Assembly: GCF_040939125.1 (NCBI RefSeq)
Contig: NZ_CP162495.1
Coordinates: forward strand, 1,798,001-1,862,000
DNA length: 64,000 bases
Direction of reading: 5' to 3'
Source: Clostridium sp. BJN0013
GTDB taxonomy: Bacteria > Bacillota > Clostridia > Clostridiales > Clostridiaceae
Position numbers and translations under genes: made by a program. How positions within the stretch are numbered: the stretch's first letter is position 1; every line of letters starts with the position of its first letter. The notes under the pieces were generated by a model that was not told the DNA's origin, searched no databases, and saw only the letters and a list, made by a program, of their open reading frames with translations. This document shows, one piece after another, positions 1 through 64,000 of the stretch.

Positions 1-2
1 TT

Positions 3-155
3 GAAGATTTATCCGGTATTTCTGGATTCAAAGAAGAGGAATTAAAAAATATAGAAGAAGGTATAGATAAAGATATAATACATTTTTTAATATATGCCAG
101 AATATTAGGTATTAACATAAATTTAACTTATAGGGAAAGTTGTAAGCCTGTTTGA
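3..155 (+). CDS. C-terminal end of an XRE-like regulator (partial)
   Basis: An open frame enters from the left edge and ends in TGA, giving 50 residues. The segment LSGISGFKEEELKNIEEG resembles helices 3-4 of a lambda-repressor-like HTH domain (an IEEG turn followed by a YARILGI helix), but the N-terminus lies outside the window. It ends about 30 bp upstream of the promoter of the thiamine riboswitch, so it is probably a separate unit. Its target cannot be judged; other small helical proteins remain possible. Confidence 0.4.
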   Translation, partial: EDLSGISGFKEEELKNIEEGIDKDIIHFLIYARILGININLTYRESCKPV

Positions 156-185
156 AATTATTGTCCAACCTATTTTCAATTTTAC

Positions 186-214
186 TTGATTGAAGATAGC
201 TTTTGTGATAGTAT
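186..214 (+). promoter_or_regulatory. Promoter of the TPP riboswitch-thiC transcript
   Basis: TTGATT (186-191) and TAGTAT (209-214) are separated by 17 bp and lie about 25 bp upstream of the riboswitch core. The match to the vegetative sigma-A consensus is good but not perfect. Confidence 0.5.
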
Positions 215-238
215 ATAAAAAAGTTAAATAATATATAG

Positions 239-326
239 AGGGGGGCTGGTGTTTCCGGCTGAGATTAAGAAAGTTAATTCTTTGACCCTAAACCTGATCT
301 GGGTAATGCCAGCGTAGGAAGTTGTT
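239..326 (+). promoter_or_regulatory. TPP riboswitch (THI element)
   Basis: The conserved thi-box segments are present in order: a CTGAGA core near 259 (in GGCTGAGATTAAGA), ACCCTAAACCTGATCTGG near 285-302 and TAATGCCAGCGTAGGAAG near 304-321. The 5' GGGGGCTGG closes the P1/P2 region. It is followed by an intrinsic terminator and then thiC, the usual arrangement for thiamine-repressed transcription termination. Confidence 0.93.
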
Positions 327-347
327 TGTGTAAATATATTGGTAATT

Positions 348-385
348 AAAGCATAAGTCTACGGATTTATGCTTTTTGTTTTTAT
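348..385 (+). terminator. Intrinsic terminator of the TPP riboswitch
   Basis: The arms AGCATAA (350-356) and TTATGCT (367-373) pair and are followed by a T-rich run. The position between aptamer and thiC suits a TPP-controlled expression platform. Confidence 0.75.
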
Positions 386-463
386 AGGCTTTTATTAAAT
401 TCATTATACAAATGACATGACTCATCGGTGTATAAAGAATTAACAATAAAAGGAGGATGAAGT

Positions 464-1777
464 ATGAATTTTACTACTCAAATGGATGCTGCTAAAAAGG
501 GAATTATAACAAAGGAAATGAAAGTGGTATCTCAAAAAGAAGATATGGATGTAGAAATTTTAAGGAAGCTTGTATCTGAAGGTAAAATAGTAATACCTGC
601 AAATAGGAATCACAAATCTTTAGATGCCCAGGGTGTTGGTCAGGGATTAAAAACTAAAATAAATGTTAACCTAGGCATATCAAAAGATTGTGCCAATATG
701 GATATGGAACTTGAAAAGGTTAAAACGGCAGTTGATATGAAAGCAGAAGCTATAATGGATTTAAGTTCTTATGGGAAAACTGAAAAATTTAGAAAGAAAA
801 TTGTAGAGATATGTTCGGCTATGATAGGTACTGTACCTATATATGATGCTGTAGGGTTTTATGATAAGGAATTAAGTGATATATCATCGGAAGAATTTTT
901 AGCTGTAGTAGAAAAACACGCCCAGGATGGAGTGGATTTTATGACTATACATGCAGGAATCAACAGGGAAACTGTAAAAGTATTTAAGAGAAATAAAAGA
1001 CTTACTAATATAGTTTCAAGAGGGGGATCTCTTTTATATGCATGGATGGAACTAAACAATAAAGAAAATCCATTTTATGAATACTACGATAAAGTTTTAG
1101 ATATATTTGCAAAATACGATGTTACCATAAGTCTCGGAGATGCCTGTCGTCCAGGAAGCATCAATGATTCTACAGATGCCAGTCAGATAAAGGAACTTAT
1201 AACTCTTGGAGAGCTTACCAAAAGAGCATGGGAAAAGAATGTGCAAGTTATAGTCGAAGGACCAGGACATATGCCTTTAAATGAAATAGCTTCTAATATG
1301 CAGCTGGAAAAAAAATTGTGTCATGGTGCGCCTTTTTATGTACTTGGACCTTTAGTTACAGATATTGCACCGGGATATGATCATATAACAAGTGCTATTG
1401 GTGGAGCGATAGCAGCTGCAAACGGTGCAGATTTTCTGTGTTATGTTACTCCAGCAGAGCATTTAAGGCTTCCAAGTGTTGAGGATATGAAAGAAGGAAT
1501 TATAGCTTCTAAAATAGCAGCACATGCTGCAGATATAAGCAATAATATAAAAGGTGCAAAAGATTGGGACTATAAAATGAGCAAGGCAAGACGGGAGCTT
1601 GACTGGGATAAGATGTTTAAATTGGCAATTGATCCGGAAAAGGCAATAAGATACAGAAAAGAATCTACCCCGGAACATGAAGATACTTGTACTATGTGTG
1701 GAAAAATGTGTGCTGTAAGAAATATGAACAAAGTAATGGAGGGGAAAAATATAAATATTTTAAGAGAAGAAGATTAA
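464..1777 (+). CDS. thiC: Phosphomethylpyrimidine synthase ThiC
   Basis: Radical SAM enzyme converting 5-aminoimidazole ribotide to HMP phosphate, the pyrimidine half of thiamine. The 437-residue protein has the whole ThiC barrel and the C-terminal cysteine cluster CTMCGKMC (C409, C412, C416) that binds the catalytic 4Fe-4S cluster. Spacing is CX2CX3C, one residue shorter than the textbook CX2CX4C. AGGAGG precedes the ATG. The paralogue BzaF (hydroxybenzimidazole synthase) was considered, but the upstream TPP riboswitch points to thiamine synthesis. No other thi genes follow, so it appears to be a single-gene transcript. Confidence 0.93.
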
Positions 1778-1944
1778 AGGTATTTTGAAATATACAGTAT
1801 AATTGTAAAAAATATATATTATGTATAGATATTGCAAAAGGTTAAAAATTATATGAATTTCATAATAATTTTATATATTAATTTTTTTATTGTAAATAAT
1901 AAGGAATAAAATTTAAGAAATTGATATGGAATTTTAGTATTTTA

Positions 1945-1973
1945 TTGACACTATAAAGGGGCTATGCTAATAT
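1945..1973 (+). promoter_or_regulatory. Promoter of the glycine riboswitch-gcv operon
   Basis: A perfect TTGACA (1945-1950) and TAATAT (1968-1973) are spaced by exactly 17 bp, about 35 bp before the first glycine aptamer. The stretch from the end of thiC to here is AT-rich and shows no gene. Confidence 0.8.
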
Positions 1974-2007
1974 TTTATTAATAAAAATATAATACTCGGA
2001 TGATGGA

Positions 2008-2154
2008 TTTAGGAGAGACTGCCGGAATATGGCAGCACCGAAGGGGAAGCTGCAGTAAACTCTCAGGTAAAAGGACTGGATTTTGACGAAACTCTGGAAA
2101 GTAGCAATAAGCAATACACCGAAGAAGCTAAAATCTTTCAGGTATAAAGACAGA
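2008..2154 (+). promoter_or_regulatory. Tandem glycine riboswitch
   Basis: Two consecutive gcvT-type aptamers are visible. The first runs from GGAGAGACTGCC through CACCGAAGGGG to CTCTCAGGTAAAAGGAC. The second runs from CTGGAAAGTAGC through ACACCGAAGAAGC to CTTTCAGGTATAAAGACAG. A strong terminator hairpin follows, then gcvT. Tandem aptamers act as a glycine-dependent ON switch for glycine cleavage genes in Firmicutes. Confidence 0.95.
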
Positions 2155-2194
2155 GCGCATAAATAAATAGGTTGTTTATTTATGTGCTTTTTTT
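2155..2194 (+). terminator. Terminator of the glycine riboswitch
   Basis: A 13 bp stem (GCGCATAAATAAA, 2155-2167, with TTTATTTATGTGC, 2175-2187, one G-T pair) is followed by seven T. It sits directly between the second aptamer and the gcvT ribosome binding site. Confidence 0.9.
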
Positions 2195-2214
2195 ATTGAA
2201 AAGGGGATGGAGCA

Positions 2215-3303
2215 ATGGAAAAAAAGACACCACTTTATGAAAAACATCTAAAGTATAAAGGAAAAATGGTTCCTTTTGCAGGCTATCTGCTTCCGGTTCA
2301 ATATGAAGAGGGAGTAATAAGAGAGCACATGGCAGTACGAAAGGCCTGTGGCGTATTTGATGTATCCCATATGGGAGAAGTTACTTGCAGAGGTGAAGAT
2401 GCATTAAAAAATCTTAATTATCTGCTTACCAATAATTTTGAAGGAATGTATCATGGTCAGGCAAGATATAGTCCCATGTGCAATGAAGAAGGCGGTGTAG
2501 TGGATGATATGATTGTGTATAAAGTAAAGGACAATGATTATCTGCTTGTGGTCAATGCTGCAAATAAAAATAAAGTTTATAATTGGGTGAAGACTCATGG
2601 ACAGGGTAATGTAGTATTTGAGGATATTTCAAAAGAGGTGGCACAGATTGCATTACAGGGGCCGAGAGCATTTTCAGTCATAAGCAAGGTAGCAAAGTTA
2701 GATGAAATACCAAAGAAATATTACAGCGGCATATTTAACTGTACTTTAGAAGGCGCAAAGTGTATGATTTCAAAAACAGGATATACCGGAGAAAATGGCT
2801 ATGAGATGTACATGGAAGCTTTAGAGGCACCGAAAATATGGGAAATTCTTTTAGAAGCAGGCAAGGAAGAAGGATTAATTCCCTGCGGTTTGGGTGCCAG
2901 AGATACACTGAGATTGGAAGCAGGCATGCCTTTGTATGGACATGAGATGAATGATGAAATAACGCCCATAGAAGCAGGTCTTGGTATGTTTGTTAAAATG
3001 GATAAAGAGGACTTTATAGGTAAAAAGTCATTGGAGCAAAAGGAACCGGCACAAAAAAAGAGAATAGGACTAAAAGTTACAGGAAGAGGTATTATAAGAG
3101 AGAATATGGAAGTTTATTCAGGAGATTGTAAGATTGGAATCACTACATCTGGAACCTATTGCCCATATATTGGTTATCCTGCAGCTATGGCCATGCTTCC
3201 TTCAGATTACAGTAAGCCGGGAACAAAAGTAACAGTAATTGCAAAGAGAAAAAAAGTAGAAGCAGAGGTAGTAGAGCTGCCATTTTATAAAAAAAGTAAA
3301 TAG
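2215..3303 (+). CDS. gcvT: Glycine cleavage T protein (aminomethyltransferase)
   Basis: Transfers the aminomethyl group from the H protein to tetrahydrofolate, releasing ammonia and giving 5,10-methylene-THF. The 362-residue length is typical. GcvT motifs are present, including [10 protein letters not shown] near residue 46, the folate-binding [17 protein letters not shown] stretch and [20 protein letters not shown] near residue 226. It is the first gene of a glycine-riboswitch operon with gcvH only 11 bp downstream. In an anaerobe it may supply C1 units from glycine. Confidence 0.96.
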
Positions 3304-3314
3304 GAGGAATAAAA

Positions 3315-3695
3315 ATGAATTTTCCAAAGGAACTTATGTACACTAAATCACATGAATGGGTAAAAATAGAAGGAGATAAGGCTTTAGTTGGCTTGACTGA
3401 TTATGCACAGAGTGAACTTGGGGATCTGGTATTTGTAAATCTTCCAGAGGAAGGTGATGAAGTTACTTGTGGGGAAGTATTTTTAGATGTGGAATCCGTT
3501 AAGGCTGCATCGGATGTATTTGCACCACTAAGTGGTGTTGTAGAGGAAGTTAATGAAGAGCTTTTGGATAGACCGGGGTGGATTAATGAAGCTCCTTATG
3601 AAGCATGGCTTGTAAAAATAAGAGAAATAAGTGCTAGAGAAAATTTATTGACAGCTGAAGAATATGAGGCAGTTGTAAATAGTGAGAAAGAATAA
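3315..3695 (+). CDS. gcvH: Glycine cleavage H protein
   Basis: Lipoyl carrier that shuttles the aminomethyl intermediate between P, T and L proteins. The 126 residues form a single lipoyl domain with the modified lysine K63 in the motif [17 protein letters not shown] lies just before the ATG. The lipoate ligase encoded four genes downstream probably attaches its cofactor. Confidence 0.96.
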
Positions 3696-3712
3696 CAGAT
3701 GGAGGTAATCCT

Positions 3713-5032
3713 ATGGGAACTTATGTGCCAAATACCGGAGAAGAACAGCTGGAGATGTTAAATGAAATAGGCTATAAAAGCTTTAATGATTTATTCTGTG
3801 ATATTCCACAGAAAGTAAGATTTAAAAGAGAATTGAAACTTCCTGAAGGGATTTCTGAAATGGAGACATCAGCTAGAATGGAGGAAATAGCTGAAAAAAA
3901 TAAAATTTTTAAATATATCTTTAGAGGGGGAGGAGCATATAATCATTATATACCGGCTGTTGTAAAAAGTGTACTTTCAAAAGAAACATTTCAAACTGCA
4001 TATACCCCCTATCAAGCAGAGATCAGCCAGGGAATTTTACAATCCATTTTTGAATATCAGACTATGATTTGTGAACTTACTGGCATGGATGTTTCCAATG
4101 CGTCAGTTTATGATGGAGCCAGTGCAGCAGCAGAAGCAGTAGCCATGTGCAGAAATAAAAAAAGAAAAAGTATATATGTATCTGAAACTATAAATCCTCA
4201 GGTTATGAGCACTATTAAGACCTATTGTTTTGGCAGTGGTGCAGAACTTTTTATTGTACCTGAAAAAGATGGTATTACAGACTATGAAAAACTTAATAAA
4301 ATGCTTGGTGATAAGGCAGCATGTTTTTATATGCAGCAGCCAAATTATTATGGCATTGTAGAGGATGGAGACAAGATTTCAGAGATGGTACATGAAAAAG
4401 GAGCAAGTTTTGTCATGGGCTGTAATCCTATTTCTCTTGGGATTTTAAAAACACCAGGAGAATGTGGTGCAGATATCGCAGTGGGAGAGGGGCAGCCCCT
4501 TGGAATGCCTTTATCTTTTGGAGGACCTTATCTTGGGTTTATGGCAGCTACATCTAAAATGATGAGGAAGCTTCCTGGACGTATTGTAGGAGAAACTGTA
4601 GATGTGGATGGAAAAAGGGCTTTTGTACTGACTCTGCAGGCGAGAGAACAACATATTAAAAGGGAAAGGGCAGGTTCCAATATTTGTTCCAATCAGGCAC
4701 TGTGTGCAATGGCAGCATCAGTTTATATGACAGTTATGGGAAGTGAAGGTATAAGAGAAACGGCTATTCAATGTACCTCTAAAGCCCATTATTTGCAAAA
4801 GGAATTAGAAAAGGCAGGATTGAAATTGAAATATTCGCAGGAATTTTTTCATGAATTTGTAACAGTTTCAGACAGTAATGCGGATGAAATACTTAAACAA
4901 TTGGAGAAAGAGAATATTCTAGGAGGACTTCCTATTGGAGAAAAAGAAATACTATGGTGTACCACAGAATTAAATACTAAGGCTCATATGGATAAATTAG
5001 TTGGTATTGTAAAGGAGATGCAGAAAAAATGA
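3713..5032 (+). CDS. gcvPA: Glycine dehydrogenase (decarboxylating) subunit 1
   Basis: N-terminal half of the two-subunit P protein of Firmicutes; it decarboxylates glycine together with GcvPB. The 439-residue length is normal. Conserved segments include TAYTPYQAEISQGILQ near residue 96 and VGEGQPLGMPLSFGGPYLGF near residue 257. The PLP lysine is on the partner subunit. The stop overlaps the gcvPB start by 4 bp (ATGA), indicating translational coupling. Confidence 0.95.
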   Translation: MGTYVPNTGEEQLEMLNEIGYKSFNDLFCDIPQKVRFKRELKLPEGISEMETSARMEEIAEKNKIFKYIFRGGGAYNHYIPAVVKSVLSKETFQTAYTPYQAEISQGILQSIFEYQTMICELTGMDVSNASVYDGASAAAEAVAMCRNKKRKSIYVSETINPQVMSTIKTYCFGSGAELFIVPEKDGITDYEKLNKMLGDKAACFYMQQPNYYGIVEDGDKISEMVHEKGASFVMGCNPISLGILKTPGECGADIAVGEGQPLGMPLSFGGPYLGFMAATSKMMRKLPGRIVGETVDVDGKRAFVLTLQAREQHIKRERAGSNICSNQALCAMAASVYMTVMGSEGIRETAIQCTSKAHYLQKELEKAGLKLKYSQEFFHEFVTVSDSNADEILKQLEKENILGGLPIGEKEILWCTTELNTKAHMDKLVGIVKEMQKK

Positions 5033-6495
5033 AATTGTTATTTGAAAAAGGAAATACCGGAAGAAAATCCAGCATTTTACCTGAAAATGATGTACCTTCT
5101 GTAATTCCAAACTGTGCACTTAGACAGAAAGAAATCCGTCTTCCGGAATTATCAGAGAGTGAAATCAGCAGACATTATGCCGGCCTATCCAAAAGATCTC
5201 ATGGAGTTAATGATGGGTTTTATCCACTTGGGTCATGCACCATGAAATATAATCCCAAAATCAACGAAGAAATAGCATCACTTTCTGGATTTACAAAAAT
5301 ACATCCGATGCAGCCGGAAGATACAGTACAAGGTTGTCTTAAGCTGCTTTATATGGCAGAGCAGTATTTATGTGAAATAACGGGAATGGATGCAATGACC
5401 ATGCAGCCTGCAGCAGGCGCCCATGGAGAATTTACAGGATTACTTTTAATTAAAGCCTATCACGAAAGCAGAAATGACAAAAAGAGAGATAAAATTATCG
5501 TACCGGATTCAGCTCATGGAACCAATCCTGCAAGTGCGGTTATGGCAGGGTTTAAAGTAATCAGCATTCCTTCAGGGAAGGATGGATGTGTGAATATAGA
5601 TAAATTGAAAGAAGTACTTGGAGAAGATACCGCAGGACTTATGTTAACTAATCCTAATACTTTAGGTTTATTTGACAAGAATATTTTAGAAATAACTAAA
5701 ATGGTTCATGAAGCTGGGGGATTAAATTATTATGATGGTGCCAATTTAAATGCAGTTATGGGTATTGTAAGACCTGGAGATATGGGATTTGATATTGTAC
5801 ATATTAATCTACACAAGACATTTTCAGCACCTCATGGAGGAGGAGGACCTGGAAGCGGTCCTGTAGGCTGTAAGGATTTTCTACAGAAATTTCTTCCCGG
5901 AAAAATAGTTATAAAGCAGAAAGATGACACTTATGTATTACATAAGACAGAAGAAAGTATAGGTGATGTAAAGTCATTTTACGGCAATTTTCAAGTGGTT
6001 GTAAAAGCTGTTGCCTATATTATGATGTTAGGCCGGGAGGGTATTCCAGAAACAGCTAAAAATGCAGTATTAAATGCCAATTATATGAGAGTGAAATTAT
6101 CTGATTGTTATGATGTGGCTTATAACAGAACTTGTATGCATGAATTTGTTATAACCCTGAAAAGGATGAAGAAGGAACACCAGGTTCTGGCATTGGATAT
6201 AGCAAAGGCTCTTCTTGATTATGGCATACATCCTCCTACAATATATTTTCCGTTGATTGTCCATGAGGCACTGATGATTGAGCCTACTGAAACTGAGACA
6301 AAAGAAACACTGGACCATGCAATTTGTGTCTTCAAAGAAATATATAAAAAGGCAGAAGAAGCACCGGAAAAGATGCATGAATATCCATATAATACGGCAG
6401 TTCACAGGCCAGATGAAGTTCTTGCGGCTACAAAACCTAAACTCCAGTATTACATTAAGGATAAAAATAATACAGGGAAGGCGGTTTATAAATGA
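5029..6495 (+). CDS. gcvPB: Glycine dehydrogenase (decarboxylating) subunit 2
   Basis: PLP-binding half of the P protein. The Schiff-base lysine is K263 in NLHKTFSAPHGGGGPG, and the DSAHGTNPASA motif binds PLP phosphate. The protein has 488 residues, as usual. It overlaps gcvPA upstream and lplA downstream by 4 bp each, so four proteins of the system and the lipoylating enzyme are coupled in translation. Confidence 0.95.
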   Translation: MKLLFEKGNTGRKSSILPENDVPSVIPNCALRQKEIRLPELSESEISRHYAGLSKRSHGVNDGFYPLGSCTMKYNPKINEEIASLSGFTKIHPMQPEDTVQGCLKLLYMAEQYLCEITGMDAMTMQPAAGAHGEFTGLLLIKAYHESRNDKKRDKIIVPDSAHGTNPASAVMAGFKVISIPSGKDGCVNIDKLKEVLGEDTAGLMLTNPNTLGLFDKNILEITKMVHEAGGLNYYDGANLNAVMGIVRPGDMGFDIVHINLHKTFSAPHGGGGPGSGPVGCKDFLQKFLPGKIVIKQKDDTYVLHKTEESIGDVKSFYGNFQVVVKAVAYIMMLGREGIPETAKNAVLNANYMRVKLSDCYDVAYNRTCMHEFVITLKRMKKEHQVLALDIAKALLDYGIHPPTIYFPLIVHEALMIEPTETETKETLDHAICVFKEIYKKAEEAPEKMHEYPYNTAVHRPDEVLAATKPKLQYYIKDKNNTGKAVYK

Positions 6496-7487
6496 TAGAG
6501 AAGCTGTTATTTGTGAAAAGTGAAGGAACTTATCCTTATAAAAATCTGGCCCTGGAAGAATATCTAACCTTTCATGTGGGGGAAAGGGAATGTATTTTAT
6601 ACTTGTGGCAAAACCGTCATACGGTGGTTATAGGAAGAAATCAAAATTGCTGGAAGGAATGTAAGGTAAAAGAACTTGAAAATGATGGAGGATATTTAGT
6701 ACGCAGATTATCTGGAGGAGGAGCTGTATACCATGATCTTGGAAACCTTAACTTTACATTTTTAATAAGAAAAGATAACTATGATGTAGACAAACAGCTT
6801 GAAGTAATTGTACAGGCGGTTAAAAAGCTGGGAATCAATGCAAAAAAAACAGGAAGAAATGATATTACAGTAGATGGAAGAAAATTCTCGGGAAATGCAT
6901 TTTATAAGTCCGGTAATTTTTGCTATCATCATGGAACACTTTTGATTGATGTAGATATGGAACATATGGCTAAGTATCTTAATGTTTCAAAAGAAAAATT
7001 ACAATCCAAAAGTGTAAATTCCATAAGATCAAGGGTAGTAAATTTAAAAAAACTTTCTTCCTCTCTTACAATAGATAAGATGTGTGAGAAACTTATAGAA
7101 GCTTTTGGAGAAGTATATGGATTAAAGCCGAAACCCTTTCATGAATCACGGATTCAAAAAGAAGAACTTGAAATTTTAAAGGAAAAGTTTGAATCCTGGA
7201 AATGGAAATATGGAAGAAAAATTGAATTCCAGTATGAAATGTTAGGACGTTTTGAGTGGGGAGATATACAATTGCAGTTTGAAGTTCAAGGTGGCAAGAT
7301 AAAATCGTTAAATGCATTTTCTGATGCCATGGATGAGGAAATGATTTTGAGGATTTCTGAAATACTCATTGGATGTACCTATGAGGAAAATACATTAAAA
7401 GATGTATTGACTAATAATTTTGCAGATAAGCCAGAGCGGGCAGTTATTGCCAAAGATATAGGAATGCTGATTCATGACAATATGTAA
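6492..7487 (+). CDS. lplA: Lipoate-protein ligase A
   Basis: Activates lipoate with ATP and attaches it to the H protein. The 331 residues show the LplA signature RRLSGGGAVYHDLGNLNFTF near residue 72, the lysine-containing GRNDITVDGRKFSGNAFYKSG near residue 126 and a C-terminal accessory domain. Its location between gcvPB and lpdA implies that H-protein lipoylation is its main job; no lipoate synthesis genes are seen here, which suggests salvage of lipoate. Confidence 0.93.
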   Translation: MIEKLLFVKSEGTYPYKNLALEEYLTFHVGERECILYLWQNRHTVVIGRNQNCWKECKVKELENDGGYLVRRLSGGGAVYHDLGNLNFTFLIRKDNYDVDKQLEVIVQAVKKLGINAKKTGRNDITVDGRKFSGNAFYKSGNFCYHHGTLLIDVDMEHMAKYLNVSKEKLQSKSVNSIRSRVVNLKKLSSSLTIDKMCEKLIEAFGEVYGLKPKPFHESRIQKEELEILKEKFESWKWKYGRKIEFQYEMLGRFEWGDIQLQFEVQGGKIKSLNAFSDAMDEEMILRISEILIGCTYEENTLKDVLTNNFADKPERAVIAKDIGMLIHDNM

Positions 7488-7503
7488 GTAAAGGAGAAAA
7501 AAT

Positions 7504-8874
7504 ATGTGTCAGAGATATGATCTAATTGTAATAGGAGCGGGACCCGGCGGGAGTACAGCAGCACTTGAAGCAGCAAAGTTTGGGATGAAGACGGCAGTTA
7601 TTGAAAAAAATGAATTGGGCGGTACTTGTTTAAACAGGGGCTGTATTCCAATGAAATCTTTATTACATTCAGCAGGTATTTACCAGAAAATAAAGGAAAG
7701 TAAAAAGTTTGGAATACAGGTTGAAAAAGCTGTACTTGACATATCTGCTCTGTTGAAATATAAGGAAGAGATGATAAATAAGCTTTCTGATGGTATGAAA
7801 ATGTTACTTCAAAAAAATAAAGTAGATATTTTTTATGCTTCAGGAAAGATTGTTAATGCACATCAAGTAGCTGTCAGTGAAAATGGAGAGGAAAAGATTA
7901 TTGAAGCAGAACGAATTCTTATAGCTTCGGGATCTAGTGCTGCAATTCCTCCTATTCCTGGTATCCAATTGGAAAATGTCGTTACAAGCTATGAACTTTT
8001 AAATAGAAAAGAGGATTTATTTGACCACCTTATTATTATTGGCGGCGGTGTCATTGGAATGGAATTTGCAGCCCTATATAGTGCTTTTGAACACAGGGTA
8101 ACGGTTATTGAAGCCATGAACCGGGTACTGCCTGACATGGATAGAGAAATTGGTATGAATTTAAAACAAATTTTAAAAAAACATGGAGTAGATATTCATA
8201 CATCTGCTAATGTGGAAAAATTAGAACAAATACAAGAAGGAAAAATTCTGTGTGTCTATAAAGAAAAGGAAAAATTACAGCATATTGAAGCAGATGGGGT
8301 ACTTGTGGCAATTGGAAGAAAGCCTAATACAGAAGGACTTTTTGGTGAAAATTTTACCGTTGAAATAGAAAAAAGCAAAATTTTGGTGGATAAATATTAT
8401 AAAACCAGCTGTCCTTCTATATATGCTATTGGTGATGTTATTGGAGGTGTACAGCTTGCCCATGCAGCTTCCTCTGAAGCACTTTGTGCAGTTATGCATA
8501 TGGTGGGAAAAGAAGAACCTCTAGATATAAAATTGATTCCAGGTTGTGTCTATACCAATCCTGAGATTGCTACAGTAGGTATTACGGCTAGTGGGGCAAA
8601 AGAGGCAGGTATCGAGGTAATTACTAAAAAATATCCCATGATGGCAAATGGAAAATCAGTGTTGACAATGCAGGAGAGAGGGTTTATGAAAGTGGTTGCA
8701 GAAAAGGAAACGGAAAAAATTCTTGGAGCACAGCTTATGTGTGCCCGGGCAACGGATATAATAAGCCAATTCACATCGGCCATTGTAAATGGTATGACTC
8801 TTTCACAAATGGCCCATGTAATTCATCCCCATCCTACTTTTTCTGAAGGAGTATGGGAATTGGTGAGAGAGTGA
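7504..8874 (+). CDS. lpdA: Dihydrolipoamide dehydrogenase (glycine cleavage L protein)
   Basis: Reoxidises the dihydrolipoyl arm of GcvH using NAD+. The 456 residues contain the FAD-binding VIGAGPGGSTAA, the redox disulfide C42/C47 in GGTCLNRGCIPMKS, the NAD-binding GGGVIGME and the C-terminal HPHPTFSE with catalytic His and Glu. There is no N-terminal lipoyl domain. It is the last intact gene of the gcv operon. Confidence 0.95.
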   Translation: MCQRYDLIVIGAGPGGSTAALEAAKFGMKTAVIEKNELGGTCLNRGCIPMKSLLHSAGIYQKIKESKKFGIQVEKAVLDISALLKYKEEMINKLSDGMKMLLQKNKVDIFYASGKIVNAHQVAVSENGEEKIIEAERILIASGSSAAIPPIPGIQLENVVTSYELLNRKEDLFDHLIIIGGGVIGMEFAALYSAFEHRVTVIEAMNRVLPDMDREIGMNLKQILKKHGVDIHTSANVEKLEQIQEGKILCVYKEKEKLQHIEADGVLVAIGRKPNTEGLFGENFTVEIEKSKILVDKYYKTSCPSIYAIGDVIGGVQLAHAASSEALCAVMHMVGKEEPLDIKLIPGCVYTNPEIATVGITASGAKEAGIEVITKKYPMMANGKSVLTMQERGFMKVVAEKETEKILGAQLMCARATDIISQFTSAIVNGMTLSQMAHVIHPHPTFSEGVWELVRE

Positions 8875-8895
8875 TTTGAATTAAAGTGGATATAG

Positions 8896-9081
8896 CCTTG
8901 GTTTAATAATAGCAAAGAGCATTTTGTGCTAAAAGTAAAGGGAGACAGTATGATAGGAGCAAATATAGATAATGGAGATCTAGTGGTTATGAAAGTGCAA
9001 AATACCGCAGACAATCGTGATATTGTAGCAGTTGCAGTGGATATGGAAAATGCCACCTTGAAAAGATTTATGAAAATGTAG
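8896..9081 (+). pseudogene. LexA-like S24 peptidase fragment
   Basis: An open stretch without a proper start reads [16 protein letters not shown], then [12 protein letters not shown] and ATLKRFMKM before TAG. This matches the catalytic core of LexA/S24 peptidases around the GDSM serine, but the HTH domain and the C-terminus are missing. It lies just behind lpdA and is a gene remnant, not a functional repressor. Confidence 0.7.
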
Positions 9082-9091
9082 TTAAACCAAG

Positions 9092-9124
9092 ATTCAAATA
9101 ATCTTAAAATAAGATTATTTGAAT
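9092..9124. terminator. Perfect 14 bp inverted repeat, likely terminator
   Basis: ATTCAAATAATCTT (9092-9105) and AAGATTATTTGAAT (9111-9124) pair perfectly. It sits between the plus-strand gcv region and the convergent minus-strand ABC genes; a T-rich flank follows on the plus strand (TATTCTTTTT). Confidence 0.6.
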
Positions 9125-9862
9125 TCTATTCTTTTTAAGTGAAGATTACTTACATATATACAAAATATAATTGTTAAAAGACATAATATTAATAATTTGA
9201 AAAGGTCAATAAATTTCACATGATTAATTATAGCATTAATTACTAAATTAAAAGGCAGCAAATTAGATATTATAGGATTATTAAAATTACTGATACATAT
9301 AGCAACAAAAAGTATAAAAAATGGTGAGATAATAGTGAGTACACTATTTCGGGTTAAGATTGATATTAAAAATGTAATACTTGAAATAGCTGTAATACCA
9401 AGCATATTCACTAAAATTGATTTCAATATAGTTAAAATAAAATATATATTCAAGTCTTTTTCAAACCCATATAATATTGAAAAAATTATTGTAGATGAAA
9501 AAATAAATATATAAAGTATGGCTGCTGAACCTACCAGATAAACGAGAAATTTACTTAATAAAACTTTTATTTTGCTATAACCATATGTAAATGTCATATT
9601 TATAGTTTCATTTTCAAAATCTCTGCAAACAAAAATGGCTGCTACTATAGCAAATAAAAAATTTTCCCATGCAACTGCAGTTAATAACAAATATAAAATA
9701 GAGCTTCCAGAAATATTATTTAAACTTTCAGGCTTTCTTTGCATAGAAATTTGATAATAGCAAAAAAAAAACAGCTGAACTTATTAACACTAAAATTATT
9801 GTTAATTTAATTCCTTTATTTTTAATAAATTTAAAAAATTCACCCTTGATTAAATTATTCAT
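9115..9862 (-). pseudogene. ABC-2 type permease, frameshifted at a T10 tract
   Basis: Membrane subunit of an exporter in the bacitracin/lantibiotic-immunity style. The natural start is at 9862 (MNNLIKGEFFKFIKNKGIKL), overlapping the end of the ATPase gene, but the frame closes shortly after a run of ten T. Reading resumes in another frame for 209 residues with about six hydrophobic segments. Nine T would join the two parts. Either the gene is inactive, or the tract slips in transcription or replication, or the base is a sequencing error. Confidence 0.6.
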
Positions 9863-10772
9863 TATTATCCCCCTTAATTAATCTGCTAAAATAGTCTTCC
9901 AGAGATTCTTCATTTTGGAAAAGTTCATAAATTGCTATACTATACTTTGATAAAATTAGAGATAAATTTTCAATTTTGATTTTATCATATATATTTACAG
10001 TGTTATCTGGAAATATTTCATAATTGGGTGTATTAAATTGTTCTTCTATTATTTTACCAATATTAGAAATAGAGTTAACTTTTAAATGCAGGTAGTTTCT
10101 ACATTCTAAATGTAATTCTTTTGATGAAATTTCTTTAATTAAATGTCCCTGATTTATAAATCCATATTTAGTAGCTAATTGTGTTAACTCAGATAATATG
10201 TGGCTTGATATTAAAATAGTTGTTCCATATTTATTGTTTAAATTAAGTAATAATTCTCGGATTTCTTTTATTCCAATTGGGTCCAAGCCATTTATAGGTT
10301 CATCTAATATTAATAATTCTGGATTATTTAAAATAGCCATAGCAATACCAAGCCGTTGTTTCATACCTAAAGAAAAATCCTTAGATTTATTTTTAACATT
10401 ATGTAAATTAACTAATTTTAATATTTTATTTAAGTCTATAGTATTTTCTAGATTTTTTTGAATTTTTATTAACTGGAGATTTTCTCTTGCAGTCATATTT
10501 CCATAAAAAATAGGTCTTTCGATCAATGAACCAATTTTAGCTCTTGATAAATTTATTTTTTCTATATCGGTATTACCCAATAATTCAATTTCACCGGAAT
10601 CAGGATAAATTAATCCTAATATTATTCTGAGCATACTAGTTTTACCTGCTCCATTTTTGCCAACAAATCCGTAAATATCTCCTTCTTCTATATTTAATGA
10701 TAAATTATTTAATATTTTATGATTATTATAGGATTTATTGATATTGTTACTTCTAAATAAATAATTTTTCAA
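9855..10772 (-). CDS. ABC transporter ATP-binding protein (BcrA/lantibiotic-export type)
   Basis: 305-residue ATPase with Walker A GKNGAGKTS near residue 38, signature FSLGMKQRLG near residue 134, Walker B LLILDEP near residue 154 and an about 90-residue C-terminal extension as in BcrA/MutF-type exporters. The start is TTG behind GGGAGG. It overlaps the permease start by 8 bp. The substrate is unknown; peptide antibiotic resistance or immunity is the family's usual role. Confidence 0.8.
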   Translation of the reverse strand: MKNYLFRSNNINKSYNNHKILNNLSLNIEEGDIYGFVGKNGAGKTSMLRIILGLIYPDSGEIELLGNTDIEKINLSRAKIGSLIERPIFYGNMTARENLQLIKIQKNLENTIDLNKILKLVNLHNVKNKSKDFSLGMKQRLGIAMAILNNPELLILDEPINGLDPIGIKEIRELLLNLNNKYGTTILISSHILSELTQLATKYGFINQGHLIKEISSKELHLECRNYLHLKVNSISNIGKIIEEQFNTPNYEIFPDNTVNIYDKIKIENLSLILSKYSIAIYELFQNEESLEDYFSRLIKGDNNE

Positions 10773-10804
10773 AATAGATACCTCCCGTCAATAATTATAA
10801 ATTA

Positions 10805-10837
10805 TTTTTTGTCCGAATGAGGCAATTAGCTAATACA
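10805..10837 (+). repeat. 5' fragment of the dispersed ~200 bp repeat
   Basis: GTCCGAATGAGGCAATTAGC followed by TAATAC matches the left end of the repeat family found complete at 40962 and 41901. Only about 30 bp remain, abutting the clpP scrap. Confidence 0.6.
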
Positions 10838-10838
10838 C

Positions 10839-10975
10839 TTAAAGAATTTTATCTATTACTCCATAAGTTAGGGCTTCCTCTGCAGACATAAAATAATCCC
10901 TTTCCATATCCCTTTCTATTTTTTTAATGGATTTTCCTGTTTTTTCACTATTTATTTTATTCTTAGTCTTTAAAA
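10839..10975 (-). pseudogene. ClpP C-terminal fragment
   Basis: On the minus strand the frame reads [20 protein letters not shown], then [13 protein letters not shown] and a stop, which is the C-terminal end of the ClpP protease (usual form: D-x-F-M-S-A-E-E-A-x-Y-G-L-I-D). The rest of the gene, including the Ser and His of the triad, is absent. It is joined directly to a fragment of the dispersed repeat. Confidence 0.75.
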
Positions 10976-11056
10976 GCCATTCCTACACATACTGTAGATA
11001 TGATATATTAGCTGTTTTTAGTGAATAAAAACAATAGTTCAATTTCTATGTATTCT

Positions 11057-11081
11057 TTGTTATAGACTGTAACTATAACAA
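11057..11081. promoter_or_regulatory. Perfect palindrome upstream of metE
   Basis: TTGTTATAG (11057-11065) and CTATAACAA (11073-11081) form a perfect 9 bp inverted repeat around 7 bp, about 90 bp before the metE start. It resembles LysR-type (MetR/MtaR-like) operators. No S-box or T-box leader is visible, so control by a DNA-binding protein is the likelier mechanism (inference). Confidence 0.45.
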
Positions 11082-11167
11082 GTAATAGTTTTTGGGATTT
11101 ACACTATAGGTAGGAATTTTTGTTATGATTAACTTAGAAAAAATTTTTGCTGAAAGGATATAGTGTT

Positions 11168-13456
11168 ATGAAAGACTCAATTATTGGTTATCCTAGAATA
11201 GGTGAACTTCGTGAGCTGAAATTTTGGACAGAAGATTATTTTAAAGGAAATTTATCTTTGGAAAAGTTGCAGCAAAATGTTAAAGATTTAAAAAGAAAAC
11301 AATGGAAACTATTAGCTCAGACAGATATTGATTTCATACCTTCCAATGATTTTTCTTTTTATGACGGAATGCTTGATATGGCAGTTCTTTTAAATGTAAT
11401 ACCAGATAGTTACAAATCATTAGGTCTTAATAAATTAGATACTTATTTTGCAATGGCCAGAGGATATCAGGGAGAAAAAGGCGATGTTAAAGCACTTCCC
11501 ATGAAAAAATGGTTTAATACAAATTATCATTATATAGTACCGGTAGTGGAAGACAATACAGAAATCAAGTTAAATAGTAAGGAGCTTTTTAGCCAGTATA
11601 AGGATGCTCTGAAGATTGGAATTAAAACAAAGCCTATAATCATAGGTGGGTTTACTTTCTTAAAATTGGCACATTATGAGGGTATAAAAAGACTAGATGA
11701 TTTTATTGAAGATATAATTAAGGTATATGGAGATATTCTTATAGAATTAAATAAATTAGGGGTAGAATGGGTACAGATTGACGAACCTATTTTAGTTACA
11801 GATTTAAGTGAAAATGATATAGAAATATTTAAAAGAATATATACAGAATTGTTAAAAAATAAAGGTGACCTCAACATATTAATTCAAACATATTTTGGAG
11901 ACATCAGGGATTGTTACAGGGAAGTGATCTCTCTTGGTTTTGATGGAATAGGGCTGGATTTTGTGGAGGGGAAAAAATCTTTAGAGTTAATTAAAGATAG
12001 GGGATTTCCAAAGGATATTCTTCTTTTTGCAGGTATAATAAATGGCAAAAATATATGGAAAAACTCTTATGAAAAATCCTTTGTAGTTTTAAATGAGCTT
12101 TCAAAGCATATGAAAAAAGATAATATTGTAATAAATACAAGCTGTTCTTTGTTACATGTTCCCTATACTCTAAAAAATGAAAAAAAACTGTCAGAAGATT
12201 ATAAAGCCCATTTTGCTTTTGCAGAAGAAAAACTGATAGAGCTTGCTGAATTAAAAGAGCTTTTTGGTGATGTAAATTATATAAATTCAAGTAAATATAA
12301 AAACAATATTTCACAGTTTACAAAAAAATTAAATAGTGATAATTTTAAAGTGAAGAAAAAGGTTAAAAATTTAACTGAAAAAGATTTTGTAAGACTTCCA
12401 AAGTTTGATGAAAGGGTAAAGATTCAAAGAGATTTTTTTAAATTTCCATTACTTCCAACTACCACAATAGGCTCTTTTCCACAGACCTCTGAAATAAAAT
12501 CAAATAGAGCAAAATTTAAAAAAGGTGAAATCACAAAAGAGGAATATGTAAAGAAAGTAAAGGAAAAAATTAAGGAGTGTATAGAACTTCAAGAAAAAAT
12601 TGGTATTGATGTTTTAGTTCATGGTGAATTTGAGAGAAATGATATGGTGGAATATTTTGGAGAAAATTTAAAAGGATTTTTATTTACAGAAAGAGCCTGG
12701 GTTCAGTCTTATGGTACCCGTTGTGTTAAACCGCCTATAATATGGGGAGATGTATCTAGGGCAAAACCTATTACTGTTGAATACTCTAAATATGCTCAAA
12801 GTCTTACATCAAAGCCTGTAAAGGGTATGCTTACAGGCCCTGTAACTATTCTCAACTGGTCTTTTCCACGGGAGGATATTTCGTTAAAGGAAATGGCTTT
12901 TCAAATTGCTCTGGCTATTAAAGAAGAAGTTTTAGATCTTGAAGCCAATGGCATTAATATAATTCAAGTAGATGAAGCAGCATTAAAAGAAAAACTTCCC
13001 CTTAGGAAAAGCAGCTGGCACAGTGAATATCTGGATTGGGCCATATCTGCATTTAGACTGGTTCACAGTAGCAGCAAGGCAACTACGCAAATACATACAC
13101 ATATGTGTTATAGTGAATTTGAGGAAATAGTGAAGGATATTGATTCCATGGATGCAGATGTAATTTCCTTTGAAGCATCACGTTCAAATCTATCTATTAT
13201 TGAAGCTTTAAATAAAAATAATTTTACTACTGCAGTGGGACCTGGTGTCTATGATATTCATTCTCCAAGAATACCTGGTGTAGAAGAAATTGTTAAAGCT
13301 ATAAATTCAATGCTCGAAAAAATTAATAAGGAAAAGCTGTGGATTAATCCAGATTGTGGTTTAAAAACCCGAGGCGAAAAAGAAACTGTTCCAAGTCTTA
13401 AAAATCTTGTGGAAGCAGCTAAAAAAGTAAGAAATATATTAGGAGAATATATATGA
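11168..13456 (+). CDS. metE: Cobalamin-independent methionine synthase
   Basis: Transfers the methyl group of 5-methyl-THF polyglutamate to homocysteine. About 762 residues form the two barrel halves of MetE. The catalytic half has TTTIGSFPQT, the homocysteine/zinc motif HTHMCYSEF and the last zinc cysteine in NPDCGLKTRGE. I chose ATG 11168 because AAGGA lies at proper distance; an in-frame TTG 21 bp upstream has none. It overlaps the next gene by 4 bp, pairing methyl acceptor chemistry with methyl-THF production. Confidence 0.94.
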   Translation: MKDSIIGYPRIGELRELKFWTEDYFKGNLSLEKLQQNVKDLKRKQWKLLAQTDIDFIPSNDFSFYDGMLDMAVLLNVIPDSYKSLGLNKLDTYFAMARGYQGEKGDVKALPMKKWFNTNYHYIVPVVEDNTEIKLNSKELFSQYKDALKIGIKTKPIIIGGFTFLKLAHYEGIKRLDDFIEDIIKVYGDILIELNKLGVEWVQIDEPILVTDLSENDIEIFKRIYTELLKNKGDLNILIQTYFGDIRDCYREVISLGFDGIGLDFVEGKKSLELIKDRGFPKDILLFAGIINGKNIWKNSYEKSFVVLNELSKHMKKDNIVINTSCSLLHVPYTLKNEKKLSEDYKAHFAFAEEKLIELAELKELFGDVNYINSSKYKNNISQFTKKLNSDNFKVKKKVKNLTEKDFVRLPKFDERVKIQRDFFKFPLLPTTTIGSFPQTSEIKSNRAKFKKGEITKEEYVKKVKEKIKECIELQEKIGIDVLVHGEFERNDMVEYFGENLKGFLFTERAWVQSYGTRCVKPPIIWGDVSRAKPITVEYSKYAQSLTSKPVKGMLTGPVTILNWSFPREDISLKEMAFQIALAIKEEVLDLEANGINIIQVDEAALKEKLPLRKSSWHSEYLDWAISAFRLVHSSSKATTQIHTHMCYSEFEEIVKDIDSMDADVISFEASRSNLSIIEALNKNNFTTAVGPGVYDIHSPRIPGVEEIVKAINSMLEKINKEKLWINPDCGLKTRGEKETVPSLKNLVEAAKKVRNILGEYI

Positions 13457-15225
13457 ATATAAAAGAAAAACCTTTAATTTTTGATGGTGCAATGGGGACA
13501 TATTATCCCAGTGTTTCTAAAAATCCATTGCCTAAATGTGAGCTTGCAAATATCTATGATAAAAATACCATATTAAAAATACATAGAGAATACATAGATG
13601 CAGGCTGCAAGGCAATTAAAACTAATACTTTCGGAGCAAATAAAATTAGCCTTGAAAGTGATTTTGATAGGGTAAGAGAAGTTATTGTAAATGGATATGA
13701 AATTGCAAAGGAGGCTGCAAAAGACACAGATGTTTTGATTTTTGCAGATATTGGACCAATACCTTTTTTAGAAAATATGGATTTATATGAGGGGTATAAA
13801 GAAATAGTAGAATTGTTTTTAGAGTTAGGAGCAAAATATTTTATATTTGAAACTTTTAGCAGTGACGAATATCTAAAAGAAATTTCTGAGTATATAAAAG
13901 GGAAAAATCCAGAAGCATATATTCTGACGGAGTTTGCAGTTTCTCCGGAAGGTTATACAAGAGTTGGTAAATCAGGGAAAAAGCTCATAGAAAATATTTT
14001 AAATATACCAACCATTGATGCCTGTGGTTTTAATTGTTTTTCTGGTCCCTATCATTTATTGCAGTATATTAAAACTTTTAATATAGGAAATGAAACTATA
14101 TCTGTTATGCCAAATTCGGGTTACCCAACAGTAATAAATAACCGAACTTTTTTTGATAACACTAAAGAATATTTTGCCCAGAGGATGTTGGAAATTGCAA
14201 AACAGGGTGTGTCCATTATAGGTGGTTGCTGCGGTACAACTCCAGAATTCATAAGAGAAACTGTTATAAAATTAAAAAAATTATCTAAATCAGAAATTGT
14301 TTTAAAAAAACAGGTAAAAAAAATTCATACTGAAAAACCAGTTGTTAAAAATGTACTTTTAGAGAAAATTAATAAGGGTAAAAAAATTATTGCAGTAGAG
14401 CTGGATCCTCCCCTTGATACAGAAGTAGATTTCTTTTTAAATAGTGCTAAAACTCTTAAAAAACAGGAAATTGATGCAATAACAATTGCAGATTGTCCTA
14501 TTGCCAGAGCTAGGGTAGACAGCAGTCTTCTGGCCTGCAAGCTAAAAAGGGAATTAGATATTACTACTATACCGCATATGACCTGTAGAGATAGAAATAT
14601 AAATGCTACAAAAGCACTGCTTTTAGGTTTAAATATTGAAGGGGTAAACAATGTTCTAGTGGTGACCGGAGATCCTATACCATCTGCTGAGAGGGATGAG
14701 GTTAAGGCAATGTTCAGTTTCAATTCTGCAATACTTGCAAATTATATTACCAATTTAAATGATACAACATTTTCATCCCCCTTTAATATCTGTGGCGCCC
14801 TAAATGTGAATTCTGGAAATTTTAATACTGAACTTAAACGGGCCAAGACTAAAATAGAAAATGGTATAGCTATGTTTTTAACACAGCCTGTTTTAACAGA
14901 AGAGGCTCTGGAAAATTTAAAGCTGGCACGCAGAGAATTATCTGCCAGAATATTAGGAGGAATTATTCCAGTTGTAAGCTATAGAAATGCCTGTTTTATG
15001 AATAATGAAATTTCCGGAATAAAAGTTTCAAAACAAATTATCAAACAATATAAGGATATTTCAAAAGAAGAGGCAGCAAAACTGGCAGTTAAAATATCCA
15101 TTGATATTGCAGAGAAAATTTATCCTTATGTAGATGGATATTATCTCATTACACCTTTTAAAAGAATAGATATTATTTCTGAAATTATTCATAATATCAA
15201 AGCAAAAAACACCATTACAATATAA
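13453..15225 (+). CDS. Homocysteine S-methyltransferase / methylenetetrahydrofolate reductase fusion
   Basis: 590-residue YitJ-type bifunctional protein. Residues ~1-280 form a zinc-dependent homocysteine methyltransferase domain (DGAMGTYY, GFNCFSGP, GGCCGTTP cysteines). Residues ~310-590 form an FAD-dependent MTHFR barrel that makes 5-methyl-THF (AVELDPPLDTE, VTGDP, FLTQPV). It is translationally coupled to metE by ATGA and probably feeds it methyl-THF. A hairpin terminator overlaps its 3' end. Confidence 0.92.
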   Translation: MNIKEKPLIFDGAMGTYYPSVSKNPLPKCELANIYDKNTILKIHREYIDAGCKAIKTNTFGANKISLESDFDRVREVIVNGYEIAKEAAKDTDVLIFADIGPIPFLENMDLYEGYKEIVELFLELGAKYFIFETFSSDEYLKEISEYIKGKNPEAYILTEFAVSPEGYTRVGKSGKKLIENILNIPTIDACGFNCFSGPYHLLQYIKTFNIGNETISVMPNSGYPTVINNRTFFDNTKEYFAQRMLEIAKQGVSIIGGCCGTTPEFIRETVIKLKKLSKSEIVLKKQVKKIHTEKPVVKNVLLEKINKGKKIIAVELDPPLDTEVDFFLNSAKTLKKQEIDAITIADCPIARARVDSSLLACKLKRELDITTIPHMTCRDRNINATKALLLGLNIEGVNNVLVVTGDPIPSAERDEVKAMFSFNSAILANYITNLNDTTFSSPFNICGALNVNSGNFNTELKRAKTKIENGIAMFLTQPVLTEEALENLKLARRELSARILGGIIPVVSYRNACFMNNEISGIKVSKQIIKQYKDISKEEAAKLAVKISIDIAEKIYPYVDGYYLITPFKRIDIISEIIHNIKAKNTITI

Positions 15226-15240
15226 TAGTGGTGTTTTTTA
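15204..15240 (+). terminator. Terminator after the metE operon
   Basis: AACACCATTA pairs with TAGTGGTGTT (one T-G pair) and is followed by T6; upstream A's extend the stem. The stop codon of the fusion gene lies inside the hairpin. Confidence 0.75.
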
Positions 15241-15300
15241 TTTTATCCGCGGCAATTGGCTAATATTCCCATATTCTTCAAGGTGTAAGATAAGCACTGC
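15241..15300 (+). repeat. 5' half of the dispersed ~200 bp repeat
   Basis: TTTTATCCGCGGCAATTGGC, then TAATATTCCCATATTCTTCAAGG and AAGATAAGCACTGC match the left third of the family. It breaks off before the middle and sits between two convergent genes. Confidence 0.7.
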
Positions 15301-15309
15301 TTTTATAAT

Positions 15310-16509
15310 TTAATTTGCTGGATCTATATCTGGTGTACTTGGATTATCCATCTTTCCCATAAAGGATATAATTCCCGTTTTATTATCTCCTATAAAGAAG
15401 AAAGGTCTGTCTGCCTTAAAGTAAATTGGTTTATTATAAGGGGCAGAGGTGCCATTCATAATCTCAACAGTAACAGCAGCAGCTTCTGTACCCTCTTCAT
15501 CTACACTTATATAAGCTTTATGTTTTATTTTATTTATATATAGGGAAGTCTGGTTTAGGGTATTATTGGTTACAAGCTTTTTAAAATCTGCTTTTTCAGG
15601 ATCAAAAGCATCAAATATTCCTAAAGCTTTTAATGGATTATTTAAGTCTGTGTCATAGTACATTTTAAATTTAGGAATCTGTTGCAGAACATAAGTACTT
15701 TTAAAGTTATTCATCCATTTATCAAAGTTGTCTTTAGTAATATTTTGGGAGAACTCATTTATATTTATATCTTTTTTAGGTAGAAATATATCCATTTCCA
15801 TATTATCGTGATAAGAAAGTAAAATTGTTTGGAAATTGCTTTCCTCCAGATAATTTACATAGGAAGTATTTTGCATGGTGTCTATGTTTATTTTATTACC
15901 GTTAGATAAATTAAACTCTTCTTTTTTTGTATTTTCAGTTAAAAATTGATCCTCCCATTTTCCTTTAAGACATAGGGAATTAATTAAAATAACTTCAGTT
16001 TTATCTTGTGATATCAAATTTTCCATTAGATTAAAAGCAAAAGTATTGTTAGTTGTAACTATAGAAGTAGTTTCATCTATATCTATAGATCCTATATCAC
16101 CAGTTGTAAATTTTATCTGTATGCCATTTTTAAGTGATCTGCTCTGGTATTCAAATGTTATGTCTTTGGAGATGTTAAGGTAATATGTTTGTCCTACTTT
16201 ATAGCCTTCTTTTGGAGGGTCTACATAAACATATTTTCCAGAATTCCCTGTAGAAATTTTTATATTCATTAAGTTCCCTTGAGAATCCTTTACAGTTATT
16301 ATACCGGGTTTAAGTATGGAATTTAAATCTACAGGTGTTTTGAACTCTATAGTCCAGCATTTTATTGTACTTGTATTTTCCCTCTGATTTAATTTTGTTA
16401 TATGTAGATTTTCATTTGAATCTGCATATATATAGGGGGTAAAACTGGTACATGACATCATAAATAATATAGTAAGAAGTATGGGAATAATTTTTCTATT
16501 TTTATTCAT
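15310..16509 (-). CDS. Secreted serpin-like protein with internal deletion
   Basis: 399 residues: a signal sequence or lipoprotein-like leader (LFMMSC near residue 20), an Ig-like segment (about 45-150), then a serpin domain. The serpin part starts with helix A (NNTFAFNLMENL) and jumps straight to LINSLCLKGKWEDQF, so about 100-120 residues (helices B-F and strand 2A region) are missing. The hinge DEEGTEAAAVT and C-terminal PFFFIGDNKTG are intact. With so much of the core lost, trapping of proteases is doubtful; it may be a decaying inhibitor. Confidence 0.75.
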   Translation of the reverse strand: MNKNRKIIPILLTILFMMSCTSFTPYIYADSNENLHITKLNQRENTSTIKCWTIEFKTPVDLNSILKPGIITVKDSQGNLMNIKISTGNSGKYVYVDPPKEGYKVGQTYYLNISKDITFEYQSRSLKNGIQIKFTTGDIGSIDIDETTSIVTTNNTFAFNLMENLISQDKTEVILINSLCLKGKWEDQFLTENTKKEEFNLSNGNKINIDTMQNTSYVNYLEESNFQTILLSYHDNMEMDIFLPKKDININEFSQNITKDNFDKWMNNFKSTYVLQQIPKFKMYYDTDLNNPLKALGIFDAFDPEKADFKKLVTNNTLNQTSLYINKIKHKAYISVDEEGTEAAAVTVEIMNGTSAPYNKPIYFKADRPFFFIGDNKTGIISFMGKMDNPSTPDIDPAN

Positions 16510-16607
16510 TATAGTGCATCACTCTCCCTTAATACTCATAATATTCCATATTATAATAATAATATGAATAAGCCTTTAAAGCAAACTCAATTTTTTATGA
16601 AAGGAGT

Positions 16608-16775
16608 AAACTTTATATAGTCTATGGTTCAAATATGAATCTTCAACATAGGGTTATGTCCATCGGCAAAACTAAAAAAAGTTATAAAAGCTATGTTTGA
16701 AGGTAAAGAATTGGAGGCTATGGTTTATATAATGAATAAAGATAGAGTATTAGGAAAGCCAGATCCTAAATATTA
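16608..16775 (+). pseudogene. Gamma-glutamylcyclotransferase-like remnant
   Basis: The frame reads KLYIVYGSNMNLQ, the substrate loop of the GGCT/AIG2 fold, behind an AAGGAG site, but it lacks a start codon. It then breaks; a second frame reads MFEGKELEAMVYIMNKDRVL, also typical of this fold, before running into AT-rich DNA. Internal deletion and frameshift mark it as a dead gene. Confidence 0.5.
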
Positions 16776-16832
16776 TATTATTATATATACTATTATATTT
16801 TTAACAAATTAATAAATAATACTTAAAAAAAC

Positions 16833-16861
16833 TTGACTTTTAATAAAATAGAAAATATAAT
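16833..16861 (+). promoter_or_regulatory. Promoter of the shared TTGACT-N17-TATAAT type (copy A)
   Basis: TTGACT (16833-16838), a 17 bp spacer and TATAAT (16856-16861) are followed immediately by AATACGAAACAAAG. The same arrangement with nearly the same spacer occurs on the minus strand at 24122-24150 and 41751-41779. Here only gene debris follows it. Confidence 0.75.
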
Positions 16862-16908
16862 AATACGAAACAAAGTAAAACATAATAAAGCTACCATTTA
16901 TACTACTA

Positions 16909-17185
16909 TTGGTTGCAACTGGTGGGGTACCTCTATATTTCATAACCCTGTGCAGTGACAGCGGACAAGGCTGGGACAGTTGCTATGAGATATTTTTTAC
17001 AGTGCGAGAGGTATGGATGTGGAAGTTATGCTACCAGGCAGGAGATAATGATTTGAATGAGTTTGAAAAACTTGATTCCATATGTATTGTGAAAAGAGGA
17101 TATGCGGGTTTCAATGGGGCAATAAATTTAATAGAGGATTTAACTAATTCTATTATGACAGGTAACTTTAGAAGAGAGGGTTTAT
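16909..17185 (+). pseudogene. C-terminal remnant of a nitrogenase component 1-like protein
   Basis: No good start or ribosome binding site precedes this frame. Its end reads LNEFEKLDS, then IVKRGYAGFNGAINLIEDLT, which fits the G-[YF]-x-G-x-x-x-L C-terminal helix of NifD/NifE/NifN-like oxidoreductases. Another frame just upstream reads ARGMDVEVMLPG, suggesting a frameshift. The cysteine-bearing N-terminal two thirds are absent. It lies shortly before the nif genes and may be debris of a lost second nitrogenase-like gene. The assignment rests on a short motif. Confidence 0.42.
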
Positions 17186-17224
17186 ATGATAATAATTTTT
17201 ATAGGGATAGGAGGAATTTTCACT

Positions 17225-17683
17225 ATGAAAATGGATTTGACCATAAGGAGAGCTGACCAGGGTGATATTGAAATGATGACTCAGTTGTTAAAAGTTCTTT
17301 TTTCCATTGAGGAAGATTTCATTTTCAATGAGGAAAAGCAAAGGAGAGGTCTTGAAATCATGCTTGAAGACAGGGAGAATCGGTGTGTATTTATAGCGGA
17401 GTATAATGGCCAAATTGTGGGGATGATCTCAGGCCAAGTTTTGATTTCAACTGCTGAGGGAGGCATATCTGTATTGGTAGAAGATTTAATTGTTAAAGAG
17501 GTTTACAGGAAACGAAGTATTGGAAAAGAACTCCTTTTTAAAATAGAGAAATGGGCAGCTTTAAAGAAGGCAAAAAGACTGCAGCTTTTAGCGGAAAATG
17601 ACAACTCTCCCGCGTTAAATTTTTATAGGCATTTAAACTGGAATGATACAGGTCTTATATGTTTAAATAAAAAGAATATATAG
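17225..17683 (+). CDS. GNAT family N-acetyltransferase
   Basis: About 152 residues with the acetyl-CoA loop region VYRKRSIGKELL and the C-terminal ENDNSPALNFYRHLNW typical of GNAT enzymes. ATG 17225 has AGGAGG 12 bp upstream, better than the more distal in-frame ATG. The substrate is unknown. It is the last gene before the RNA element preceding nifV-omega, and read-through from it could reach the nif genes. Confidence 0.85.
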   Translation: MKMDLTIRRADQGDIEMMTQLLKVLFSIEEDFIFNEEKQRRGLEIMLEDRENRCVFIAEYNGQIVGMISGQVLISTAEGGISVLVEDLIVKEVYRKRSIGKELLFKIEKWAALKKAKRLQLLAENDNSPALNFYRHLNWNDTGLICLNKKNI

Positions 17684-17716
17684 ACTATGTTTATTTGACG
17701 AAAGAATAGAAATATG

Positions 17717-17796
17717 GGAGTATACCTTTTAGTTTTGTGAAGGAAATGCCAGAAGTATACTCAAAAAATGAATTAGGATATGTTAAATTGTAACCT
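17717..17796 (+). ncRNA. Conserved hairpin RNA element upstream of nifV-omega (copy 1)
   Basis: An 80 nt block about 88% identical by eye to 24735-24814. GAGTATA pairs with TATACTC, then an internal loop, then TTTT pairs with AGAA (one U-G), closing the invariant 20 nt loop AGTTTTGTGAAGGAAATGCC. A second, weaker arm ends in GTAAC. A TTGACG -35-like box lies at 17695. I do not recognise it as any riboswitch class I know. Its place 77 bp before nifV-omega, and of its twin before nifB, suggests nitrogenase-specific regulation (inference). Confidence 0.6.
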
Positions 17797-17872
17797 TATA
17801 TAACTTATTATAACATAAAATGTCATTATTACTGTCTATTTTAAATGTTAATTAAATAAAGGAGGGTGCATT

Positions 17873-18934
17873 ATGTCAGTTATAATAAAGCACAATAAAA
17901 AATTTATTATAGATAGAACTTTACCGGAAATTATGAAAAGATCAGAAAAGATTCATGAAAATATGATAAAAAATTTTTTAATGTTACTAAAGGAAGTAGG
18001 TGTAGATTTAATAGAGATAAATAAGAGTACTTTAAGTAAAATTAAAAATTTTCCTAGAGACCTAGATTATATATACAATGTAGATGATATTTGTGATATA
18101 TATTTTTTAGATAAATGTGAATTTAAATTTAAATATATAGCTGTGGATTATAAAAAGGCTGTTACTTTTAATAAGGATATTTTAAATAGATTGAAAGATA
18201 GGAAGATAATACTTGAGGTGGATATTAAAATTTTAGATAAATTACTTTCAGGTGAGAATAATAAAATTTTTAATGAGTTAAACATAAGTTGTTTGAGAAT
18301 AAAGGGTATTGTAAAATACAATTTATCAGGATGGAGCGGATTAATAGAAAATATAAAAACACGTTTTTCTACGGATGTGGACTTTTGTCCGGATAATAAA
18401 TTTTACATGGCAACTGCAATAGGTATGGAAGCTTGTATCGATGGCGCGGATTTTATAACGGGAACTTTTAATGGACAAATTTATGGATTTGCATCTATAG
18501 AGGAAATTGTTTTAGGACTTAAAGTGATAAAAAAGGGTGAAGTATCTGGAAATTTAAAGTTAGTAGGAGACCTGGCAAAAGTATATACACAGCTGACAGG
18601 GGAAAAGGTCTACTGTATGAAAGCTGTAATTGGAGAAGATATATTTAAATATGAATCGGGTATTCATGTGGATGGAATAGCAAAAAATCCTTATACTTAT
18701 GAACCTTATAATCCATATGATATTGGAGAAAAGAGAACCATGTATATAGGAAAACATTCAGGCAAAAAAGCGGTAATGTTGCGCCTTAAAGAGCTAAATA
18801 TAGACTATGAAGGAATTAATGGAAATAATTTTTTAAGTAAGATAAGGGAAACCAGTATTAAACTAAAGAGAAATATTTTTGATGAGGAGTTAATTCAAAT
18901 CTATAACGACTTTAAAAATACTTGTTTGCAATAA
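17873..18934 (+). CDS. nifV-omega: Homocitrate synthase, omega subunit
   Basis: 353 residues corresponding to the C-terminal half of NifV/LeuA-like synthases: MATAIGMEACIDGADFITGT, the KYESGIHVDGIAKNPYTYEP signature near residue 260 and GKHSGKKA near residue 300. The N-terminal ~150 residues look like a degenerate barrel. Split nifV-omega/alpha genes are known from C. pasteurianum. Homocitrate is the organic ligand of FeMo-co and FeV-co. AGGAGG precedes ATG. It opens the plus-strand unit nifV-omega, nifV-alpha, NifX fusion, anfO. Confidence 0.88.
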   Translation: MSVIIKHNKKFIIDRTLPEIMKRSEKIHENMIKNFLMLLKEVGVDLIEINKSTLSKIKNFPRDLDYIYNVDDICDIYFLDKCEFKFKYIAVDYKKAVTFNKDILNRLKDRKIILEVDIKILDKLLSGENNKIFNELNISCLRIKGIVKYNLSGWSGLIENIKTRFSTDVDFCPDNKFYMATAIGMEACIDGADFITGTFNGQIYGFASIEEIVLGLKVIKKGEVSGNLKLVGDLAKVYTQLTGEKVYCMKAVIGEDIFKYESGIHVDGIAKNPYTYEPYNPYDIGEKRTMYIGKHSGKKAVMLRLKELNIDYEGINGNNFLSKIRETSIKLKRNIFDEELIQIYNDFKNTCLQ

Positions 18935-19045
18935 GGGGGAGGATAATTGTAAGTTATCCATTAAGTTAAATTGGTTGATGCATAAATTCAAATTGTAAAT
19001 TAAAAAGGATGTGAATTGTGCATTGAAAAAGAGGTGGGATGTAAA

Positions 19046-19855
19046 GTGAATGTTAGTATTGTAGACACTACTTTGAGAGATGGAGAACAAAAGGCTGGCA
19101 TAGCATTAGGTATAAAAGAAAAAGTAAAAATTGCTGAAATTGTAAATGATATGGGCATTGCTCAGATAGAAGCAGGAACAGCATCTATGGGGGGAGATGA
19201 AAAGGAAAGTATTGAGAAAATTGTAAGCCTGAATTTAAACAGTAAGATATCATCATGGAATAGAATGAATATAAAGGACATAAATCATTCCATAGATTGT
19301 GGCGTGGATATAATTCATATATCCATTCCTTCATCAGATATTCAAATTAAATCTAAACTAGGGAAAGATAGGACTTGGGTTATAAATAATATAAAAAGAT
19401 GTATTACTTATGCATTGGATAAAGGATATGAAGTAACTGTAGGATTGGAAGATGCCAGTAGGGCAGACATAAATTTTTTAGTTGAATTATGTAAAATTGT
19501 TTTTGAAATGGGAGTAAAGAGAGTTAGATATGCAGATACAGTGGGTATTTTATATCCGAGGAAGATTTTTTACCACATAAATAAATTGAGACAAGAGGTG
19601 CCAGTAGAAGTAGAAGTGCACACACATAATGATTTTGGAATGGCACTTGCCAATTCTTTAGGAGCAGTAGAGGCCGGAGTTATGTATGTAGATTGTACTG
19701 TTACAGGTATAGGAGAACGTGCCGGTAATTGTGATTTTGTAAAGTTTGCTAAAGTTTTATATATGCTGGAAGGTAATAAAGTATCCTGTAGAGATTTTGA
19801 TGATTTAATGGAAATGGAACAACAAATTAAAGATATTATAAAATTGTCAGAGTAA
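19046..19855 (+). CDS. nifV-alpha: Homocitrate synthase, alpha subunit
   Basis: Catalytic HMGL-like barrel of the split homocitrate synthase, which condenses acetyl-CoA and 2-oxoglutarate. The metal-binding start VSIVDTTLRDGEQKAGIA and EVHTHNDFGMALANSLGAVE carry the usual D/R and HxH residues. GTG 19046 is preferred because GAGGTGG lies 9 bp upstream; an in-frame TTG at 19016 has no site. About 269 residues. The 3' end abuts a remnant of the dispersed repeat. Confidence 0.9.
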   Translation: MNVSIVDTTLRDGEQKAGIALGIKEKVKIAEIVNDMGIAQIEAGTASMGGDEKESIEKIVSLNLNSKISSWNRMNIKDINHSIDCGVDIIHISIPSSDIQIKSKLGKDRTWVINNIKRCITYALDKGYEVTVGLEDASRADINFLVELCKIVFEMGVKRVRYADTVGILYPRKIFYHINKLRQEVPVEVEVHTHNDFGMALANSLGAVEAGVMYVDCTVTGIGERAGNCDFVKFAKVLYMLEGNKVSCRDFDDLMEMEQQIKDIIKLSE

Positions 19856-19873
19856 TTAAGAATCACTTGATTT
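19856..19873 (+). repeat. 3' tip of the dispersed ~200 bp repeat
   Basis: TTAAGAATCACTTGATTT is identical to the right terminus of the family and begins one base after the nifV-alpha stop codon. Nothing else of the element remains, pointing to deletion or a partial insertion. Confidence 0.55.
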
Positions 19874-19898
19874 GTATAGAAATAGGAAGGAGATTACT

Positions 19899-20540
19899 AT
19901 GGGGATGTACATGGTAAGTTATGATTTAAGTCATCCGGATTACAATAATGAAAAAGTAAAAGGGGCTATACAAAGTTATGAAGATTGGTGCCATTATCTG
20001 GATATAACTACCTACGTAATAAAAACTTCTGCATCTTATGAAGATATAAGAAATTCTTTGAGTAAATTTTTAATAGGTACTGACAGGTTAGTTATTTGTG
20101 AAATTCCTAATCCTGAAGTGTGGGTTACAAATAAAAAGTTAAATTGGAAAAATAAAACCTATGATGCCAGATATAAAAATATTGATAAAAAAAATAATTA
20201 TAAATTAGCAATCTCAAGCAAGACAGGTGAGAATATAGATGAACATTTTGGACATACTGATAGATTTTATATTTATTCCTATGATAAAAATGGTATTAAT
20301 TTTGTAGAAATAAGAAAAGTCTACAGGTACGGTATAGGAGTTGAGGAATGTAGTAACCATGATGAGAAAATTTCTAAAATACTAGAAACCATAGAAGACT
20401 GTGATATTGTGCTAACTTTAAAAATAGGAGTGGAGGCTATAAAGAAACTAAAGCAGAAAGGTATTGAAGTAATTCAGATAAATACAACTGTAGATAAAGG
20501 AATTGAGAAAGCTTTAGAAGAGATTACTATGATGAAGTAA
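19899..20540 (+). CDS. Cas2-like domain fused to NifX/dinitrogenase cofactor-binding domain
   Basis: 213 residues. Residues 3-79 (MYMVSYDLSHP, a WCHYLDITTYVIKT strand pair and DRLVICEI) match the small Cas2/SinR-like ferredoxin-fold family. Residues 101-210 are a NifX/NafY domain (KLAISSKTGENIDEHFGHTD and CDIVLTLKIG), about half identical to the C-terminal domain of NifB in this window. No CRISPR array or cas1 is present, so a CRISPR role is rejected. The second half probably binds FeV-co or its precursor. The first half may give dimerisation or nucleic-acid contact (inference). Start chosen from AGGAGA before ATG 19899. Confidence 0.8.
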   Translation: MGMYMVSYDLSHPDYNNEKVKGAIQSYEDWCHYLDITTYVIKTSASYEDIRNSLSKFLIGTDRLVICEIPNPEVWVTNKKLNWKNKTYDARYKNIDKKNNYKLAISSKTGENIDEHFGHTDRFYIYSYDKNGINFVEIRKVYRYGIGVEECSNHDEKISKILETIEDCDIVLTLKIGVEAIKKLKQKGIEVIQINTTVDKGIEKALEEITMMK

Positions 20541-20616
20541 ATTGTTAAAATATCATTGTGAAAGGGGGATTATTATACTAAATTTACAATTATATTATAA
20601 ATTTAGTAAAAAGATT

Positions 20617-21255
20617 ATGAATAAAGAAATTGCAGTATTAGAAAATTATAATGGAGAAATAGCTTCTTTTTTAGAACCAGGTGTAGTTAAAATATATACT
20701 AAACAGGATAAAGACTGGAAGATAAAAGATGAAATAATTTTTTCAATATACAAAATAACTGATGTAAATTTAATTCGAGAAAGAATTATAAAGATGGTAG
20801 AATCTCTAGGACAATGCAAAATTTTTGTAGGAAGAAAAATTGGAGGAATTCCCTACAGCATTTTAGAAAGATTTGAAGTGAATTCCTGGGAAATAACCGG
20901 AAGGCCTTATGAATTTCTAGATCATGTTATGGAAACAGAGGAAGATGAAGAACGTAAACTATTAAAATCTTCTTCACAATCTCAAAATAAGCGTGTATGT
21001 GAACCTGTCAAAATTGGACAAGAGGGTCATTATTTTTTAGATCTTATTAAGGTACAGCAGCAGAATCCAAATATTACTACCAAACAAATATTAGTTCCAT
21101 TTTTTAAGAATCAAACCTTTTCTGAGTTGGTAATAAACTGCAGTCATGTCCCAAAGTGGTTTGAAAAAGAATTGGATAATTTTGGTTTAAAAGTTGATGT
21201 TCAAATAGAAAAAAAGGACCGGTTTAAAGTAACTGTTAAATATAAGACATGTTGA
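20617..21255 (+). CDS. anfO: AnfO-family nitrogenase accessory protein
   Basis: About 212 residues: NKEIAVLENYNGEIASFLEPG at the N-terminus, CKIFVGRKIGGIPYSILE and the WEITGRPYEFLDHV stretch are hallmarks of AnfO. The C-terminal half is a ligand-domain-like tail (IGQEGHYFLDLIKVQQQNP). AnfO is known from Fe-only nitrogenase clusters and its biochemical role is unclear. Here it accompanies V nitrogenase genes. ATG 20617 starts at the conserved N-terminus but has a weak site; an AAAGGGGG sits further upstream without a standard start codon, so the start is uncertain. A bidirectional terminator follows. Confidence 0.8.
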   Translation: MNKEIAVLENYNGEIASFLEPGVVKIYTKQDKDWKIKDEIIFSIYKITDVNLIRERIIKMVESLGQCKIFVGRKIGGIPYSILERFEVNSWEITGRPYEFLDHVMETEEDEERKLLKSSSQSQNKRVCEPVKIGQEGHYFLDLIKVQQQNPNITTKQILVPFFKNQTFSELVINCSHVPKWFEKELDNFGLKVDVQIEKKDRFKVTVKYKTC

Positions 21256-21293
21256 GACCAGGTCTATTTTACGTAAGATAATGATATTAATAG

Positions 21294-21341
21294 AAAAAGG
21301 ATTTATTATGTTGTTTTACACCACCTAATAAATCCTTTTTT
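21294..21341. terminator. Bidirectional terminator between anfO and nifI2
   Basis: AAAAAGGATTTATTA (21294-21308) pairs with TAATAAATCCTTTTT (21326-21340). The A-run on one side and T-run on the other allow termination of the convergent transcripts from both directions. Confidence 0.88.
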
Positions 21342-21361
21342 CTTAACAGATAATTTTTATA

Positions 21362-21733
21362 TTATAAAGCCAGTACGCCTTTTTCTGAAGTCCTTATTCT
21401 TATAACTTCAGTAACATCTTTTACAAATATTTTTCCATCTCCTGGATTATGGGTTTGATTTGTGCTGATAATTATATCTACTACTTCTTGTACATCCTGG
21501 TCATTTACCATTATTGTAAACAATCTTTTGGATATTAGTCTGTGTTGTTCGGATAAATTTTCTGCTTGGTGTTTATTTATAGATATTTCGCCATTGGATA
21601 CCTTAAGATCTACCATTTTTTTACCGCGTCCAAGAACTTTTCTACAGGTAAAGCAAGGAAAGCCTGCTTTTTTTAAATTAGTTGCAGTTTTACTCACCAT
21701 ATTCATTCTAATAATAGCATTAATTTCTTTCAT
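21362..21733 (-). CDS. nifI2: PII-like nitrogen regulator NifI2
   Basis: 123-residue GlnB-family protein: NAIIRMNMVSKTATNLKKAG at the N-terminus, an enlarged T-loop region and GDGKIFVKDVTEVIRIRT near the C-terminus. With NifI1 it forms the complex that inhibits dinitrogenase when ammonium is plentiful and releases it on 2-oxoglutarate in methanogens and clostridia. It follows nifI1 by 17 bp. Unusually the pair is not placed between H and D genes but is transcribed toward anfO. Confidence 0.88.
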   Translation of the reverse strand: MKEINAIIRMNMVSKTATNLKKAGFPCFTCRKVLGRGKKMVDLKVSNGEISINKHQAENLSEQHRLISKRLFTIMVNDQDVQEVVDIIISTNQTHNPGDGKIFVKDVTEVIRIRTSEKGVLAL

Positions 21734-21750
21734 AGTGTCATCTCCTTTAT

Positions 21751-22077
21751 TTAAAGTTCTTTAGAGCCTGTACTTATCGTGTAAACTTCGTCTACAGGTG
21801 CTGTGAAAATTTTACCATCTCCAAATGCCCCTTCTTCCCCAGTTTTTGCTGTGTGTATTATAATATCTATTACTTCATCTTTGTCAGTGTCATTTACAAC
21901 AATCATGAGCATTTCTTTAGGGATTTCATCATAATGTATGGAACCCACTTGAAGCCCCTGCTGCTTACCCCTTCCTACAACATCATATTTTGTAACAGCC
22001 GGAAAACCTGCACTTGAAAGTGCGGATAAAACTGACTCTACTTTTTCTGGTCTTATAATAGCTTTAATCATTAACAT
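21751..22077 (-). CDS. nifI1: PII-like nitrogen regulator NifI1
   Basis: About 109 residues beginning MLMIKAIIRPEKVESVLSAL, with the NifI1-type T-loop GRGKQQGLQVGSIHYDEIPK and the C-terminal FGDGKIFTAPVDEVYTISTG. ATG 22077 has AGGAGG seven bases upstream. It binds 2-oxoglutarate and ATP/ADP in characterised homologues. Pairing with NifI2 gives post-translational switch-off of nitrogenase. Confidence 0.9.
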   Translation of the reverse strand: MLMIKAIIRPEKVESVLSALSSAGFPAVTKYDVVGRGKQQGLQVGSIHYDEIPKEMLMIVVNDTDKDEVIDIIIHTAKTGEEGAFGDGKIFTAPVDEVYTISTGSKEL

Positions 22078-22176
22078 AGAATTTCCTCCTAACAAAAGTT
22101 ATTTATTTTATGAACGTCCTTGATTTGAACGTTATTATCTTTAATTTTAGGTATCAACTATAATATTTAAGAGTAT

Positions 22177-22773
22177 CTAAATTTTCCATATATCATCGAA
22201 ACATCTTTTTCTGTTTTTTATATTTCCTTTACTGCAGGTGTAGCAAAAAATTTTTTTGGCTTCCCGCCTTGTAATGTTACACTCTGGGTTGTGTCTTATC
22301 CAATGAATAATATTTTTTAACCTGAACATATTAATATCATTTATTCCTGTATTTAAGAGTCTTTTAATTATTGGCTTAAGTCCACCTTCGTCGGACATAA
22401 ATATAGTTATACTTAATGCTTTTGCAATGGCTAGTGAATACACCTCTCCTAAATGGCCGTGTCTTTTACAGAGATTTTCAAGGCCTATATACTCTTCACA
22501 TAAAATTTTAAATGAATCTTTATACACGCTATATCCAATTTTATCAAGTATATTTTTTGGATATAATATCTCTAATTTTTTCATAGCTATTAGTTGTTCT
22601 AGCTGTTCTCTTTTTGTGAGAATTTCTTCTTTATAAACATATTCATGTATGTAAGCCTTATCTGTTATATTATTAATGATTTTTACAAAAGCATTTATAT
22701 CTTCAAATTGTACTAACTTATAATAAATATCCGCATCTAAAATTAAACAGCTGTATTTTCCATTATAAGTCAT
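22177..22773 (-). CDS. PIN-like domain protein of an XRE/ImmA module
   Basis: 198 residues with a PIN-like layout: LILDADIYYKLV at the N-terminus, a central GHLGEVYSLAIAKAL helix with Glu and ITIFMSDEGGLKP near the end of the domain, which could form the acidic metal site of an RNase. A Cys-bearing tail (KIFCYTCSKGN, RRCFDD-like) follows. It overlaps the upstream peptidase gene by 11 bp, so the two are co-translated. The toxin role is inferred from family and gene order. Confidence 0.6.
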   Translation of the reverse strand: MTYNGKYSCLILDADIYYKLVQFEDINAFVKIINNITDKAYIHEYVYKEEILTKREQLEQLIAMKKLEILYPKNILDKIGYSVYKDSFKILCEEYIGLENLCKRHGHLGEVYSLAIAKALSITIFMSDEGGLKPIIKRLLNTGINDINMFRLKNIIHWIRHNPECNITRREAKKIFCYTCSKGNIKNRKRCFDDIWKI

Positions 22774-23623
22774 AAGGTATCTCTTCTAACCCTTCTTCTG
22801 AAAGATGTTTAGGTAATTTTTTTTTCACACCAAGTTTTTCAGGTGTTAAATCAAATAATTTTAATACATACTTTAATTTATCATAAGTTCTTACAGTCAT
22901 CTCATAAGAATTAATTGCTAAATCGATAAAGTTAGAGAAGCTCTTAATTCTTGTCAGTTCATTGTTCCTGGAACACAAACCAAGCCTATTTTGTAATTGA
23001 AATATGGAATTATTACAATTAATATCAATTAATTCTTTATATCTCTCATAGGATATTTTACCTATACAGTACAATTTTAGTATCATAGGTTTATAAGGAA
23101 ATAAAAATATATCCATTAGCCTTATAATATCTTCCGTAGTTATAGAATCCAGTTTATTTATTTTCATTTTTAGAAGCTGTGATTCTAAAATAGTGTCTTT
23201 TACCAATAACTCAGAGGCAAAATAATTTGCTAGCATTTCATTTTTATCTATGTTCTCCATACTATCAAAGACATAATTAAATATTTTATCCTCCACAAGA
23301 AGCTCTTCATGATCTCCGGCAATACCAATAATATGTGAAAATTCATGAGCTGCTGCAAATATTTGTATTTCATAGGGCATGAAGGTATTTATGAAGATAA
23401 TGTTTTCTTTGAAGTGATTATTGTCTATTTTAATATAAAAAGCACACACATTATCCTTGATGGGATAATAAAGTACCTTACCTACTGATTCTAATAGCCT
23501 AAACATATCATCTTTTATTATAGGATTAATGATGTGATTTTCTTTTATCAATATGTTAATTTTAGATTTGATACTTTTGATGTCATTTTCCAGAAGTACT
23601 TTTTTTAGATAATTTGAATTCAT
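22763..23623 (-). CDS. ImmA/IrrE-type metallopeptidase
   Basis: 286 residues with the zinc motif AAHEFSHIIG near residue 93 and a downstream glutamate in NEMLANYFASELLV, characteristic of the COG2856 ImmA/IrrE peptidases, which cleave or act on XRE-type repressors. It overlaps the upstream XRE gene by 41 bp. The order repressor, peptidase, PIN effector suggests a self-controlled switch or toxin-antitoxin-like module. Confidence 0.85.
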   Translation of the reverse strand: MNSNYLKKVLLENDIKSIKSKINILIKENHIINPIIKDDMFRLLESVGKVLYYPIKDNVCAFYIKIDNNHFKENIIFINTFMPYEIQIFAAAHEFSHIIGIAGDHEELLVEDKIFNYVFDSMENIDKNEMLANYFASELLVKDTILESQLLKMKINKLDSITTEDIIRLMDIFLFPYKPMILKLYCIGKISYERYKELIDINCNNSIFQLQNRLGLCSRNNELTRIKSFSNFIDLAINSYEMTVRTYDKLKYVLKLFDLTPEKLGVKKKLPKHLSEEGLEEIPYDL

Positions 23624-23951
23624 GCAAATCTTCCTCCATATTTATATATTCTTCAATTATGAAATATATAAGTTTAAAATTATCTTTGTTATAAAAGCTG
23701 TCAATGAATTTTTCAGATAAATTATCTTCACAGTAAATTTTTTTCTTTTTCCTTAAAAGCTTTTCTGGATCTACATCTAAAGTATTTGCAATTTTAGCTA
23801 TTTCAACAGCATTTAGTGCTTTCTTACCTTGTACAATTTGTTTAAATACCTCATCTGAAACTCCAATCTTATGGGCAAACATAGATTGAGTCCAATTTTT
23901 TTTGTTAAGTTCAATAAGAATACTATTTCCGATTACTTGAAAGAAATTCAT
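23583..23951 (-). CDS. XRE-family transcriptional regulator
   Basis: About 122 residues with an N-terminal HTH (KNWTQSMFAHKIGVSDEVFKQ, then NAVEIAKIANTLDVDPEKLL) and a lysine- and acid-rich tail. ATG 23951 follows GGTGAGGTG at good distance; the in-frame GTG three codons upstream overlaps that site. First gene of the XRE/ImmA/PIN unit, read from the conserved promoter at 24122-24150. Likely autoregulator and substrate of the ImmA-type peptidase (inference). Confidence 0.85.
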   Translation of the reverse strand: MNFFQVIGNSILIELNKKNWTQSMFAHKIGVSDEVFKQIVQGKKALNAVEIAKIANTLDVDPEKLLRKKKKIYCEDNLSEKFIDSFYNKDNFKLIYFIIEEYINMEEDLHEFKLSKKSTSGK

Positions 23952-24121
23952 TGCGAGCACCTCACCATTATTTTTAACCTTCAGGTGATATATTTTCTAT
24001 TTAAATATCAGTTTTTAATGTTCAATAAAGAAAGTATGATAAAATATAATAATTTGGTATCAAAAATTATATTATACATTGCAAATGGCTGATTTAAATA
24101 TATTTTATATTGTTTCGTATT

Positions 24122-24150
24122 ATTATATTTTTTATTTAGAGAAAAGTCAA
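24122..24150 (-). promoter_or_regulatory. Promoter of XRE/ImmA/PIN module (copy B of the shared type)
   Basis: On the minus strand TTGACT (24150-24145), a 17 bp spacer and TATAAT (24127-24122) are followed by AATACGAAACAATA. Sequence and layout match the copies at 16833 and 41779. The AATACGAAACAA start region could be an operator for the XRE protein. Confidence 0.82.
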
Positions 24151-24163
24151 GTTGTTGGAATGA

Positions 24164-24536
24164 ATTTTCACTTAATTGGAATGAGTTTTTATTATGGAAT
24201 TCTAAAATAATATAGTAAATCGTTTGTATAAGCAATAAATAATTAACTATTTATCAATAATTTATAGATTTTTTGATAAATAATCAAAATACTATTGCAA
24301 TTTACGAAACATTACATTACAATATTAACAATATAATAATATAATGTTTTATACAAGTTGAAATAAATTAGCATAAAAATGTTATGCGATATTATTACTA
24401 TTAAAAATTAGAAAAGGGGATGTGTAAATAAAAGAATAGAATTTTAGGTAGTTATTAATATATCAATTTTAATACTATTCTTATGATATATTATTATTAA
24501 TCGTATATTTATTTTAATAAAATATCAATAAAACTA
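24164..24536. other. AT-rich spacer without gene
   Basis: About 370 bp of very AT-rich DNA between the divergent XRE module and the nifB promoter. It holds a small inverted repeat (TTTATCAA near 24250 with TTGATAAA near 24275) and a TTACGAAACATTAC segment near 24302 that recalls the start region of the shared promoters. No open frame is convincing. Confidence 0.5.
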
Positions 24537-24565
24537 TTGCCTTTTTAGAAAAATTGTGGTATATT
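24537..24565 (+). promoter_or_regulatory. Probable promoter of nifB
   Basis: TTGCCT (24537-24542) and TATATT (24560-24565) are spaced by 17 bp. Transcription from here would give a leader of about 360 nt that includes the conserved RNA element at 24735-24814. No sigma-54 type GG-N10-GC site was found. Confidence 0.5.
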
Positions 24566-24734
24566 TTCATATAATTATTATTCAAAATCATACTAACACT
24601 TTTTATAAGAATCTAAAAAGCTTGATGTTCAATCAATATTTTATTGTTAGATAGTTATATTGGTAATTAATTTAGAAATATAGAAAAATAATTGTAATAG
24701 GTTGTGAATAATAAGGTGGGTTAATATCAATATA

Positions 24735-24814
24735 GGAGTATACCTCTTAGTTTTGTGAAGGAAATGCCAAGAGATATACTCAAAAAATGAGTTAGAACAT
24801 GCCAAATTCTAACC
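24735..24814 (+). ncRNA. Conserved hairpin RNA element upstream of nifB (copy 2)
   Basis: Twin of 17717-17796. GAGTATA pairs with TATACTC; TCTT pairs with AAGA, closing the same loop AGTTTTGTGAAGGAAATGCC. Relative to copy 1 one pair changes from U-A to C-G, a compensatory change. A second perfect hairpin follows (GTTAGAA with TTCTAAC). It lies in the leader of nifB. Function unknown; a metal, cofactor or nitrogen-status sensor is conceivable. Confidence 0.62.
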
Positions 24815-24935
24815 ATATATATTAAAATTATACCATAAAAGAGCAGCAGGTTCAATATAGTTTTTAAACTGCAATTGGTAATCTAAGGCAAATACAAAAG
24901 ATTCTAAACCAAAAGCTGATAAGGAGATGATTGAG

Positions 24936-26282
24936 TTGAAAAATAAAAATTTAAGGGCTGTAGATTATAATCCATGTGAAATCTATGTTCCAATTAATAG
25001 GGCCATGAAATCAAATATACATCCCTGTTTTGGAGATAACGCTCATAAATTTGCCAGAATGCATATACCTGTGGCTCCTAAATGTAATATAAGCTGTAAT
25101 TACTGCAGTAGAAAATATGATTGTGCAAATGAAAGTAGACCTGGAGTTACAAGTGAAATTTTAAGTCCGGAAGAAGCCCTTGAAAAATTTAAAGTAGTTA
25201 AAAGTAATATGAAAAATCTAACTGTTGTAGGCATAGCAGGTCCTGGAGACGCACTGGCAAATTTTCAAGAGGTAAGAAAATCTTTAACACTTATAAGGGA
25301 AGAGTCTCCTGAAACTATATTTTGTCTATCAACCAATGGACTTATGCTTCCACTTTATGCAAATGAACTTATAAAACTTGGGGTATCCCATGTCACAGTA
25401 ACCATAAATGCTGTAGATAAAAAAATAGGAGCAAAAATATATAAGGAAGTTAACTATCTAGGTCATAAATATGTAGGAGAAGAAGGGGCAGAAATACTTT
25501 TAGATAAGCAGCTTAAAGGTCTTAAATATTTATGTTCAAATGGCATAGTGTGTAAAGTAAATATAGTTATGCTTAAAGGAATAAATGATAAGCATATAAA
25601 AGAAGTTGTTAAAAAAGTTAAAGAGTGCGGGGCATATATGACAAACATAATGCAGATGATACCAGTCCCAGGAAGTAGATTTGAACATTTGCCTCTGGTT
25701 TCAAATATAGAGTTGAATGAAATGAGGAAAAAATGTGAAGTTGATATAAAACAAATGTATCACTGCAGACAGTGCAGGGCAGATGCAATAGGCACCTTAT
25801 CCCAAGATCTTTCTATAGATTTCAGAAATGCGGGATGTGGAATCTGTGAAAGTAAACATTCTGTTAAAGTAGAAAAACACAACCTTGAAAAGAGCATATC
25901 TAAAGGCAAAAAGTATAAATTTGCAATTTCATCCAAATCAGGCATTAATATAGATCAACATTTCGGACATGCTGATGAATTTTACATTTATTCATATGAT
26001 TCAGGCACTGTGAAATTTCTGGAGAAAAGAGATGTAAATAAATATTGTACAGGAATTCAGGACTGTGATAAACATGATGATAAAATTTCAAGGATAATTA
26101 AATCTATAAGGGATTGTGATGCAGTACTTGTACTTAGAATTGGACTTGATCCAAAAGAAAAATTAGAAGTAGAGGGAATTAAAGTTATAGAGATGTATGA
26201 TCCTATAGATAAAGGTATTCTCCGGGCTGTTCAGGAATTTGAAGAAGTTGACTGCCAGTTATCTTCTGTTATTGGAAAGTAA
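24936..26282 (+). CDS. nifB: Nitrogenase cofactor biosynthesis protein NifB with NifX-like domain
   Basis: Radical SAM enzyme making NifB-co, the carbide-containing precursor of FeMo-co, FeV-co and FeFe-co. It shows the cluster motif CNISCNYC near residue 50, the NifB body, and a fused NifX-like domain in the last ~120 residues (KFAISSKSGINIDQHFGHAD). TTG 24936 is preferred: AAGGAG lies 9 bases upstream, whereas ATG 24927 directly abuts that site. About 448 residues. The NifX tail resembles the fusion protein at 19899-20540. Confidence 0.93.
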   Translation: MKNKNLRAVDYNPCEIYVPINRAMKSNIHPCFGDNAHKFARMHIPVAPKCNISCNYCSRKYDCANESRPGVTSEILSPEEALEKFKVVKSNMKNLTVVGIAGPGDALANFQEVRKSLTLIREESPETIFCLSTNGLMLPLYANELIKLGVSHVTVTINAVDKKIGAKIYKEVNYLGHKYVGEEGAEILLDKQLKGLKYLCSNGIVCKVNIVMLKGINDKHIKEVVKKVKECGAYMTNIMQMIPVPGSRFEHLPLVSNIELNEMRKKCEVDIKQMYHCRQCRADAIGTLSQDLSIDFRNAGCGICESKHSVKVEKHNLEKSISKGKKYKFAISSKSGINIDQHFGHADEFYIYSYDSGTVKFLEKRDVNKYCTGIQDCDKHDDKISRIIKSIRDCDAVLVLRIGLDPKEKLEVEGIKVIEMYDPIDKGILRAVQEFEEVDCQLSSVIGK

Positions 26283-26337
26283 TAGATGTAACTATAGATT
26301 ATTAACCAGTAACTAAATAAGGAGGTGATGCCTAGGG

Positions 26338-27233
<896 letters not shown>

Positions 27234-27410
27234 CTAAGAATTTTGCGTATGCCTAAAGCATGTTAGATGTCTTAATGAGTCTAATTGTTGTAAATGCCTC
27301 CTCTTTTGTATATTACTTGGAAATTTAAAGATACATGAATTAAAAATGTGAACGGAGTGGAGGTAGTTTACTTCAAAAATTATAATTTTAAAAATTAAGG
27401 AGGTATGTAA

Positions 27411-28802
<1,392 letters not shown>

Positions 28803-28810
28803 GCATATCT

Positions 28811-29149
28811 ATGAAAAATAGAGTAGAAGAATTATTTTCATTTATTCAAGAACGTTATTTGTGGCAATTTTATTCTCGTTCCTGGGATAGAGAAGAGAAT
28901 ATAAAAGGAATTTTGGATGCTACATTTGAAATTTGTACAGGTAAGCAAGTAAAAGATAAAACATTAATGAATAAATATTTCTATACTGAGGCAAAGGCAT
29001 TTTCAGAAGTTATAAAAAAGAAGTTTCCGTGGTTTTTAGAACTTGATGAATCAGAAAAAAAATCTGTAATTAATGACCTTCAGGCAAAATTGTTAGATGT
29101 AGTTGTAACAAGGTCATTAAATGCTGAATTAAAGAATCCAAATTATTAA
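28811..29149 (+). CDS. vnfG: Vanadium-iron nitrogenase delta subunit
   Basis: 112-residue third subunit found only in V and Fe-only nitrogenases. It shows LWQFYSRSWDREENIKGILD at residues ~17-36 and a C-terminal VVTRSLNAELKNPNY as in known VnfG. ATG 28811 (MKNRVEELF) fits the family length of 113; an in-frame upstream ATG inside vnfD would add 15 foreign residues. It lies 8 bp after vnfD. Confidence 0.92.
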   Translation: MKNRVEELFSFIQERYLWQFYSRSWDREENIKGILDATFEICTGKQVKDKTLMNKYFYTEAKAFSEVIKKKFPWFLELDESEKKSVINDLQAKLLDVVVTRSLNAELKNPNY

Positions 29150-29157
29150 TAAATTAG

Positions 29158-30558
<1,401 letters not shown>

Positions 30559-30585
30559 TTCATAATCAATAAACTGGTAATTTTA

Positions 30586-30638
30586 AGTATGTTGCCCATT
30601 TGACTAAAAATCAATTAGTTATTAATGGGCAATATGCT
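30586..30638 (+). promoter_or_regulatory. Long inverted repeat between vnfK and vnfE
   Basis: AGTATGTTGCCCATT (30586-30600) pairs with AATGGGCAATATGCT (30624-30638): 15 positions, with G-T pairs, around a 23 nt loop. No T-run follows, so it is more likely an mRNA-stabilising or partial attenuation hairpin that sets the ratio of structural to assembly proteins than a full terminator. Confidence 0.55.
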
Positions 30639-30670
30639 CAATTAATTAAATTCTCAGGGGGTGCATTTTA

Positions 30671-32197
30671 TTGAATAGTATAAATGATAGTATTGTTTTT
30701 CATGGTAAATTGAGTAGATTATACCGTCTAGCTAAAGAAGGCAAAATTAAAACTAATCTGCAGGGCAGTCATACCCGTCCGTGTAAATTTTGGACAGCTA
30801 CAAAAATTTTGAGTGGTATAAGAAATTCCATTGTCATTGCCCATGGCCCCAGCGGATGTGCCTATGGAGTTAAACAATCATATAAGTTAACAAACAGTAG
30901 AAACAGTGGTGCCCCTTATGAGGCAGTAGTCAGTACCAATATGGATGAAAAATATGTAATATATGGGGGAGAGAAAGGGTTAAAAGGAGCCATTAAAGAA
31001 GTAGATGACAAATATCATCCGGATGTAATTTTTATTGCTACCAGCTGTGCAACTGGAATTATTGGAGATAATGTGGATGCTGTGGCAGATAAAATAAAGG
31101 ATGAGATAAATGCCAAAATAATGCCTATACATTGTGAAGGATTTGCAGGAGAATACAGAAGTGGATTTGATCTGGTATTTAAACAAATTGTAAGATTCAT
31201 GGACCCTCCTACTGAAGAAGAAAAAGCTAAATTGGCACATTCTGTGAATATTGTAGGGGGTAAAATGGGACCTGAAAGAACAGAAGTGGATACAGATGTA
31301 AAAGAATTGGTAAGATTGATAAAGGGAATGGGTGCAGAAGTTAATTCAGTTATTGCAGGTAATTGTACTTTAGAGGAAATTAAAAGAGCACCGAGTGTTG
31401 CTGTAAATTGTACTCTTTGTCTTGATTTAGGCTATGCCATAGGAAACGCTATGTTAGGAGAATATGGAACTCCATTAAACTCCACAATATTGCCTTATGG
31501 TATTAGTGCCACTAAAAAATGGTTAAAAGGTGCAGCTAAAAAATTAGGAATGGAAAAAGAAACTGAAGATTTAATAGAAAGAGAATATAATGAAATAAAA
31601 GATGAATTTGAGGAAGCTAAAAAATTTCTTCAAGGGAAACTGGCTATTGTTGAGGGACATGATGCTATTAAATCATTATCCATTGCACATATGCTTGAAC
31701 GTGATCTTGGAATGCGTCCGGTTATATTTAATTTTCATCCTTGGAGTACAGAGGCAAGGGAAACCAGTATAGATTATTTGTTAGAAACTGGATTGGATCC
31801 TGAGGTTTTAATTACAAAAGGTACTATTGCTTTTGGTAAATATGAATCCATGAAGCAGACGGAAGAGGAACTGCTGGCCTTTCTTGGGGGACTCAGTGAG
31901 GATTCAGCTGTTTATTTTGGTTCTTCTCTCAGCTTTCCAACCATACCTTTGGTGGATTTAAATGCTATACTAAATCGTCCGAGATTTGGATTTAGGGGGG
32001 CACTTAAAGTGGCTAAGTGTGTTAAAACAGCACTGGAATATTCTTTTAGGCCAAGGAGTTCATTATCTAAAAGAATGGTTTTTCCTGAAAAGTCGGGCCT
32101 TGCATCTATCCAATCATTAACGCCTAAGCTAGGGCAAGATATGCCTGATTGTACAGTATATGCACATAGGAGGAGAGGCAAATGTATGATGAGTTGA
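30671..32197 (+). CDS. vnfE: FeV-cofactor assembly protein VnfE
   Basis: 508 residues, NifE-like scaffold half on which NifB-co is matured. It has CKFWTATKILSG with the first cysteine near residue 39, AHGPSGCAYG, TSCATGIIGDN and the C-terminal FGFRGALKVAKCVKTAL. The start is TTG after AGGGGGTG; the first in-frame ATG is far downstream. It overlaps vnfN by 16 bp. A VnfE/N pair next to vnfDGK is usual in V systems. Confidence 0.88.
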   Translation: MNSINDSIVFHGKLSRLYRLAKEGKIKTNLQGSHTRPCKFWTATKILSGIRNSIVIAHGPSGCAYGVKQSYKLTNSRNSGAPYEAVVSTNMDEKYVIYGGEKGLKGAIKEVDDKYHPDVIFIATSCATGIIGDNVDAVADKIKDEINAKIMPIHCEGFAGEYRSGFDLVFKQIVRFMDPPTEEEKAKLAHSVNIVGGKMGPERTEVDTDVKELVRLIKGMGAEVNSVIAGNCTLEEIKRAPSVAVNCTLCLDLGYAIGNAMLGEYGTPLNSTILPYGISATKKWLKGAAKKLGMEKETEDLIEREYNEIKDEFEEAKKFLQGKLAIVEGHDAIKSLSIAHMLERDLGMRPVIFNFHPWSTEARETSIDYLLETGLDPEVLITKGTIAFGKYESMKQTEEELLAFLGGLSEDSAVYFGSSLSFPTIPLVDLNAILNRPRFGFRGALKVAKCVKTALEYSFRPRSSLSKRMVFPEKSGLASIQSLTPKLGQDMPDCTVYAHRRRGKCMMS

Positions 32198-33522
32198 AAT
32201 TCCATAATTGTGAGCACAGCAAGGATCCGGTTTTAGGATGTGCTCTTGAAGGTGTTGCCAGTGTAATAGCGGGAATAGATGATGTGAGTATTGTTATTCA
32301 TTCACCACAAGGTTGTGCAGCAACAGTGGCGAATGCATATGATTTACATGAGATAGATTTTACCAGGAGAAAAATAGGCTGTACCCGTTTGTTTGAAACA
32401 GATGTTATTATGGGAGCTTCAGAAAAACTTAAGCAGCTTATAAAAGATGCAGACAATACTTTTAATACTAAAACTATGTTCGTGGTGGGTACCTGTGCTG
32501 CGGATATAATTGGTGAGGATATAGGAGGGATATGTAAAAGTATGCAGCCCGAGGTAAAGGCAAGACTTATACCTATAGTTGCAGGGGGATTTAGAGGCAA
32601 CAGTTATGATGGACAGGATATAGCGCTAAATGCCATTATACCTCTTATAAAGAAAAGTGAAAAGAAATACAGAAATAGTGTAAATATTATATCACCGCAG
32701 GCAAATTTAAATCCTACATGGTGGGAAGATTTAAATTGGGTAATTAAAACTTTAAATTCATTAGGGATAAATGTTCAGGCAGTTCTTCCGCATAATACTT
32801 CCATGGAAGAAATCGAAAATTCAGCTTCAGCATCAGCTAATATACTTTTAAGCCATGATGCAGGTTATCAGTTTGCAAAAAAAATGGAGAAGATACATCA
32901 TATACCTTTAATTCTTTCTGATATTCCACTGCCTATTGGCACAGAAAATACTGCCAGGTGGCTTAGGGCAATAGGTATGTACTTTGGTGTTGAAGATAAA
33001 GCGGAACAAATAATTAAAGAGGGAGAAGAAAAAGTAATAAGTTTATTGAGAAAGAGGGCACTTATGATAATTCCACGTTATCGGAACTGCAGGATTGCCA
33101 TATCTGCAGACGCCACTATAGGAATTGGCCTTGTGAGAATGTTATTTAAAGAATTAGAAATGATTCCTGAAATCATAATGATAAAATCAGGTAGGGAAGA
33201 AGCAAAAAAAGTACTCAACTGGGAGCTAAGCACCCTGGGTATTTCACCCAAGGTAGCATTTTCTGTGGATGGATATCAGATTAAAAAAGGATTAAGTGAC
33301 TTTCATGTTGATACAGTTATTGGTTCTGCCTGGGAAAAATATATGGCAGAAGAAATAGGAATAAAAGTTGCCTTTGATGTTTTAAATCCCACAAATAGAG
33401 ATATATATGTGGATAGAGCATATTTTGGATATGATGGTATGCTCAATATACTGGAGATCATGGGCAATGATTGGGAAAGGGCATACCGTTCAAAGGAGAT
33501 TAGCTCGGCACAATATGAATAA
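32182..33522 (+). CDS. vnfN: FeV-cofactor assembly protein VnfN
   Basis: 446-residue NifN-like partner of VnfE. It has GCALEGVASVIAGIDD, HSPQGCAATVANAYD, VVGTCAADIIGEDI and YFGYDGMLNILE at the C-terminus, the nitrogenase component 1 fold. Its AGGAGG site lies inside the end of vnfE. The gene ends 6 bp before the convergent regulator gene, without a visible terminator between. Confidence 0.87.
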   Translation: MYDELKFHNCEHSKDPVLGCALEGVASVIAGIDDVSIVIHSPQGCAATVANAYDLHEIDFTRRKIGCTRLFETDVIMGASEKLKQLIKDADNTFNTKTMFVVGTCAADIIGEDIGGICKSMQPEVKARLIPIVAGGFRGNSYDGQDIALNAIIPLIKKSEKKYRNSVNIISPQANLNPTWWEDLNWVIKTLNSLGINVQAVLPHNTSMEEIENSASASANILLSHDAGYQFAKKMEKIHHIPLILSDIPLPIGTENTARWLRAIGMYFGVEDKAEQIIKEGEEKVISLLRKRALMIIPRYRNCRIAISADATIGIGLVRMLFKELEMIPEIIMIKSGREEAKKVLNWELSTLGISPKVAFSVDGYQIKKGLSDFHVDTVIGSAWEKYMAEEIGIKVAFDVLNPTNRDIYVDRAYFGYDGMLNILEIMGNDWERAYRSKEISSAQYE

Positions 33523-33528
33523 TTTTTA

Positions 33529-34476
33529 CTAGCTTTCTCCTATAATTTTTCCTGTTTCACTTGTATCATATACGTCAATACCTTGAATTTCCATTTTGAA
33601 TTCCTGGGAATTTAAAACGGAAATTATTGCTTGAATAATTGGAGAATCAAAGTCTTCTTTTTTAATAACTAAATCACACTTTTGTTTCTGTATTGGTATA
33701 AATTCTATATTTTCCACCTGGGAAGCGGTTTTCTGGGTTCCCACAGCAATATCTGCCTCACCCCTGGATACAGCACTGGCTGCAGCAAAATGAGAAAAAA
33801 CTTCTACATCATAACCATTGATAAGTTTTCCTGATATTCCAAGTTTCCTAAATTGTTCGTCTATAAGTATACGTACACCGGAACCTTTTTCCCTATTTAC
33901 CATAACAATGCCAGACCTTGCTAAATCATCCCATGAGGATATATTTTTGGGATTTCCTTTGAAAACATAAAAACCCTGCATATGACATGCAAGACGGACA
34001 ATTATGCAGGGAACACCAGGTATTAATCTGCGGACGTAGGGTATATTGTAGATGTTATTGTCTGAATCCCATAGATTGCAAGAAGTAGCAGAAGCACTGC
34101 CTTTATATAGATTTATCAATCCATCATAGCCTCCTATATATCTTCGCAGTACTTGAAATTCATTTGGATAATGTCCCAGATGCTGTGTCAATACATCAAG
34201 AAGCAGTTCCTGACCGCATATTATAAAATTTTTGTCTTCAGATAATGGGGGCTGGGGTACTTGAGTCTTATGTTCAATAACAGTATTAATAATTTTAATA
34301 TTATTAGTTCTGCTTTTATTTTTATAATATTCAACATCTTCAATATCAACACGAACCTTTCGGCCAATGCGATAAGAAGGCAATTCACCTTTTTTAATCA
34401 AATCATATACTGTATTTTTTGATATATCTAAAAGTTCGGCTACTTCTTGTGCCGATAATGATGTTTTATCTTTCAT
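33529..34476 (-). CDS. One-component regulator: excisionase-type HTH plus molybdate-type PBP domain
   Basis: 315 residues. Residues 5-55 form a MerR/excisionase-like HTH (LSAQEVAELLDISKNTVYDL, then YRIGRKVRVDIEDVEYY). Residues ~85-310 are a periplasmic-binding-protein-like domain of the COG1910 kind (LRRYIGGYDGL, SGIVMVNREKGSGVRILID, GEADIAVGTQ) linked in annotated relatives to molybdate or tungstate. It sits between vnfN and a metal importer, so it is a candidate sensor of Mo, W or V. A palindrome lies 40 bp upstream of its start. Confidence 0.82.
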   Translation of the reverse strand: MKDKTSLSAQEVAELLDISKNTVYDLIKKGELPSYRIGRKVRVDIEDVEYYKNKSRTNNIKIINTVIEHKTQVPQPPLSEDKNFIICGQELLLDVLTQHLGHYPNEFQVLRRYIGGYDGLINLYKGSASATSCNLWDSDNNIYNIPYVRRLIPGVPCIIVRLACHMQGFYVFKGNPKNISSWDDLARSGIVMVNREKGSGVRILIDEQFRKLGISGKLINGYDVEVFSHFAAASAVSRGEADIAVGTQKTASQVENIEFIPIQKQKCDLVIKKEDFDSPIIQAIISVLNSQEFKMEIQGIDVYDTSETGKIIGES

Positions 34477-34515
34477 ATAAATGATCCACCTTTTTAATAA
34501 AATGATATGAATTGA

Positions 34516-34536
34516 ACTACTTTAAACTAAAGCAGT
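34516..34536. promoter_or_regulatory. Candidate operator of the oxyanion-sensing regulator
   Basis: ACTACTTTA and TAAAGCAGT form a 9 bp inverted repeat with one mismatch around AAC, between the third binding-protein gene and the regulator gene. Position fits autoregulation; no identical copy was seen before vnf genes. Confidence 0.4.
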
Positions 34537-34590
34537 AATCATTAAACATATTATCTACTATTTCATAGTATTTTGCAAGGCTAATGTTAT

Positions 34591-35670
34591 TTATTTTTTA
34601 GGATTCATTATATCTTCTAGATCTTCACTGTTTACATTATAATTATAATATGTTTTGTAAAATTCTTCTACCTCTTTATTCATATCTATATCTGTAAACA
34701 TGTCAGGGTATAAAGTTTTAGCTGCCCATAATACTTGTAGTGCATTATCACCACTTCTTGCACACCACACATTGACACCTTTGGGATTTATATAAACTTT
34801 ATTGTTTTTAACTGCATTAATGTCTTTAAATCGCTCATCTTTTAAAATTGCATCTTTGTTAGGTGCATCTCTGACTATAATTACATCAGGATTCCATTGG
34901 ACTACATTTTCCATAGAAACAGTTTGAGACATACCTGTAACTCCATTTTGTGCAGCTGTGTTTATGCCACCAGCTATTTCTATCCAGGAAGTAACTATTG
35001 AGTTATTTCCGTCGGTACTTAAAGGACTATCTGCTGAATAATACACTTTTAACTTGTCATTGTCAGAAATAGATGAAGTTTTTTCAGTAATACGTTTTAT
35101 ATTAGAATCATAATAGGAGCAAAATTCAGAAGCTTTTTTAGTTTCTTCTTCTCCAAGTAAATTCCCCATTAAAGTTACAGACTTTTTAAGTTCTTCTGGT
35201 GTATCGTAGGATATTATAACTACAGGTATACTTAATTGTTCTATTTTTTTCTGAAGTGCTTCTTTGCCCGACCATAATACAACTACATCTGGTTTTGATT
35301 TAATAAGTTCTTCAATATTTACTTCTTTGTCAAAAGGTGCCGATACTGTTTCTATTTTAGGATAAATTTTTATATACCAGGGATTGGATTTAATAGAAGG
35401 CAATGTTGCAACTATTTTATCAGCACCTCCTATCATCACTGCTAATTGAGTCATTGCCGTTCCATTTATGGCTATTCGGTTGACCTGGGAAGGTAGGGTT
35501 ACTTTCCTTCCTGACATATCCGTAATAGTTTTTTTAGCAGATTGTGTACTCTCACTCTGGGTTTGTTCAGATTGTTTATTTGTACATCCTGCTGACCACA
35601 GCACTAAAGTCAGTATTATTAAAAATAAATTTAATAGTTTAAAACTCTGTTTTTTCAAAGTTGAACACAT
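34591..35670 (-). CDS. Metal/siderophore-type ABC importer binding lipoprotein (third)
   Basis: 359 residues with a lipoprotein signal (lipobox LWSAGC, Cys about residue 29) and a class III FepB/BtuF-type ligand domain (DMSGRKVTLPSQVNRIAING, WNPDVIIVRD). The C-terminal AAKTLYPDMF-FYKTYYNYN pattern is shared with the two sister proteins in this cluster. AAGGAG touches ATG 35670, so an in-frame TTG four codons later may be the real start. It has no transporter subunits of its own and probably shares the one upstream. Confidence 0.85.
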   Translation of the reverse strand: MCSTLKKQSFKLLNLFLIILTLVLWSAGCTNKQSEQTQSESTQSAKKTITDMSGRKVTLPSQVNRIAINGTAMTQLAVMIGGADKIVATLPSIKSNPWYIKIYPKIETVSAPFDKEVNIEELIKSKPDVVVLWSGKEALQKKIEQLSIPVVIISYDTPEELKKSVTLMGNLLGEEETKKASEFCSYYDSNIKRITEKTSSISDNDKLKVYYSADSPLSTDGNNSIVTSWIEIAGGINTAAQNGVTGMSQTVSMENVVQWNPDVIIVRDAPNKDAILKDERFKDINAVKNNKVYINPKGVNVWCARSGDNALQVLWAAKTLYPDMFTDIDMNKEVEEFYKTYYNYNVNSEDLEDIMNPKK

Positions 35671-35699
35671 CTCCTTACATAATTCGTAAATTAATCAGT

Positions 35700-36782
35700 T
35701 TATTGTGGCGCTTGTCCATTTAAAATTCTTTCAACTTCATTATCTGAAAGAGAGTAATTGAAAAATGTTTTATAAAACCATTTAGTTTCTTTGGAAATAT
35801 CTAAAGATTGGAACTTTTCGGGATATAAGGTCTTTGCTGCCCACTGGATTTGGAGGGCTTCCTCAGCACTATATCTATCCCAGGAAAAAACTCCGTCGGG
35901 ATTTACATATACCCTTCCTTTTTGTACTGCAGTTGTTTTTTTCCAAGATTCATCCTTTAATATTTTATTAATACTTTCTTTTCTATCTGCACTACCCACT
36001 GTGCTGCTTACTATAATAACATCGGGATTCCACGTTAATATTTGCTCCATGGATACTTCTTTGGTATTACCGTCAATATCGGAGGATACATTTATACCTC
36101 CTGCTATTTGTATCCAGGAGTCGATTATTGTTCCTTTTCCATCTACCTTTAATGGAGAAAGATCTGATAGGTGAAGTACTTTAAGTTTTTGGTCTTCAGG
36201 TATTTTAGAAGTTACGCTGGTTAACATATTTATTTTTTTATCTAAATAGGAGGTATATTCTTCAGCTCTTTTTTTACCTTCTTCTCCTAGAATATCTCCT
36301 GTAAGCTTTACGCATTTCTTTAAACTGTCAAAATCTTTAAAGCTAACTTGAATAACTGGAATCTTTAAATCTGACATTTTGCTAATATTTTTATTTCCTG
36401 TAGGTATAAATAAAATATCTGGTTTAGTTTTAATAAGCTCTTCCATATTTATGCTACTTGCATCTACACTGAATGCAGTAACTGCATTGTTCATTTTAGG
36501 AGTTACTTTAAAAAGCCAGGGTTTTAATTCGGCATTAAGGGTAGTTGCCACTATTTTATCTCCAGATCCAAGCATTGTCACCACTGCATTGTGAGCTCCC
36601 CAGGCATCGGCAATACGAGAAATATTAGCAGGCACTTCTACTTTGGCTCCGCTTGAATCTGTAACTGTTATCTTGTCAGATTTAGTAGAAGTTTGAGTTT
36701 TGGATATTTGTTTACTGCACCCAATCAATGCAAAAACTCCTAGTATAATACTAAACAATATTAAAGCTGATTTTTTCTTCAT
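35700..36782 (-). CDS. Metal/siderophore-type ABC importer binding lipoprotein (second)
   Basis: 360 residues, signal with lipobox ALIGC (Cys22), then a FepB/BtuF-type fold (DSSGAKVEVPANISRIADAW, WNPDVIIVSS). It lies directly downstream of the ATPase gene. It is clearly a paralogue of the other two binding proteins, which suggests that one permease accepts several ligands or oxidation states. MolA of Haemophilus, which binds molybdate and tungstate, belongs to the same class; the ligand here is unknown. Confidence 0.86.
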   Translation of the reverse strand: MKKKSALILFSIILGVFALIGCSKQISKTQTSTKSDKITVTDSSGAKVEVPANISRIADAWGAHNAVVTMLGSGDKIVATTLNAELKPWLFKVTPKMNNAVTAFSVDASSINMEELIKTKPDILFIPTGNKNISKMSDLKIPVIQVSFKDFDSLKKCVKLTGDILGEEGKKRAEEYTSYLDKKINMLTSVTSKIPEDQKLKVLHLSDLSPLKVDGKGTIIDSWIQIAGGINVSSDIDGNTKEVSMEQILTWNPDVIIVSSTVGSADRKESINKILKDESWKKTTAVQKGRVYVNPDGVFSWDRYSAEEALQIQWAAKTLYPEKFQSLDISKETKWFYKTFFNYSLSDNEVERILNGQAPQ

Positions 36783-36823
36783 ATTGTAATCACTCCTAAT
36801 TATCTATTAATTTCTAGCAATAG

Positions 36824-37615
36824 TTAGTTGGTTAACAAAGGTATACATGCCTTTATAGGTTTACCTTGGCTATTTACTGTACTGGTAATTTTTACATCAA
36901 CTCCATAAGCTGACCTTAAATTTTCTTCCGTAACCACATCATCTACATTGCCCACAGTAAATATATTATTTTTCTGCATCAATGCTACTTTGCTGGAACA
37001 GAGAAAAGTATGATCAGGAAAATGTGTAGTCATAATAACTCCTAAGCCTTTTTTTACCAGGGAGTTGATCTGCTCAAGTACTCTGATTTGGTTACCAAAA
37101 TCTAAATTAGAAGTAGGCTCATCCATAACAAGAATACTTGGCTGCTGGGTTAGCGCTCTTGCTATTAAAACCATCTGCCGTTCTCCTCCACTGATTTCTG
37201 TATAAATTTTATTCTTTAAAAATGATATTCCTAAAGTTTCTAGAGATTCTTCTGCAATAGCTATATCATTTTTTGAAGGTGATGCAAAAGCTCCTAAATG
37301 AGCAGTACGCCCCATGGTAACAACATCAAGTACAGAAAAAGGGAAGGGAGGGGTATGGGCTTGAGGCACATAGCCAATAGCTTTAGCTAGTTTTTTCCTA
37401 GACAAGTTATTGATATTTTCTCCATCTAAAATAATCTCTCCACCTTGTAATTTTAAAAAGCCTAAAATAGTTTTAAAAAATGTAGTCTTACCTACACCGT
37501 TAGGTCCAAGCAAACATAATATTTCTCCTGACTTTACTTTTACCGATATACCTTTAATCACAGTTTTAGAGCCATAACCGCAAACGGCATTTTTAACTTC
37601 TAACTTCATACCCAA
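36824..37615 (-). CDS. ABC importer ATPase (FecE/MolC type)
   Basis: 263 residues with Walker A GPNGVGKTT near residue 39, a Q-loop VPQAHTPPFP, signature ISGGERQMV near residue 143 and Walker B ILVMDEPTSN. It overlaps the permease gene by 10 bp and powers uptake through it. Class II importers of this sort take up ferric siderophores, cobalamin or, in the MolBC branch, molybdate and tungstate. Confidence 0.92.
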   Translation of the reverse strand: MGMKLEVKNAVCGYGSKTVIKGISVKVKSGEILCLLGPNGVGKTTFFKTILGFLKLQGGEIILDGENINNLSRKKLAKAIGYVPQAHTPPFPFSVLDVVTMGRTAHLGAFASPSKNDIAIAEESLETLGISFLKNKIYTEISGGERQMVLIARALTQQPSILVMDEPTSNLDFGNQIRVLEQINSLVKKGLGVIMTTHFPDHTFLCSSKVALMQKNNIFTVGNVDDVVTEENLRSAYGVDVKITSTVNSQGKPIKACIPLLTN

Positions 37616-38682
37616 CCTCTCCTTCCTTTTAGAAGTAAATAAATAAATATAGGTGCACCTATAATGGCTGTAAGTATTCCAAGGGGAATTTCTACAGTAA
37701 ATGCACTGCGCGCTACATCGTCTACTAAAAGTAGAAAAGTACTTCCGATAAGCATAGATGCTGGTAATAAAACTTTATAATTAGGTCCCACTAGGAGCCT
37801 GGCAATATGTGGAATAATAAGTCCTACCCAGCCTATCATCCCACTGACTGATACAGATGATGCTGTAAGCAAAGTTGAACAAATGATGACTATTATACGA
37901 ATTTTATGGGTGTCTATTCCCATGGCCTGGGCTTCCTCTTCTCCAAAAGAGAGAACATTGAGTTTCCATCTTAAAAGCAATATGGGAATGATTCCTAAAA
38001 TTAGTGGAATAATTAGAATTATTACATCTCTTGTACTGACAGAAGAAAGGCCTCCCATAAGCCAGAAAGTAATGGCCGGTAATTTGCTTTCCGGATCAGC
38101 TACATATTTAGTAATGGAAATAAAAGATGAAAACAAGGTGGAAATGACCATTCCTGTAAGTACAAGTACTAAAATAGCATTATTTCCTCTGCCTATAATA
38201 CTGGCGATTGTGTATGTAAGGATTACAGCTGCGAGTCCTACTAAAAAGGCAGAAAACTGTATGCCTACAATGTTGAAAGACATTAAAATAGCAATAGCAG
38301 CTCCAAAGCCTGCACCGGCAGAGGCACCTAAAATATCTGGAGAAACCATGGGATTCTTGAATAACCCTTGATATGTGGCACCTGCTGTGGCTAAGGCAGC
38401 TCCCACCATCATGGCAGCAATAATTCTAGGAATACGAACTTGAAATAAAACCGTTTCTACAGTTTGAGGCCAGGTTATAGGAAGATTGAAAAGCTTGCCT
38501 GTAAAAATATCAAATAATTGGGAAAGTGGAATACCATATCTTCCAAGAGTAAGAGACAATATGAAGGCAATTACAGGCATTAAAGACAGAATAATTATAA
38601 TATTATTTTTTTGACTTTTTTCTTTTTTTATTGAATTAGGTATATATGCTGATATTTCACTTGCACTTTTCATTTTAATCAC
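37606..38682 (-). CDS. ABC importer permease (FecCD/MolB type)
   Basis: 358 residues with about ten membrane helices and the FecCD signature (RIPRIIAAMMVGAALATAGA, NPMVSPDILGASAGAGFGAA, GMIGWVGLIIPHIARLLVG). Pairs with the downstream ATPase. Its place between a binding protein gene and V-nitrogenase genes makes vanadate, molybdate or a metallophore complex reasonable substrates (inference). Confidence 0.92.
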   Translation of the reverse strand: MIKMKSASEISAYIPNSIKKEKSQKNNIIIILSLMPVIAFILSLTLGRYGIPLSQLFDIFTGKLFNLPITWPQTVETVLFQVRIPRIIAAMMVGAALATAGATYQGLFKNPMVSPDILGASAGAGFGAAIAILMSFNIVGIQFSAFLVGLAAVILTYTIASIIGRGNNAILVLVLTGMVISTLFSSFISITKYVADPESKLPAITFWLMGGLSSVSTRDVIILIIPLILGIIPILLLRWKLNVLSFGEEEAQAMGIDTHKIRIIVIICSTLLTASSVSVSGMIGWVGLIIPHIARLLVGPNYKVLLPASMLIGSTFLLLVDDVARSAFTVEIPLGILTAIIGAPIFIYLLLKGRRGWV

Positions 38683-38756
38683 CCTTTTTGATTTATATTA
38701 CTTTAAATGGGCAAAACCATTTGTAAATATATAAAATGAAATTTGCTCACTTAAAG

Positions 38757-39827
38757 TTATTTGGTAATTTTCTCATGTATTTGCGCATCTGTTATGTTGT
38801 CATACAAATACACTTTTGAATAAAAAGTCTTAACCTCTTTATCAATATCCAGTTTTACTTTATCAGGATAAAGAGTATTTGCTGTCCATACTAGGCCCAT
38901 TAATGACTGAATTCTATCTAACATTTCGTATTTTAAAGATGCATAAACGCGTTTATTTTTTACAGCATTTATACCCTCCCACTGGGGACTTGAAAGTATT
39001 TCATCACGTGCTCCGGAGGTTTTGGTTATAATCACATCTGGATTAAATTTAAGGATTTGCTCCATAGAAGCAGTTATACTTTCATTTTGTTCGTCTGCTT
39101 TTGATATTGAAATAGTATCGTAAAGGTTTATTCCTCCTGCATCACGTATAATTGAGGCCATGATGCTTTTTGTTCCCACTGTTTTATTTATATCAGGTTG
39201 AGCGTAATACACTTTCAGTTTTTCATTTTCAGGAATTTTGCTTGTTTTATCTGTAACTTGGGAAATGGTCCTATGCCAGTAATCCGCTAGTTCATTTCCT
39301 TCCTTTTCATTTCCTACTATTTTGCCTATAAGTCTCCAAGATTCTTCATAATCTAGAAGACTGTCCTTTGAAGCTGCAACTACTGGAGCAGAATAATCCT
39401 TTTGTTCTTTGTCAAGATTTGTATCTTTCTTTAAAGATATAATAATGTCTGGTTTTATGGTAAGCATTTGTTCTCTATTCATATCTCCAGTGTTAAAAGT
39501 TCCTGTTATAGGAAGACTGGTGAGTCTTTTAACTTCTTCATCCTTTATAAAAAATAGTCGATCCTTAAATTGATTATCAATACTGGCCAATTTTTTTGGT
39601 GCCAACCTCCAGACCATATGTGAAGGAATAGGATGTATGCAGCTGATCTTATTAATTTGAGATGGTATGTTAACTTTGCGTCCAGCCATATCAGTAACTT
39701 CTGTAGTAGTTTTTTTAGTTTCCGATGTTGTTTGTTTAGCAGTAGTGTTACTACCACAGGCAGTAGCACTAACAGTAAGTATAATAAGAGTTAATCCAAG
39801 TATGATTGTTCTTATTTTTTTGATCAT
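38757..39827 (-). CDS. Metal/siderophore-type ABC importer binding lipoprotein (first)
   Basis: 356 residues with a lipoprotein signal (lipobox SATAC, Cys about residue 24) and the FepB/BtuF-type fold (DMAGRKVNIPSQINKISCIH, FNPDVIITKT, TLYPDKVKLDIDKEVKTFY). It keeps the normal order binding protein, permease, ATPase. It is more divergent from the other two in the central region, including the HPIPSHMVWRLAP stretch. Confidence 0.87.
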   Translation of the reverse strand: MIKKIRTIILGLTLIILTVSATACGSNTTAKQTTSETKKTTTEVTDMAGRKVNIPSQINKISCIHPIPSHMVWRLAPKKLASIDNQFKDRLFFIKDEEVKRLTSLPITGTFNTGDMNREQMLTIKPDIIISLKKDTNLDKEQKDYSAPVVAASKDSLLDYEESWRLIGKIVGNEKEGNELADYWHRTISQVTDKTSKIPENEKLKVYYAQPDINKTVGTKSIMASIIRDAGGINLYDTISISKADEQNESITASMEQILKFNPDVIITKTSGARDEILSSPQWEGINAVKNKRVYASLKYEMLDRIQSLMGLVWTANTLYPDKVKLDIDKEVKTFYSKVYLYDNITDAQIHEKITK

Positions 39828-39875
39828 TTTTAATCCCCCCTTATGCGTTTATATATACATTAATAGTGTCATTTT

Positions 39876-40937
39876 TTAATAGACTTCTAAAATTTGTTTT
39901 TCAGTTTCTGGACCTTTATAACAAAAGGACAACTTATCATAATAAATGCATTTTCCACGGCAGTGTATTTTGTTTTTACAATGGTTAATACATGTATTCT
40001 TTAGTATTTCTTTTCTGTAATTCTCGTATTTTTGCTGCCATATGGTTTCCATAGTATATTCTTTTAAATTGTATGAAAATTTTTGGTTATTGGCAAAGGA
40101 ACAGGGGGTTACATTTAGTTTTTCATCAATGTAAACTGAAAAAAAACCACATTCACAGGAATCAATGTAGTCCACATTAACATCTGTGTATTTCATTAAA
40201 ACTGGTACAAAACAGGCATCAAAACCTATTCTGGCAGTACACATATTATTTTCAGTTAACGCTGTAAATTCCTTAAACTTTTCATCCATATTTAAACATT
40301 TATCTATAGAAGCTCTGCCTTTGGGTTTATAAGTTAAAAAAATTATACCGTTAATATTTTTAAATAAGTCATTATAGTTGCCTTTTAAAATATCTATAGC
40401 CTCATATATTGACCTATTATCTAAGATAAAATGTATATTTGCCTTTATGCCTTCATCTGTGAGAAGTTTTATTTTATCTAGATTTAATTCATTGACTGTA
40501 GCAACTGATATTGCAACGGCACCTACTTTATCTTTAATATATTTAACTGTAGTTTTATCAAGGTGAATTCCATTAGTTGTAAAATTTGCTACAATACCTT
40601 TTTTATTTGTCTCTTTAATTATTTCTATAAAAGATGGATGTTCCAAAGGTTCACCACCACCTAAAGCAACTTGAAATACATTTCCCCACCTTTTACTATT
40701 TAGAGAGGACAAAACATAAGTATATTCATCCAGCAGCATAAAAGAATTATTTTCAGTGCTTTCCTTATAACAAAATTCACATCCTTTTGTACAATGATTG
40801 CTAATTGAAATATCCGCTAGCTCAGGCCAGGGTGCATATTCTGGATTAGTATTAATGGAGCTTCCCCAGCGCATAGTTACTCCTGTTTCTGTATCTCCAT
40901 AGAAGTTATAATTTTTACTATGCCTTCTTACTTTCAT
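39876..40937 (-). CDS. Radical SAM/SPASM domain protein
   Basis: 353 residues. The radical SAM cluster motif is CTKGCEFC near residue 50, followed by the glycine-rich VALGGGEPLEHP. A SPASM-like C-terminal region has several cysteines (DSCECGFFSVYIDEKLNVTP, then NHCKNKIHCRGKC) for extra Fe-S clusters. Such enzymes modify peptides or proteins. It heads the importer gene set; upstream lies a small Cys-rich protein that could be its substrate. It is not NifB. Role unknown. Confidence 0.85.
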   Translation of the reverse strand: MKVRRHSKNYNFYGDTETGVTMRWGSSINTNPEYAPWPELADISISNHCTKGCEFCYKESTENNSFMLLDEYTYVLSSLNSKRWGNVFQVALGGGEPLEHPSFIEIIKETNKKGIVANFTTNGIHLDKTTVKYIKDKVGAVAISVATVNELNLDKIKLLTDEGIKANIHFILDNRSIYEAIDILKGNYNDLFKNINGIIFLTYKPKGRASIDKCLNMDEKFKEFTALTENNMCTARIGFDACFVPVLMKYTDVNVDYIDSCECGFFSVYIDEKLNVTPCSFANNQKFSYNLKEYTMETIWQQKYENYRKEILKNTCINHCKNKIHCRGKCIYYDKLSFCYKGPETEKQILEVY

Positions 40938-40961
40938 TTACTCTACCTCCAGTAAATATTA

Positions 40962-41166
40962 TTTTATCCGAATGTGGTAATTAGCTAATACTCCCATCTT
41001 CTTCAAGGTGGAAGATAGGCACTGCTACGCACCTGGATAAGTTCTTCCCCTAAAGGATAACGTATTGTAAGTGCTAAGGACACTAAGAATACTGTTAATA
41101 AGGTTCAGATGGAGAAAAGCATTTCTCATAAGCAAACTCCACCTGAAGCTAAGAATCACTTGATTT
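40962..41166 (+). repeat. Dispersed ~200 bp repeat, full copy 1
   Basis: Starts TTTTATCCGAATGTGGTAAT and ends TAAGAATCACTTGATT. It contains a first hairpin region (CTCCCATCTTCTTCAAGG) and a long second one (GGTTCAGATGGAG pairing with CTCCACCTGAAGC). Same orientation as the copy at 41901. Its right end supplies the stop codon of the minus-strand gene 41156-41641. Confidence 0.85.
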
Positions 41167-41641
41167 TGTCACATTTATCAGTATCCTTTTTTTCACAACT
41201 GCCACAAGCTATATTTTCACAATTTTTCTCTATGGGAGGGGTGTCATCTTTTATTACCTGAACAGAACCAAAACCTTTAAATTCGCCAGAAAGCCTTCCA
41301 TTTACAAAATATTCGCCATATATATAAGACCATAATTCTTCTTCACTTAAAGTTGAAAAGTCTATATCTTCCACAGGTTTATCAAATGAAATATCATACG
41401 TACAGTCTCTCTTTTTAATAAGTGCATATCTTTTAGAGTATACTTCTCTATCAAGTAATTTCGCCTTTGTCCCAGTATTAATTAAATCTTCTCTTATTGC
41501 ATTATAGATTCTGCTTCTCTTTGTATTGTTAGTATAAAATTCAGGTTTTTTCTTCTTCATAAACTCAATAAAGTCTACATTCATTGTAATTATATAACTT
41601 ACAGAACTACTGTTAGTTACATAATCAGTTCTTATTTTCAT
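41156..41641 (-). CDS. Small protein with N-terminal TNSSS motif and C-terminal cysteines
   Basis: 161 residues of unknown function. The N-terminus MKIRTDYVTNSSSVSYIITM matches a motif (R-x-x-[FY]-V-x-N-S-S-S-x-S-[FY]-I) that recurs at the start of many uncharacterised Firmicute proteins. The C-terminus has four cysteines (NCENIACGSCEKKDTDKC), a possible metal site. The last codons and TGA come from the adjacent repeat, so the original 3' end may be lost. It has its own strong promoter (copy C) and lies upstream of the radical SAM gene. Confidence 0.7.
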   Translation of the reverse strand: MKIRTDYVTNSSSVSYIITMNVDFIEFMKKKKPEFYTNNTKRSRIYNAIREDLINTGTKAKLLDREVYSKRYALIKKRDCTYDISFDKPVEDIDFSTLSEEELWSYIYGEYFVNGRLSGEFKGFGSVQVIKDDTPPIEKNCENIACGSCEKKDTDKCDKIK

Positions 41642-41750
41642 AACCTTTTCACCTCTCCATTTTTTAAAATGTTTTAATACATTTTAGTATTAAAAGTTAC
41701 ACAATTTTTCAAAATAGGTATTTTAGTAATGTTTTGTATTGTTTCGTATT

Positions 41751-41779
41751 ATTATATTTTTTATTTTATTAAAAGTCAA
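41751..41779 (-). promoter_or_regulatory. Promoter of the TNSSS-protein gene (copy C of the shared type)
   Basis: TTGACT (41779-41774), 17 bp spacer, TATAAT (41756-41751), then AATACGAAACAATA. Spacer sequence is almost the same as copy A. It lies about 110 bp before the start codon. Confidence 0.82.
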
Positions 41780-41900
41780 GTTTTATAGGCAATTTTTTAT
41801 TTATTCATTAAAAAGATAGCTTATAAATTATCAATATATAAATAAACATATAATTTCTGATTATAAAGTTACTGCAGTATCTAAGGATTTATTGCAATTT

Positions 41901-42103
41901 TTTATCCGAATGCGGTAATTAGCTAATATCCCCATCTTTTTCAAAGTGGGGGAACAAGCACTGATATGCGCCTGGATAAGTTCTTCCCCTAAAGGATAAC
42001 GTATTCTAAGTGCTAAAGACACTAAGAATACTGTTAATAAGATTCAGATGGAGGAAAGTATTCCTCATAAGCAAACTCCACCTGAACTTAAGAATCACTT
42101 AAT
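41901..42103 (+). repeat. Dispersed ~200 bp repeat, full copy 2
   Basis: TTTATCCGAATGCGGTAATT to TTAAGAATCACTTAAT. About 90% identical by eye to 40962-41166. The first hairpin changes its closing pairs together (CCCCA with TGGGG here, CTCCCA with TGGGAG in other copies), which hints at a folded RNA or DNA. Confidence 0.85.
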
Positions 42104-42187
42104 ATTTTATTAGAAAATGCACATAATATCTTAAGTACATTATGTAACCACAACTTTCAAACAATTGTAGAACAGAGGTGACTATAT

Positions 42188-43442
42188 TTGAAAGCTTCTA
42201 CTAAAAATAACAATATAATAAAGGAGCCTATATCGGCAAATTTAGAGCAAAATATAAAAAAATGAATCAGTTTTTTTCTTATCCTGTAAATAAAGATTAT
42301 TTGGTTAAAGATATATGCATACAATGCTTAAATAGAAAAGCAACCATTCTATGTATGAATACAATTATAGATAAAGAAAAAATAGAGAATCACGTTATCC
42401 TGCCACTAATGTATACCAGGTTGGAAGATTCACAGAGTGGAATGAAGGTAATCGTTCCTTAATAAGAAAATCATTAAAAGATCCTGGGCTGATTACAGAA
42501 GCCATGTCCTTTGGTAAAGACAATCATGATGAAGTATTCATTATGTATATAAAAAATATTGTAAATGTTAATTTGCTTAAAGAGGTTAAAACAAGAATCA
42601 GTAAAATTATTGATGAAAACATTGAAAATTCATCTATTCTTCAGCAGCATATAGAAGACAGACCTTATTCAATTTTACCGTCTACTTTTGAAACAGAACG
42701 GCCCGACAGAGTTTCTTCTTTTTTAAAGGAAGGTCATATAGCACTTTTGATTGGATCTACACCTAATGTTATCATTGTACCGATAACCTTTTGGACTTTA
42801 TTCCATACTTCTGAAGACACCTATCAGAGATGGATGTATGGAAATTTATTACGTATTATAAGAATATTTGCACTTTTTATCTCCTTGTTTCTTCCTGGAG
42901 TATATATAGCGCTGTCTACTTATCATGTAGATATGATTCCTACTGATTTAGCCATTGCTATTGCTGCTGCAAGGGAAAAGCTGCCCTTTCATATAATATT
43001 TGAAATTCTATTAATGGAAATGTCTTTTGAGCTTATGCGAGAAGCAGGAGTAAGAATGCCCTCAAGTATGGGAGCTACTATTGGAATTGTTGGAACTCTA
43101 ATTTTAGGTGAGGCAGCAGTAGACGCTAATATTGTTAGTCCTATATTAGTAATAATTATAGCTCTTACGGGATTATCTTCTTTTGCCATTCCGGAGATGA
43201 ACTTAAGTTTTTTAGTGAGAATAGGAAGATTTGTATATTTTGATAGCTGGAGCCATTGTGGACTCTACGGAGTTACATTATTGGCCACAGCTTTTCTGAC
43301 TTATGCCTGTGCTTTTGAATCCTTTGGAGTTCCATTTTTTTCACCAAAATCTCCACAGCAGCCTTCTTCTAAAGATTTTATTATAAGAAGACTGGTATTT
43401 AGGCAAAATAAAAAAACTACTAAATATAAATCTAAAGACTGA
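42188..43442 (+). pseudogene. Spore germination receptor A subunit, decayed
   Basis: GerA-family protein, normally ~500 residues with a soluble N-terminus and membrane C-terminus. TTG 42188 behind GAGGTG opens MKASTKNNNIIKEPISANLE, which stops after a one-base loss in an A-run (7 instead of 8). A second frame continues (MNQFFSYPVNKDYLVKDICI) to NHVILPLM, followed by a deletion of about 65 residues, then GRFTEWNEGNRSLIRKSLKD and the intact membrane part to 43442. gerB and gerC behind it remain open. Confidence 0.8.
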
Positions 43443-43478
43443 GTGGAAGCAAAAATAAATTAAGGTGGTGTATGATAA

Positions 43479-44576
43479 GTGTTAGAAAATTCTGATGGCA
43501 AAATTGGCACTAGAGAATGTATAGCTTTAATAATTATTATGATTTTTGAAAAGATTACCAATAGTACATCCAGTGCTTTTTTTAAGACTGCCGAGAATGC
43601 AGGATGGATCATTCCTATATTTTCTGCAATAACATTAATTATACCTATATTGAGTATATTATGCCTTTTAAAAAGATATAAGAATAAAGGGCTTGTGGAG
43701 ATAGTTTATTATTTGACTGGAAATTATATTGGATTTCTAATAAGCTATATACTTTTAATAGTGAATATAATAATTATTTCTACAAATCTAGTTGATGACT
43801 GTAATGTTATTAACACACTTTTTTTCCCTAACACTGATATATATTATTTAATAATTACATTGATAGGATTTTGCTGCTTTATGGCCATATTGGGATTAAA
43901 GGCCCTTGCAAGAGCTTCATATATGTTAATGCCATACATTATAGGTATTTTTATTTCCCTTATTTTATTTGCCATGCCGCTTATAACAACTCAATTTTTA
44001 TTTCCTATCGCGGGAAAAGGTGTGAAACATATAATAATGGGAGGTATATACAATAGTTTTATCTATCAGGTTATAATAATATTATCTGTTTGTTATCCTA
44101 TGTTTGGAAGCTATAAAAACTTTAAAACCGCCAGTTTAACTTCATTAACAGTATCTGCTTTTATTTTGAGTATTTCTTTTGCATTCTTTCAAATGACTTT
44201 TGATTACCCAGCTATTACAATTACAAGCTATCCTTTACACACACTTACGAGAATATTTCATTTAACTAGATTTATTTCGAATTTACAAGCTATATTTTTA
44301 CCATGGGCTATTGTAGTAATCGCTATTTATTATTCCACAGCTTTGTATTTGGCTTCTGCTATTTTTGCCTACGCTCTAAAGTTGGAGAAAATTGAGCCTT
44401 TAATTATACCTATATCGGCACTTATAGCTATAATAAGCATAATTCCTGAAAACTCACGGAATTTTTCTAGGTTTTTTAATGATAGAGTTGTTCCTATAAT
44501 AACCATTATCAGCATAGTAGTACCTTTATTGCTTTTAGTAATTTCACAGTGGAAAGGGGATTATAAAAAGTGCTGA
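43479..44576 (+). CDS. Spore germination receptor B subunit (GerB family)
   Basis: 365 residues with about ten membrane helices, APC-superfamily fold typical of GerAB/GerKB, which bind nutrient germinants in the spore inner membrane. GTG 43479 follows AGGTGG. It overlaps gerC by 7 bp. Because the A subunit gene is broken, this receptor may be inactive unless another A subunit complements it. Confidence 0.87.
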   Translation: MLENSDGKIGTRECIALIIIMIFEKITNSTSSAFFKTAENAGWIIPIFSAITLIIPILSILCLLKRYKNKGLVEIVYYLTGNYIGFLISYILLIVNIIIISTNLVDDCNVINTLFFPNTDIYYLIITLIGFCCFMAILGLKALARASYMLMPYIIGIFISLILFAMPLITTQFLFPIAGKGVKHIIMGGIYNSFIYQVIIILSVCYPMFGSYKNFKTASLTSLTVSAFILSISFAFFQMTFDYPAITITSYPLHTLTRIFHLTRFISNLQAIFLPWAIVVIAIYYSTALYLASAIFAYALKLEKIEPLIIPISALIAIISIIPENSRNFSRFFNDRVVPIITIISIVVPLLLLVISQWKGDYKKC

Positions 44577-45820
44577 AGAAAATAATGTATTATTTAGTTA
44601 TTGCTATTCTCATAATGTTTTCATGCAGTGGATGTCATAAGGATATTGTTGAATTAGAGGGACAGGGATATGTATCTGCTATAGGCATTGATAAAGGAAA
44701 AAATAATAATCTGAGTATTACATATCAGATTGCTAATATAAAATATGGTATGGATACAACTACCAACAAGTTTGCTAATCAACGAAAAAAAGGTGAAACT
44801 GTTACCTTTGAATCACCGGATTTGATTACAGCCAAGGATATAGCAAATGTGGTTGTGGCCAGGAGAGTTACTTTGGAACATGCCAGAATTCTCATTGTAG
44901 GCGAAGACTTTGCAAAAACTCCAGAATTTTTCCATGTTTTAGAGGCAGCACTTAGGGATAAAGAATTGAGGAGGTCTATGAATATATTTGTATGTCGTGA
45001 AAAAGCATCTGAATTTTTAAACAAAAATGACCCACAAATGGAGGATAGAACAAGTAAGTATTTTGATTTTGTTACAGATAGGTGGAGAGATACAGGATTT
45101 ATAACCATATCTGATTTAAATAAATTTTTACAGAGGACAGAAGAAAATACAAGTTTATCTCTAGGCGCTTATACGTCAACAAAGCAATATTCTTCTAATG
45201 ATGATGGAAATGAAGCTGATTATCTTCCAGGACAGGTAAATTTTCAAGGAGCTAATCCAACTCAAATGATAGGTGCAGCAGTATTTAAAAGAGGAAAAAT
45301 GATAGGAAATCTTACAGGTGATGAAAATAGATTAGTAGCACTTTTAAGGCCTAAAAATGAAATAAAAAGCATGCTTTTTACCTTTGAAGATCCAATTGAT
45401 AGAGCATATAAAATATCTGCAAAGCTAATAAAGAGTAAAAATACCAAAATTAAAATTGATATTAGTTCAAATAAACCAAAGGTTAATGTTGTTGTACCTG
45501 TAAAAATAGAAATTTTAGCTATACCTAGCTTTGTAAAATATGTTGAAGTTAAAGATAATGAGCAGTTGCTGAGAAATGCAATAAAGGAGCAGCTTGAAGA
45601 AAAAGCAGGTAAGTTGATAAAAAAGACACAAGAAGTATTTGGTGGAGAACCTTTTTTATGGCAATTGGAGGTTAGAAAAAAATTTTGGACTTTTGAAGAA
45701 TACCAAAATTATAATTGGATGGATAAATATGACAAAGCAGAAGTTTCTATAAATTTTGATGTGATAATAAAGAGTTTTGGAAAACAGCTTAATCCATCAC
45801 AAAATCTACAGGAGGATTAA
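44570..45820 (+). CDS. Spore germination receptor C subunit (Ger(x)C lipoprotein)
   Basis: 416 residues; lipoprotein signal with lipobox FSCSGC (Cys22), then the GerC domains (GYVSAIGIDKGKNNNLSITY, VTLEHARILIVGEDFAK, TRVFGGEPFLW-like end near residue 365). Anchored on the outer face of the spore inner membrane. The GTG start lies within the end of gerB. Confidence 0.88.
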   Translation: MLKKIMYYLVIAILIMFSCSGCHKDIVELEGQGYVSAIGIDKGKNNNLSITYQIANIKYGMDTTTNKFANQRKKGETVTFESPDLITAKDIANVVVARRVTLEHARILIVGEDFAKTPEFFHVLEAALRDKELRRSMNIFVCREKASEFLNKNDPQMEDRTSKYFDFVTDRWRDTGFITISDLNKFLQRTEENTSLSLGAYTSTKQYSSNDDGNEADYLPGQVNFQGANPTQMIGAAVFKRGKMIGNLTGDENRLVALLRPKNEIKSMLFTFEDPIDRAYKISAKLIKSKNTKIKIDISSNKPKVNVVVPVKIEILAIPSFVKYVEVKDNEQLLRNAIKEQLEEKAGKLIKKTQEVFGGEPFLWQLEVRKKFWTFEEYQNYNWMDKYDKAEVSINFDVIIKSFGKQLNPSQNLQED

Positions 45821-45822
45821 CT

Positions 45823-45990
45823 ATGGGATGGATAATAATTCTAATTTATATTCTTATTTGTTTCTATACGGTTAAAGTAGGTATAGAAGTTTGGAAAGAA
45901 GGAAAAAAATTTGCCAGTATTAATATAATGATACTGGCACTTGCTATATTGATTCTATTTATATGGGCAAGAATTAATAATAGATTATAA
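45823..45990 (+). CDS. Small two-helix membrane protein in the ger operon
   Basis: 55 residues (starts MGWIIILIYILICFYTVKVG, ends LILFIWARINNRL) with two predicted membrane helices around a basic segment. AGGAGG lies 7 bp before ATG and the gene is 2 bp after gerC. Small two-helix D subunits are known in some ger operons (GerD/GerKD-like); this could be one, but similarity is not demonstrable by eye. Confidence 0.65.
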   Translation: MGWIIILIYILICFYTVKVGIEVWKEGKKFASINIMILALAILILFIWARINNRL

Positions 45991-46049
45991 GGATATAATG
46001 GTACTTATTTAAAGCGGCATTAAGTGGTGTTCTGGAAGAAAATAATTTT

Positions 46050-48881
46050 TTATTGTAAAATTTGATTAACAATATCTTGAGATATTACTCCTTCTCCTCC
46101 CAGAATATCAATCTGATTAGTATTTGCTATCCTTGATTTAATGTAATTTTTTATATTACTAGAATTACTTTTGTCAAGTAATACAACTGGTGCATTTTCT
46201 TTACCAGCTGCAGCTGAACCACAGAGGGCGTCTGCAAATTCACTTCCTGAGGCAAGATAAATATTAGATAAATTGTATTTATCATCAAATTTATTTAATA
46301 CGGCAAGATTTGTAGCATATCTATCTGGGCCTGATATCCTTTCGGCTCCTAAATTTTTAACTATACTGTCATTTACAACTCCAGTTCCACCAATTATGTA
46401 TGGTGTACTTTTATTGTCCTTTATATATTGCAAAGCGCCATCACTTAACTGGCTGCCATCTGTCAAAAATATAGGACTTCCTGACAACGCTGCATAAGAT
46501 GATATAGATATGCCATCTGCAAATCCTTTTCCAGAAGTTATAAATACCTGTCCAGGGATACTTATCTGTTTTGCAACTGCAAGTGAAGTAGCATATCTAT
46601 CTGGACCGGATATTCTCTCTATGTTTATTCCCATAGTTTTTAAGGCATTTTCTACTGAGATTGATACAACTCCGATACCTCCAATTATATATACTTTCTT
46701 CACTTTCAATCTTGAAAGTTCTGCTGCTGTGTTTTTATCAAGTGAATCATTTGAGGTTAACAGTATAGGTGCATTTATCTGTTTTGCAAAAGGTGCTGCA
46801 CTAAGTGCGTCAGCAAAAGCTTCTCCAGAAACCAATACTGCTGAATCTGCATTATCATATTTATTCTGTGATATTTTTACAGAAGTTTCATATCTATTTG
46901 AGCCGCCTAATCTTACCTGTTTAAATGAAGCCAACTCCTTATCCGAAATTATATAATCACTAGTATGTGTTATATCAAAATTTATATAGTTATTAGAATC
47001 AACGTTTAAGTTACTGGCTACACTACTAATTGTCTTATTGGATTCATTAAAATAATATACATTCATATTATTTTTATCCTTATCTGCAATCCAACTGCTA
47101 TCTAGGTTGAGCTTGACTTCAGCTTTTCCAGGAAGTTGTCCGTTATTTGCAAAAGATACTAAAATAACATCTTCATTTTTTATTTTCTGCTGGATGGCTT
47201 CTTTATTTGCTGATTTGGAATCTTTAATTTGGGCTACATTAACTGTCATATCCACTGATTTAGTGTCTGATATATCATTTCCATTAAATGTCCATTGTAC
47301 TCCATCTTCTGTGAATACTAGTTTTTTATCAGTTCCCTTTACAGCATCAAATACATCTTTTGCCACTTGTTTATTGTTATTTACGTTTATGGTTATAGTT
47401 GCATTACTGCTTGAATTTTTTATTGCATTTACAACTGAATCCGTGTTAGAATTGGTTACATTAACTGATGAATTTGAGCCGCTGCTGGAACCACCTCCTG
47501 ATGAAGTTTGTTTATTTATAGTGTAAGTATCAATGGCTTCCATGGTATCAGTCCTATAAGTCGTAATGGTAAAGCTGTTATTTTTTATGCTTACATCTGA
47601 AAATGTTGGAACATGATCCTGTTCTTTTTTAGCTTCATAATAGTTATTCACATCAGGTTGTTGCAGTTCATAATATTTACTACCGCTGGCTGAGTTTGTA
47701 GATATATATAGAACTCCTTTTGGATCTGTAACTTTACCATCTTTTGCATCTTCAACATTAACTGCTTCTCCCGCTGACATTTGATAAGTCCTTGTATAAC
47801 TGTGATCATGTCCGGCCAAAACTACATCTACACCGAGATCCTCAAAGACTTCTGGATGGGTAACTCTTCTTGCAGCTATATCTTCATCTGTCTCATGGTT
47901 TGCTGAACTGTAAATGGAATGGTGCATTGCTGCTATCTTCCATTTTACGTTTGGATTTGCAGCTATTGCCTCCTGCATAAATGCCTTATGGTCCTGGGCA
48001 TTTATATCATTGCTGTTAAGCATCATAAACAATGTGTTTCCATACACATAATAGTAGTCATTACCTGTGGTGCCGCTGCTTTTATCTGATTCATACCCAT
48101 TGTCAGTAAAAATACCATATTTATCAGACATATTCGGAAGGTTAAAGTGGGTAATATGTCCTACTCCATAGCTTTCATGGTTTCCTGGAATTGTGGCAAC
48201 AGGCATATTTTTTAGCTGATCTGGTTTAAAAAACTCATCATATTCCAATTCATTGCTTTGTCCATTAAGTTCCGAACCATTATTTACCTGGTCACCTACA
48301 GACATTATAAAACTGAAATTAGAAAATTTGTTTGTAGCTTTATTTAATGTATCTAACCATCCTGCGCCATCTTTAGCTAAATCACCGCCAGCACCAATTT
48401 GCGGGTCTCCTGCAAGCAAAAAGTCGAATCCATTTGATATATTCTGGGTGGTGTAGCTGTTAATCTGGCTCCAGTTAGTTCCGTCGCCTACACGATATAC
48501 GTATTCTGTAGTTTGGTTTAGTCCTGTTACAGTGACCTTGTTAGAAGTATATCCATCATTTCCGTCAGATTTTTCTCCTTTAAATGTTTGAGACTTATCT
48601 ACAGGAAATTCGCTTCCACTCATATCAGACTTTAGGGCAACTTGTACCTGTGGTTCTGAAGTACTTTTGGAATACCATGTGAAATTTAATTGTGACTGAT
48701 CCTTTCCAGGTGCAAAAGTTACATTTTTAATAGTATCATCTGCAGAGGTTGCTGTTTGATCCATACTAGTACTTTGGGTTGTAGTAGTTTCTGCATTGAC
48801 AGGCATGGGTATTACCAGACTTGAAAGTACAACCGAAAAGCATAGAAAAAATAATGCTATTTTTTCTGCATATTGTTTCAT
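46050..48881 (-). CDS. Secreted metallophosphatase with three CWB2 cell-wall-binding repeats
   Basis: 943 residues: signal peptide (to about residue 30), a fibronectin-like purple acid phosphatase N-domain (~50-145), a calcineurin-like phosphoesterase (LLAGDPQIGA, VGDQVNNG, PGNHES, MHHSIYSS, LAGHDHSYTR), a linker domain and three C-terminal CWB2 repeats (RLGGSNRYETSVKIS, RISGPDRYATSLAVA, RISGPDRYATNLAVL). CWB2 triplets attach proteins to the clostridial wall via polymer PSII-like glycans. It probably releases phosphate from organic phosphates outside the cell; a Pho-like box lies upstream. Confidence 0.92.
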   Translation of the reverse strand: MKQYAEKIALFFLCFSVVLSSLVIPMPVNAETTTTQSTSMDQTATSADDTIKNVTFAPGKDQSQLNFTWYSKSTSEPQVQVALKSDMSGSEFPVDKSQTFKGEKSDGNDGYTSNKVTVTGLNQTTEYVYRVGDGTNWSQINSYTTQNISNGFDFLLAGDPQIGAGGDLAKDGAGWLDTLNKATNKFSNFSFIMSVGDQVNNGSELNGQSNELEYDEFFKPDQLKNMPVATIPGNHESYGVGHITHFNLPNMSDKYGIFTDNGYESDKSSGTTGNDYYYVYGNTLFMMLNSNDINAQDHKAFMQEAIAANPNVKWKIAAMHHSIYSSANHETDEDIAARRVTHPEVFEDLGVDVVLAGHDHSYTRTYQMSAGEAVNVEDAKDGKVTDPKGVLYISTNSASGSKYYELQQPDVNNYYEAKKEQDHVPTFSDVSIKNNSFTITTYRTDTMEAIDTYTINKQTSSGGGSSSGSNSSVNVTNSNTDSVVNAIKNSSSNATITINVNNNKQVAKDVFDAVKGTDKKLVFTEDGVQWTFNGNDISDTKSVDMTVNVAQIKDSKSANKEAIQQKIKNEDVILVSFANNGQLPGKAEVKLNLDSSWIADKDKNNMNVYYFNESNKTISSVASNLNVDSNNYINFDITHTSDYIISDKELASFKQVRLGGSNRYETSVKISQNKYDNADSAVLVSGEAFADALSAAPFAKQINAPILLTSNDSLDKNTAAELSRLKVKKVYIIGGIGVVSISVENALKTMGINIERISGPDRYATSLAVAKQISIPGQVFITSGKGFADGISISSYAALSGSPIFLTDGSQLSDGALQYIKDNKSTPYIIGGTGVVNDSIVKNLGAERISGPDRYATNLAVLNKFDDKYNLSNIYLASGSEFADALCGSAAAGKENAPVVLLDKSNSSNIKNYIKSRIANTNQIDILGGEGVISQDIVNQILQ

Positions 48882-48958
48882 AAAATTTCCTCCTTAAAAT
48901 AATTTTTATATACAGTTACTATATATCTTAATGATATTTATGTCTTTTATCTGTCTTG

Positions 48959-48980
48959 TTTATGTAAAATTTATGTAAAA
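48959..48980. promoter_or_regulatory. Pho-box-like tandem repeat
   Basis: TTTATGTAAAA occurs twice head to tail with 11 bp period (48959-48969, 48970-48980); a related TTTACATAACC lies in reverse at 49011. PhoP/PhoB boxes are 11 bp direct repeats. It lies 78 bp upstream of the phosphatase start and 137 bp from the divergent YibE/F gene. Confidence 0.55.
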
Positions 48981-49116
48981 TAACAATAACATTCTATATT
49001 TAACCTAAACTTTACATAACCTTTATCAGTACATTTCATTAATATTGTATATTTTAAAATACATAATATAATTTTTAAAATAACATCTAAAGTTAAAGCC
49101 ACATGGAGGAGTATTT

Positions 49117-50274
49117 ATGATTAAATCTTCAAAGATATTTCAAGTATCAATTTTTTTAATAACCGTATTACTATTTGGTATTTTTTTATACCATTTTAAT
49201 GTAAGTAATCCTGTAACATATAACAGGCAAGATGGCAAATCTCATATAAGGTATGAAAAAGCACAAGTGTTATCTGTAAAAAACAATTCTTTAACACAAT
49301 TTAAACAATCTAAAAACATATATTTCGGTACTCAGGAAGCTCAAATCAAAATTCTTTCAGGAGAACATAAAGATGAGGTTAAAAATGTAACAAATTATTT
49401 AAGTGACACTCATAATATATATCTAAAACCTAACATGAAAATAATAGTAGATATTTCTACAGCTAATGGTGGTACATACGGTGTGACAGTATATAATTAT
49501 TACAGGGCTAATACTCAATATATATTTGTATTTGTTTTTTTTGCTGCCATTTGCATAATAGGTGGGAAAAAGGGATTTAGATCTGTGTTAGGTCTTGTAT
49601 TTACATTAACCTGCATTATATTTTTATTTGTACCCATGTTATACAGGGGTTATTCTCCAATTCTAGCCTCGATTATAGTAATAATCATAACAACCTGTGT
49701 TACACTATTTTTATTAAATAGTTGGAGTGCAAAGACTTTATCGGCTATATTAGGTACCATATCCGGTGTTATAATTGCGGGGATAATTGAACTCATATTT
49801 GGCCACTTTGCCCATTTGACAGGTCTTAATTTAACTGGAGTTGAAAGTCTCAATATGATTTCCAATGTATCTGGTATGAAAGTATATCAATTGTTAACTG
49901 CAGGAATTTTAATAGCATCTCTAGGAGCTGTAATGGACCTTAGTATATCAATAGCTTCTTCTATACAAGAAATATATACATCTAATTCTAATATAAATAA
50001 AAAAGAACTATTTAAATCAGGAATGAATGTAGGAAAAGATATGATGGGTACTATGGCCAATACTTTAATTCTAGCTTTTACGGGGGCATCACTTACCATG
50101 CTCATAATAATTTATTCTTATAATGTAAGCTATAATCAACTTATTAACATGGATATGGTAAGTTTAGAAATAATCCAGGGATTAACTGGTAGTATGGCAA
50201 TAATCTTTACAGTTCCCATAGTTTCATTTATTTCAGCAGAAATTATTACAAAATTTTCAGGTAAAAATAAATGA
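49117..50274 (+). CDS. YibE/F family membrane protein
   Basis: 385 residues: one N-terminal helix, an extracytoplasmic domain (~30-130, GEHKDEVKNVTNYLSDT) and about seven further helices with the YibE/F core (GGKKGFRSVLGLVFTL, MDLSISIASSIQEIYTSN, GKDMMGTMANTLILAFTGAS). Function of the family is not settled. It is divergent from the phosphatase and may share its Pho-like control. GGAGG precedes ATG. Confidence 0.85.
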   Translation: MIKSSKIFQVSIFLITVLLFGIFLYHFNVSNPVTYNRQDGKSHIRYEKAQVLSVKNNSLTQFKQSKNIYFGTQEAQIKILSGEHKDEVKNVTNYLSDTHNIYLKPNMKIIVDISTANGGTYGVTVYNYYRANTQYIFVFVFFAAICIIGGKKGFRSVLGLVFTLTCIIFLFVPMLYRGYSPILASIIVIIITTCVTLFLLNSWSAKTLSAILGTISGVIIAGIIELIFGHFAHLTGLNLTGVESLNMISNVSGMKVYQLLTAGILIASLGAVMDLSISIASSIQEIYTSNSNINKKELFKSGMNVGKDMMGTMANTLILAFTGASLTMLIIIYSYNVSYNQLINMDMVSLEIIQGLTGSMAIIFTVPIVSFISAEIITKFSGKNK

Positions 50275-50292
50275 GAAATATACTTTTTAACC

Positions 50293-50377
50293 TTTATCCG
50301 AATGCGGTAGTTAGCTAATACTCTCATCTTCTTCAAAGTGGAGGATAAGTACCACTGTGCCCCTTAATAAGTTTTTC
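50293..50377 (+). repeat. Dispersed repeat, 5' half
   Basis: TTTATCCGAATGCGGTAGTT, then CTCATCTTCTTCAAAGTGGA and TAATAAGTTTTTC match the left 85 bp of the family; the rest is missing. It ends right at the BirA-like palindrome of bioB. Confidence 0.7.
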
Positions 50378-50410
50378 ATTGTAAACATATATTTTTTTAA
50401 GGTTTACAAT
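50378..50410. promoter_or_regulatory. BirA-like operator before bioB
   Basis: ATTGTAAAC (50378-50386) and GTTTACAAT (50402-50410) are a perfect inverted repeat with 15 bp between. BirA operators in Firmicutes have this TTGTAAAC/GTTTACAA form and spacing, and it lies 64 bp before the bioB start. Confidence 0.7.
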
Positions 50411-50473
50411 ATGAAGATATTATATTAATATATAGTATATATTAATTAAAGTATTATGGAAGGGGAGTTTAAC

Positions 50474-51460
50474 TTGAAAAAATTTATTAAATATTTAGAG
50501 GAGAAAGTTCTAAGAGGACAAGCTATAAATTTTAAAGAAGCTGTAAAATTGTCAAAATGTGAAGATGTAGAAGATATAAAGCAATTATGCTGTAGTGCAG
50601 ATAATATAAGGGAGTTTTTTTGCGGTGTGGAAGTAGATCTATGTACCATAATGAATGCAAAATCAGGAGGATGTACTGAAGATTGCAAGTTCTGTGCCCA
50701 GTCAGGCCACTACAAAACTAATATAGAAAATTATGGACTGGTTTCAAAGGAAGAAGCTTTAAAATTGGCAAGGGAAAATGAAAATGAAGGAGTAAATAGA
50801 TTTTCTCTAGTTACAAGTGGCAAGGGAATTTGTGGAAAAGATTTTGAAAAGGTATTAGATATATATAAAGAATTAAATAAAGAGAATAAAATGGATTTGT
50901 GTGCTTCACTTGGTATATTAGAATATGAAGATTTGATTAGATTGAAACAATGCGGGGTAACAATGTACCATCACAATTTAGAAACCAGCAGAGAATATTA
51001 TAAGGAAATATGTACAACTCACAGCTACGATGAAAGAATAGATACTATAAATGCAGTGAAAAAAGCAGGGCTTCAGGTGTGTTCCGGGGGAATTATTGGA
51101 CTTGGGGAGAGCTTGGAAGATAGAGTTAAATTAGCTTTTCAGCTTAAGGAGCTTGAGGCCAAATCCATTCCCATAAATGTATTGAATCCAGTTAAAGGTA
51201 CACCGCTGGAAAGTGCCCCTAGGTTAAGTCAAGATGAAATATTAAAGACTATGGCAATTTTTAGATTTATAAATCCTAAAGCTTTCATAAGACTTGCAGG
51301 CGGAAGAAATCTTATAGATGGCTTTGGAGAAAATTGTTTTTATGCGGGAGCCAATGCCACAATTACAGGAAACTATCTTACCACATCGGGAAATAAAATA
51401 TGTGATGATAAAAAGATGATAGATAAATTGAAATTGAAGATTAGAAAAAAATGTGTATAA
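50474..51460 (+). CDS. bioB: Biotin synthase
   Basis: Radical SAM enzyme inserting sulfur into dethiobiotin. The motif CTEDCKFC with AQSGHY follows at about residue 60, with later [20 protein letters not shown] and RLAGGRN typical of BioB including the arginine bridging the second cluster. TTG 50474 is favoured because AAGGGGAG lies 6 bp upstream; ATG 50456 precedes that site. About 328 residues. It is monocistronic here, perhaps serving salvage of dethiobiotin. Confidence 0.92.
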
Positions 51461-51559
51461 TCAGAGAAATATGTTCTAATAGGTATAGAAATATTAAAGT
51501 ATTTGTGAAATGAATCGAATAAAGCTACTAAATAAGATATTTTGGGAGGCATAATAAGC

Positions 51560-52374
51560 ATGGAAAAAATACTTGAATCATTTTTAGAAGTTGCACCTGT
51601 ATTAAAAGATATTTTCCAAGAAGATATAGTAGTAGCTGTAGCAGATACTGATGAGTTTTTGTATTATCGTAAGGGTGACACTCTTGATCTCCATATTAAA
51701 ATGGGACAGAAGTTGTCTGTGGATGAGCCATTATATAAAACAATTCATGATGGTGAAATATACGTTGTTACGGTAGCAGAAGAAGTATATGACCATTTAA
51801 GTCTGTTTCATATCCAATTAAAAGTTCACAGGGAAAAGTTATTGGAGGGGTTGGCATAGGAAAGAGTTTAACTGGACACTTAAAAGTGGAACAAGCAACG
51901 GAAAGTATGTTTAGTTCATTACAACAGACAAATGCAAGTATAGAGGAAATTGCTGCTAATTCACAAAAACTTTTATGTTCAATGAATAATATTGTAGACT
52001 CCGCTGAATCCACAGGAGAAAAGATAAAAGAGACAGATGGAATACTGAATATCATCACAGGCATATCTTCCCAATCCAATTTACTAGCTTTAAATGCAGC
52101 TATTGAAGCCGCAAGAGCAGGAGAGGCGGGAAGAGGTTTTTCAGTTGTTGCAGATGAAATGCGAAAGCTTTCCCAAATAAGTGGGGAATCGGCAAAGAAA
52201 ATATCAAAACTACTTTTAGAAATGAGAGGAGCTATAGATGAAGTCATTAAAGAAATAAACAGTACAAAACTTATGGCTGAATCACAGGCTGCATCCACAG
52301 AAGAAATAACTTCTACATTGGAGGGAGTTACCTCCAGTTCAGAAGTGTTGGTAAATATGACTAAAAATGTATAA
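51560..52374 (+). pseudogene. Soluble methyl-accepting chemotaxis-type protein, one-base frameshift
   Basis: ATG 51560 behind GGGAGG opens a sensory domain (EKILESFLEVAPVLKDIFQ, GDTLDLHIKMGQKLSVDEP). Near 51789 the frame goes wrong; adding one G gives [19 protein letters not shown] and continues to [13 protein letters not shown] and the signalling tip [20 protein letters not shown]. The whole would be about 271 residues without membrane helices. A single missing G, or a read error, explains the break. Confidence 0.75.
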
Positions 52375-52376
52375 AG

Positions 52377-52482
52377 TTTTTATCCCAACGCTGGAATTAG
52401 CTAATACTCCCATCTTCTTTAAGATGGGAGATAAGCATTTCTCTATAGCAAACTCTACCTGAACCTCTGAATTACTTGATTA
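52377..52482 (+). repeat. Dispersed repeat with internal deletion
   Basis: Left part TTTTATCCCAACGCTGGAAT and the perfect hairpin CTCCCATCTT/AAGATGGGAG are followed directly by the right part (GCAAACTCTACCTGAACCTC and ATTACTTGATT). The middle ~95 bp are missing. Confidence 0.75.
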
Positions 52483-52495
52483 TTATAATAGTACT

Positions 52496-52525
52496 ATGTC
52501 ATATGTGTAGAGGAACATATGACAT
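52496..52525. promoter_or_regulatory. Perfect palindrome upstream of the FadR-type regulator
   Basis: ATGTCATATGT (52496-52506) and ACATATGACAT (52515-52525), 11 bp arms, 8 bp loop, 64 bp before the regulator start. No T-run follows. Candidate autoregulatory operator. Confidence 0.5.
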
Positions 52526-52588
52526 CTCTCTTGAAAGGCATAATATTTTATTATATTATAGAGATATGGAGGCAAAAGGAGGAGATTT

Positions 52589-53275
52589 ATGCCAAGGAGA
52601 GAAAAGAATTTATCTCAAAGTGTTGCAGAGGATATATTTTCAATGATTACTATAGATAAGAAATTTTCGGTGGGAGATAAACTTCCAAATGAAAATGAAC
52701 TCTCTGTCCTTATGCAGGTAAGCAGGACTACATTAAGGGAAGCAATTCGTATTTTGGTTGCACGTAATGTTCTCGAAATTAGAAGGGGAAAAGGCACATT
52801 TGTAGTAAATCAGGAAGGCCTTGATGAAAATTTTGGATTGGAGGAACTTTCTACAATAAAGTTAAATGCCAGAGACTTATATGAAATAAGATTGATTTTT
52901 GAACCGGAAACCGCCTATTACGCTGCAAAGAGGGCTACAGACAAGGAGATAAAAAGAATAATTTACTATGGTAGACTAGAAGAACAAAAAATTTTAAATA
53001 AAGAAGACAGAACTGAAACTGAAAGGGCTTTTCATAAATCTATTGCAAAAGCCACCCATAATGAATTTATGAATAGGCTTATGCCTATACTTTATAAATC
53101 CATTGATAAGGGTGTTATGTTGTCAGATGATAATGAAGTTATAATACAAGATACACTAAATGATCACCGCATGATAATGGAATTTTTATCTAAAAGAGAT
53201 GCAGAGGGGGCAAAAACTGCAATGAAGCTTCATATTATACGTGCAATGAGGGGCATGGGTATATATGAAGAGTAA
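52589..53275 (+). CDS. GntR family regulator, FadR subfamily
   Basis: 228 residues: winged helix (residues ~8-75; KLPNENELSVLMQVSRTTLR and RRGKGTFV) and an all-helical FCD effector domain (YEIRLIFEPETAYYAAKRAT, ERAFHKSIAKATHNEFMNRL, LNDHRMIMEFLSKRD with metal-binding-type Asp/His). Such regulators sense organic acids. AGGAGG lies before ATG. A terminator follows at once, so no adjacent target is obvious; flanking DNA is repeat and IS. Confidence 0.9.
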   Translation: MPRREKNLSQSVAEDIFSMITIDKKFSVGDKLPNENELSVLMQVSRTTLREAIRILVARNVLEIRRGKGTFVVNQEGLDENFGLEELSTIKLNARDLYEIRLIFEPETAYYAAKRATDKEIKRIIYYGRLEEQKILNKEDRTETERAFHKSIAKATHNEFMNRLMPILYKSIDKGVMLSDDNEVIIQDTLNDHRMIMEFLSKRDAEGAKTAMKLHIIRAMRGMGIYEE

Positions 53276-53278
53276 AAT

Positions 53279-53319
53279 AGTGTTAATTTTTATGAACATA
53301 AAAATTAACACTTATTTTT
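53279..53319 (+). terminator. Terminator after the FadR-type regulator
   Basis: AGTGTTAATTTTTATG (53279-53294) pairs with CATAAAAATTAACACT (53297-53312), followed by TATTTTT. Confidence 0.85.
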
Positions 53320-53508
53320 GTTTATATGAAAGTGTTCAGAATTGACGTATAGACATATATATGGTTATAACAAGTTAATCTTCTAAAAATTTCAATAAGT
53401 GCTTTTATAAAATGCTATATGGTTTTATTTACATTAAATTTATATAAGCGAGCGGATGTACATGTGCACGATAAAACAAAGAATTTTGATAAGATGCTTT
53501 ATATGTAA

Positions 53509-53763
53509 TTTCGAAAAATAAACAATAACCAAAAATTAAAATGGATAGAACACTATCTCATAACATCAAATAAGCCTAAAGAAAATGTTAAGAAAAATAT
53601 AAAATATGAGATTGAAGTAGGGAGACAGCAGGAATTATTGGAAATGGATAAAAAAGGAAAACACAAGGAGTATGATTTAACCAAAATAAAAAATAGGAAA
53701 ATGTTAAAAAAGTTAAGTAATAGAATTGGAGAGCTAGAAGAGAGCTCAATGAATTTAAAATAA
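53509..53763 (+). pseudogene. Orphan C-terminal fragment, unrecognised
   Basis: An open frame without start codon reads KLKWIEHYLITSNKPKENVK, then EVGRQQELLEMDKKGKHKEY and ends ELEESSMNLK. It is charged and helical. I do not recognise it. It stops 31 bp before the ISAs1-family element. The stretch from 53320 to here shows no other gene. Confidence 0.35.
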
Positions 53764-53794
53764 CTTAAAATATTTTACAACATCAAGGAAGAAT

Positions 53795-55062
53795 CAGGAC
53801 AAACGCATGAAATAAATTTCATTTAAAATCTCCACTTTTTTTGATAAAATCATAAAAAGGGAGGTTTTAAATTTATGAAGAATATTTATGATATGTATGA
53901 TTTTTTTGAGTCACTGAAAAATATAGATGATCCAAGACAATTTAATAAAGTAAGATATCCAATAAATGAAATTGTGGGAATGGTTTTGATTGCATCTTTA
54001 GGAAATGCAAATGAGTGGACTGAAATAGAGGTATTTTGTAAATTACATGAAACACTTTTAAAAAGGTATTTTAAATTAGAAAATGGCGTTCCATCACATG
54101 ATACTTTCCAAAGAGTAATGGGAATGATAGAACCTAATTTAATTCAACAGATTCAATCTACTTGGAATGAATATATATCTAAAAATGGTGGTGAAAGTAT
54201 AAAAAAAATACTTAACATAGATGGAAAAACTATGAGAGGAAGTAAGACTGAAGGTAAAAAACCACTACACATAGTGTCGGCCTGGTGTGATGAAGAAGGA
54301 GTTTGTTTTGGACAAAGTGCAGTGAAAGAAAAAGAAAATGAGATTTTAGCAATTCCTGAATTGTTAGATAGATTACAAATAAAAGGATATGTAGTAACAA
54401 TAGATGCAATGGGAACACAAACTAAAATTGCTGAGAAAATAATAAAGAAAAAAGCTGACTACGTGTTAGCAGTAAAAGGGAATCAAGAAATACTGCATAA
54501 TGATTTAATAACCTATTTTGAAGATGATGACTTTAGGGAAAAAATAATTAAAGATGGCAATTATAAAAAAACAGTTGAAAAGTCACATGGCCAAATTGAG
54601 ATAAGGGAATATTATCAAACAAAGGACATTAAGTGGCTAACTAATAGGGAAAAATGGAGGAATCTTAAAAGTATAGGAATTGTAGAAAAAACTATAAAGA
54701 AGAAAGATAAAGAAAGTAAAGAAATACGTTATTACATAAGTAGTTTGGTCCCTGAAATAAACTTATTTGAAAAAGCTGTACGAGGTCATTGGGGAATAGA
54801 AATAATGCACTGGCATTTAGATGTTACATTTAAAGAAGATAGCATTAAAACAGTTGAAGAAACAGCAAATAAAAATATGAATATAATAAGAAAATGGGCA
54901 TTATCTATATTAAAATTATTGGATATGGGAAAAAAGATGAGTTTAAAATTAAAAAGATTTTCAATCAATTGTAAACCTGATGAATATATAAGTAAAATTA
55001 TGGAAATTTAGTTAACTCGTAATCTTACTTATGTAGTTATATATTTTCATGCGTTTGTCCTG
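53795..55062 (+). mobile_element. Intact ISAs1-family insertion sequence
   Basis: Perfect 18 bp terminal inverted repeats CAGGACAAACGCATGAAA (53795-53812 and complement 55045-55062) enclose one transposase gene. The flanks are a 10 bp direct repeat AAGGAAGAAT (53785-53794 and 55063-55072), the target duplication. Length 1268 bp. All parts intact, suggesting recent insertion. Confidence 0.93.
53875..55011 (+). CDS. ISAs1-family transposase
   Basis: 378-residue DDE transposase of the H-repeat/ISAs1 type: IDDPRQFNKVRYPINEIVG, VPSHDTFQRVMGMI, LNIDGKTMRGSK (first Asp), VTIDAMGTQTKIAEKI (second Asp) and GHWGIEIMHWHLDVTFKEDS (Glu region). AGGGAGG precedes ATG. Lies inside the intact element. Confidence 0.94.
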   Translation: MKNIYDMYDFFESLKNIDDPRQFNKVRYPINEIVGMVLIASLGNANEWTEIEVFCKLHETLLKRYFKLENGVPSHDTFQRVMGMIEPNLIQQIQSTWNEYISKNGGESIKKILNIDGKTMRGSKTEGKKPLHIVSAWCDEEGVCFGQSAVKEKENEILAIPELLDRLQIKGYVVTIDAMGTQTKIAEKIIKKKADYVLAVKGNQEILHNDLITYFEDDDFREKIIKDGNYKKTVEKSHGQIEIREYYQTKDIKWLTNREKWRNLKSIGIVEKTIKKKDKESKEIRYYISSLVPEINLFEKAVRGHWGIEIMHWHLDVTFKEDSIKTVEETANKNMNIIRKWALSILKLLDMGKKMSLKLKRFSINCKPDEYISKIMEI

Positions 55063-55210
55063 AAGGAAGAATAAAACAATATTGACACACATGTACAAAA
55101 ACATTAAAATAAAGGAAGTATATAAATATTAATGTAAAAATTAGATATATATGGTGAATTACATTAATATAAAAATGCAATAAAGCAAATTAGTACATGG
55201 GAGAAAATAA

Positions 55211-56876
55211 ATGGATTTTAAATTAGATATTGGTGAATTAACTAATACAATAAATGAATATGAAAACATTATAAAGACATTAGAAGAACAAAAAGAAAAT
55301 ATAAATAAAACTATCGCAGAGCTCACTGAAGCTGGATGGTCAGGTGAAGCAAAAGATAAATTTATGGAAAAGCATATTAAAAATCAGGAGTTTTATACAA
55401 ATTTAATAGAAGATATAAAGTACGTGAAAAATGCTTTAGAAAATGAAGAAAAGCCAAGGGCAGTTAGATTAAAAAAGCAAAGTGAGGATTTTGTAAACTG
55501 CATAAAAAGAAGTGGGGGTGGGGCAGCCCTTACAAATAATGATACAGGAGTTATTTCACTTCAATATGGAGGACAATTTCAAATAAATAATAATGTTAGC
55601 GAATGTATAGATAATTATAAAAAGATGAATTCTAAATTTGAAGAAATATTAAATTTAGCAAGTAGTTTAAGTTTTACATCATTTCCGATTACAGATGATG
55701 TTTTGAATTTACAGAATTCACTTAAAAATCAAACAGCAAGTTTGACAGAATTTAATGACTCATTTAATGCATATTATAATGGTGTAAGAGATATGGAAGA
55801 AAATATATGTTCCGTATTTTCAAAAATATCAGGAATAACTGTAGGAATATCTGAATTTAGGGGTGTTTCTGCTATTTCAGAAAATGGACAAGTAGATAAG
55901 AATAAAGTAATACAGTTAATGCTAAAAAATCCAAATGACTTGACTAATGGAGAAAAAGAGTTATTATCATATGTAGAAAAAGTATTAAGTAAAGATGAAT
56001 ATGCTGAATTAAAAGAACAAGCGATAAAGGAAGATAATGGTCAAGAGATAGCTGATAATTTAAAATTAAAGTTTGGTGACACAAATATATATGGACCATT
56101 TTTAGAGTTAGCAAATAATGATGGTTTTCTTAAGTCTATAAAGAAGGCTGAGGAAGACTTTATAATAGGAGCAGGTAATTCACTTGATAAAAATATTTTT
56201 TGGGGGGACTGTATTTACTGTTGGTGGAATAAATCAAAGCAGTATGCCTAAATCAATACCATATAAAATAGGTGAGTTAGCTGGTGATATAGGGTCATTT
56301 GCATTTGGAGCTGCAGAGGCTGGAACTGGAGCTGGAGGAGAGCTTTTAGGGTTTACAGCAGACGGTACAGGAGTACTCGCTCCCGCTGGTGTTGCTTTAA
56401 ACGTTACAAGTTTAGGTCTTGTGACCCATGGAGGTGCTACTACAATTAAATCAGCACATAATTTTAGTGAAGACTTGTTCTCATTGATTAAAGGTGAAGG
56501 GAATAAGGGGGTAAGTAATCCTAAATCTAAATGGTGGCATCCAAATTATGTTGATAATTTAAGTGAAACACAAACTATATTAGGAGTAAAGAATGTGGAC
56601 AAAGGACTTGCTACTATAGGAAGTGCTACAGAGAGTGTTGCAACTAATACAGGTAAAGCATGGGTTGGTGAAGGTTATAAAGCAATAACTGATAATGCAG
56701 GTAATGTAATTGGATATTCAAGTAGTGATGGAATGAGAGCCTTTAGAATACAATATAAGCCTAAAGAAGGAATGTGGAGAGCTAATTTTACAGAAAATTA
56801 TAAGTATATGAATGAACAAGGTGCAACAAAGATAAAAGAATTAAAAGATGTCCATATTGACATTTTAGATAAATAG
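55211..56876 (+). pseudogene. WXG/LXG-type polymorphic toxin, split by a frameshift in a T6G6 tract
   Basis: Frame 1 (55211-56251) has a WXG100-like helical hairpin with AGWSGEA near residue 39, marking type VII secretion, and a long helical stalk. At 56196-56208 a T6G6 run shifts the frame; with one T fewer it continues as FGGTVFTVGGINQSSMPKSI, a Gly/Ala-rich pre-toxin and a C-terminal toxin domain (WVGEGYKAITDNAGNVIGYS, GMRAFRIQYKPKEGMWRANF). Total about 555 residues. Could be phase-variable or dead. An immunity gene follows 11 bp later. Confidence 0.75.
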
Positions 56877-56887
56877 GAGGTTAATGG

Positions 56888-57217
56888 ATGAAATTAGAAA
56901 TAAAAGCTTTTAATATAATAAGTGAAGATTGGGGAGAGGAAATAGATGATTTTTTCCTATCATGCCAAGTAGATATTGGATTTAAGGATGAAATCGGAGC
57001 AGAAATATATTCATTAGATGTTGTAAGTCCAAAAAGATTATTAGGATTAGTAGTTGGGAATGATGTTGAGATTGGAAAGGGATATTTCATCACAGCAGAC
57101 TATAACAAAAACTTAATATGTAATAAAATAGAAAAATTAATTGATAGGGAAATTTCAGAAGATAACAAGTATAATATTTTTAATGAAATTAGTGTTTACT
57201 TTAAAAAACAAGTTTAA
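56888..57217 (+). CDS. Imm8-like immunity protein
   Basis: 109 residues with the Imm8 pattern: an acidic N-terminal region with SEDWGEEIDDFFLSCQVDIG, then EIYSLDVVSPKRLLGL and a short C-terminal helix. It lies directly behind the toxin gene with AGGAGG before ATG, the standard toxin-immunity order. It stays intact although the toxin frame is broken, as expected if loss would be harmful or if the toxin is still made at times. Confidence 0.72.
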   Translation: MKLEIKAFNIISEDWGEEIDDFFLSCQVDIGFKDEIGAEIYSLDVVSPKRLLGLVVGNDVEIGKGYFITADYNKNLICNKIEKLIDREISEDNKYNIFNEISVYFKKQV

Positions 57218-57295
57218 CTGCAAAAAATCAATTCAGGTAACTGCATAAAAAATAGTAATAGCAGAATAGATTTAACTTAATAAAGGTAAGAAAAC

Positions 57296-58381
57296 TTAAT
57301 ACTGCATAATTATTATTCTGCAGTGAAATAGGCAACTACAGGATGAAAAACACATTCTAAAAACTGCAAACAACCACCAAAAAGAGGTTTTAATGCTGAC
57401 AGTCATGGGAAACATAGCAGATTCAGTAAAAATTTCTTTTGGTGACTGATTCAAGCTAATAGTAATACTCCAATGGATGCTAAGATGGTGTCTGTTGGAG
57501 TTTTCCTTTACTCCGAAATAGCAGCGGTATTTGATTCCTTTAGGTTTGTAATAGCCCCAATTGACAAAGGGAATACCACCCATACAAATAGGATTTCCTT
57601 TATCATCAGAGCAAAGTATATCAGGATGGGGATAATCAAATTTTGCTTTTGTTTTAGAGTTTAAAAATATAAAAGGTAGAATATCGTAGTGATTAAGGAG
57701 TTCATAAGTGGGATAATTATCCATTGCTCCGTCAGCAATAAAGTTTCCAAAGCGAAAATGAGGATAAAGATTATGAATATCCTGCAGCGCAAAAACTGTA
57801 GTAATGCTGTCATGACGACTTGCCTGAACCATTTTAATATAAATGGGTAAATCATAGGGACCATCGGATGCAGTTACATTAAAAAGGGTATTCCCGAAAA
57901 ACCACTGCTGTCTATAGCTATCCCATCCCCAATGGGCATCAGGATCAGAAAAACGTCTAGGACACTGACAGTTATATATACCCTTAGACTTACAGTCACA
58001 AACTTTAACTCCGTAGTGACTGGCACCAGAATAAAAAGGTGAACCATCGAAGGCAATGGATAAGTTATTGATATCTCCTAAGATACCCATAGCTGAAGAA
58101 GTATCAACAACGCAGCAAGCAATAAATTTTTGCAAGATGGTTTCAGGGCAGAAATTTCTGAGTTTACCTTCCATAGCCTTATCAACAAGCTTTTTAACAG
58201 TACCAGAGTGTTTAGGTGGTTGCTTTTGGCCAGCTTTGAGTTTTTTCTTAGGCTTAGAAACAAATTTCTTTGGTTTAAGTTTATGCTCAACATGAAGTTC
58301 ATGATCAGAAAGCCATAAGCAAGAAAATAGTATTTTAAAATTATAATACAATTTTACTGGAGAAGGGCAAAAGTTCATCAA
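57296..58381 (-). pseudogene. DDE transposase, degenerate
   Basis: The frame has the first Asp in NLSIAFDGSPFYSG, a Cys-rich insert (VCDCKSKGIYNCQCPRRFSD) and the second Asp in NFIADGAMDNYPT. After KYRCYFGVKENSN the sequence no longer follows the family and the last ~50 residues look out of frame. The N-terminus also lacks a DNA-binding domain of normal length. No clear terminal repeats were found. Family not assigned. Confidence 0.6.
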
Positions 58382-58686
58382 GTGAAATAGTTCCCGATTA
58401 AGAATATAAAGGTAAATTTCATGGGAAAAGTCATAATAGTTTAGTCAAAATATTAGGGGTGAAGCAAAAATGCTGAACTTTGTAATATATAAAAATCAGG
58501 CTCTTTGAGTTTTCGAGAACGTACAAATCTATTAATATAGCTATTAAACATATAACCACCCCTACTTTTATTTTAATGTATACATACAAATAAGAAACCT
58601 GATAAACAAAAATGTTAATCAAATTTCCTCAAGTTTATGATGTTGAGCTATGCTGGGGATAATTATTCAAAATATATAATGTATAG
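58382..58686. other. Spacer without recognisable gene
   Basis: About 300 bp between the dead transposase and the ilvD promoter. No open frame with a start and ribosome site, no terminator and no leucine/valine leader or T-box (no AGGGTGG-type T-box sequence) was found. Confidence 0.5.
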
Positions 58687-58715
58687 TTGACAACAGACAT
58701 CACACAACTTACAAT
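58687..58715 (+). promoter_or_regulatory. Promoter of ilvD
   Basis: TTGACA (58687-58692), 17 bp spacer, TACAAT (58710-58715), 45 bp before the start codon. Near-consensus sigma-A promoter. Confidence 0.8.
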
Positions 58716-58759
58716 AAAAACATATAGTTTAATAATATTATACTAGGGAGGTTATCTTA

Positions 58760-60430
58760 GTGAGAAGTGATGTAATAACAAAAGGAACTAAAAGTGCACC
58801 ACAGCGTGCCCTGCTTAATGCGTTGGGTTTGACAAAAGAAGAAATAGAAAGACCGCTTGTAGGTATTGTAAGTTCAAAGAACGATATAGTACCAGGTCAT
58901 ATGAATTTAGATAAAATAGTGGAGGCCGTAAAGACAGGAGTGTCAATGGCTGGGGGTACTCCAATTGTTTTTCCTGCCATTGCTGTCTGTGATGGAATTG
59001 CCATGGGACATCAAGGTATGAAATATTCTCTTGTTACAAGAGATTTAATTGCAGATTCTACAGAAGCTATGGCTATGGCCCATGCTTTTGATGCGCTGGT
59101 AATGGTACCTAACTGTGATAAAAATGTACCGGGACTTTTAATGGCTGCAGCGAGACTTAATATTCCAACTATTTTTGTAAGTGGAGGTCCTATGCTCGCA
59201 GGAAAAGTAGATGGATGTAAAGTAAGCTTTAGCAGTGTATCTGAGGCAGTAGGTGCTTTTAACGGGGGAAAAATAACTGAAGAGAAACTAGAAGAGTTTG
59301 AAAGCAAGGTATGTCCTACTTGCGGCTCCTGTTCAGGCATGTATACTGCAAATAGCATGAACTGTTTAACGGAGGTTCTTGGAATGGCACTTGGAGGTAA
59401 CGGTACAATACCTGCTGTTTATTCTGACAGAATAAAACTTGCAAAACATGCTGGCATGAAAATAATGGAGCTTCTAGAAAAGAATATAAGACCTAGAGAT
59501 ATTATGACAGAGGCTGCTTTTAAGAATGCTCTAACTATGGATATGGCTCTTGGATGTAGTACAAACAGTATGCTTCATTTACCAGCTATTGCCCATGAAG
59601 CTGGTATTGAATTAAATGTGGATATGGCAAATGAAATCAGTGCAAAAACGCCTAATCTTTGTCATCTTGCACCAGCAGGACATAATTATGTGGAAGAGTT
59701 AAATGAGGCAGGTGGAATTTATGCTGTTATGAATGAAATTAATAAATTGAATTTATTAAGTACAGATTTGATTACATGTACGGGAAAAACTGTAGCAGAA
59801 AATATTAAAGGCTGTGTAAATAAAAATAAAGAGGTAATAAGACCTGTTGAAAATCCTTACAGTGAGACTGGTGGAATTGCAATTCTTAAGGGTAATCTAG
59901 CTCCAGATTCATGTGTTGTAAAACGTTCTGCAGTAGCACCTGAAATGTTAAAACATGAAGGACCTGCAAGGGTATTCGACTGTGAAGAAGATGCTCTAAA
60001 TGCTATAAACACAGGGAAAATTGTAGCTGGAGATGTAGTTATTATCAGATATGAAGGCCCTAAAGGTGGACCTGGTATGAGAGAAATGCTTAACCCAACT
60101 TCTGCAATTATGGGGCGAGGACTTGGTGGCAGCGTAGCACTAATAACAGATGGACGTTTTAGCGGTGCTACAAGAGGTGCGGCAATTGGTCATGTTTCTC
60201 CAGAAGCAGCGGTGGGAGGCAATATTGCTCTTGTTGAAGAAGGTGATATAATAAAGATAGACATAGAGGCGAATTCTATTAATTTTGAAATCAGTGAAGG
60301 AGAATTGGAGCGAAGAAGGGCAAACTGGAAGCCTAGACAACCTAAAATTACTACAGGATATCTTGCCAGATATGCAGCTATGGTAACTTCAGGAAATAGA
60401 GGCGCTATTTTGGAAATTCCTAAATTTTAG
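58760..60430 (+). CDS. ilvD: Dihydroxyacid dehydratase
   Basis: Fe-S dehydratase of branched-chain amino acid and pantothenate synthesis. 556 residues; cluster cysteines in PNCDKNVPG and [18 protein letters not shown], plus the C-terminal [19 protein letters not shown]. The start is GTG behind GGGAGG. It stands alone without other ilv genes and is followed by a reverse copy of the dispersed repeat. Confidence 0.95.
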
Positions 60431-60615
60431 TTTGAAGGATAAACACTGCCAGTGAGAATGAATTACTCAAGTTGAAAATCAAAATATATTTATATATAAT
60501 TAAAGTAAATATATATAGGGAACTTAGGAATGTGTATTACCATATAAATAAGAAATATAAAACAAATGGTAAAACTAGATAGAAATCAGAAAAAATAGTT
60601 ACAGTTAGAGTAGTT

Positions 60616-60769
60616 TATCAAGTGATTCTTAGGTTCAGGTGGAGTTTGCTTATGAGAAATGCTTTTCTCTATCTGAACCTTATAAGAACTTATCTAGACG
60701 CGCAGCAATGCTTATCTCCTACTTTGAAGAAGATGGGAGTATTAGCTAATTGCCGCATTGGGATAAAAA
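60616..60769 (-). repeat. Dispersed repeat, reverse orientation, internal deletion
   Basis: Read on the minus strand it runs from TTTATCCCAATGCGGCAATT through CTCCCATCTTCTTCAAAG and the hairpin GGTTCAGATAGAG/CTCCACCTGAACC to AAGAATCACTTGAT. About 45 bp of the middle are missing. Confidence 0.78.
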
Positions 60770-60858
60770 TATAAAGGTGGTGCTATAAATGACAGATAAA
60801 GAGATATTAAATACTATGAAAGAAATGCTGCAGCCAATAAAACACAATATAAATGAAC

Positions 60859-62116
60859 ACGAGTGTTGATTATCCAAAATACGTAGATAAAAAGGTATGA
60901 AAATGAGGTCATCCTATGGTAATATTAATTTGCTGAGAAAAAATACTACTGTTTAGGAGAGTGACCTCATGAGAAATAATACCACTATATTTGATATATT
61001 TCAAACACTTTTAAAAAAAGAAGAAGTAATTACAGTATGTGCGGTTTTAGGCTATAAGGATACATCAAGAAAATTCACAGTATATGATTTGTTTCAATTT
61101 TTTATAGCGACAGCAACTAATGAATACAAAAGTTTTAGAGCTGGCTCAGATTTTATGAATGAAGCTGGATTAAGAGCAGTTGATTATTCCACAATTTCGA
61201 AGAAAGCAGCAAATGTAGATTATAAAATAGCTAAGAAATTATTTGAGATTCTTATAACTAAATGCAATCGTTCAACTCGAAGAATACTTAAATTACCAAA
61301 AGATTTATTAGCAGTAGATTCCACTACTATAACTGTTGGTGAAGGCAGATTGAAATGGGCAAAGTTCAAAGGTAATAAGTCAGGAATAAAGCTGCATGTG
61401 GCTCTTAATGTAAATACTTTAATGCCTCAAAAAGTCATTGAAACTACTGCAAACAAACATGATGGTCCAATAGGTGAAAAACTTATTAATACAGATTGTA
61501 TCTTGGTAGAAGATAGAGCTTATGGGAAACATAAGAGATATGATATGTTTAAATCTATAAAACAAGCATTTGTCATAAGAATCAAAGACAATATAACTCT
61601 AAGTTATCCAAAAAACATAAAAAGTTTAAGAACTGAAAATTCTAATATAATCAAGGATGTTACTTGTTATCTTGGAGAAGGCTCTTCTAAAACTGAAAAT
61701 AGATTTAGAGGTGTTCAATTTAGTGACTTCTATGGAAAATCCATAAGGGTATGTACTAACTTAATGGCTATTACACCTGAAAAAATTGCAGATATCTATA
61801 AAGAAAGATGGAAAGTTGAAAGCTTTTTTAGATTTATAAAGCAAAATTTGAATGTTAAAAGATTGTTTGGAACAAGTGAAAATGCAGTTTACAATCAACT
61901 TTTTATAGCTTTAATTGCGTATGTATTACTTCATTTTTCTTATGTTAATGTGTCTCAAAATTTCAAATTTGTTAAGTTATCATTTTGTGAGTTTGTTAGA
62001 AAACTTCTTAATTCTACACTTCAAGACGAAGTTCAAGTATGCATTGACTTATTATTTAAAAATATCAATAATTATCAAATTTGTTTATGGTGAAAAATGG
62101 TTAATCAACACGTGTG
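60859..62116 (+). mobile_element. IS4-family insertion sequence
   Basis: Imperfect terminal repeats: GTGTTGATTATCC at the left (from about 60863) and its complement (GGTTAATCAACAC) at the right end near 62099-62111. ATAAATGAAC directly flanks both sides (60849-60858 and 62117-62126), a 10 bp target duplication that also restores the interrupted reading frame. It carries one transposase gene. Exact terminal bases are uncertain by a few positions. Confidence 0.82.
60969..62093 (+). CDS. IS4-family transposase
   Basis: 374 residues with the DDE layout of IS4 transposases: LLAVDSTTITVGEGRLKWA (first Asp), CILVEDRAYGKHKRYD (second Asp) and the Y-R/K-E-K-like signature IYKERWKVESFFRFIKQNL (Glu). 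GGAGAG lies before ATG. Open throughout, so the element may be active. Confidence 0.93.
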   Translation: MRNNTTIFDIFQTLLKKEEVITVCAVLGYKDTSRKFTVYDLFQFFIATATNEYKSFRAGSDFMNEAGLRAVDYSTISKKAANVDYKIAKKLFEILITKCNRSTRRILKLPKDLLAVDSTTITVGEGRLKWAKFKGNKSGIKLHVALNVNTLMPQKVIETTANKHDGPIGEKLINTDCILVEDRAYGKHKRYDMFKSIKQAFVIRIKDNITLSYPKNIKSLRTENSNIIKDVTCYLGEGSSKTENRFRGVQFSDFYGKSIRVCTNLMAITPEKIADIYKERWKVESFFRFIKQNLNVKRLFGTSENAVYNQLFIALIAYVLLHFSYVNVSQNFKFVKLSFCEFVRKLLNSTLQDEVQVCIDLLFKNINNYQICLW

Positions 62117-62179
62117 ATAAATGAACTTAAAACAGATATAAATGAACTTAAAACAGATATAAATGAACTTAAAACAGAT
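62117..62179 (+). repeat. Three tandem 21 bp repeats
   Basis: The unit ATAAATGAACTTAAAACAGA plus T occurs three times in perfect register and encodes INELKTD each time. A fourth, diverged unit follows. It is coding DNA of the coiled-coil gene and the insertion site of the IS4-family element. Confidence 0.9.
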
Positions 62180-62615
62180 GTAAATGGATTTAAAGTGGAT
62201 GTAACCGCACTTAAAAGCCAAGTATCTGAAAATACTCAAATATTGAAAGCATTGGAACATAAGATAGATGTACTAAAAGCGGAACAGGAAAAATCAAATA
62301 ATGATATAGCACATATTCAAGGAGATATAATGGCACTAAGAAAAGATATAAGCAATGTGGAAATAATTACTTCTAGCAACTGGAATGATATTGCAAAACT
62401 TAAAGCTGCAAAATAAGTAAAGAGTACAGAGAATTAGGAAATAAACAGAGATATAGATAATATACTGAAGAAACTAAAATAAATGTTGGGAACATGCCTG
62501 GATCTGTGTAAATTAAACCTGGGTACGTTCGCACAAGGTCAGTGAAAATAATTATGTGTATTCTCTTCCTGGCAGAACATATGCGACAAACCTCAGTGGT
62601 TCCAGGACAGAGTCC

Positions 62616-63130
62616 CTATTTCGCTGAGTAGTATGTAAGCTGGTTTATAACAAGATCCCAATTTGCATAGCTGCGAGTCCATTTCTTGCTTATTTTCTGT
62701 GTGGCAAGGTACAACATTTTCATGAGACTCTCATCATTTGGAAATATAAGTTTAGCTTTAGTTATTTTCCTGAACTGACTATTAAGACTCTCTATGACAT
62801 TTGTAGTATACATAATCTTACGGATATAATCAGGAAATATGAAGAAAGTTGCAAGGTTAGCCCAGTTGTCTTCCCAACTTTTTTAGCATTCGGGTATTTA
62901 CTTTCCCATTTTTCTGTTGCATCCATGAGATTCTCAAGTGCAGCATCTTCATTTACTGCACCATAGACAGCTTTTAGGTCTTTTGCAAATGCCTTTTTAT
63001 CCTTAATATGGTATATATTTCATATTGCTTCTCAGCTGATGGATTATACATCTCTGGATTTTGGCAAAAGGATATACAGCTCCTATTGCCTCTTTAAATC
63101 CATAGTCCAGAGCATATGTATATAGACAGC
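62616..63130 (-). pseudogene. IS256-family (mutator) transposase remnant
   Basis: Minus-strand segments in more than one frame read GFKEAIGAVYPFAKIQRCII, DLKAVYGAVNEDAALENLMD, FPDYIRKIMYTTNVIESLNS and SQFRKITKA, the C-terminal half of IS256 transposases with the Glu region TTNVIESLN. Frameshifts and loss of the N-terminal half show decay. GGATCTGTGTAAATTAAACC near 62502 may be a terminal repeat of the element. Confidence 0.78.
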
Positions 63131-63600
63131 AGTTTGGAACCTTTGTAAATTAATGAATTACAAAAATTTAAAGACAATTAAACATAATCTATAATCACAT
63201 CTTTTAAAACAAAATTATTAATTACATGTTGTTAAATATTTAAATATATTGATTTGAAAAAGTAAAAGTGTTAGAATTGTAATGAACAATAAACGACTAG
63301 TAGAATAATATTCACTATTCTACATGATTATTAAAAGTGATATCGTGACTGGCGAGGTAAAATTGAGACAATATCAACAAAAGCAGAAATTACTGCCAAG
63401 CGACAGGAGGTATTAAAATCTCATACTTCTAGTGATATATTAAATGATGCAGATGATTTTATAGTTTTTTATTTATAACTCATGGATTATTTTAGATAAG
63501 GTTAGTTGAAAATGTTCTTAAATTAGTGAATACAATTTACTTTGATTTAAATAATAAAGTTGGATCAATGTTTCAATCATATATATGTTTAAAATAGTAA
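63131..63600. other. AT-rich region without a supported gene
   Basis: Short frames only. A stretch at 63341-63477 (TGEVKLRQYQQKQKLLPSDR in one frame, KAEITAKRQEVLKSHTSSDI in another) looks like debris of a coding region that I cannot name. Confidence 0.4.
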
Positions 63601-63627
63601 AATATATATATGCAAGGAATGAATAGT

Positions 63628-63819
63628 ATGAGAGTTTTGCTCACACCAATGTCAGCGATGGTAAAAACAAAAGGACCTTTTTCAAGAACAGTATTATTAG
63701 CAAATGAATTTATTAAGAGAGGTCATAAAGTAGCGTTATGTGCACCAGAAGATCCGAATTATCATAGTATAGAAAATATAAAAAATTATTATGGCCCTAT
63801 TCCTTCATTTGGAAAATAA
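63628..63819 (+). pseudogene. N-terminal fragment of a glycosyltransferase
   Basis: Starts MRVLLTPMSAMVKTKGPFSR and continues TVLLANEFIKRGHKVALCAP, the first Rossmann strand-helix of GT-B (UGT/MGT-like) glycosyltransferases. It ends after 63 residues where it meets a MarR-like fragment. AAGGA sits 9 bp before ATG 63628. The remaining ~330 residues are gone. Confidence 0.6.
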
Positions 63820-63991
63820 CAAAAAAGAAATTTATTATACATTGACTGCTGAAGGAAAAAAAGCTTTTCAGATACACAGAGAACTTCATGAAATTGAGAA
63901 TAGAAAATTTGTAAATATGTTGAGTAAGTATAATAATGAAAAGTTGAATATAATTAATAAATTTTTAGATGACCTTATGAATAATTTATAG
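63809..63991 (+). pseudogene. C-terminal fragment of a MarR-family regulator
   Basis: The frame reads ENNKKEIYYTLTAEGKKAFQ, the wing of a MarR HTH, followed by IHRELHEIENRKFVNMLSKY and a C-terminal helix to a stop. The N-terminal half, including the recognition helix, is missing. It is joined to the glycosyltransferase scrap, so one deletion probably removed the end of one gene and the start of the other. Confidence 0.65.
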
Positions 63992-64000
63992 GATAGTTTG

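Follow-up and report, generated by a model that had tools for sequence, protein, structure and literature searches.

Small RNAs that act on nitrogenase mRNAs have been described elsewhere, namely NfiS and NfiR of Pseudomonas stutzeri and sRNA154 of Methanosarcina mazei (PMC9170634, PMC6606865). The element treated here would resemble them, by description, as a small RNA acting on nitrogenase mRNA, and it is set apart from them, again by description, in that they belong to other organisms. Cis-encoded antisense sRNAs, as described in PMC9170634, are opposite-strand transcripts fully complementary to one mRNA. Our candidate likewise lies on the strand opposite its target with full complementarity, but it is a conserved family found at Mo-, V- and Fe-nitrogenase genes, and its near-identical paralogous leaders could serve as trans targets. 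In Anabaena variabilis, stem-loops occur at processing sites of nifH1, vnfH, vnfDG and fdxH1 (PMC4284476); these share with the element its conservation, its position beside nifH and vnf genes and a link, proposed in the case of the element, to post-transcriptional control, but they belong to the sense mRNA and lie close to a 5′ end made by processing, whereas the promoter and terminator-like signals of the element are antisense. The clostridial SRPS stem-loops (PMC4423207, PMC10311766) are similar in being hairpins between cistrons with a possible role in operon stoichiometry, yet these too are sense-strand elements. The main text of PMC4423207 contains neither “nif” nor “nitrogenase”, and that of PMC8219983 neither “nif” nor “nitrogen”. 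Among the literature matches listed, none reported antisense RNA at clostridial nif genes.

In this report, we examined a window of 64,000 nucleotides from Clostridium sp. BJN0013, and we consider it likely that a repeated element within it is a small-RNA gene facing against the nitrogenase operon, with an RNA complementary to nitrogenase mRNA. Its predicted promoter, its structure, covariation and strand, and its placement at nitrogenase genes are established at the level of sequence. Two blocks of ~80 nt, 17717-17796 and 24735-24814, are present as the original prediction had them, and the 20-nt apical loop AGTTTTGTGAAGGAAATGCC is exact at 17731-17750 (nifV leader) and 24749-24768 (nifB leader), flanked by the arms of a stem GAGTATA/TATACTC. 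No further copy of AGTTTTGTGAAGGAAATGCC occurs in the window at up to three mismatches (0 in 100 shuffles). Matches with three mismatches occur elsewhere in the same genome and in relatives but, inspected by eye, are without the flanking stems, and an exact 18-mer scan of genome contigs returned 17 stretches from unrelated taxa that were put down to chance, judging by their titles. A short open reading frame running from the nifV-copy loop was set aside, the nifB copy by eye stopping sooner and reading differently. The loop had been thought invariant; the same 20 nt are indeed shared by six copies from three species, all before nifB or nifV, but other copies differ. The unit also includes a second hairpin (hp2) and a third conserved box, both absent from the earlier description.

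Searched over 206 genomes of Clostridiaceae, a covariance model (R3) gave 22 matches with E<=0.0031, every one of them at nitrogenase genes (15 are the model’s own training copies and seven lie outside the training set). Thirteen occupy nifH-nifI1 gaps, where both flanking genes are on one strand, and nine lie in nifB, nifV or anfD leaders. The genome of the window carries three copies, before nifV, nifB and anfD. The proposed restriction to nifV and nifB leaders thus falls, given the anfD copy in the same genome and a main site between nifH and nifI1 in relatives. The distance from the element to the next start varies between copies, as does the spacing of the arms. Weak matches of the first model, R1, reaching E 0.5, included some in genomes with no visible nif context (G096, G007, G066, G164, G166). 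Seven of the eight weak matches of model R3 (E 0.02-0.3) had no homologue of the window’s nif proteins within ~1.5 kb, and only the one in G002 lies in a nifH-nifI1 gap. In a class-level sample of 391 genomes, the sole match outside the genus, a weak one (G363, E 0.04), likewise has none of these homologues nearby. Both R3 genome searches used stricter filters, with 18 or 9 candidates scored per genome, so weak copies can escape them.

The existence of a structured, covarying RNA at nitrogenase genes, without a match in Rfam, is supported. Rfam 15 gave no match to the element at the gathering score on either strand of the window, nor did Rfam at E<=5 on both strands of ten element-bearing loci. 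The sole row for these ten loci was a match to a miRNA, below threshold and at another place in its locus. The original prediction had argued for RNA structure from compensatory pair changes; with two copies that argument, as we read it, hinges on the placement of a 1-nt indel, and real covariation emerges only once relatives are included. Sixteen of 18 pairs are altered on both sides, against 3-8 in slid structures, and none of 1000 tree simulations matched the whole structure on either strand. The helices exceed the tree-based null, the long helix most clearly; for hp2 alone, the number of doubly changed pairs was reached by 239 of 1000 simulations. Alignment A5 was fitted to the structure and alignment A3 was not. 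On A3, 1/1000 simulations attained the observed covariation score and 17/1000 the number of doubly changed pairs, while the count of further pair types was reached by all 500 shuffles. A helix P1 closing round both hairpins, seen in the fold of G003, was unsupported by RNAalifold over 22 extended copies and was dropped.

The third box, read on the opposite strand, is an extended -10 promoter of the form TTGAMM-17-TGnTAnAnT; the invariant columns of alignment A2 spell TGnTAnAnT on the minus strand. With a spacer of 17-18 nt, this promoter is present in 27 of 30 aligned copies (shuffle mean 0.06), and the sense strand has none. It recurs in 26 of 69 distinct gaps downstream of nifH in eight genera, taken from a nifH homologue to nifI1 or vnfD and with spacers of 16-18 allowed (24 of the 26 have 17-18), compared with none on the sense strand and 0.21 in shuffles. 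These 26 matches comprise 22 distinct promoter strings, and five of the 26 lie outside the 30 copies (G006, G021, G027, G128, G135). The remaining 43 gaps are without the promoter, 25 of them being at least 90 nt long, and none was found in the other 42 regions around nifH homologues. An opposite-strand promoter, as expected of an antisense sRNA, is therefore in place, though its pattern was defined after inspection of these same copies, many of them closely related, so that the shuffle rates overstate the surprise. In Mo-nif operons, the promoter straddles the ribosome-binding site of nifI1. It is also kept where no nifI1 start is present, in the six nifB/anfD leaders, the three before anfD having a perfect -35 box, TTGACA; all three nifV copies lack a -35. 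A sense-strand sigma-70 promoter within the element (24753-24780) was rejected, its boxes not being conserved.

Pairing and, in most promoter-bearing gaps, terminator-like hairpins favour the same strand. Read as minus, 93.2% of the positions pair, versus 86.6% as plus; on the plus strand there are 36 A.C cells against 8 G.U cells, and the A.C become G.U on the minus strand. A hairpin of -10 kcal/mol or lower followed by a U-rich tail is found on the antisense strand in 23 of the 26 promoter-bearing gaps and on the sense strand in one, with 0.5 expected; this energy threshold replaced an initial terminator criterion that was too loose (25/26, where shuffles gave 17.3 expected). Over the 30 copies, the tail holds 8.4 U per 15 on the antisense strand vs 3.1 on the sense strand, and in the nine nifB, nifV and anfD copies the sense strand after the first hairpin (hp1) has just 2-4 U/15. 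A terminator scan of both strands of both leaders returned no site, but it allowed loops of 3-8 only, to which hp1 is invisible. Folding of 12 loci gave z <= -3 for the minus strand in 11 and for the plus strand in eight, the plus strand reaching the lower energy in three (the window’s nifV copy, G012 and G193). The antisense promoter and the A.C/G.U count weigh against the element as a sense-strand stabiliser. The idea that the element is part of a sense-strand leader is not supported, since it is the opposite strand that has the conserved promoter and the terminator-like hairpins and that pairs better.

At the nifB locus, the predicted antisense promoter comprises a -35 box TTGAAC (24850-24855, minus strand) and the extended -10 box TGGTATAAT (24827-24835, minus), which is the third box of the plus strand. 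The promoter scan places it at 24855-24827 with a 17-nt spacer, a score of 10/12 and TG before the -10, in a region giving 20 promoter-like rows where 12.6 were expected. It would give rise to a small RNA complementary to the 5′ UTR of nifB and ~85-91 nt long (24730-24820, minus, both ends being predictions). In this RNA, hp2 is the 5′ hairpin (24791-24813, minus; folding and pair changes in relatives) and hp1 the terminator-like 3′ hairpin (24736-24781, minus; folding and covariation), with the apical loop noted above. The nifB-copy RNA folds into two hairpins at -27.6 kcal/mol (z -5.0), and 0 of 200 shuffles did as well. The nifB transcript has its own nif-type promoter, TTGCCT-17-TATATT (24537-24565, plus), a box common to anfD leaders and to several upstream regions of Mo-nifH in the genus; as it precedes the element in both the nifB and the anfD leader, the predicted transcript overlaps the element. 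The nifB gene (24936-26282, plus; TIGR01290, 451 bits, cut-off 344) is given the TTG start at 24936 by our choice, the open-reading-frame list beginning at 24927. It is followed by vnfH-vnfD-vnfG-vnfK-vnfE-vnfN (26406-33522, plus; VnfD TIGR01860, 932 bits, cut-off 823). VnfG and VnfK are best matched by vnf models, yet below cut-off; the names VnfE and VnfN come from gene position, the best model for both being nifE, far below cut-off. The genome has V- and Fe-nitrogenase and no NifD, and the P-II genes nifI2 and nifI1 are displaced to the other strand here (21362-22095, minus; Pfam P-II).

The nifV copy is less complete. It lies between a GNAT acetyltransferase gene directly upstream (17186-17683, plus; Pfam Acetyltransf_1, 4.2e-16) and nifV-omega (17873-18934, plus; TIGR02660, 1.1e-35, C-terminal part), which scores under the whole-protein cut-off of TIGR02660 as expected of a split gene. 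On the minus strand it comprises hp1 (17718-17762) with the same loop, an hp2 that is mispaired in this genome (17772-17794) and an extended -10 TGTTATAAT (17807-17815) with no matching -35 and no strict promoter match. It folds poorly either way (z -0.81 minus, -0.89 plus). To judge from these parts, the nifB copy looks intact but for its weak U-tail (7 U/15), and the nifV copy looks to be without a -35.

How might such an RNA work? The opposite-strand promoter (TTGAMM, 17-nt spacer, TGnTAnAnT) would yield an RNA of ~55-90 nt laid out as a 5′ hairpin, a linker, a terminator-like hairpin and a U-rich tail. In Mo-nif operons, the putative small-RNA gene lies between nifH and nifI1; in the NifD-less genome of the window, the promoter-bearing copies are those in the nifB-vnfHDGKEN leader and the anfD leader. 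If transcribed, the small RNA would pair with the complementary nif mRNA, loop first and then as a duplex, and this pairing may lower or separate expression of the downstream cistrons through cleavage or blocked read-through. The RNA could thereby set a threshold to be overcome when nif induction is strong. The RNA from the nifB locus may, in this species group, also act in trans by binding the nifV leader, and this would explain the identity of the loop there and its divergence elsewhere; the predicted energy of this interaction is -120 kcal/mol, whereas none of 194 control windows went below -51.9.

A related alternative is that the small RNA is made but has its main targets elsewhere, acting in trans through, for example, a pyrimidine-rich loop, such that the nif overlap is a by-product of location. 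It would account equally for the promoter and the terminator-like end, and UUCCUUC, present in the loop that the nifB and nifV copies share, by our reading resembles an anti-Shine-Dalgarno sequence. We think it unlikely, with loops varying across species and all 22 confident matches at nif/vnf/anf genes. Stem-loops of the sense nif mRNA could instead stand at a processing site and give the message beside it a long life. The chief position right after nifH fits, precedents exist at nif/vnf processing sites (PMC4284476) and in clostridial intergenic stem-loops (PMC10311766), and sense-strand hairpins also form in most of the 12 folded loci, being weak in the anfD copy of the window’s genome and in the window’s nifV copy. 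This proposal leaves the antisense promoter and the better opposite-strand pairing unexplained, however, and the anfD copy folds on the minus strand (-27.0, z -4.7) and hardly on the plus (-10.2, z -1.3); we regard it as quite improbable.

The original prediction was of a nitrogenase-specific regulatory RNA in the leader. Its nitrogenase link, structure, covariation and want of an Rfam counterpart all hold; a sense-strand cis-regulatory leader or riboswitch for metal, cofactor or nitrogen status now seems very doubtful. The element is structured and lies in long nifB and anfD leaders below a shared nif promoter box, but the hp1 loop, the would-be aptamer core, differs outside three species, hp1 in leader copies has no sense-strand U-tail, the distance to the next start is variable, 13 of the 22 matches fall between two genes of one operon, and it is the other strand that carries the conserved signals. 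Metal sensing in particular is not favoured, because the element accompanies Mo-, V- and Fe-nitrogenase genes alike. Finally, to a DNA operator whose inverted repeats bind a dimeric regulator, such as the HTH_17/PBP_like protein encoded at 33529-34476 (homologues in 9 of 11 other vnf regions, the remaining two short of flanks), we give scarcely any credence, as arm spacing is not constant and U-tails follow the arms, mainly on one strand.

We return, then, to an RNA antisense to nitrogenase mRNA. A broader proposal, which we offer tentatively and hold to be somewhat improbable, is that, in Clostridiaceae, antisense sRNAs form a lineage-wide family built into Mo-, V- and Fe-nitrogenase operons, where they might act on their own mRNA and on paralogous nifB/nifV/anfD leaders via conserved kissing loops, tying cofactor and alternative-nitrogenase synthesis together by RNA. 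How Clostridia control nitrogen fixation is poorly understood. For those who would re-use clostridial nif operons, the nifH-nifI1 gap may hold a backward-pointing promoter. If our reading is true, an antisense sRNA between nifH and nifI1 would be a concrete post-transcriptional switch between the iron protein on one side and the P-II regulators and catalytic subunits on the other; in this species group, related copies precede the vanadium- and iron-nitrogenase genes.

The two blocks of about 80 nt described in the original prediction are present in the window as reported; besides their first hairpin (hairpin 1), a second one (hairpin 2) and a third conserved box belong to the element. The 20-nt loop of hairpin 1 occurs exactly at two window places and in none of 100 shuffles, and no Rfam family matches the element. 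The same loop pair stands before nifV and nifB in two congeners (G011 and G004). A first covariance model, built from six nifB/nifV copies of three species, retrieved a third copy in the organism's own genome, upstream of anfD, and copies in the nifH-nifI1 gaps of other species of the genus. The element is thus not restricted to nifV and nifB leaders, as had been proposed; nor is the loop, once thought invariant, its conserved part, as copies other than the nifB/nifV ones of three species have different loops. Another model (R3), built from 15 copies and searched in 206 family genomes, gave 22 matches at E<=0.0031, all at nitrogenase genes: 13 in nifH-nifI1 gaps and three each in nifB, nifV and anfD leaders. 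Fifteen of these are the model's own training copies, four of the other seven are near-alike to training copies (G005, G006, and the nifB and anfD leaders of G004), and three are more diverged (G001, G190 and G192). Weaker R3 matches, at E 0.02-0.3, lie at nif genes in one case of eight (G002), and a class-wide sample of 391 genomes yielded no new credible copy.

The RNA structure of the element is real. Among 24 copies, both sides change in 16 of 18 pairs, and 86.6% of cells pair on the plus (sense) strand, versus 31-51% with one arm slid by 1-3 columns. The null consisted of structure-free alignments simulated on the inferred tree (GTR+G, 1000 replicates). For the whole structure, the pairing, the both-side changes and the covariation score each lay beyond all 1000 simulations. 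Taken by itself, hairpin 1 stands out just as clearly, with 11 of 11 pairs doubly changed (4.4 expected). Hairpin 2 by itself beats the simulations on pairing and covariation score, but not on its count of doubly changed pairs, which 239 of 1000 reached. Alignment A5 was fitted to the structure; in the unfitted comparison, A3, the observed pairing was reached by 0, the covariation score by 1 and the doubly changed pairs by 17 of 1000 simulations, and among five shuffle measures, the count of further pair types showed no increase.

The original prediction read this structure as a sense-strand leader. On the plus strand, mismatch and wobble cells comprise 36 A.C versus 8 G.U, and those A.C cells are G.U on the minus strand, where 93.2% of cells pair versus 86.6%. 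The own-genome anfD copy folds at -10.2 kcal/mol (z -1.3) on the plus strand and -27.0 (z -4.7) on the minus. When 12 loci were folded on both strands, z was -3 or lower in 11 minus and 8 plus folds; the plus strand was lower in energy for three, namely the window's nifV-leader copy and loci of G012 and G193. Further, hairpin 1 comes last on the antisense strand, with a U-rich stretch after it; the mean over 30 copies is 8.4 U per 15 antisense versus 3.1 sense, with five rows mismeasured.

The invariant columns of the third box in 26 sequences (alignment A2) read TGnTAnAnT on the opposite strand, which we take to be the extended -10 of a sigma-70-type promoter; TTGAMM lies 17 nt upstream of it on the same strand. 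In the window's nifB leader, a promoter scan gave TTGAAC-17-TATAAT at 24855-24827 (minus), and in the anfD copies the -35 is a perfect TTGACA. The pattern, written after seeing the copies in which it was counted, occurs antisense in 27 of 30 copies and sense in none (shuffles, mean 0.06 copies); the three that fail are nifV copies. Downstream of nifH homologues, 26 of 69 distinct gaps (56 to nifI1, 13 to vnfD) carry it antisense, 24 before nifI1 and two before vnfD, and none carry it sense (shuffles, 0.21). These 26 span eight genera in our kinship table, and five lie outside the 30 copies. In 42 nifH-homologue regions leading to other genes it was absent. A hairpin of -10 kcal/mol or better with a U-rich tail occurs in 23 of the 26 promoter-bearing gaps antisense and one sense (0.5 expected from shuffles). 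That the promoter arose by accident from the overlapped nifI1 ribosome-binding site is argued against by its persistence in nifB and anfD leaders that have no nifI1 downstream.

The promoter box, the pairing and the U-rich end therefore reverse the orientation of the element to antisense. Together, they make the DNA look like a complete small transcription unit of roughly 55-90 nt against the nif operon, with a predicted layout of promoter, 5' hairpin at the start, linker and terminator-like hairpin, and the RNA is presumably transcribed. The most economical reading of such a unit, we infer, is a cis-antisense RNA that would pair with the nif mRNA containing its gene. Pairing may lower or separate downstream expression, be it of nifI, nifDK, or nifB-vnf and anf, and the RNA could act in trans on nifV in species having both leaders. 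Alternatively, the element could form stabilizing stem-loops of nif mRNAs, for which PMC4284476 offers a precedent; this explanation predicts no antisense promoter, but could operate alongside the antisense RNA. Pseudomonas and Methanosarcina have small RNAs that act on nitrogenase mRNAs (PMC9170634), and no paper among the matches listed, partly judged from abstract starts, concerns an antisense RNA at clostridial nifH-nifI1. We thus classify the predicted antisense RNA as a new family within a known kind of small RNA.

On the sense strand, a nif-type promoter box lies in the nifB leader at 24537-24565 (plus; TTGCCTTTTTAGAAAAATTGTGGTATATT), with a GATAAAT-like stretch upstream, and a similar box precedes the own-genome anfD (L109:12283-12311). 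In all, such boxes (<=7 mismatches) stand before anfD in three genomes and, within the genus, before five Mo-nifH genes. Both the nifB and the anfD copy therefore probably lie inside 5' UTRs, complementary to the small RNA. Past the third box, both leaders have TCAATA at the spacing seen, by eye, before the nifI1 start in Mo-nif operons, which suggests that they derive from a nifH-nifI1 gap whose two genes were lost. In the nifB leader, 24836-24870 (plus) resembles, by eye, the decayed remains of a nifI1 start and its ribosome-binding site at that spacing. The nifV copy lies 34 nt past a GNAT gene; it lacks a -35, and its hairpin 2 is mispaired in this genome. Because it shares essentially only the element with the nifB copy, it would be a relic or else a binding site. 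Computed pairing of the nifB-locus RNA with the nifV leader, ignoring folding within each RNA, gave -120 kcal/mol versus -51.9 for the best of 194 control windows.

The surrounding genes form a vanadium-nitrogenase cluster: a split nifV, a protein with the FeMo-co-binding domain PF02579, AnfO, nifB, vnfH-D-G-K-E-N, and nifI1/nifI2 displaced on the other strand. Beside the vnf genes is an HTH_17/PBP_like regulator (33529-34476, minus), a candidate molybdate-dependent repressor by analogy, with homologues (48-61% identity) in nine of 11 other vnf regions fetched, the two closest congeners excluded. Binding proteins and a BtuCD/FepB-like ABC transporter, named by eye from sequence, adjoin vnf at 34591-39827 (minus), possibly for vanadium uptake; homologues also stand beside vnf in three fetched loci (L102-L104). 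Between nifI1 and the nifB leader (22177-23960, minus), a Cro/C1-type HTH protein, an IrrE-like peptidase (Peptidase_M78) and an unassigned 198-aa protein resemble a small toxin-antitoxin or mobile module. TPP and glycine riboswitches score above the Rfam gathering score at 229-338 and 2000-2088 (plus).

The own genome is one contig, estimated 100% complete. Only VnfD (window 27414-28802) and AnfD (G000:C1:542816-544192) exceed the TIGR01862 cut-off. The Mo-type NifD of G011 (TIGR01282, 709.7 bits, cut-off 653.6; TIGR01862, 653.3, cut-off 486) used as a query retrieved NifD at 94-100% identity in G011 and G004, and in the own genome only VnfD (40%), AnfD (38%) and weaker homologues, with no NifD. 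A putative nitrogenase-like cluster at G000:C1:1080569-1091015 holds another nifB-like gene together with genes resembling nifH and nifEN, with no NifD over the cut-off. Judged by its genome, this Clostridium encodes the catalytic subunits of V- and Fe-only nitrogenases without the NifD of Mo-nitrogenase. All diazotrophs isolated so far use a Mo enzyme, per a 2022 abstract (PMC9542535), and a 2013 paper (PMC3578447) restricts Anf and Vnf to genomes that carry a complete Nif set. The gene set of this organism departs from the 2013 statement, by which NifD should always accompany the other two.
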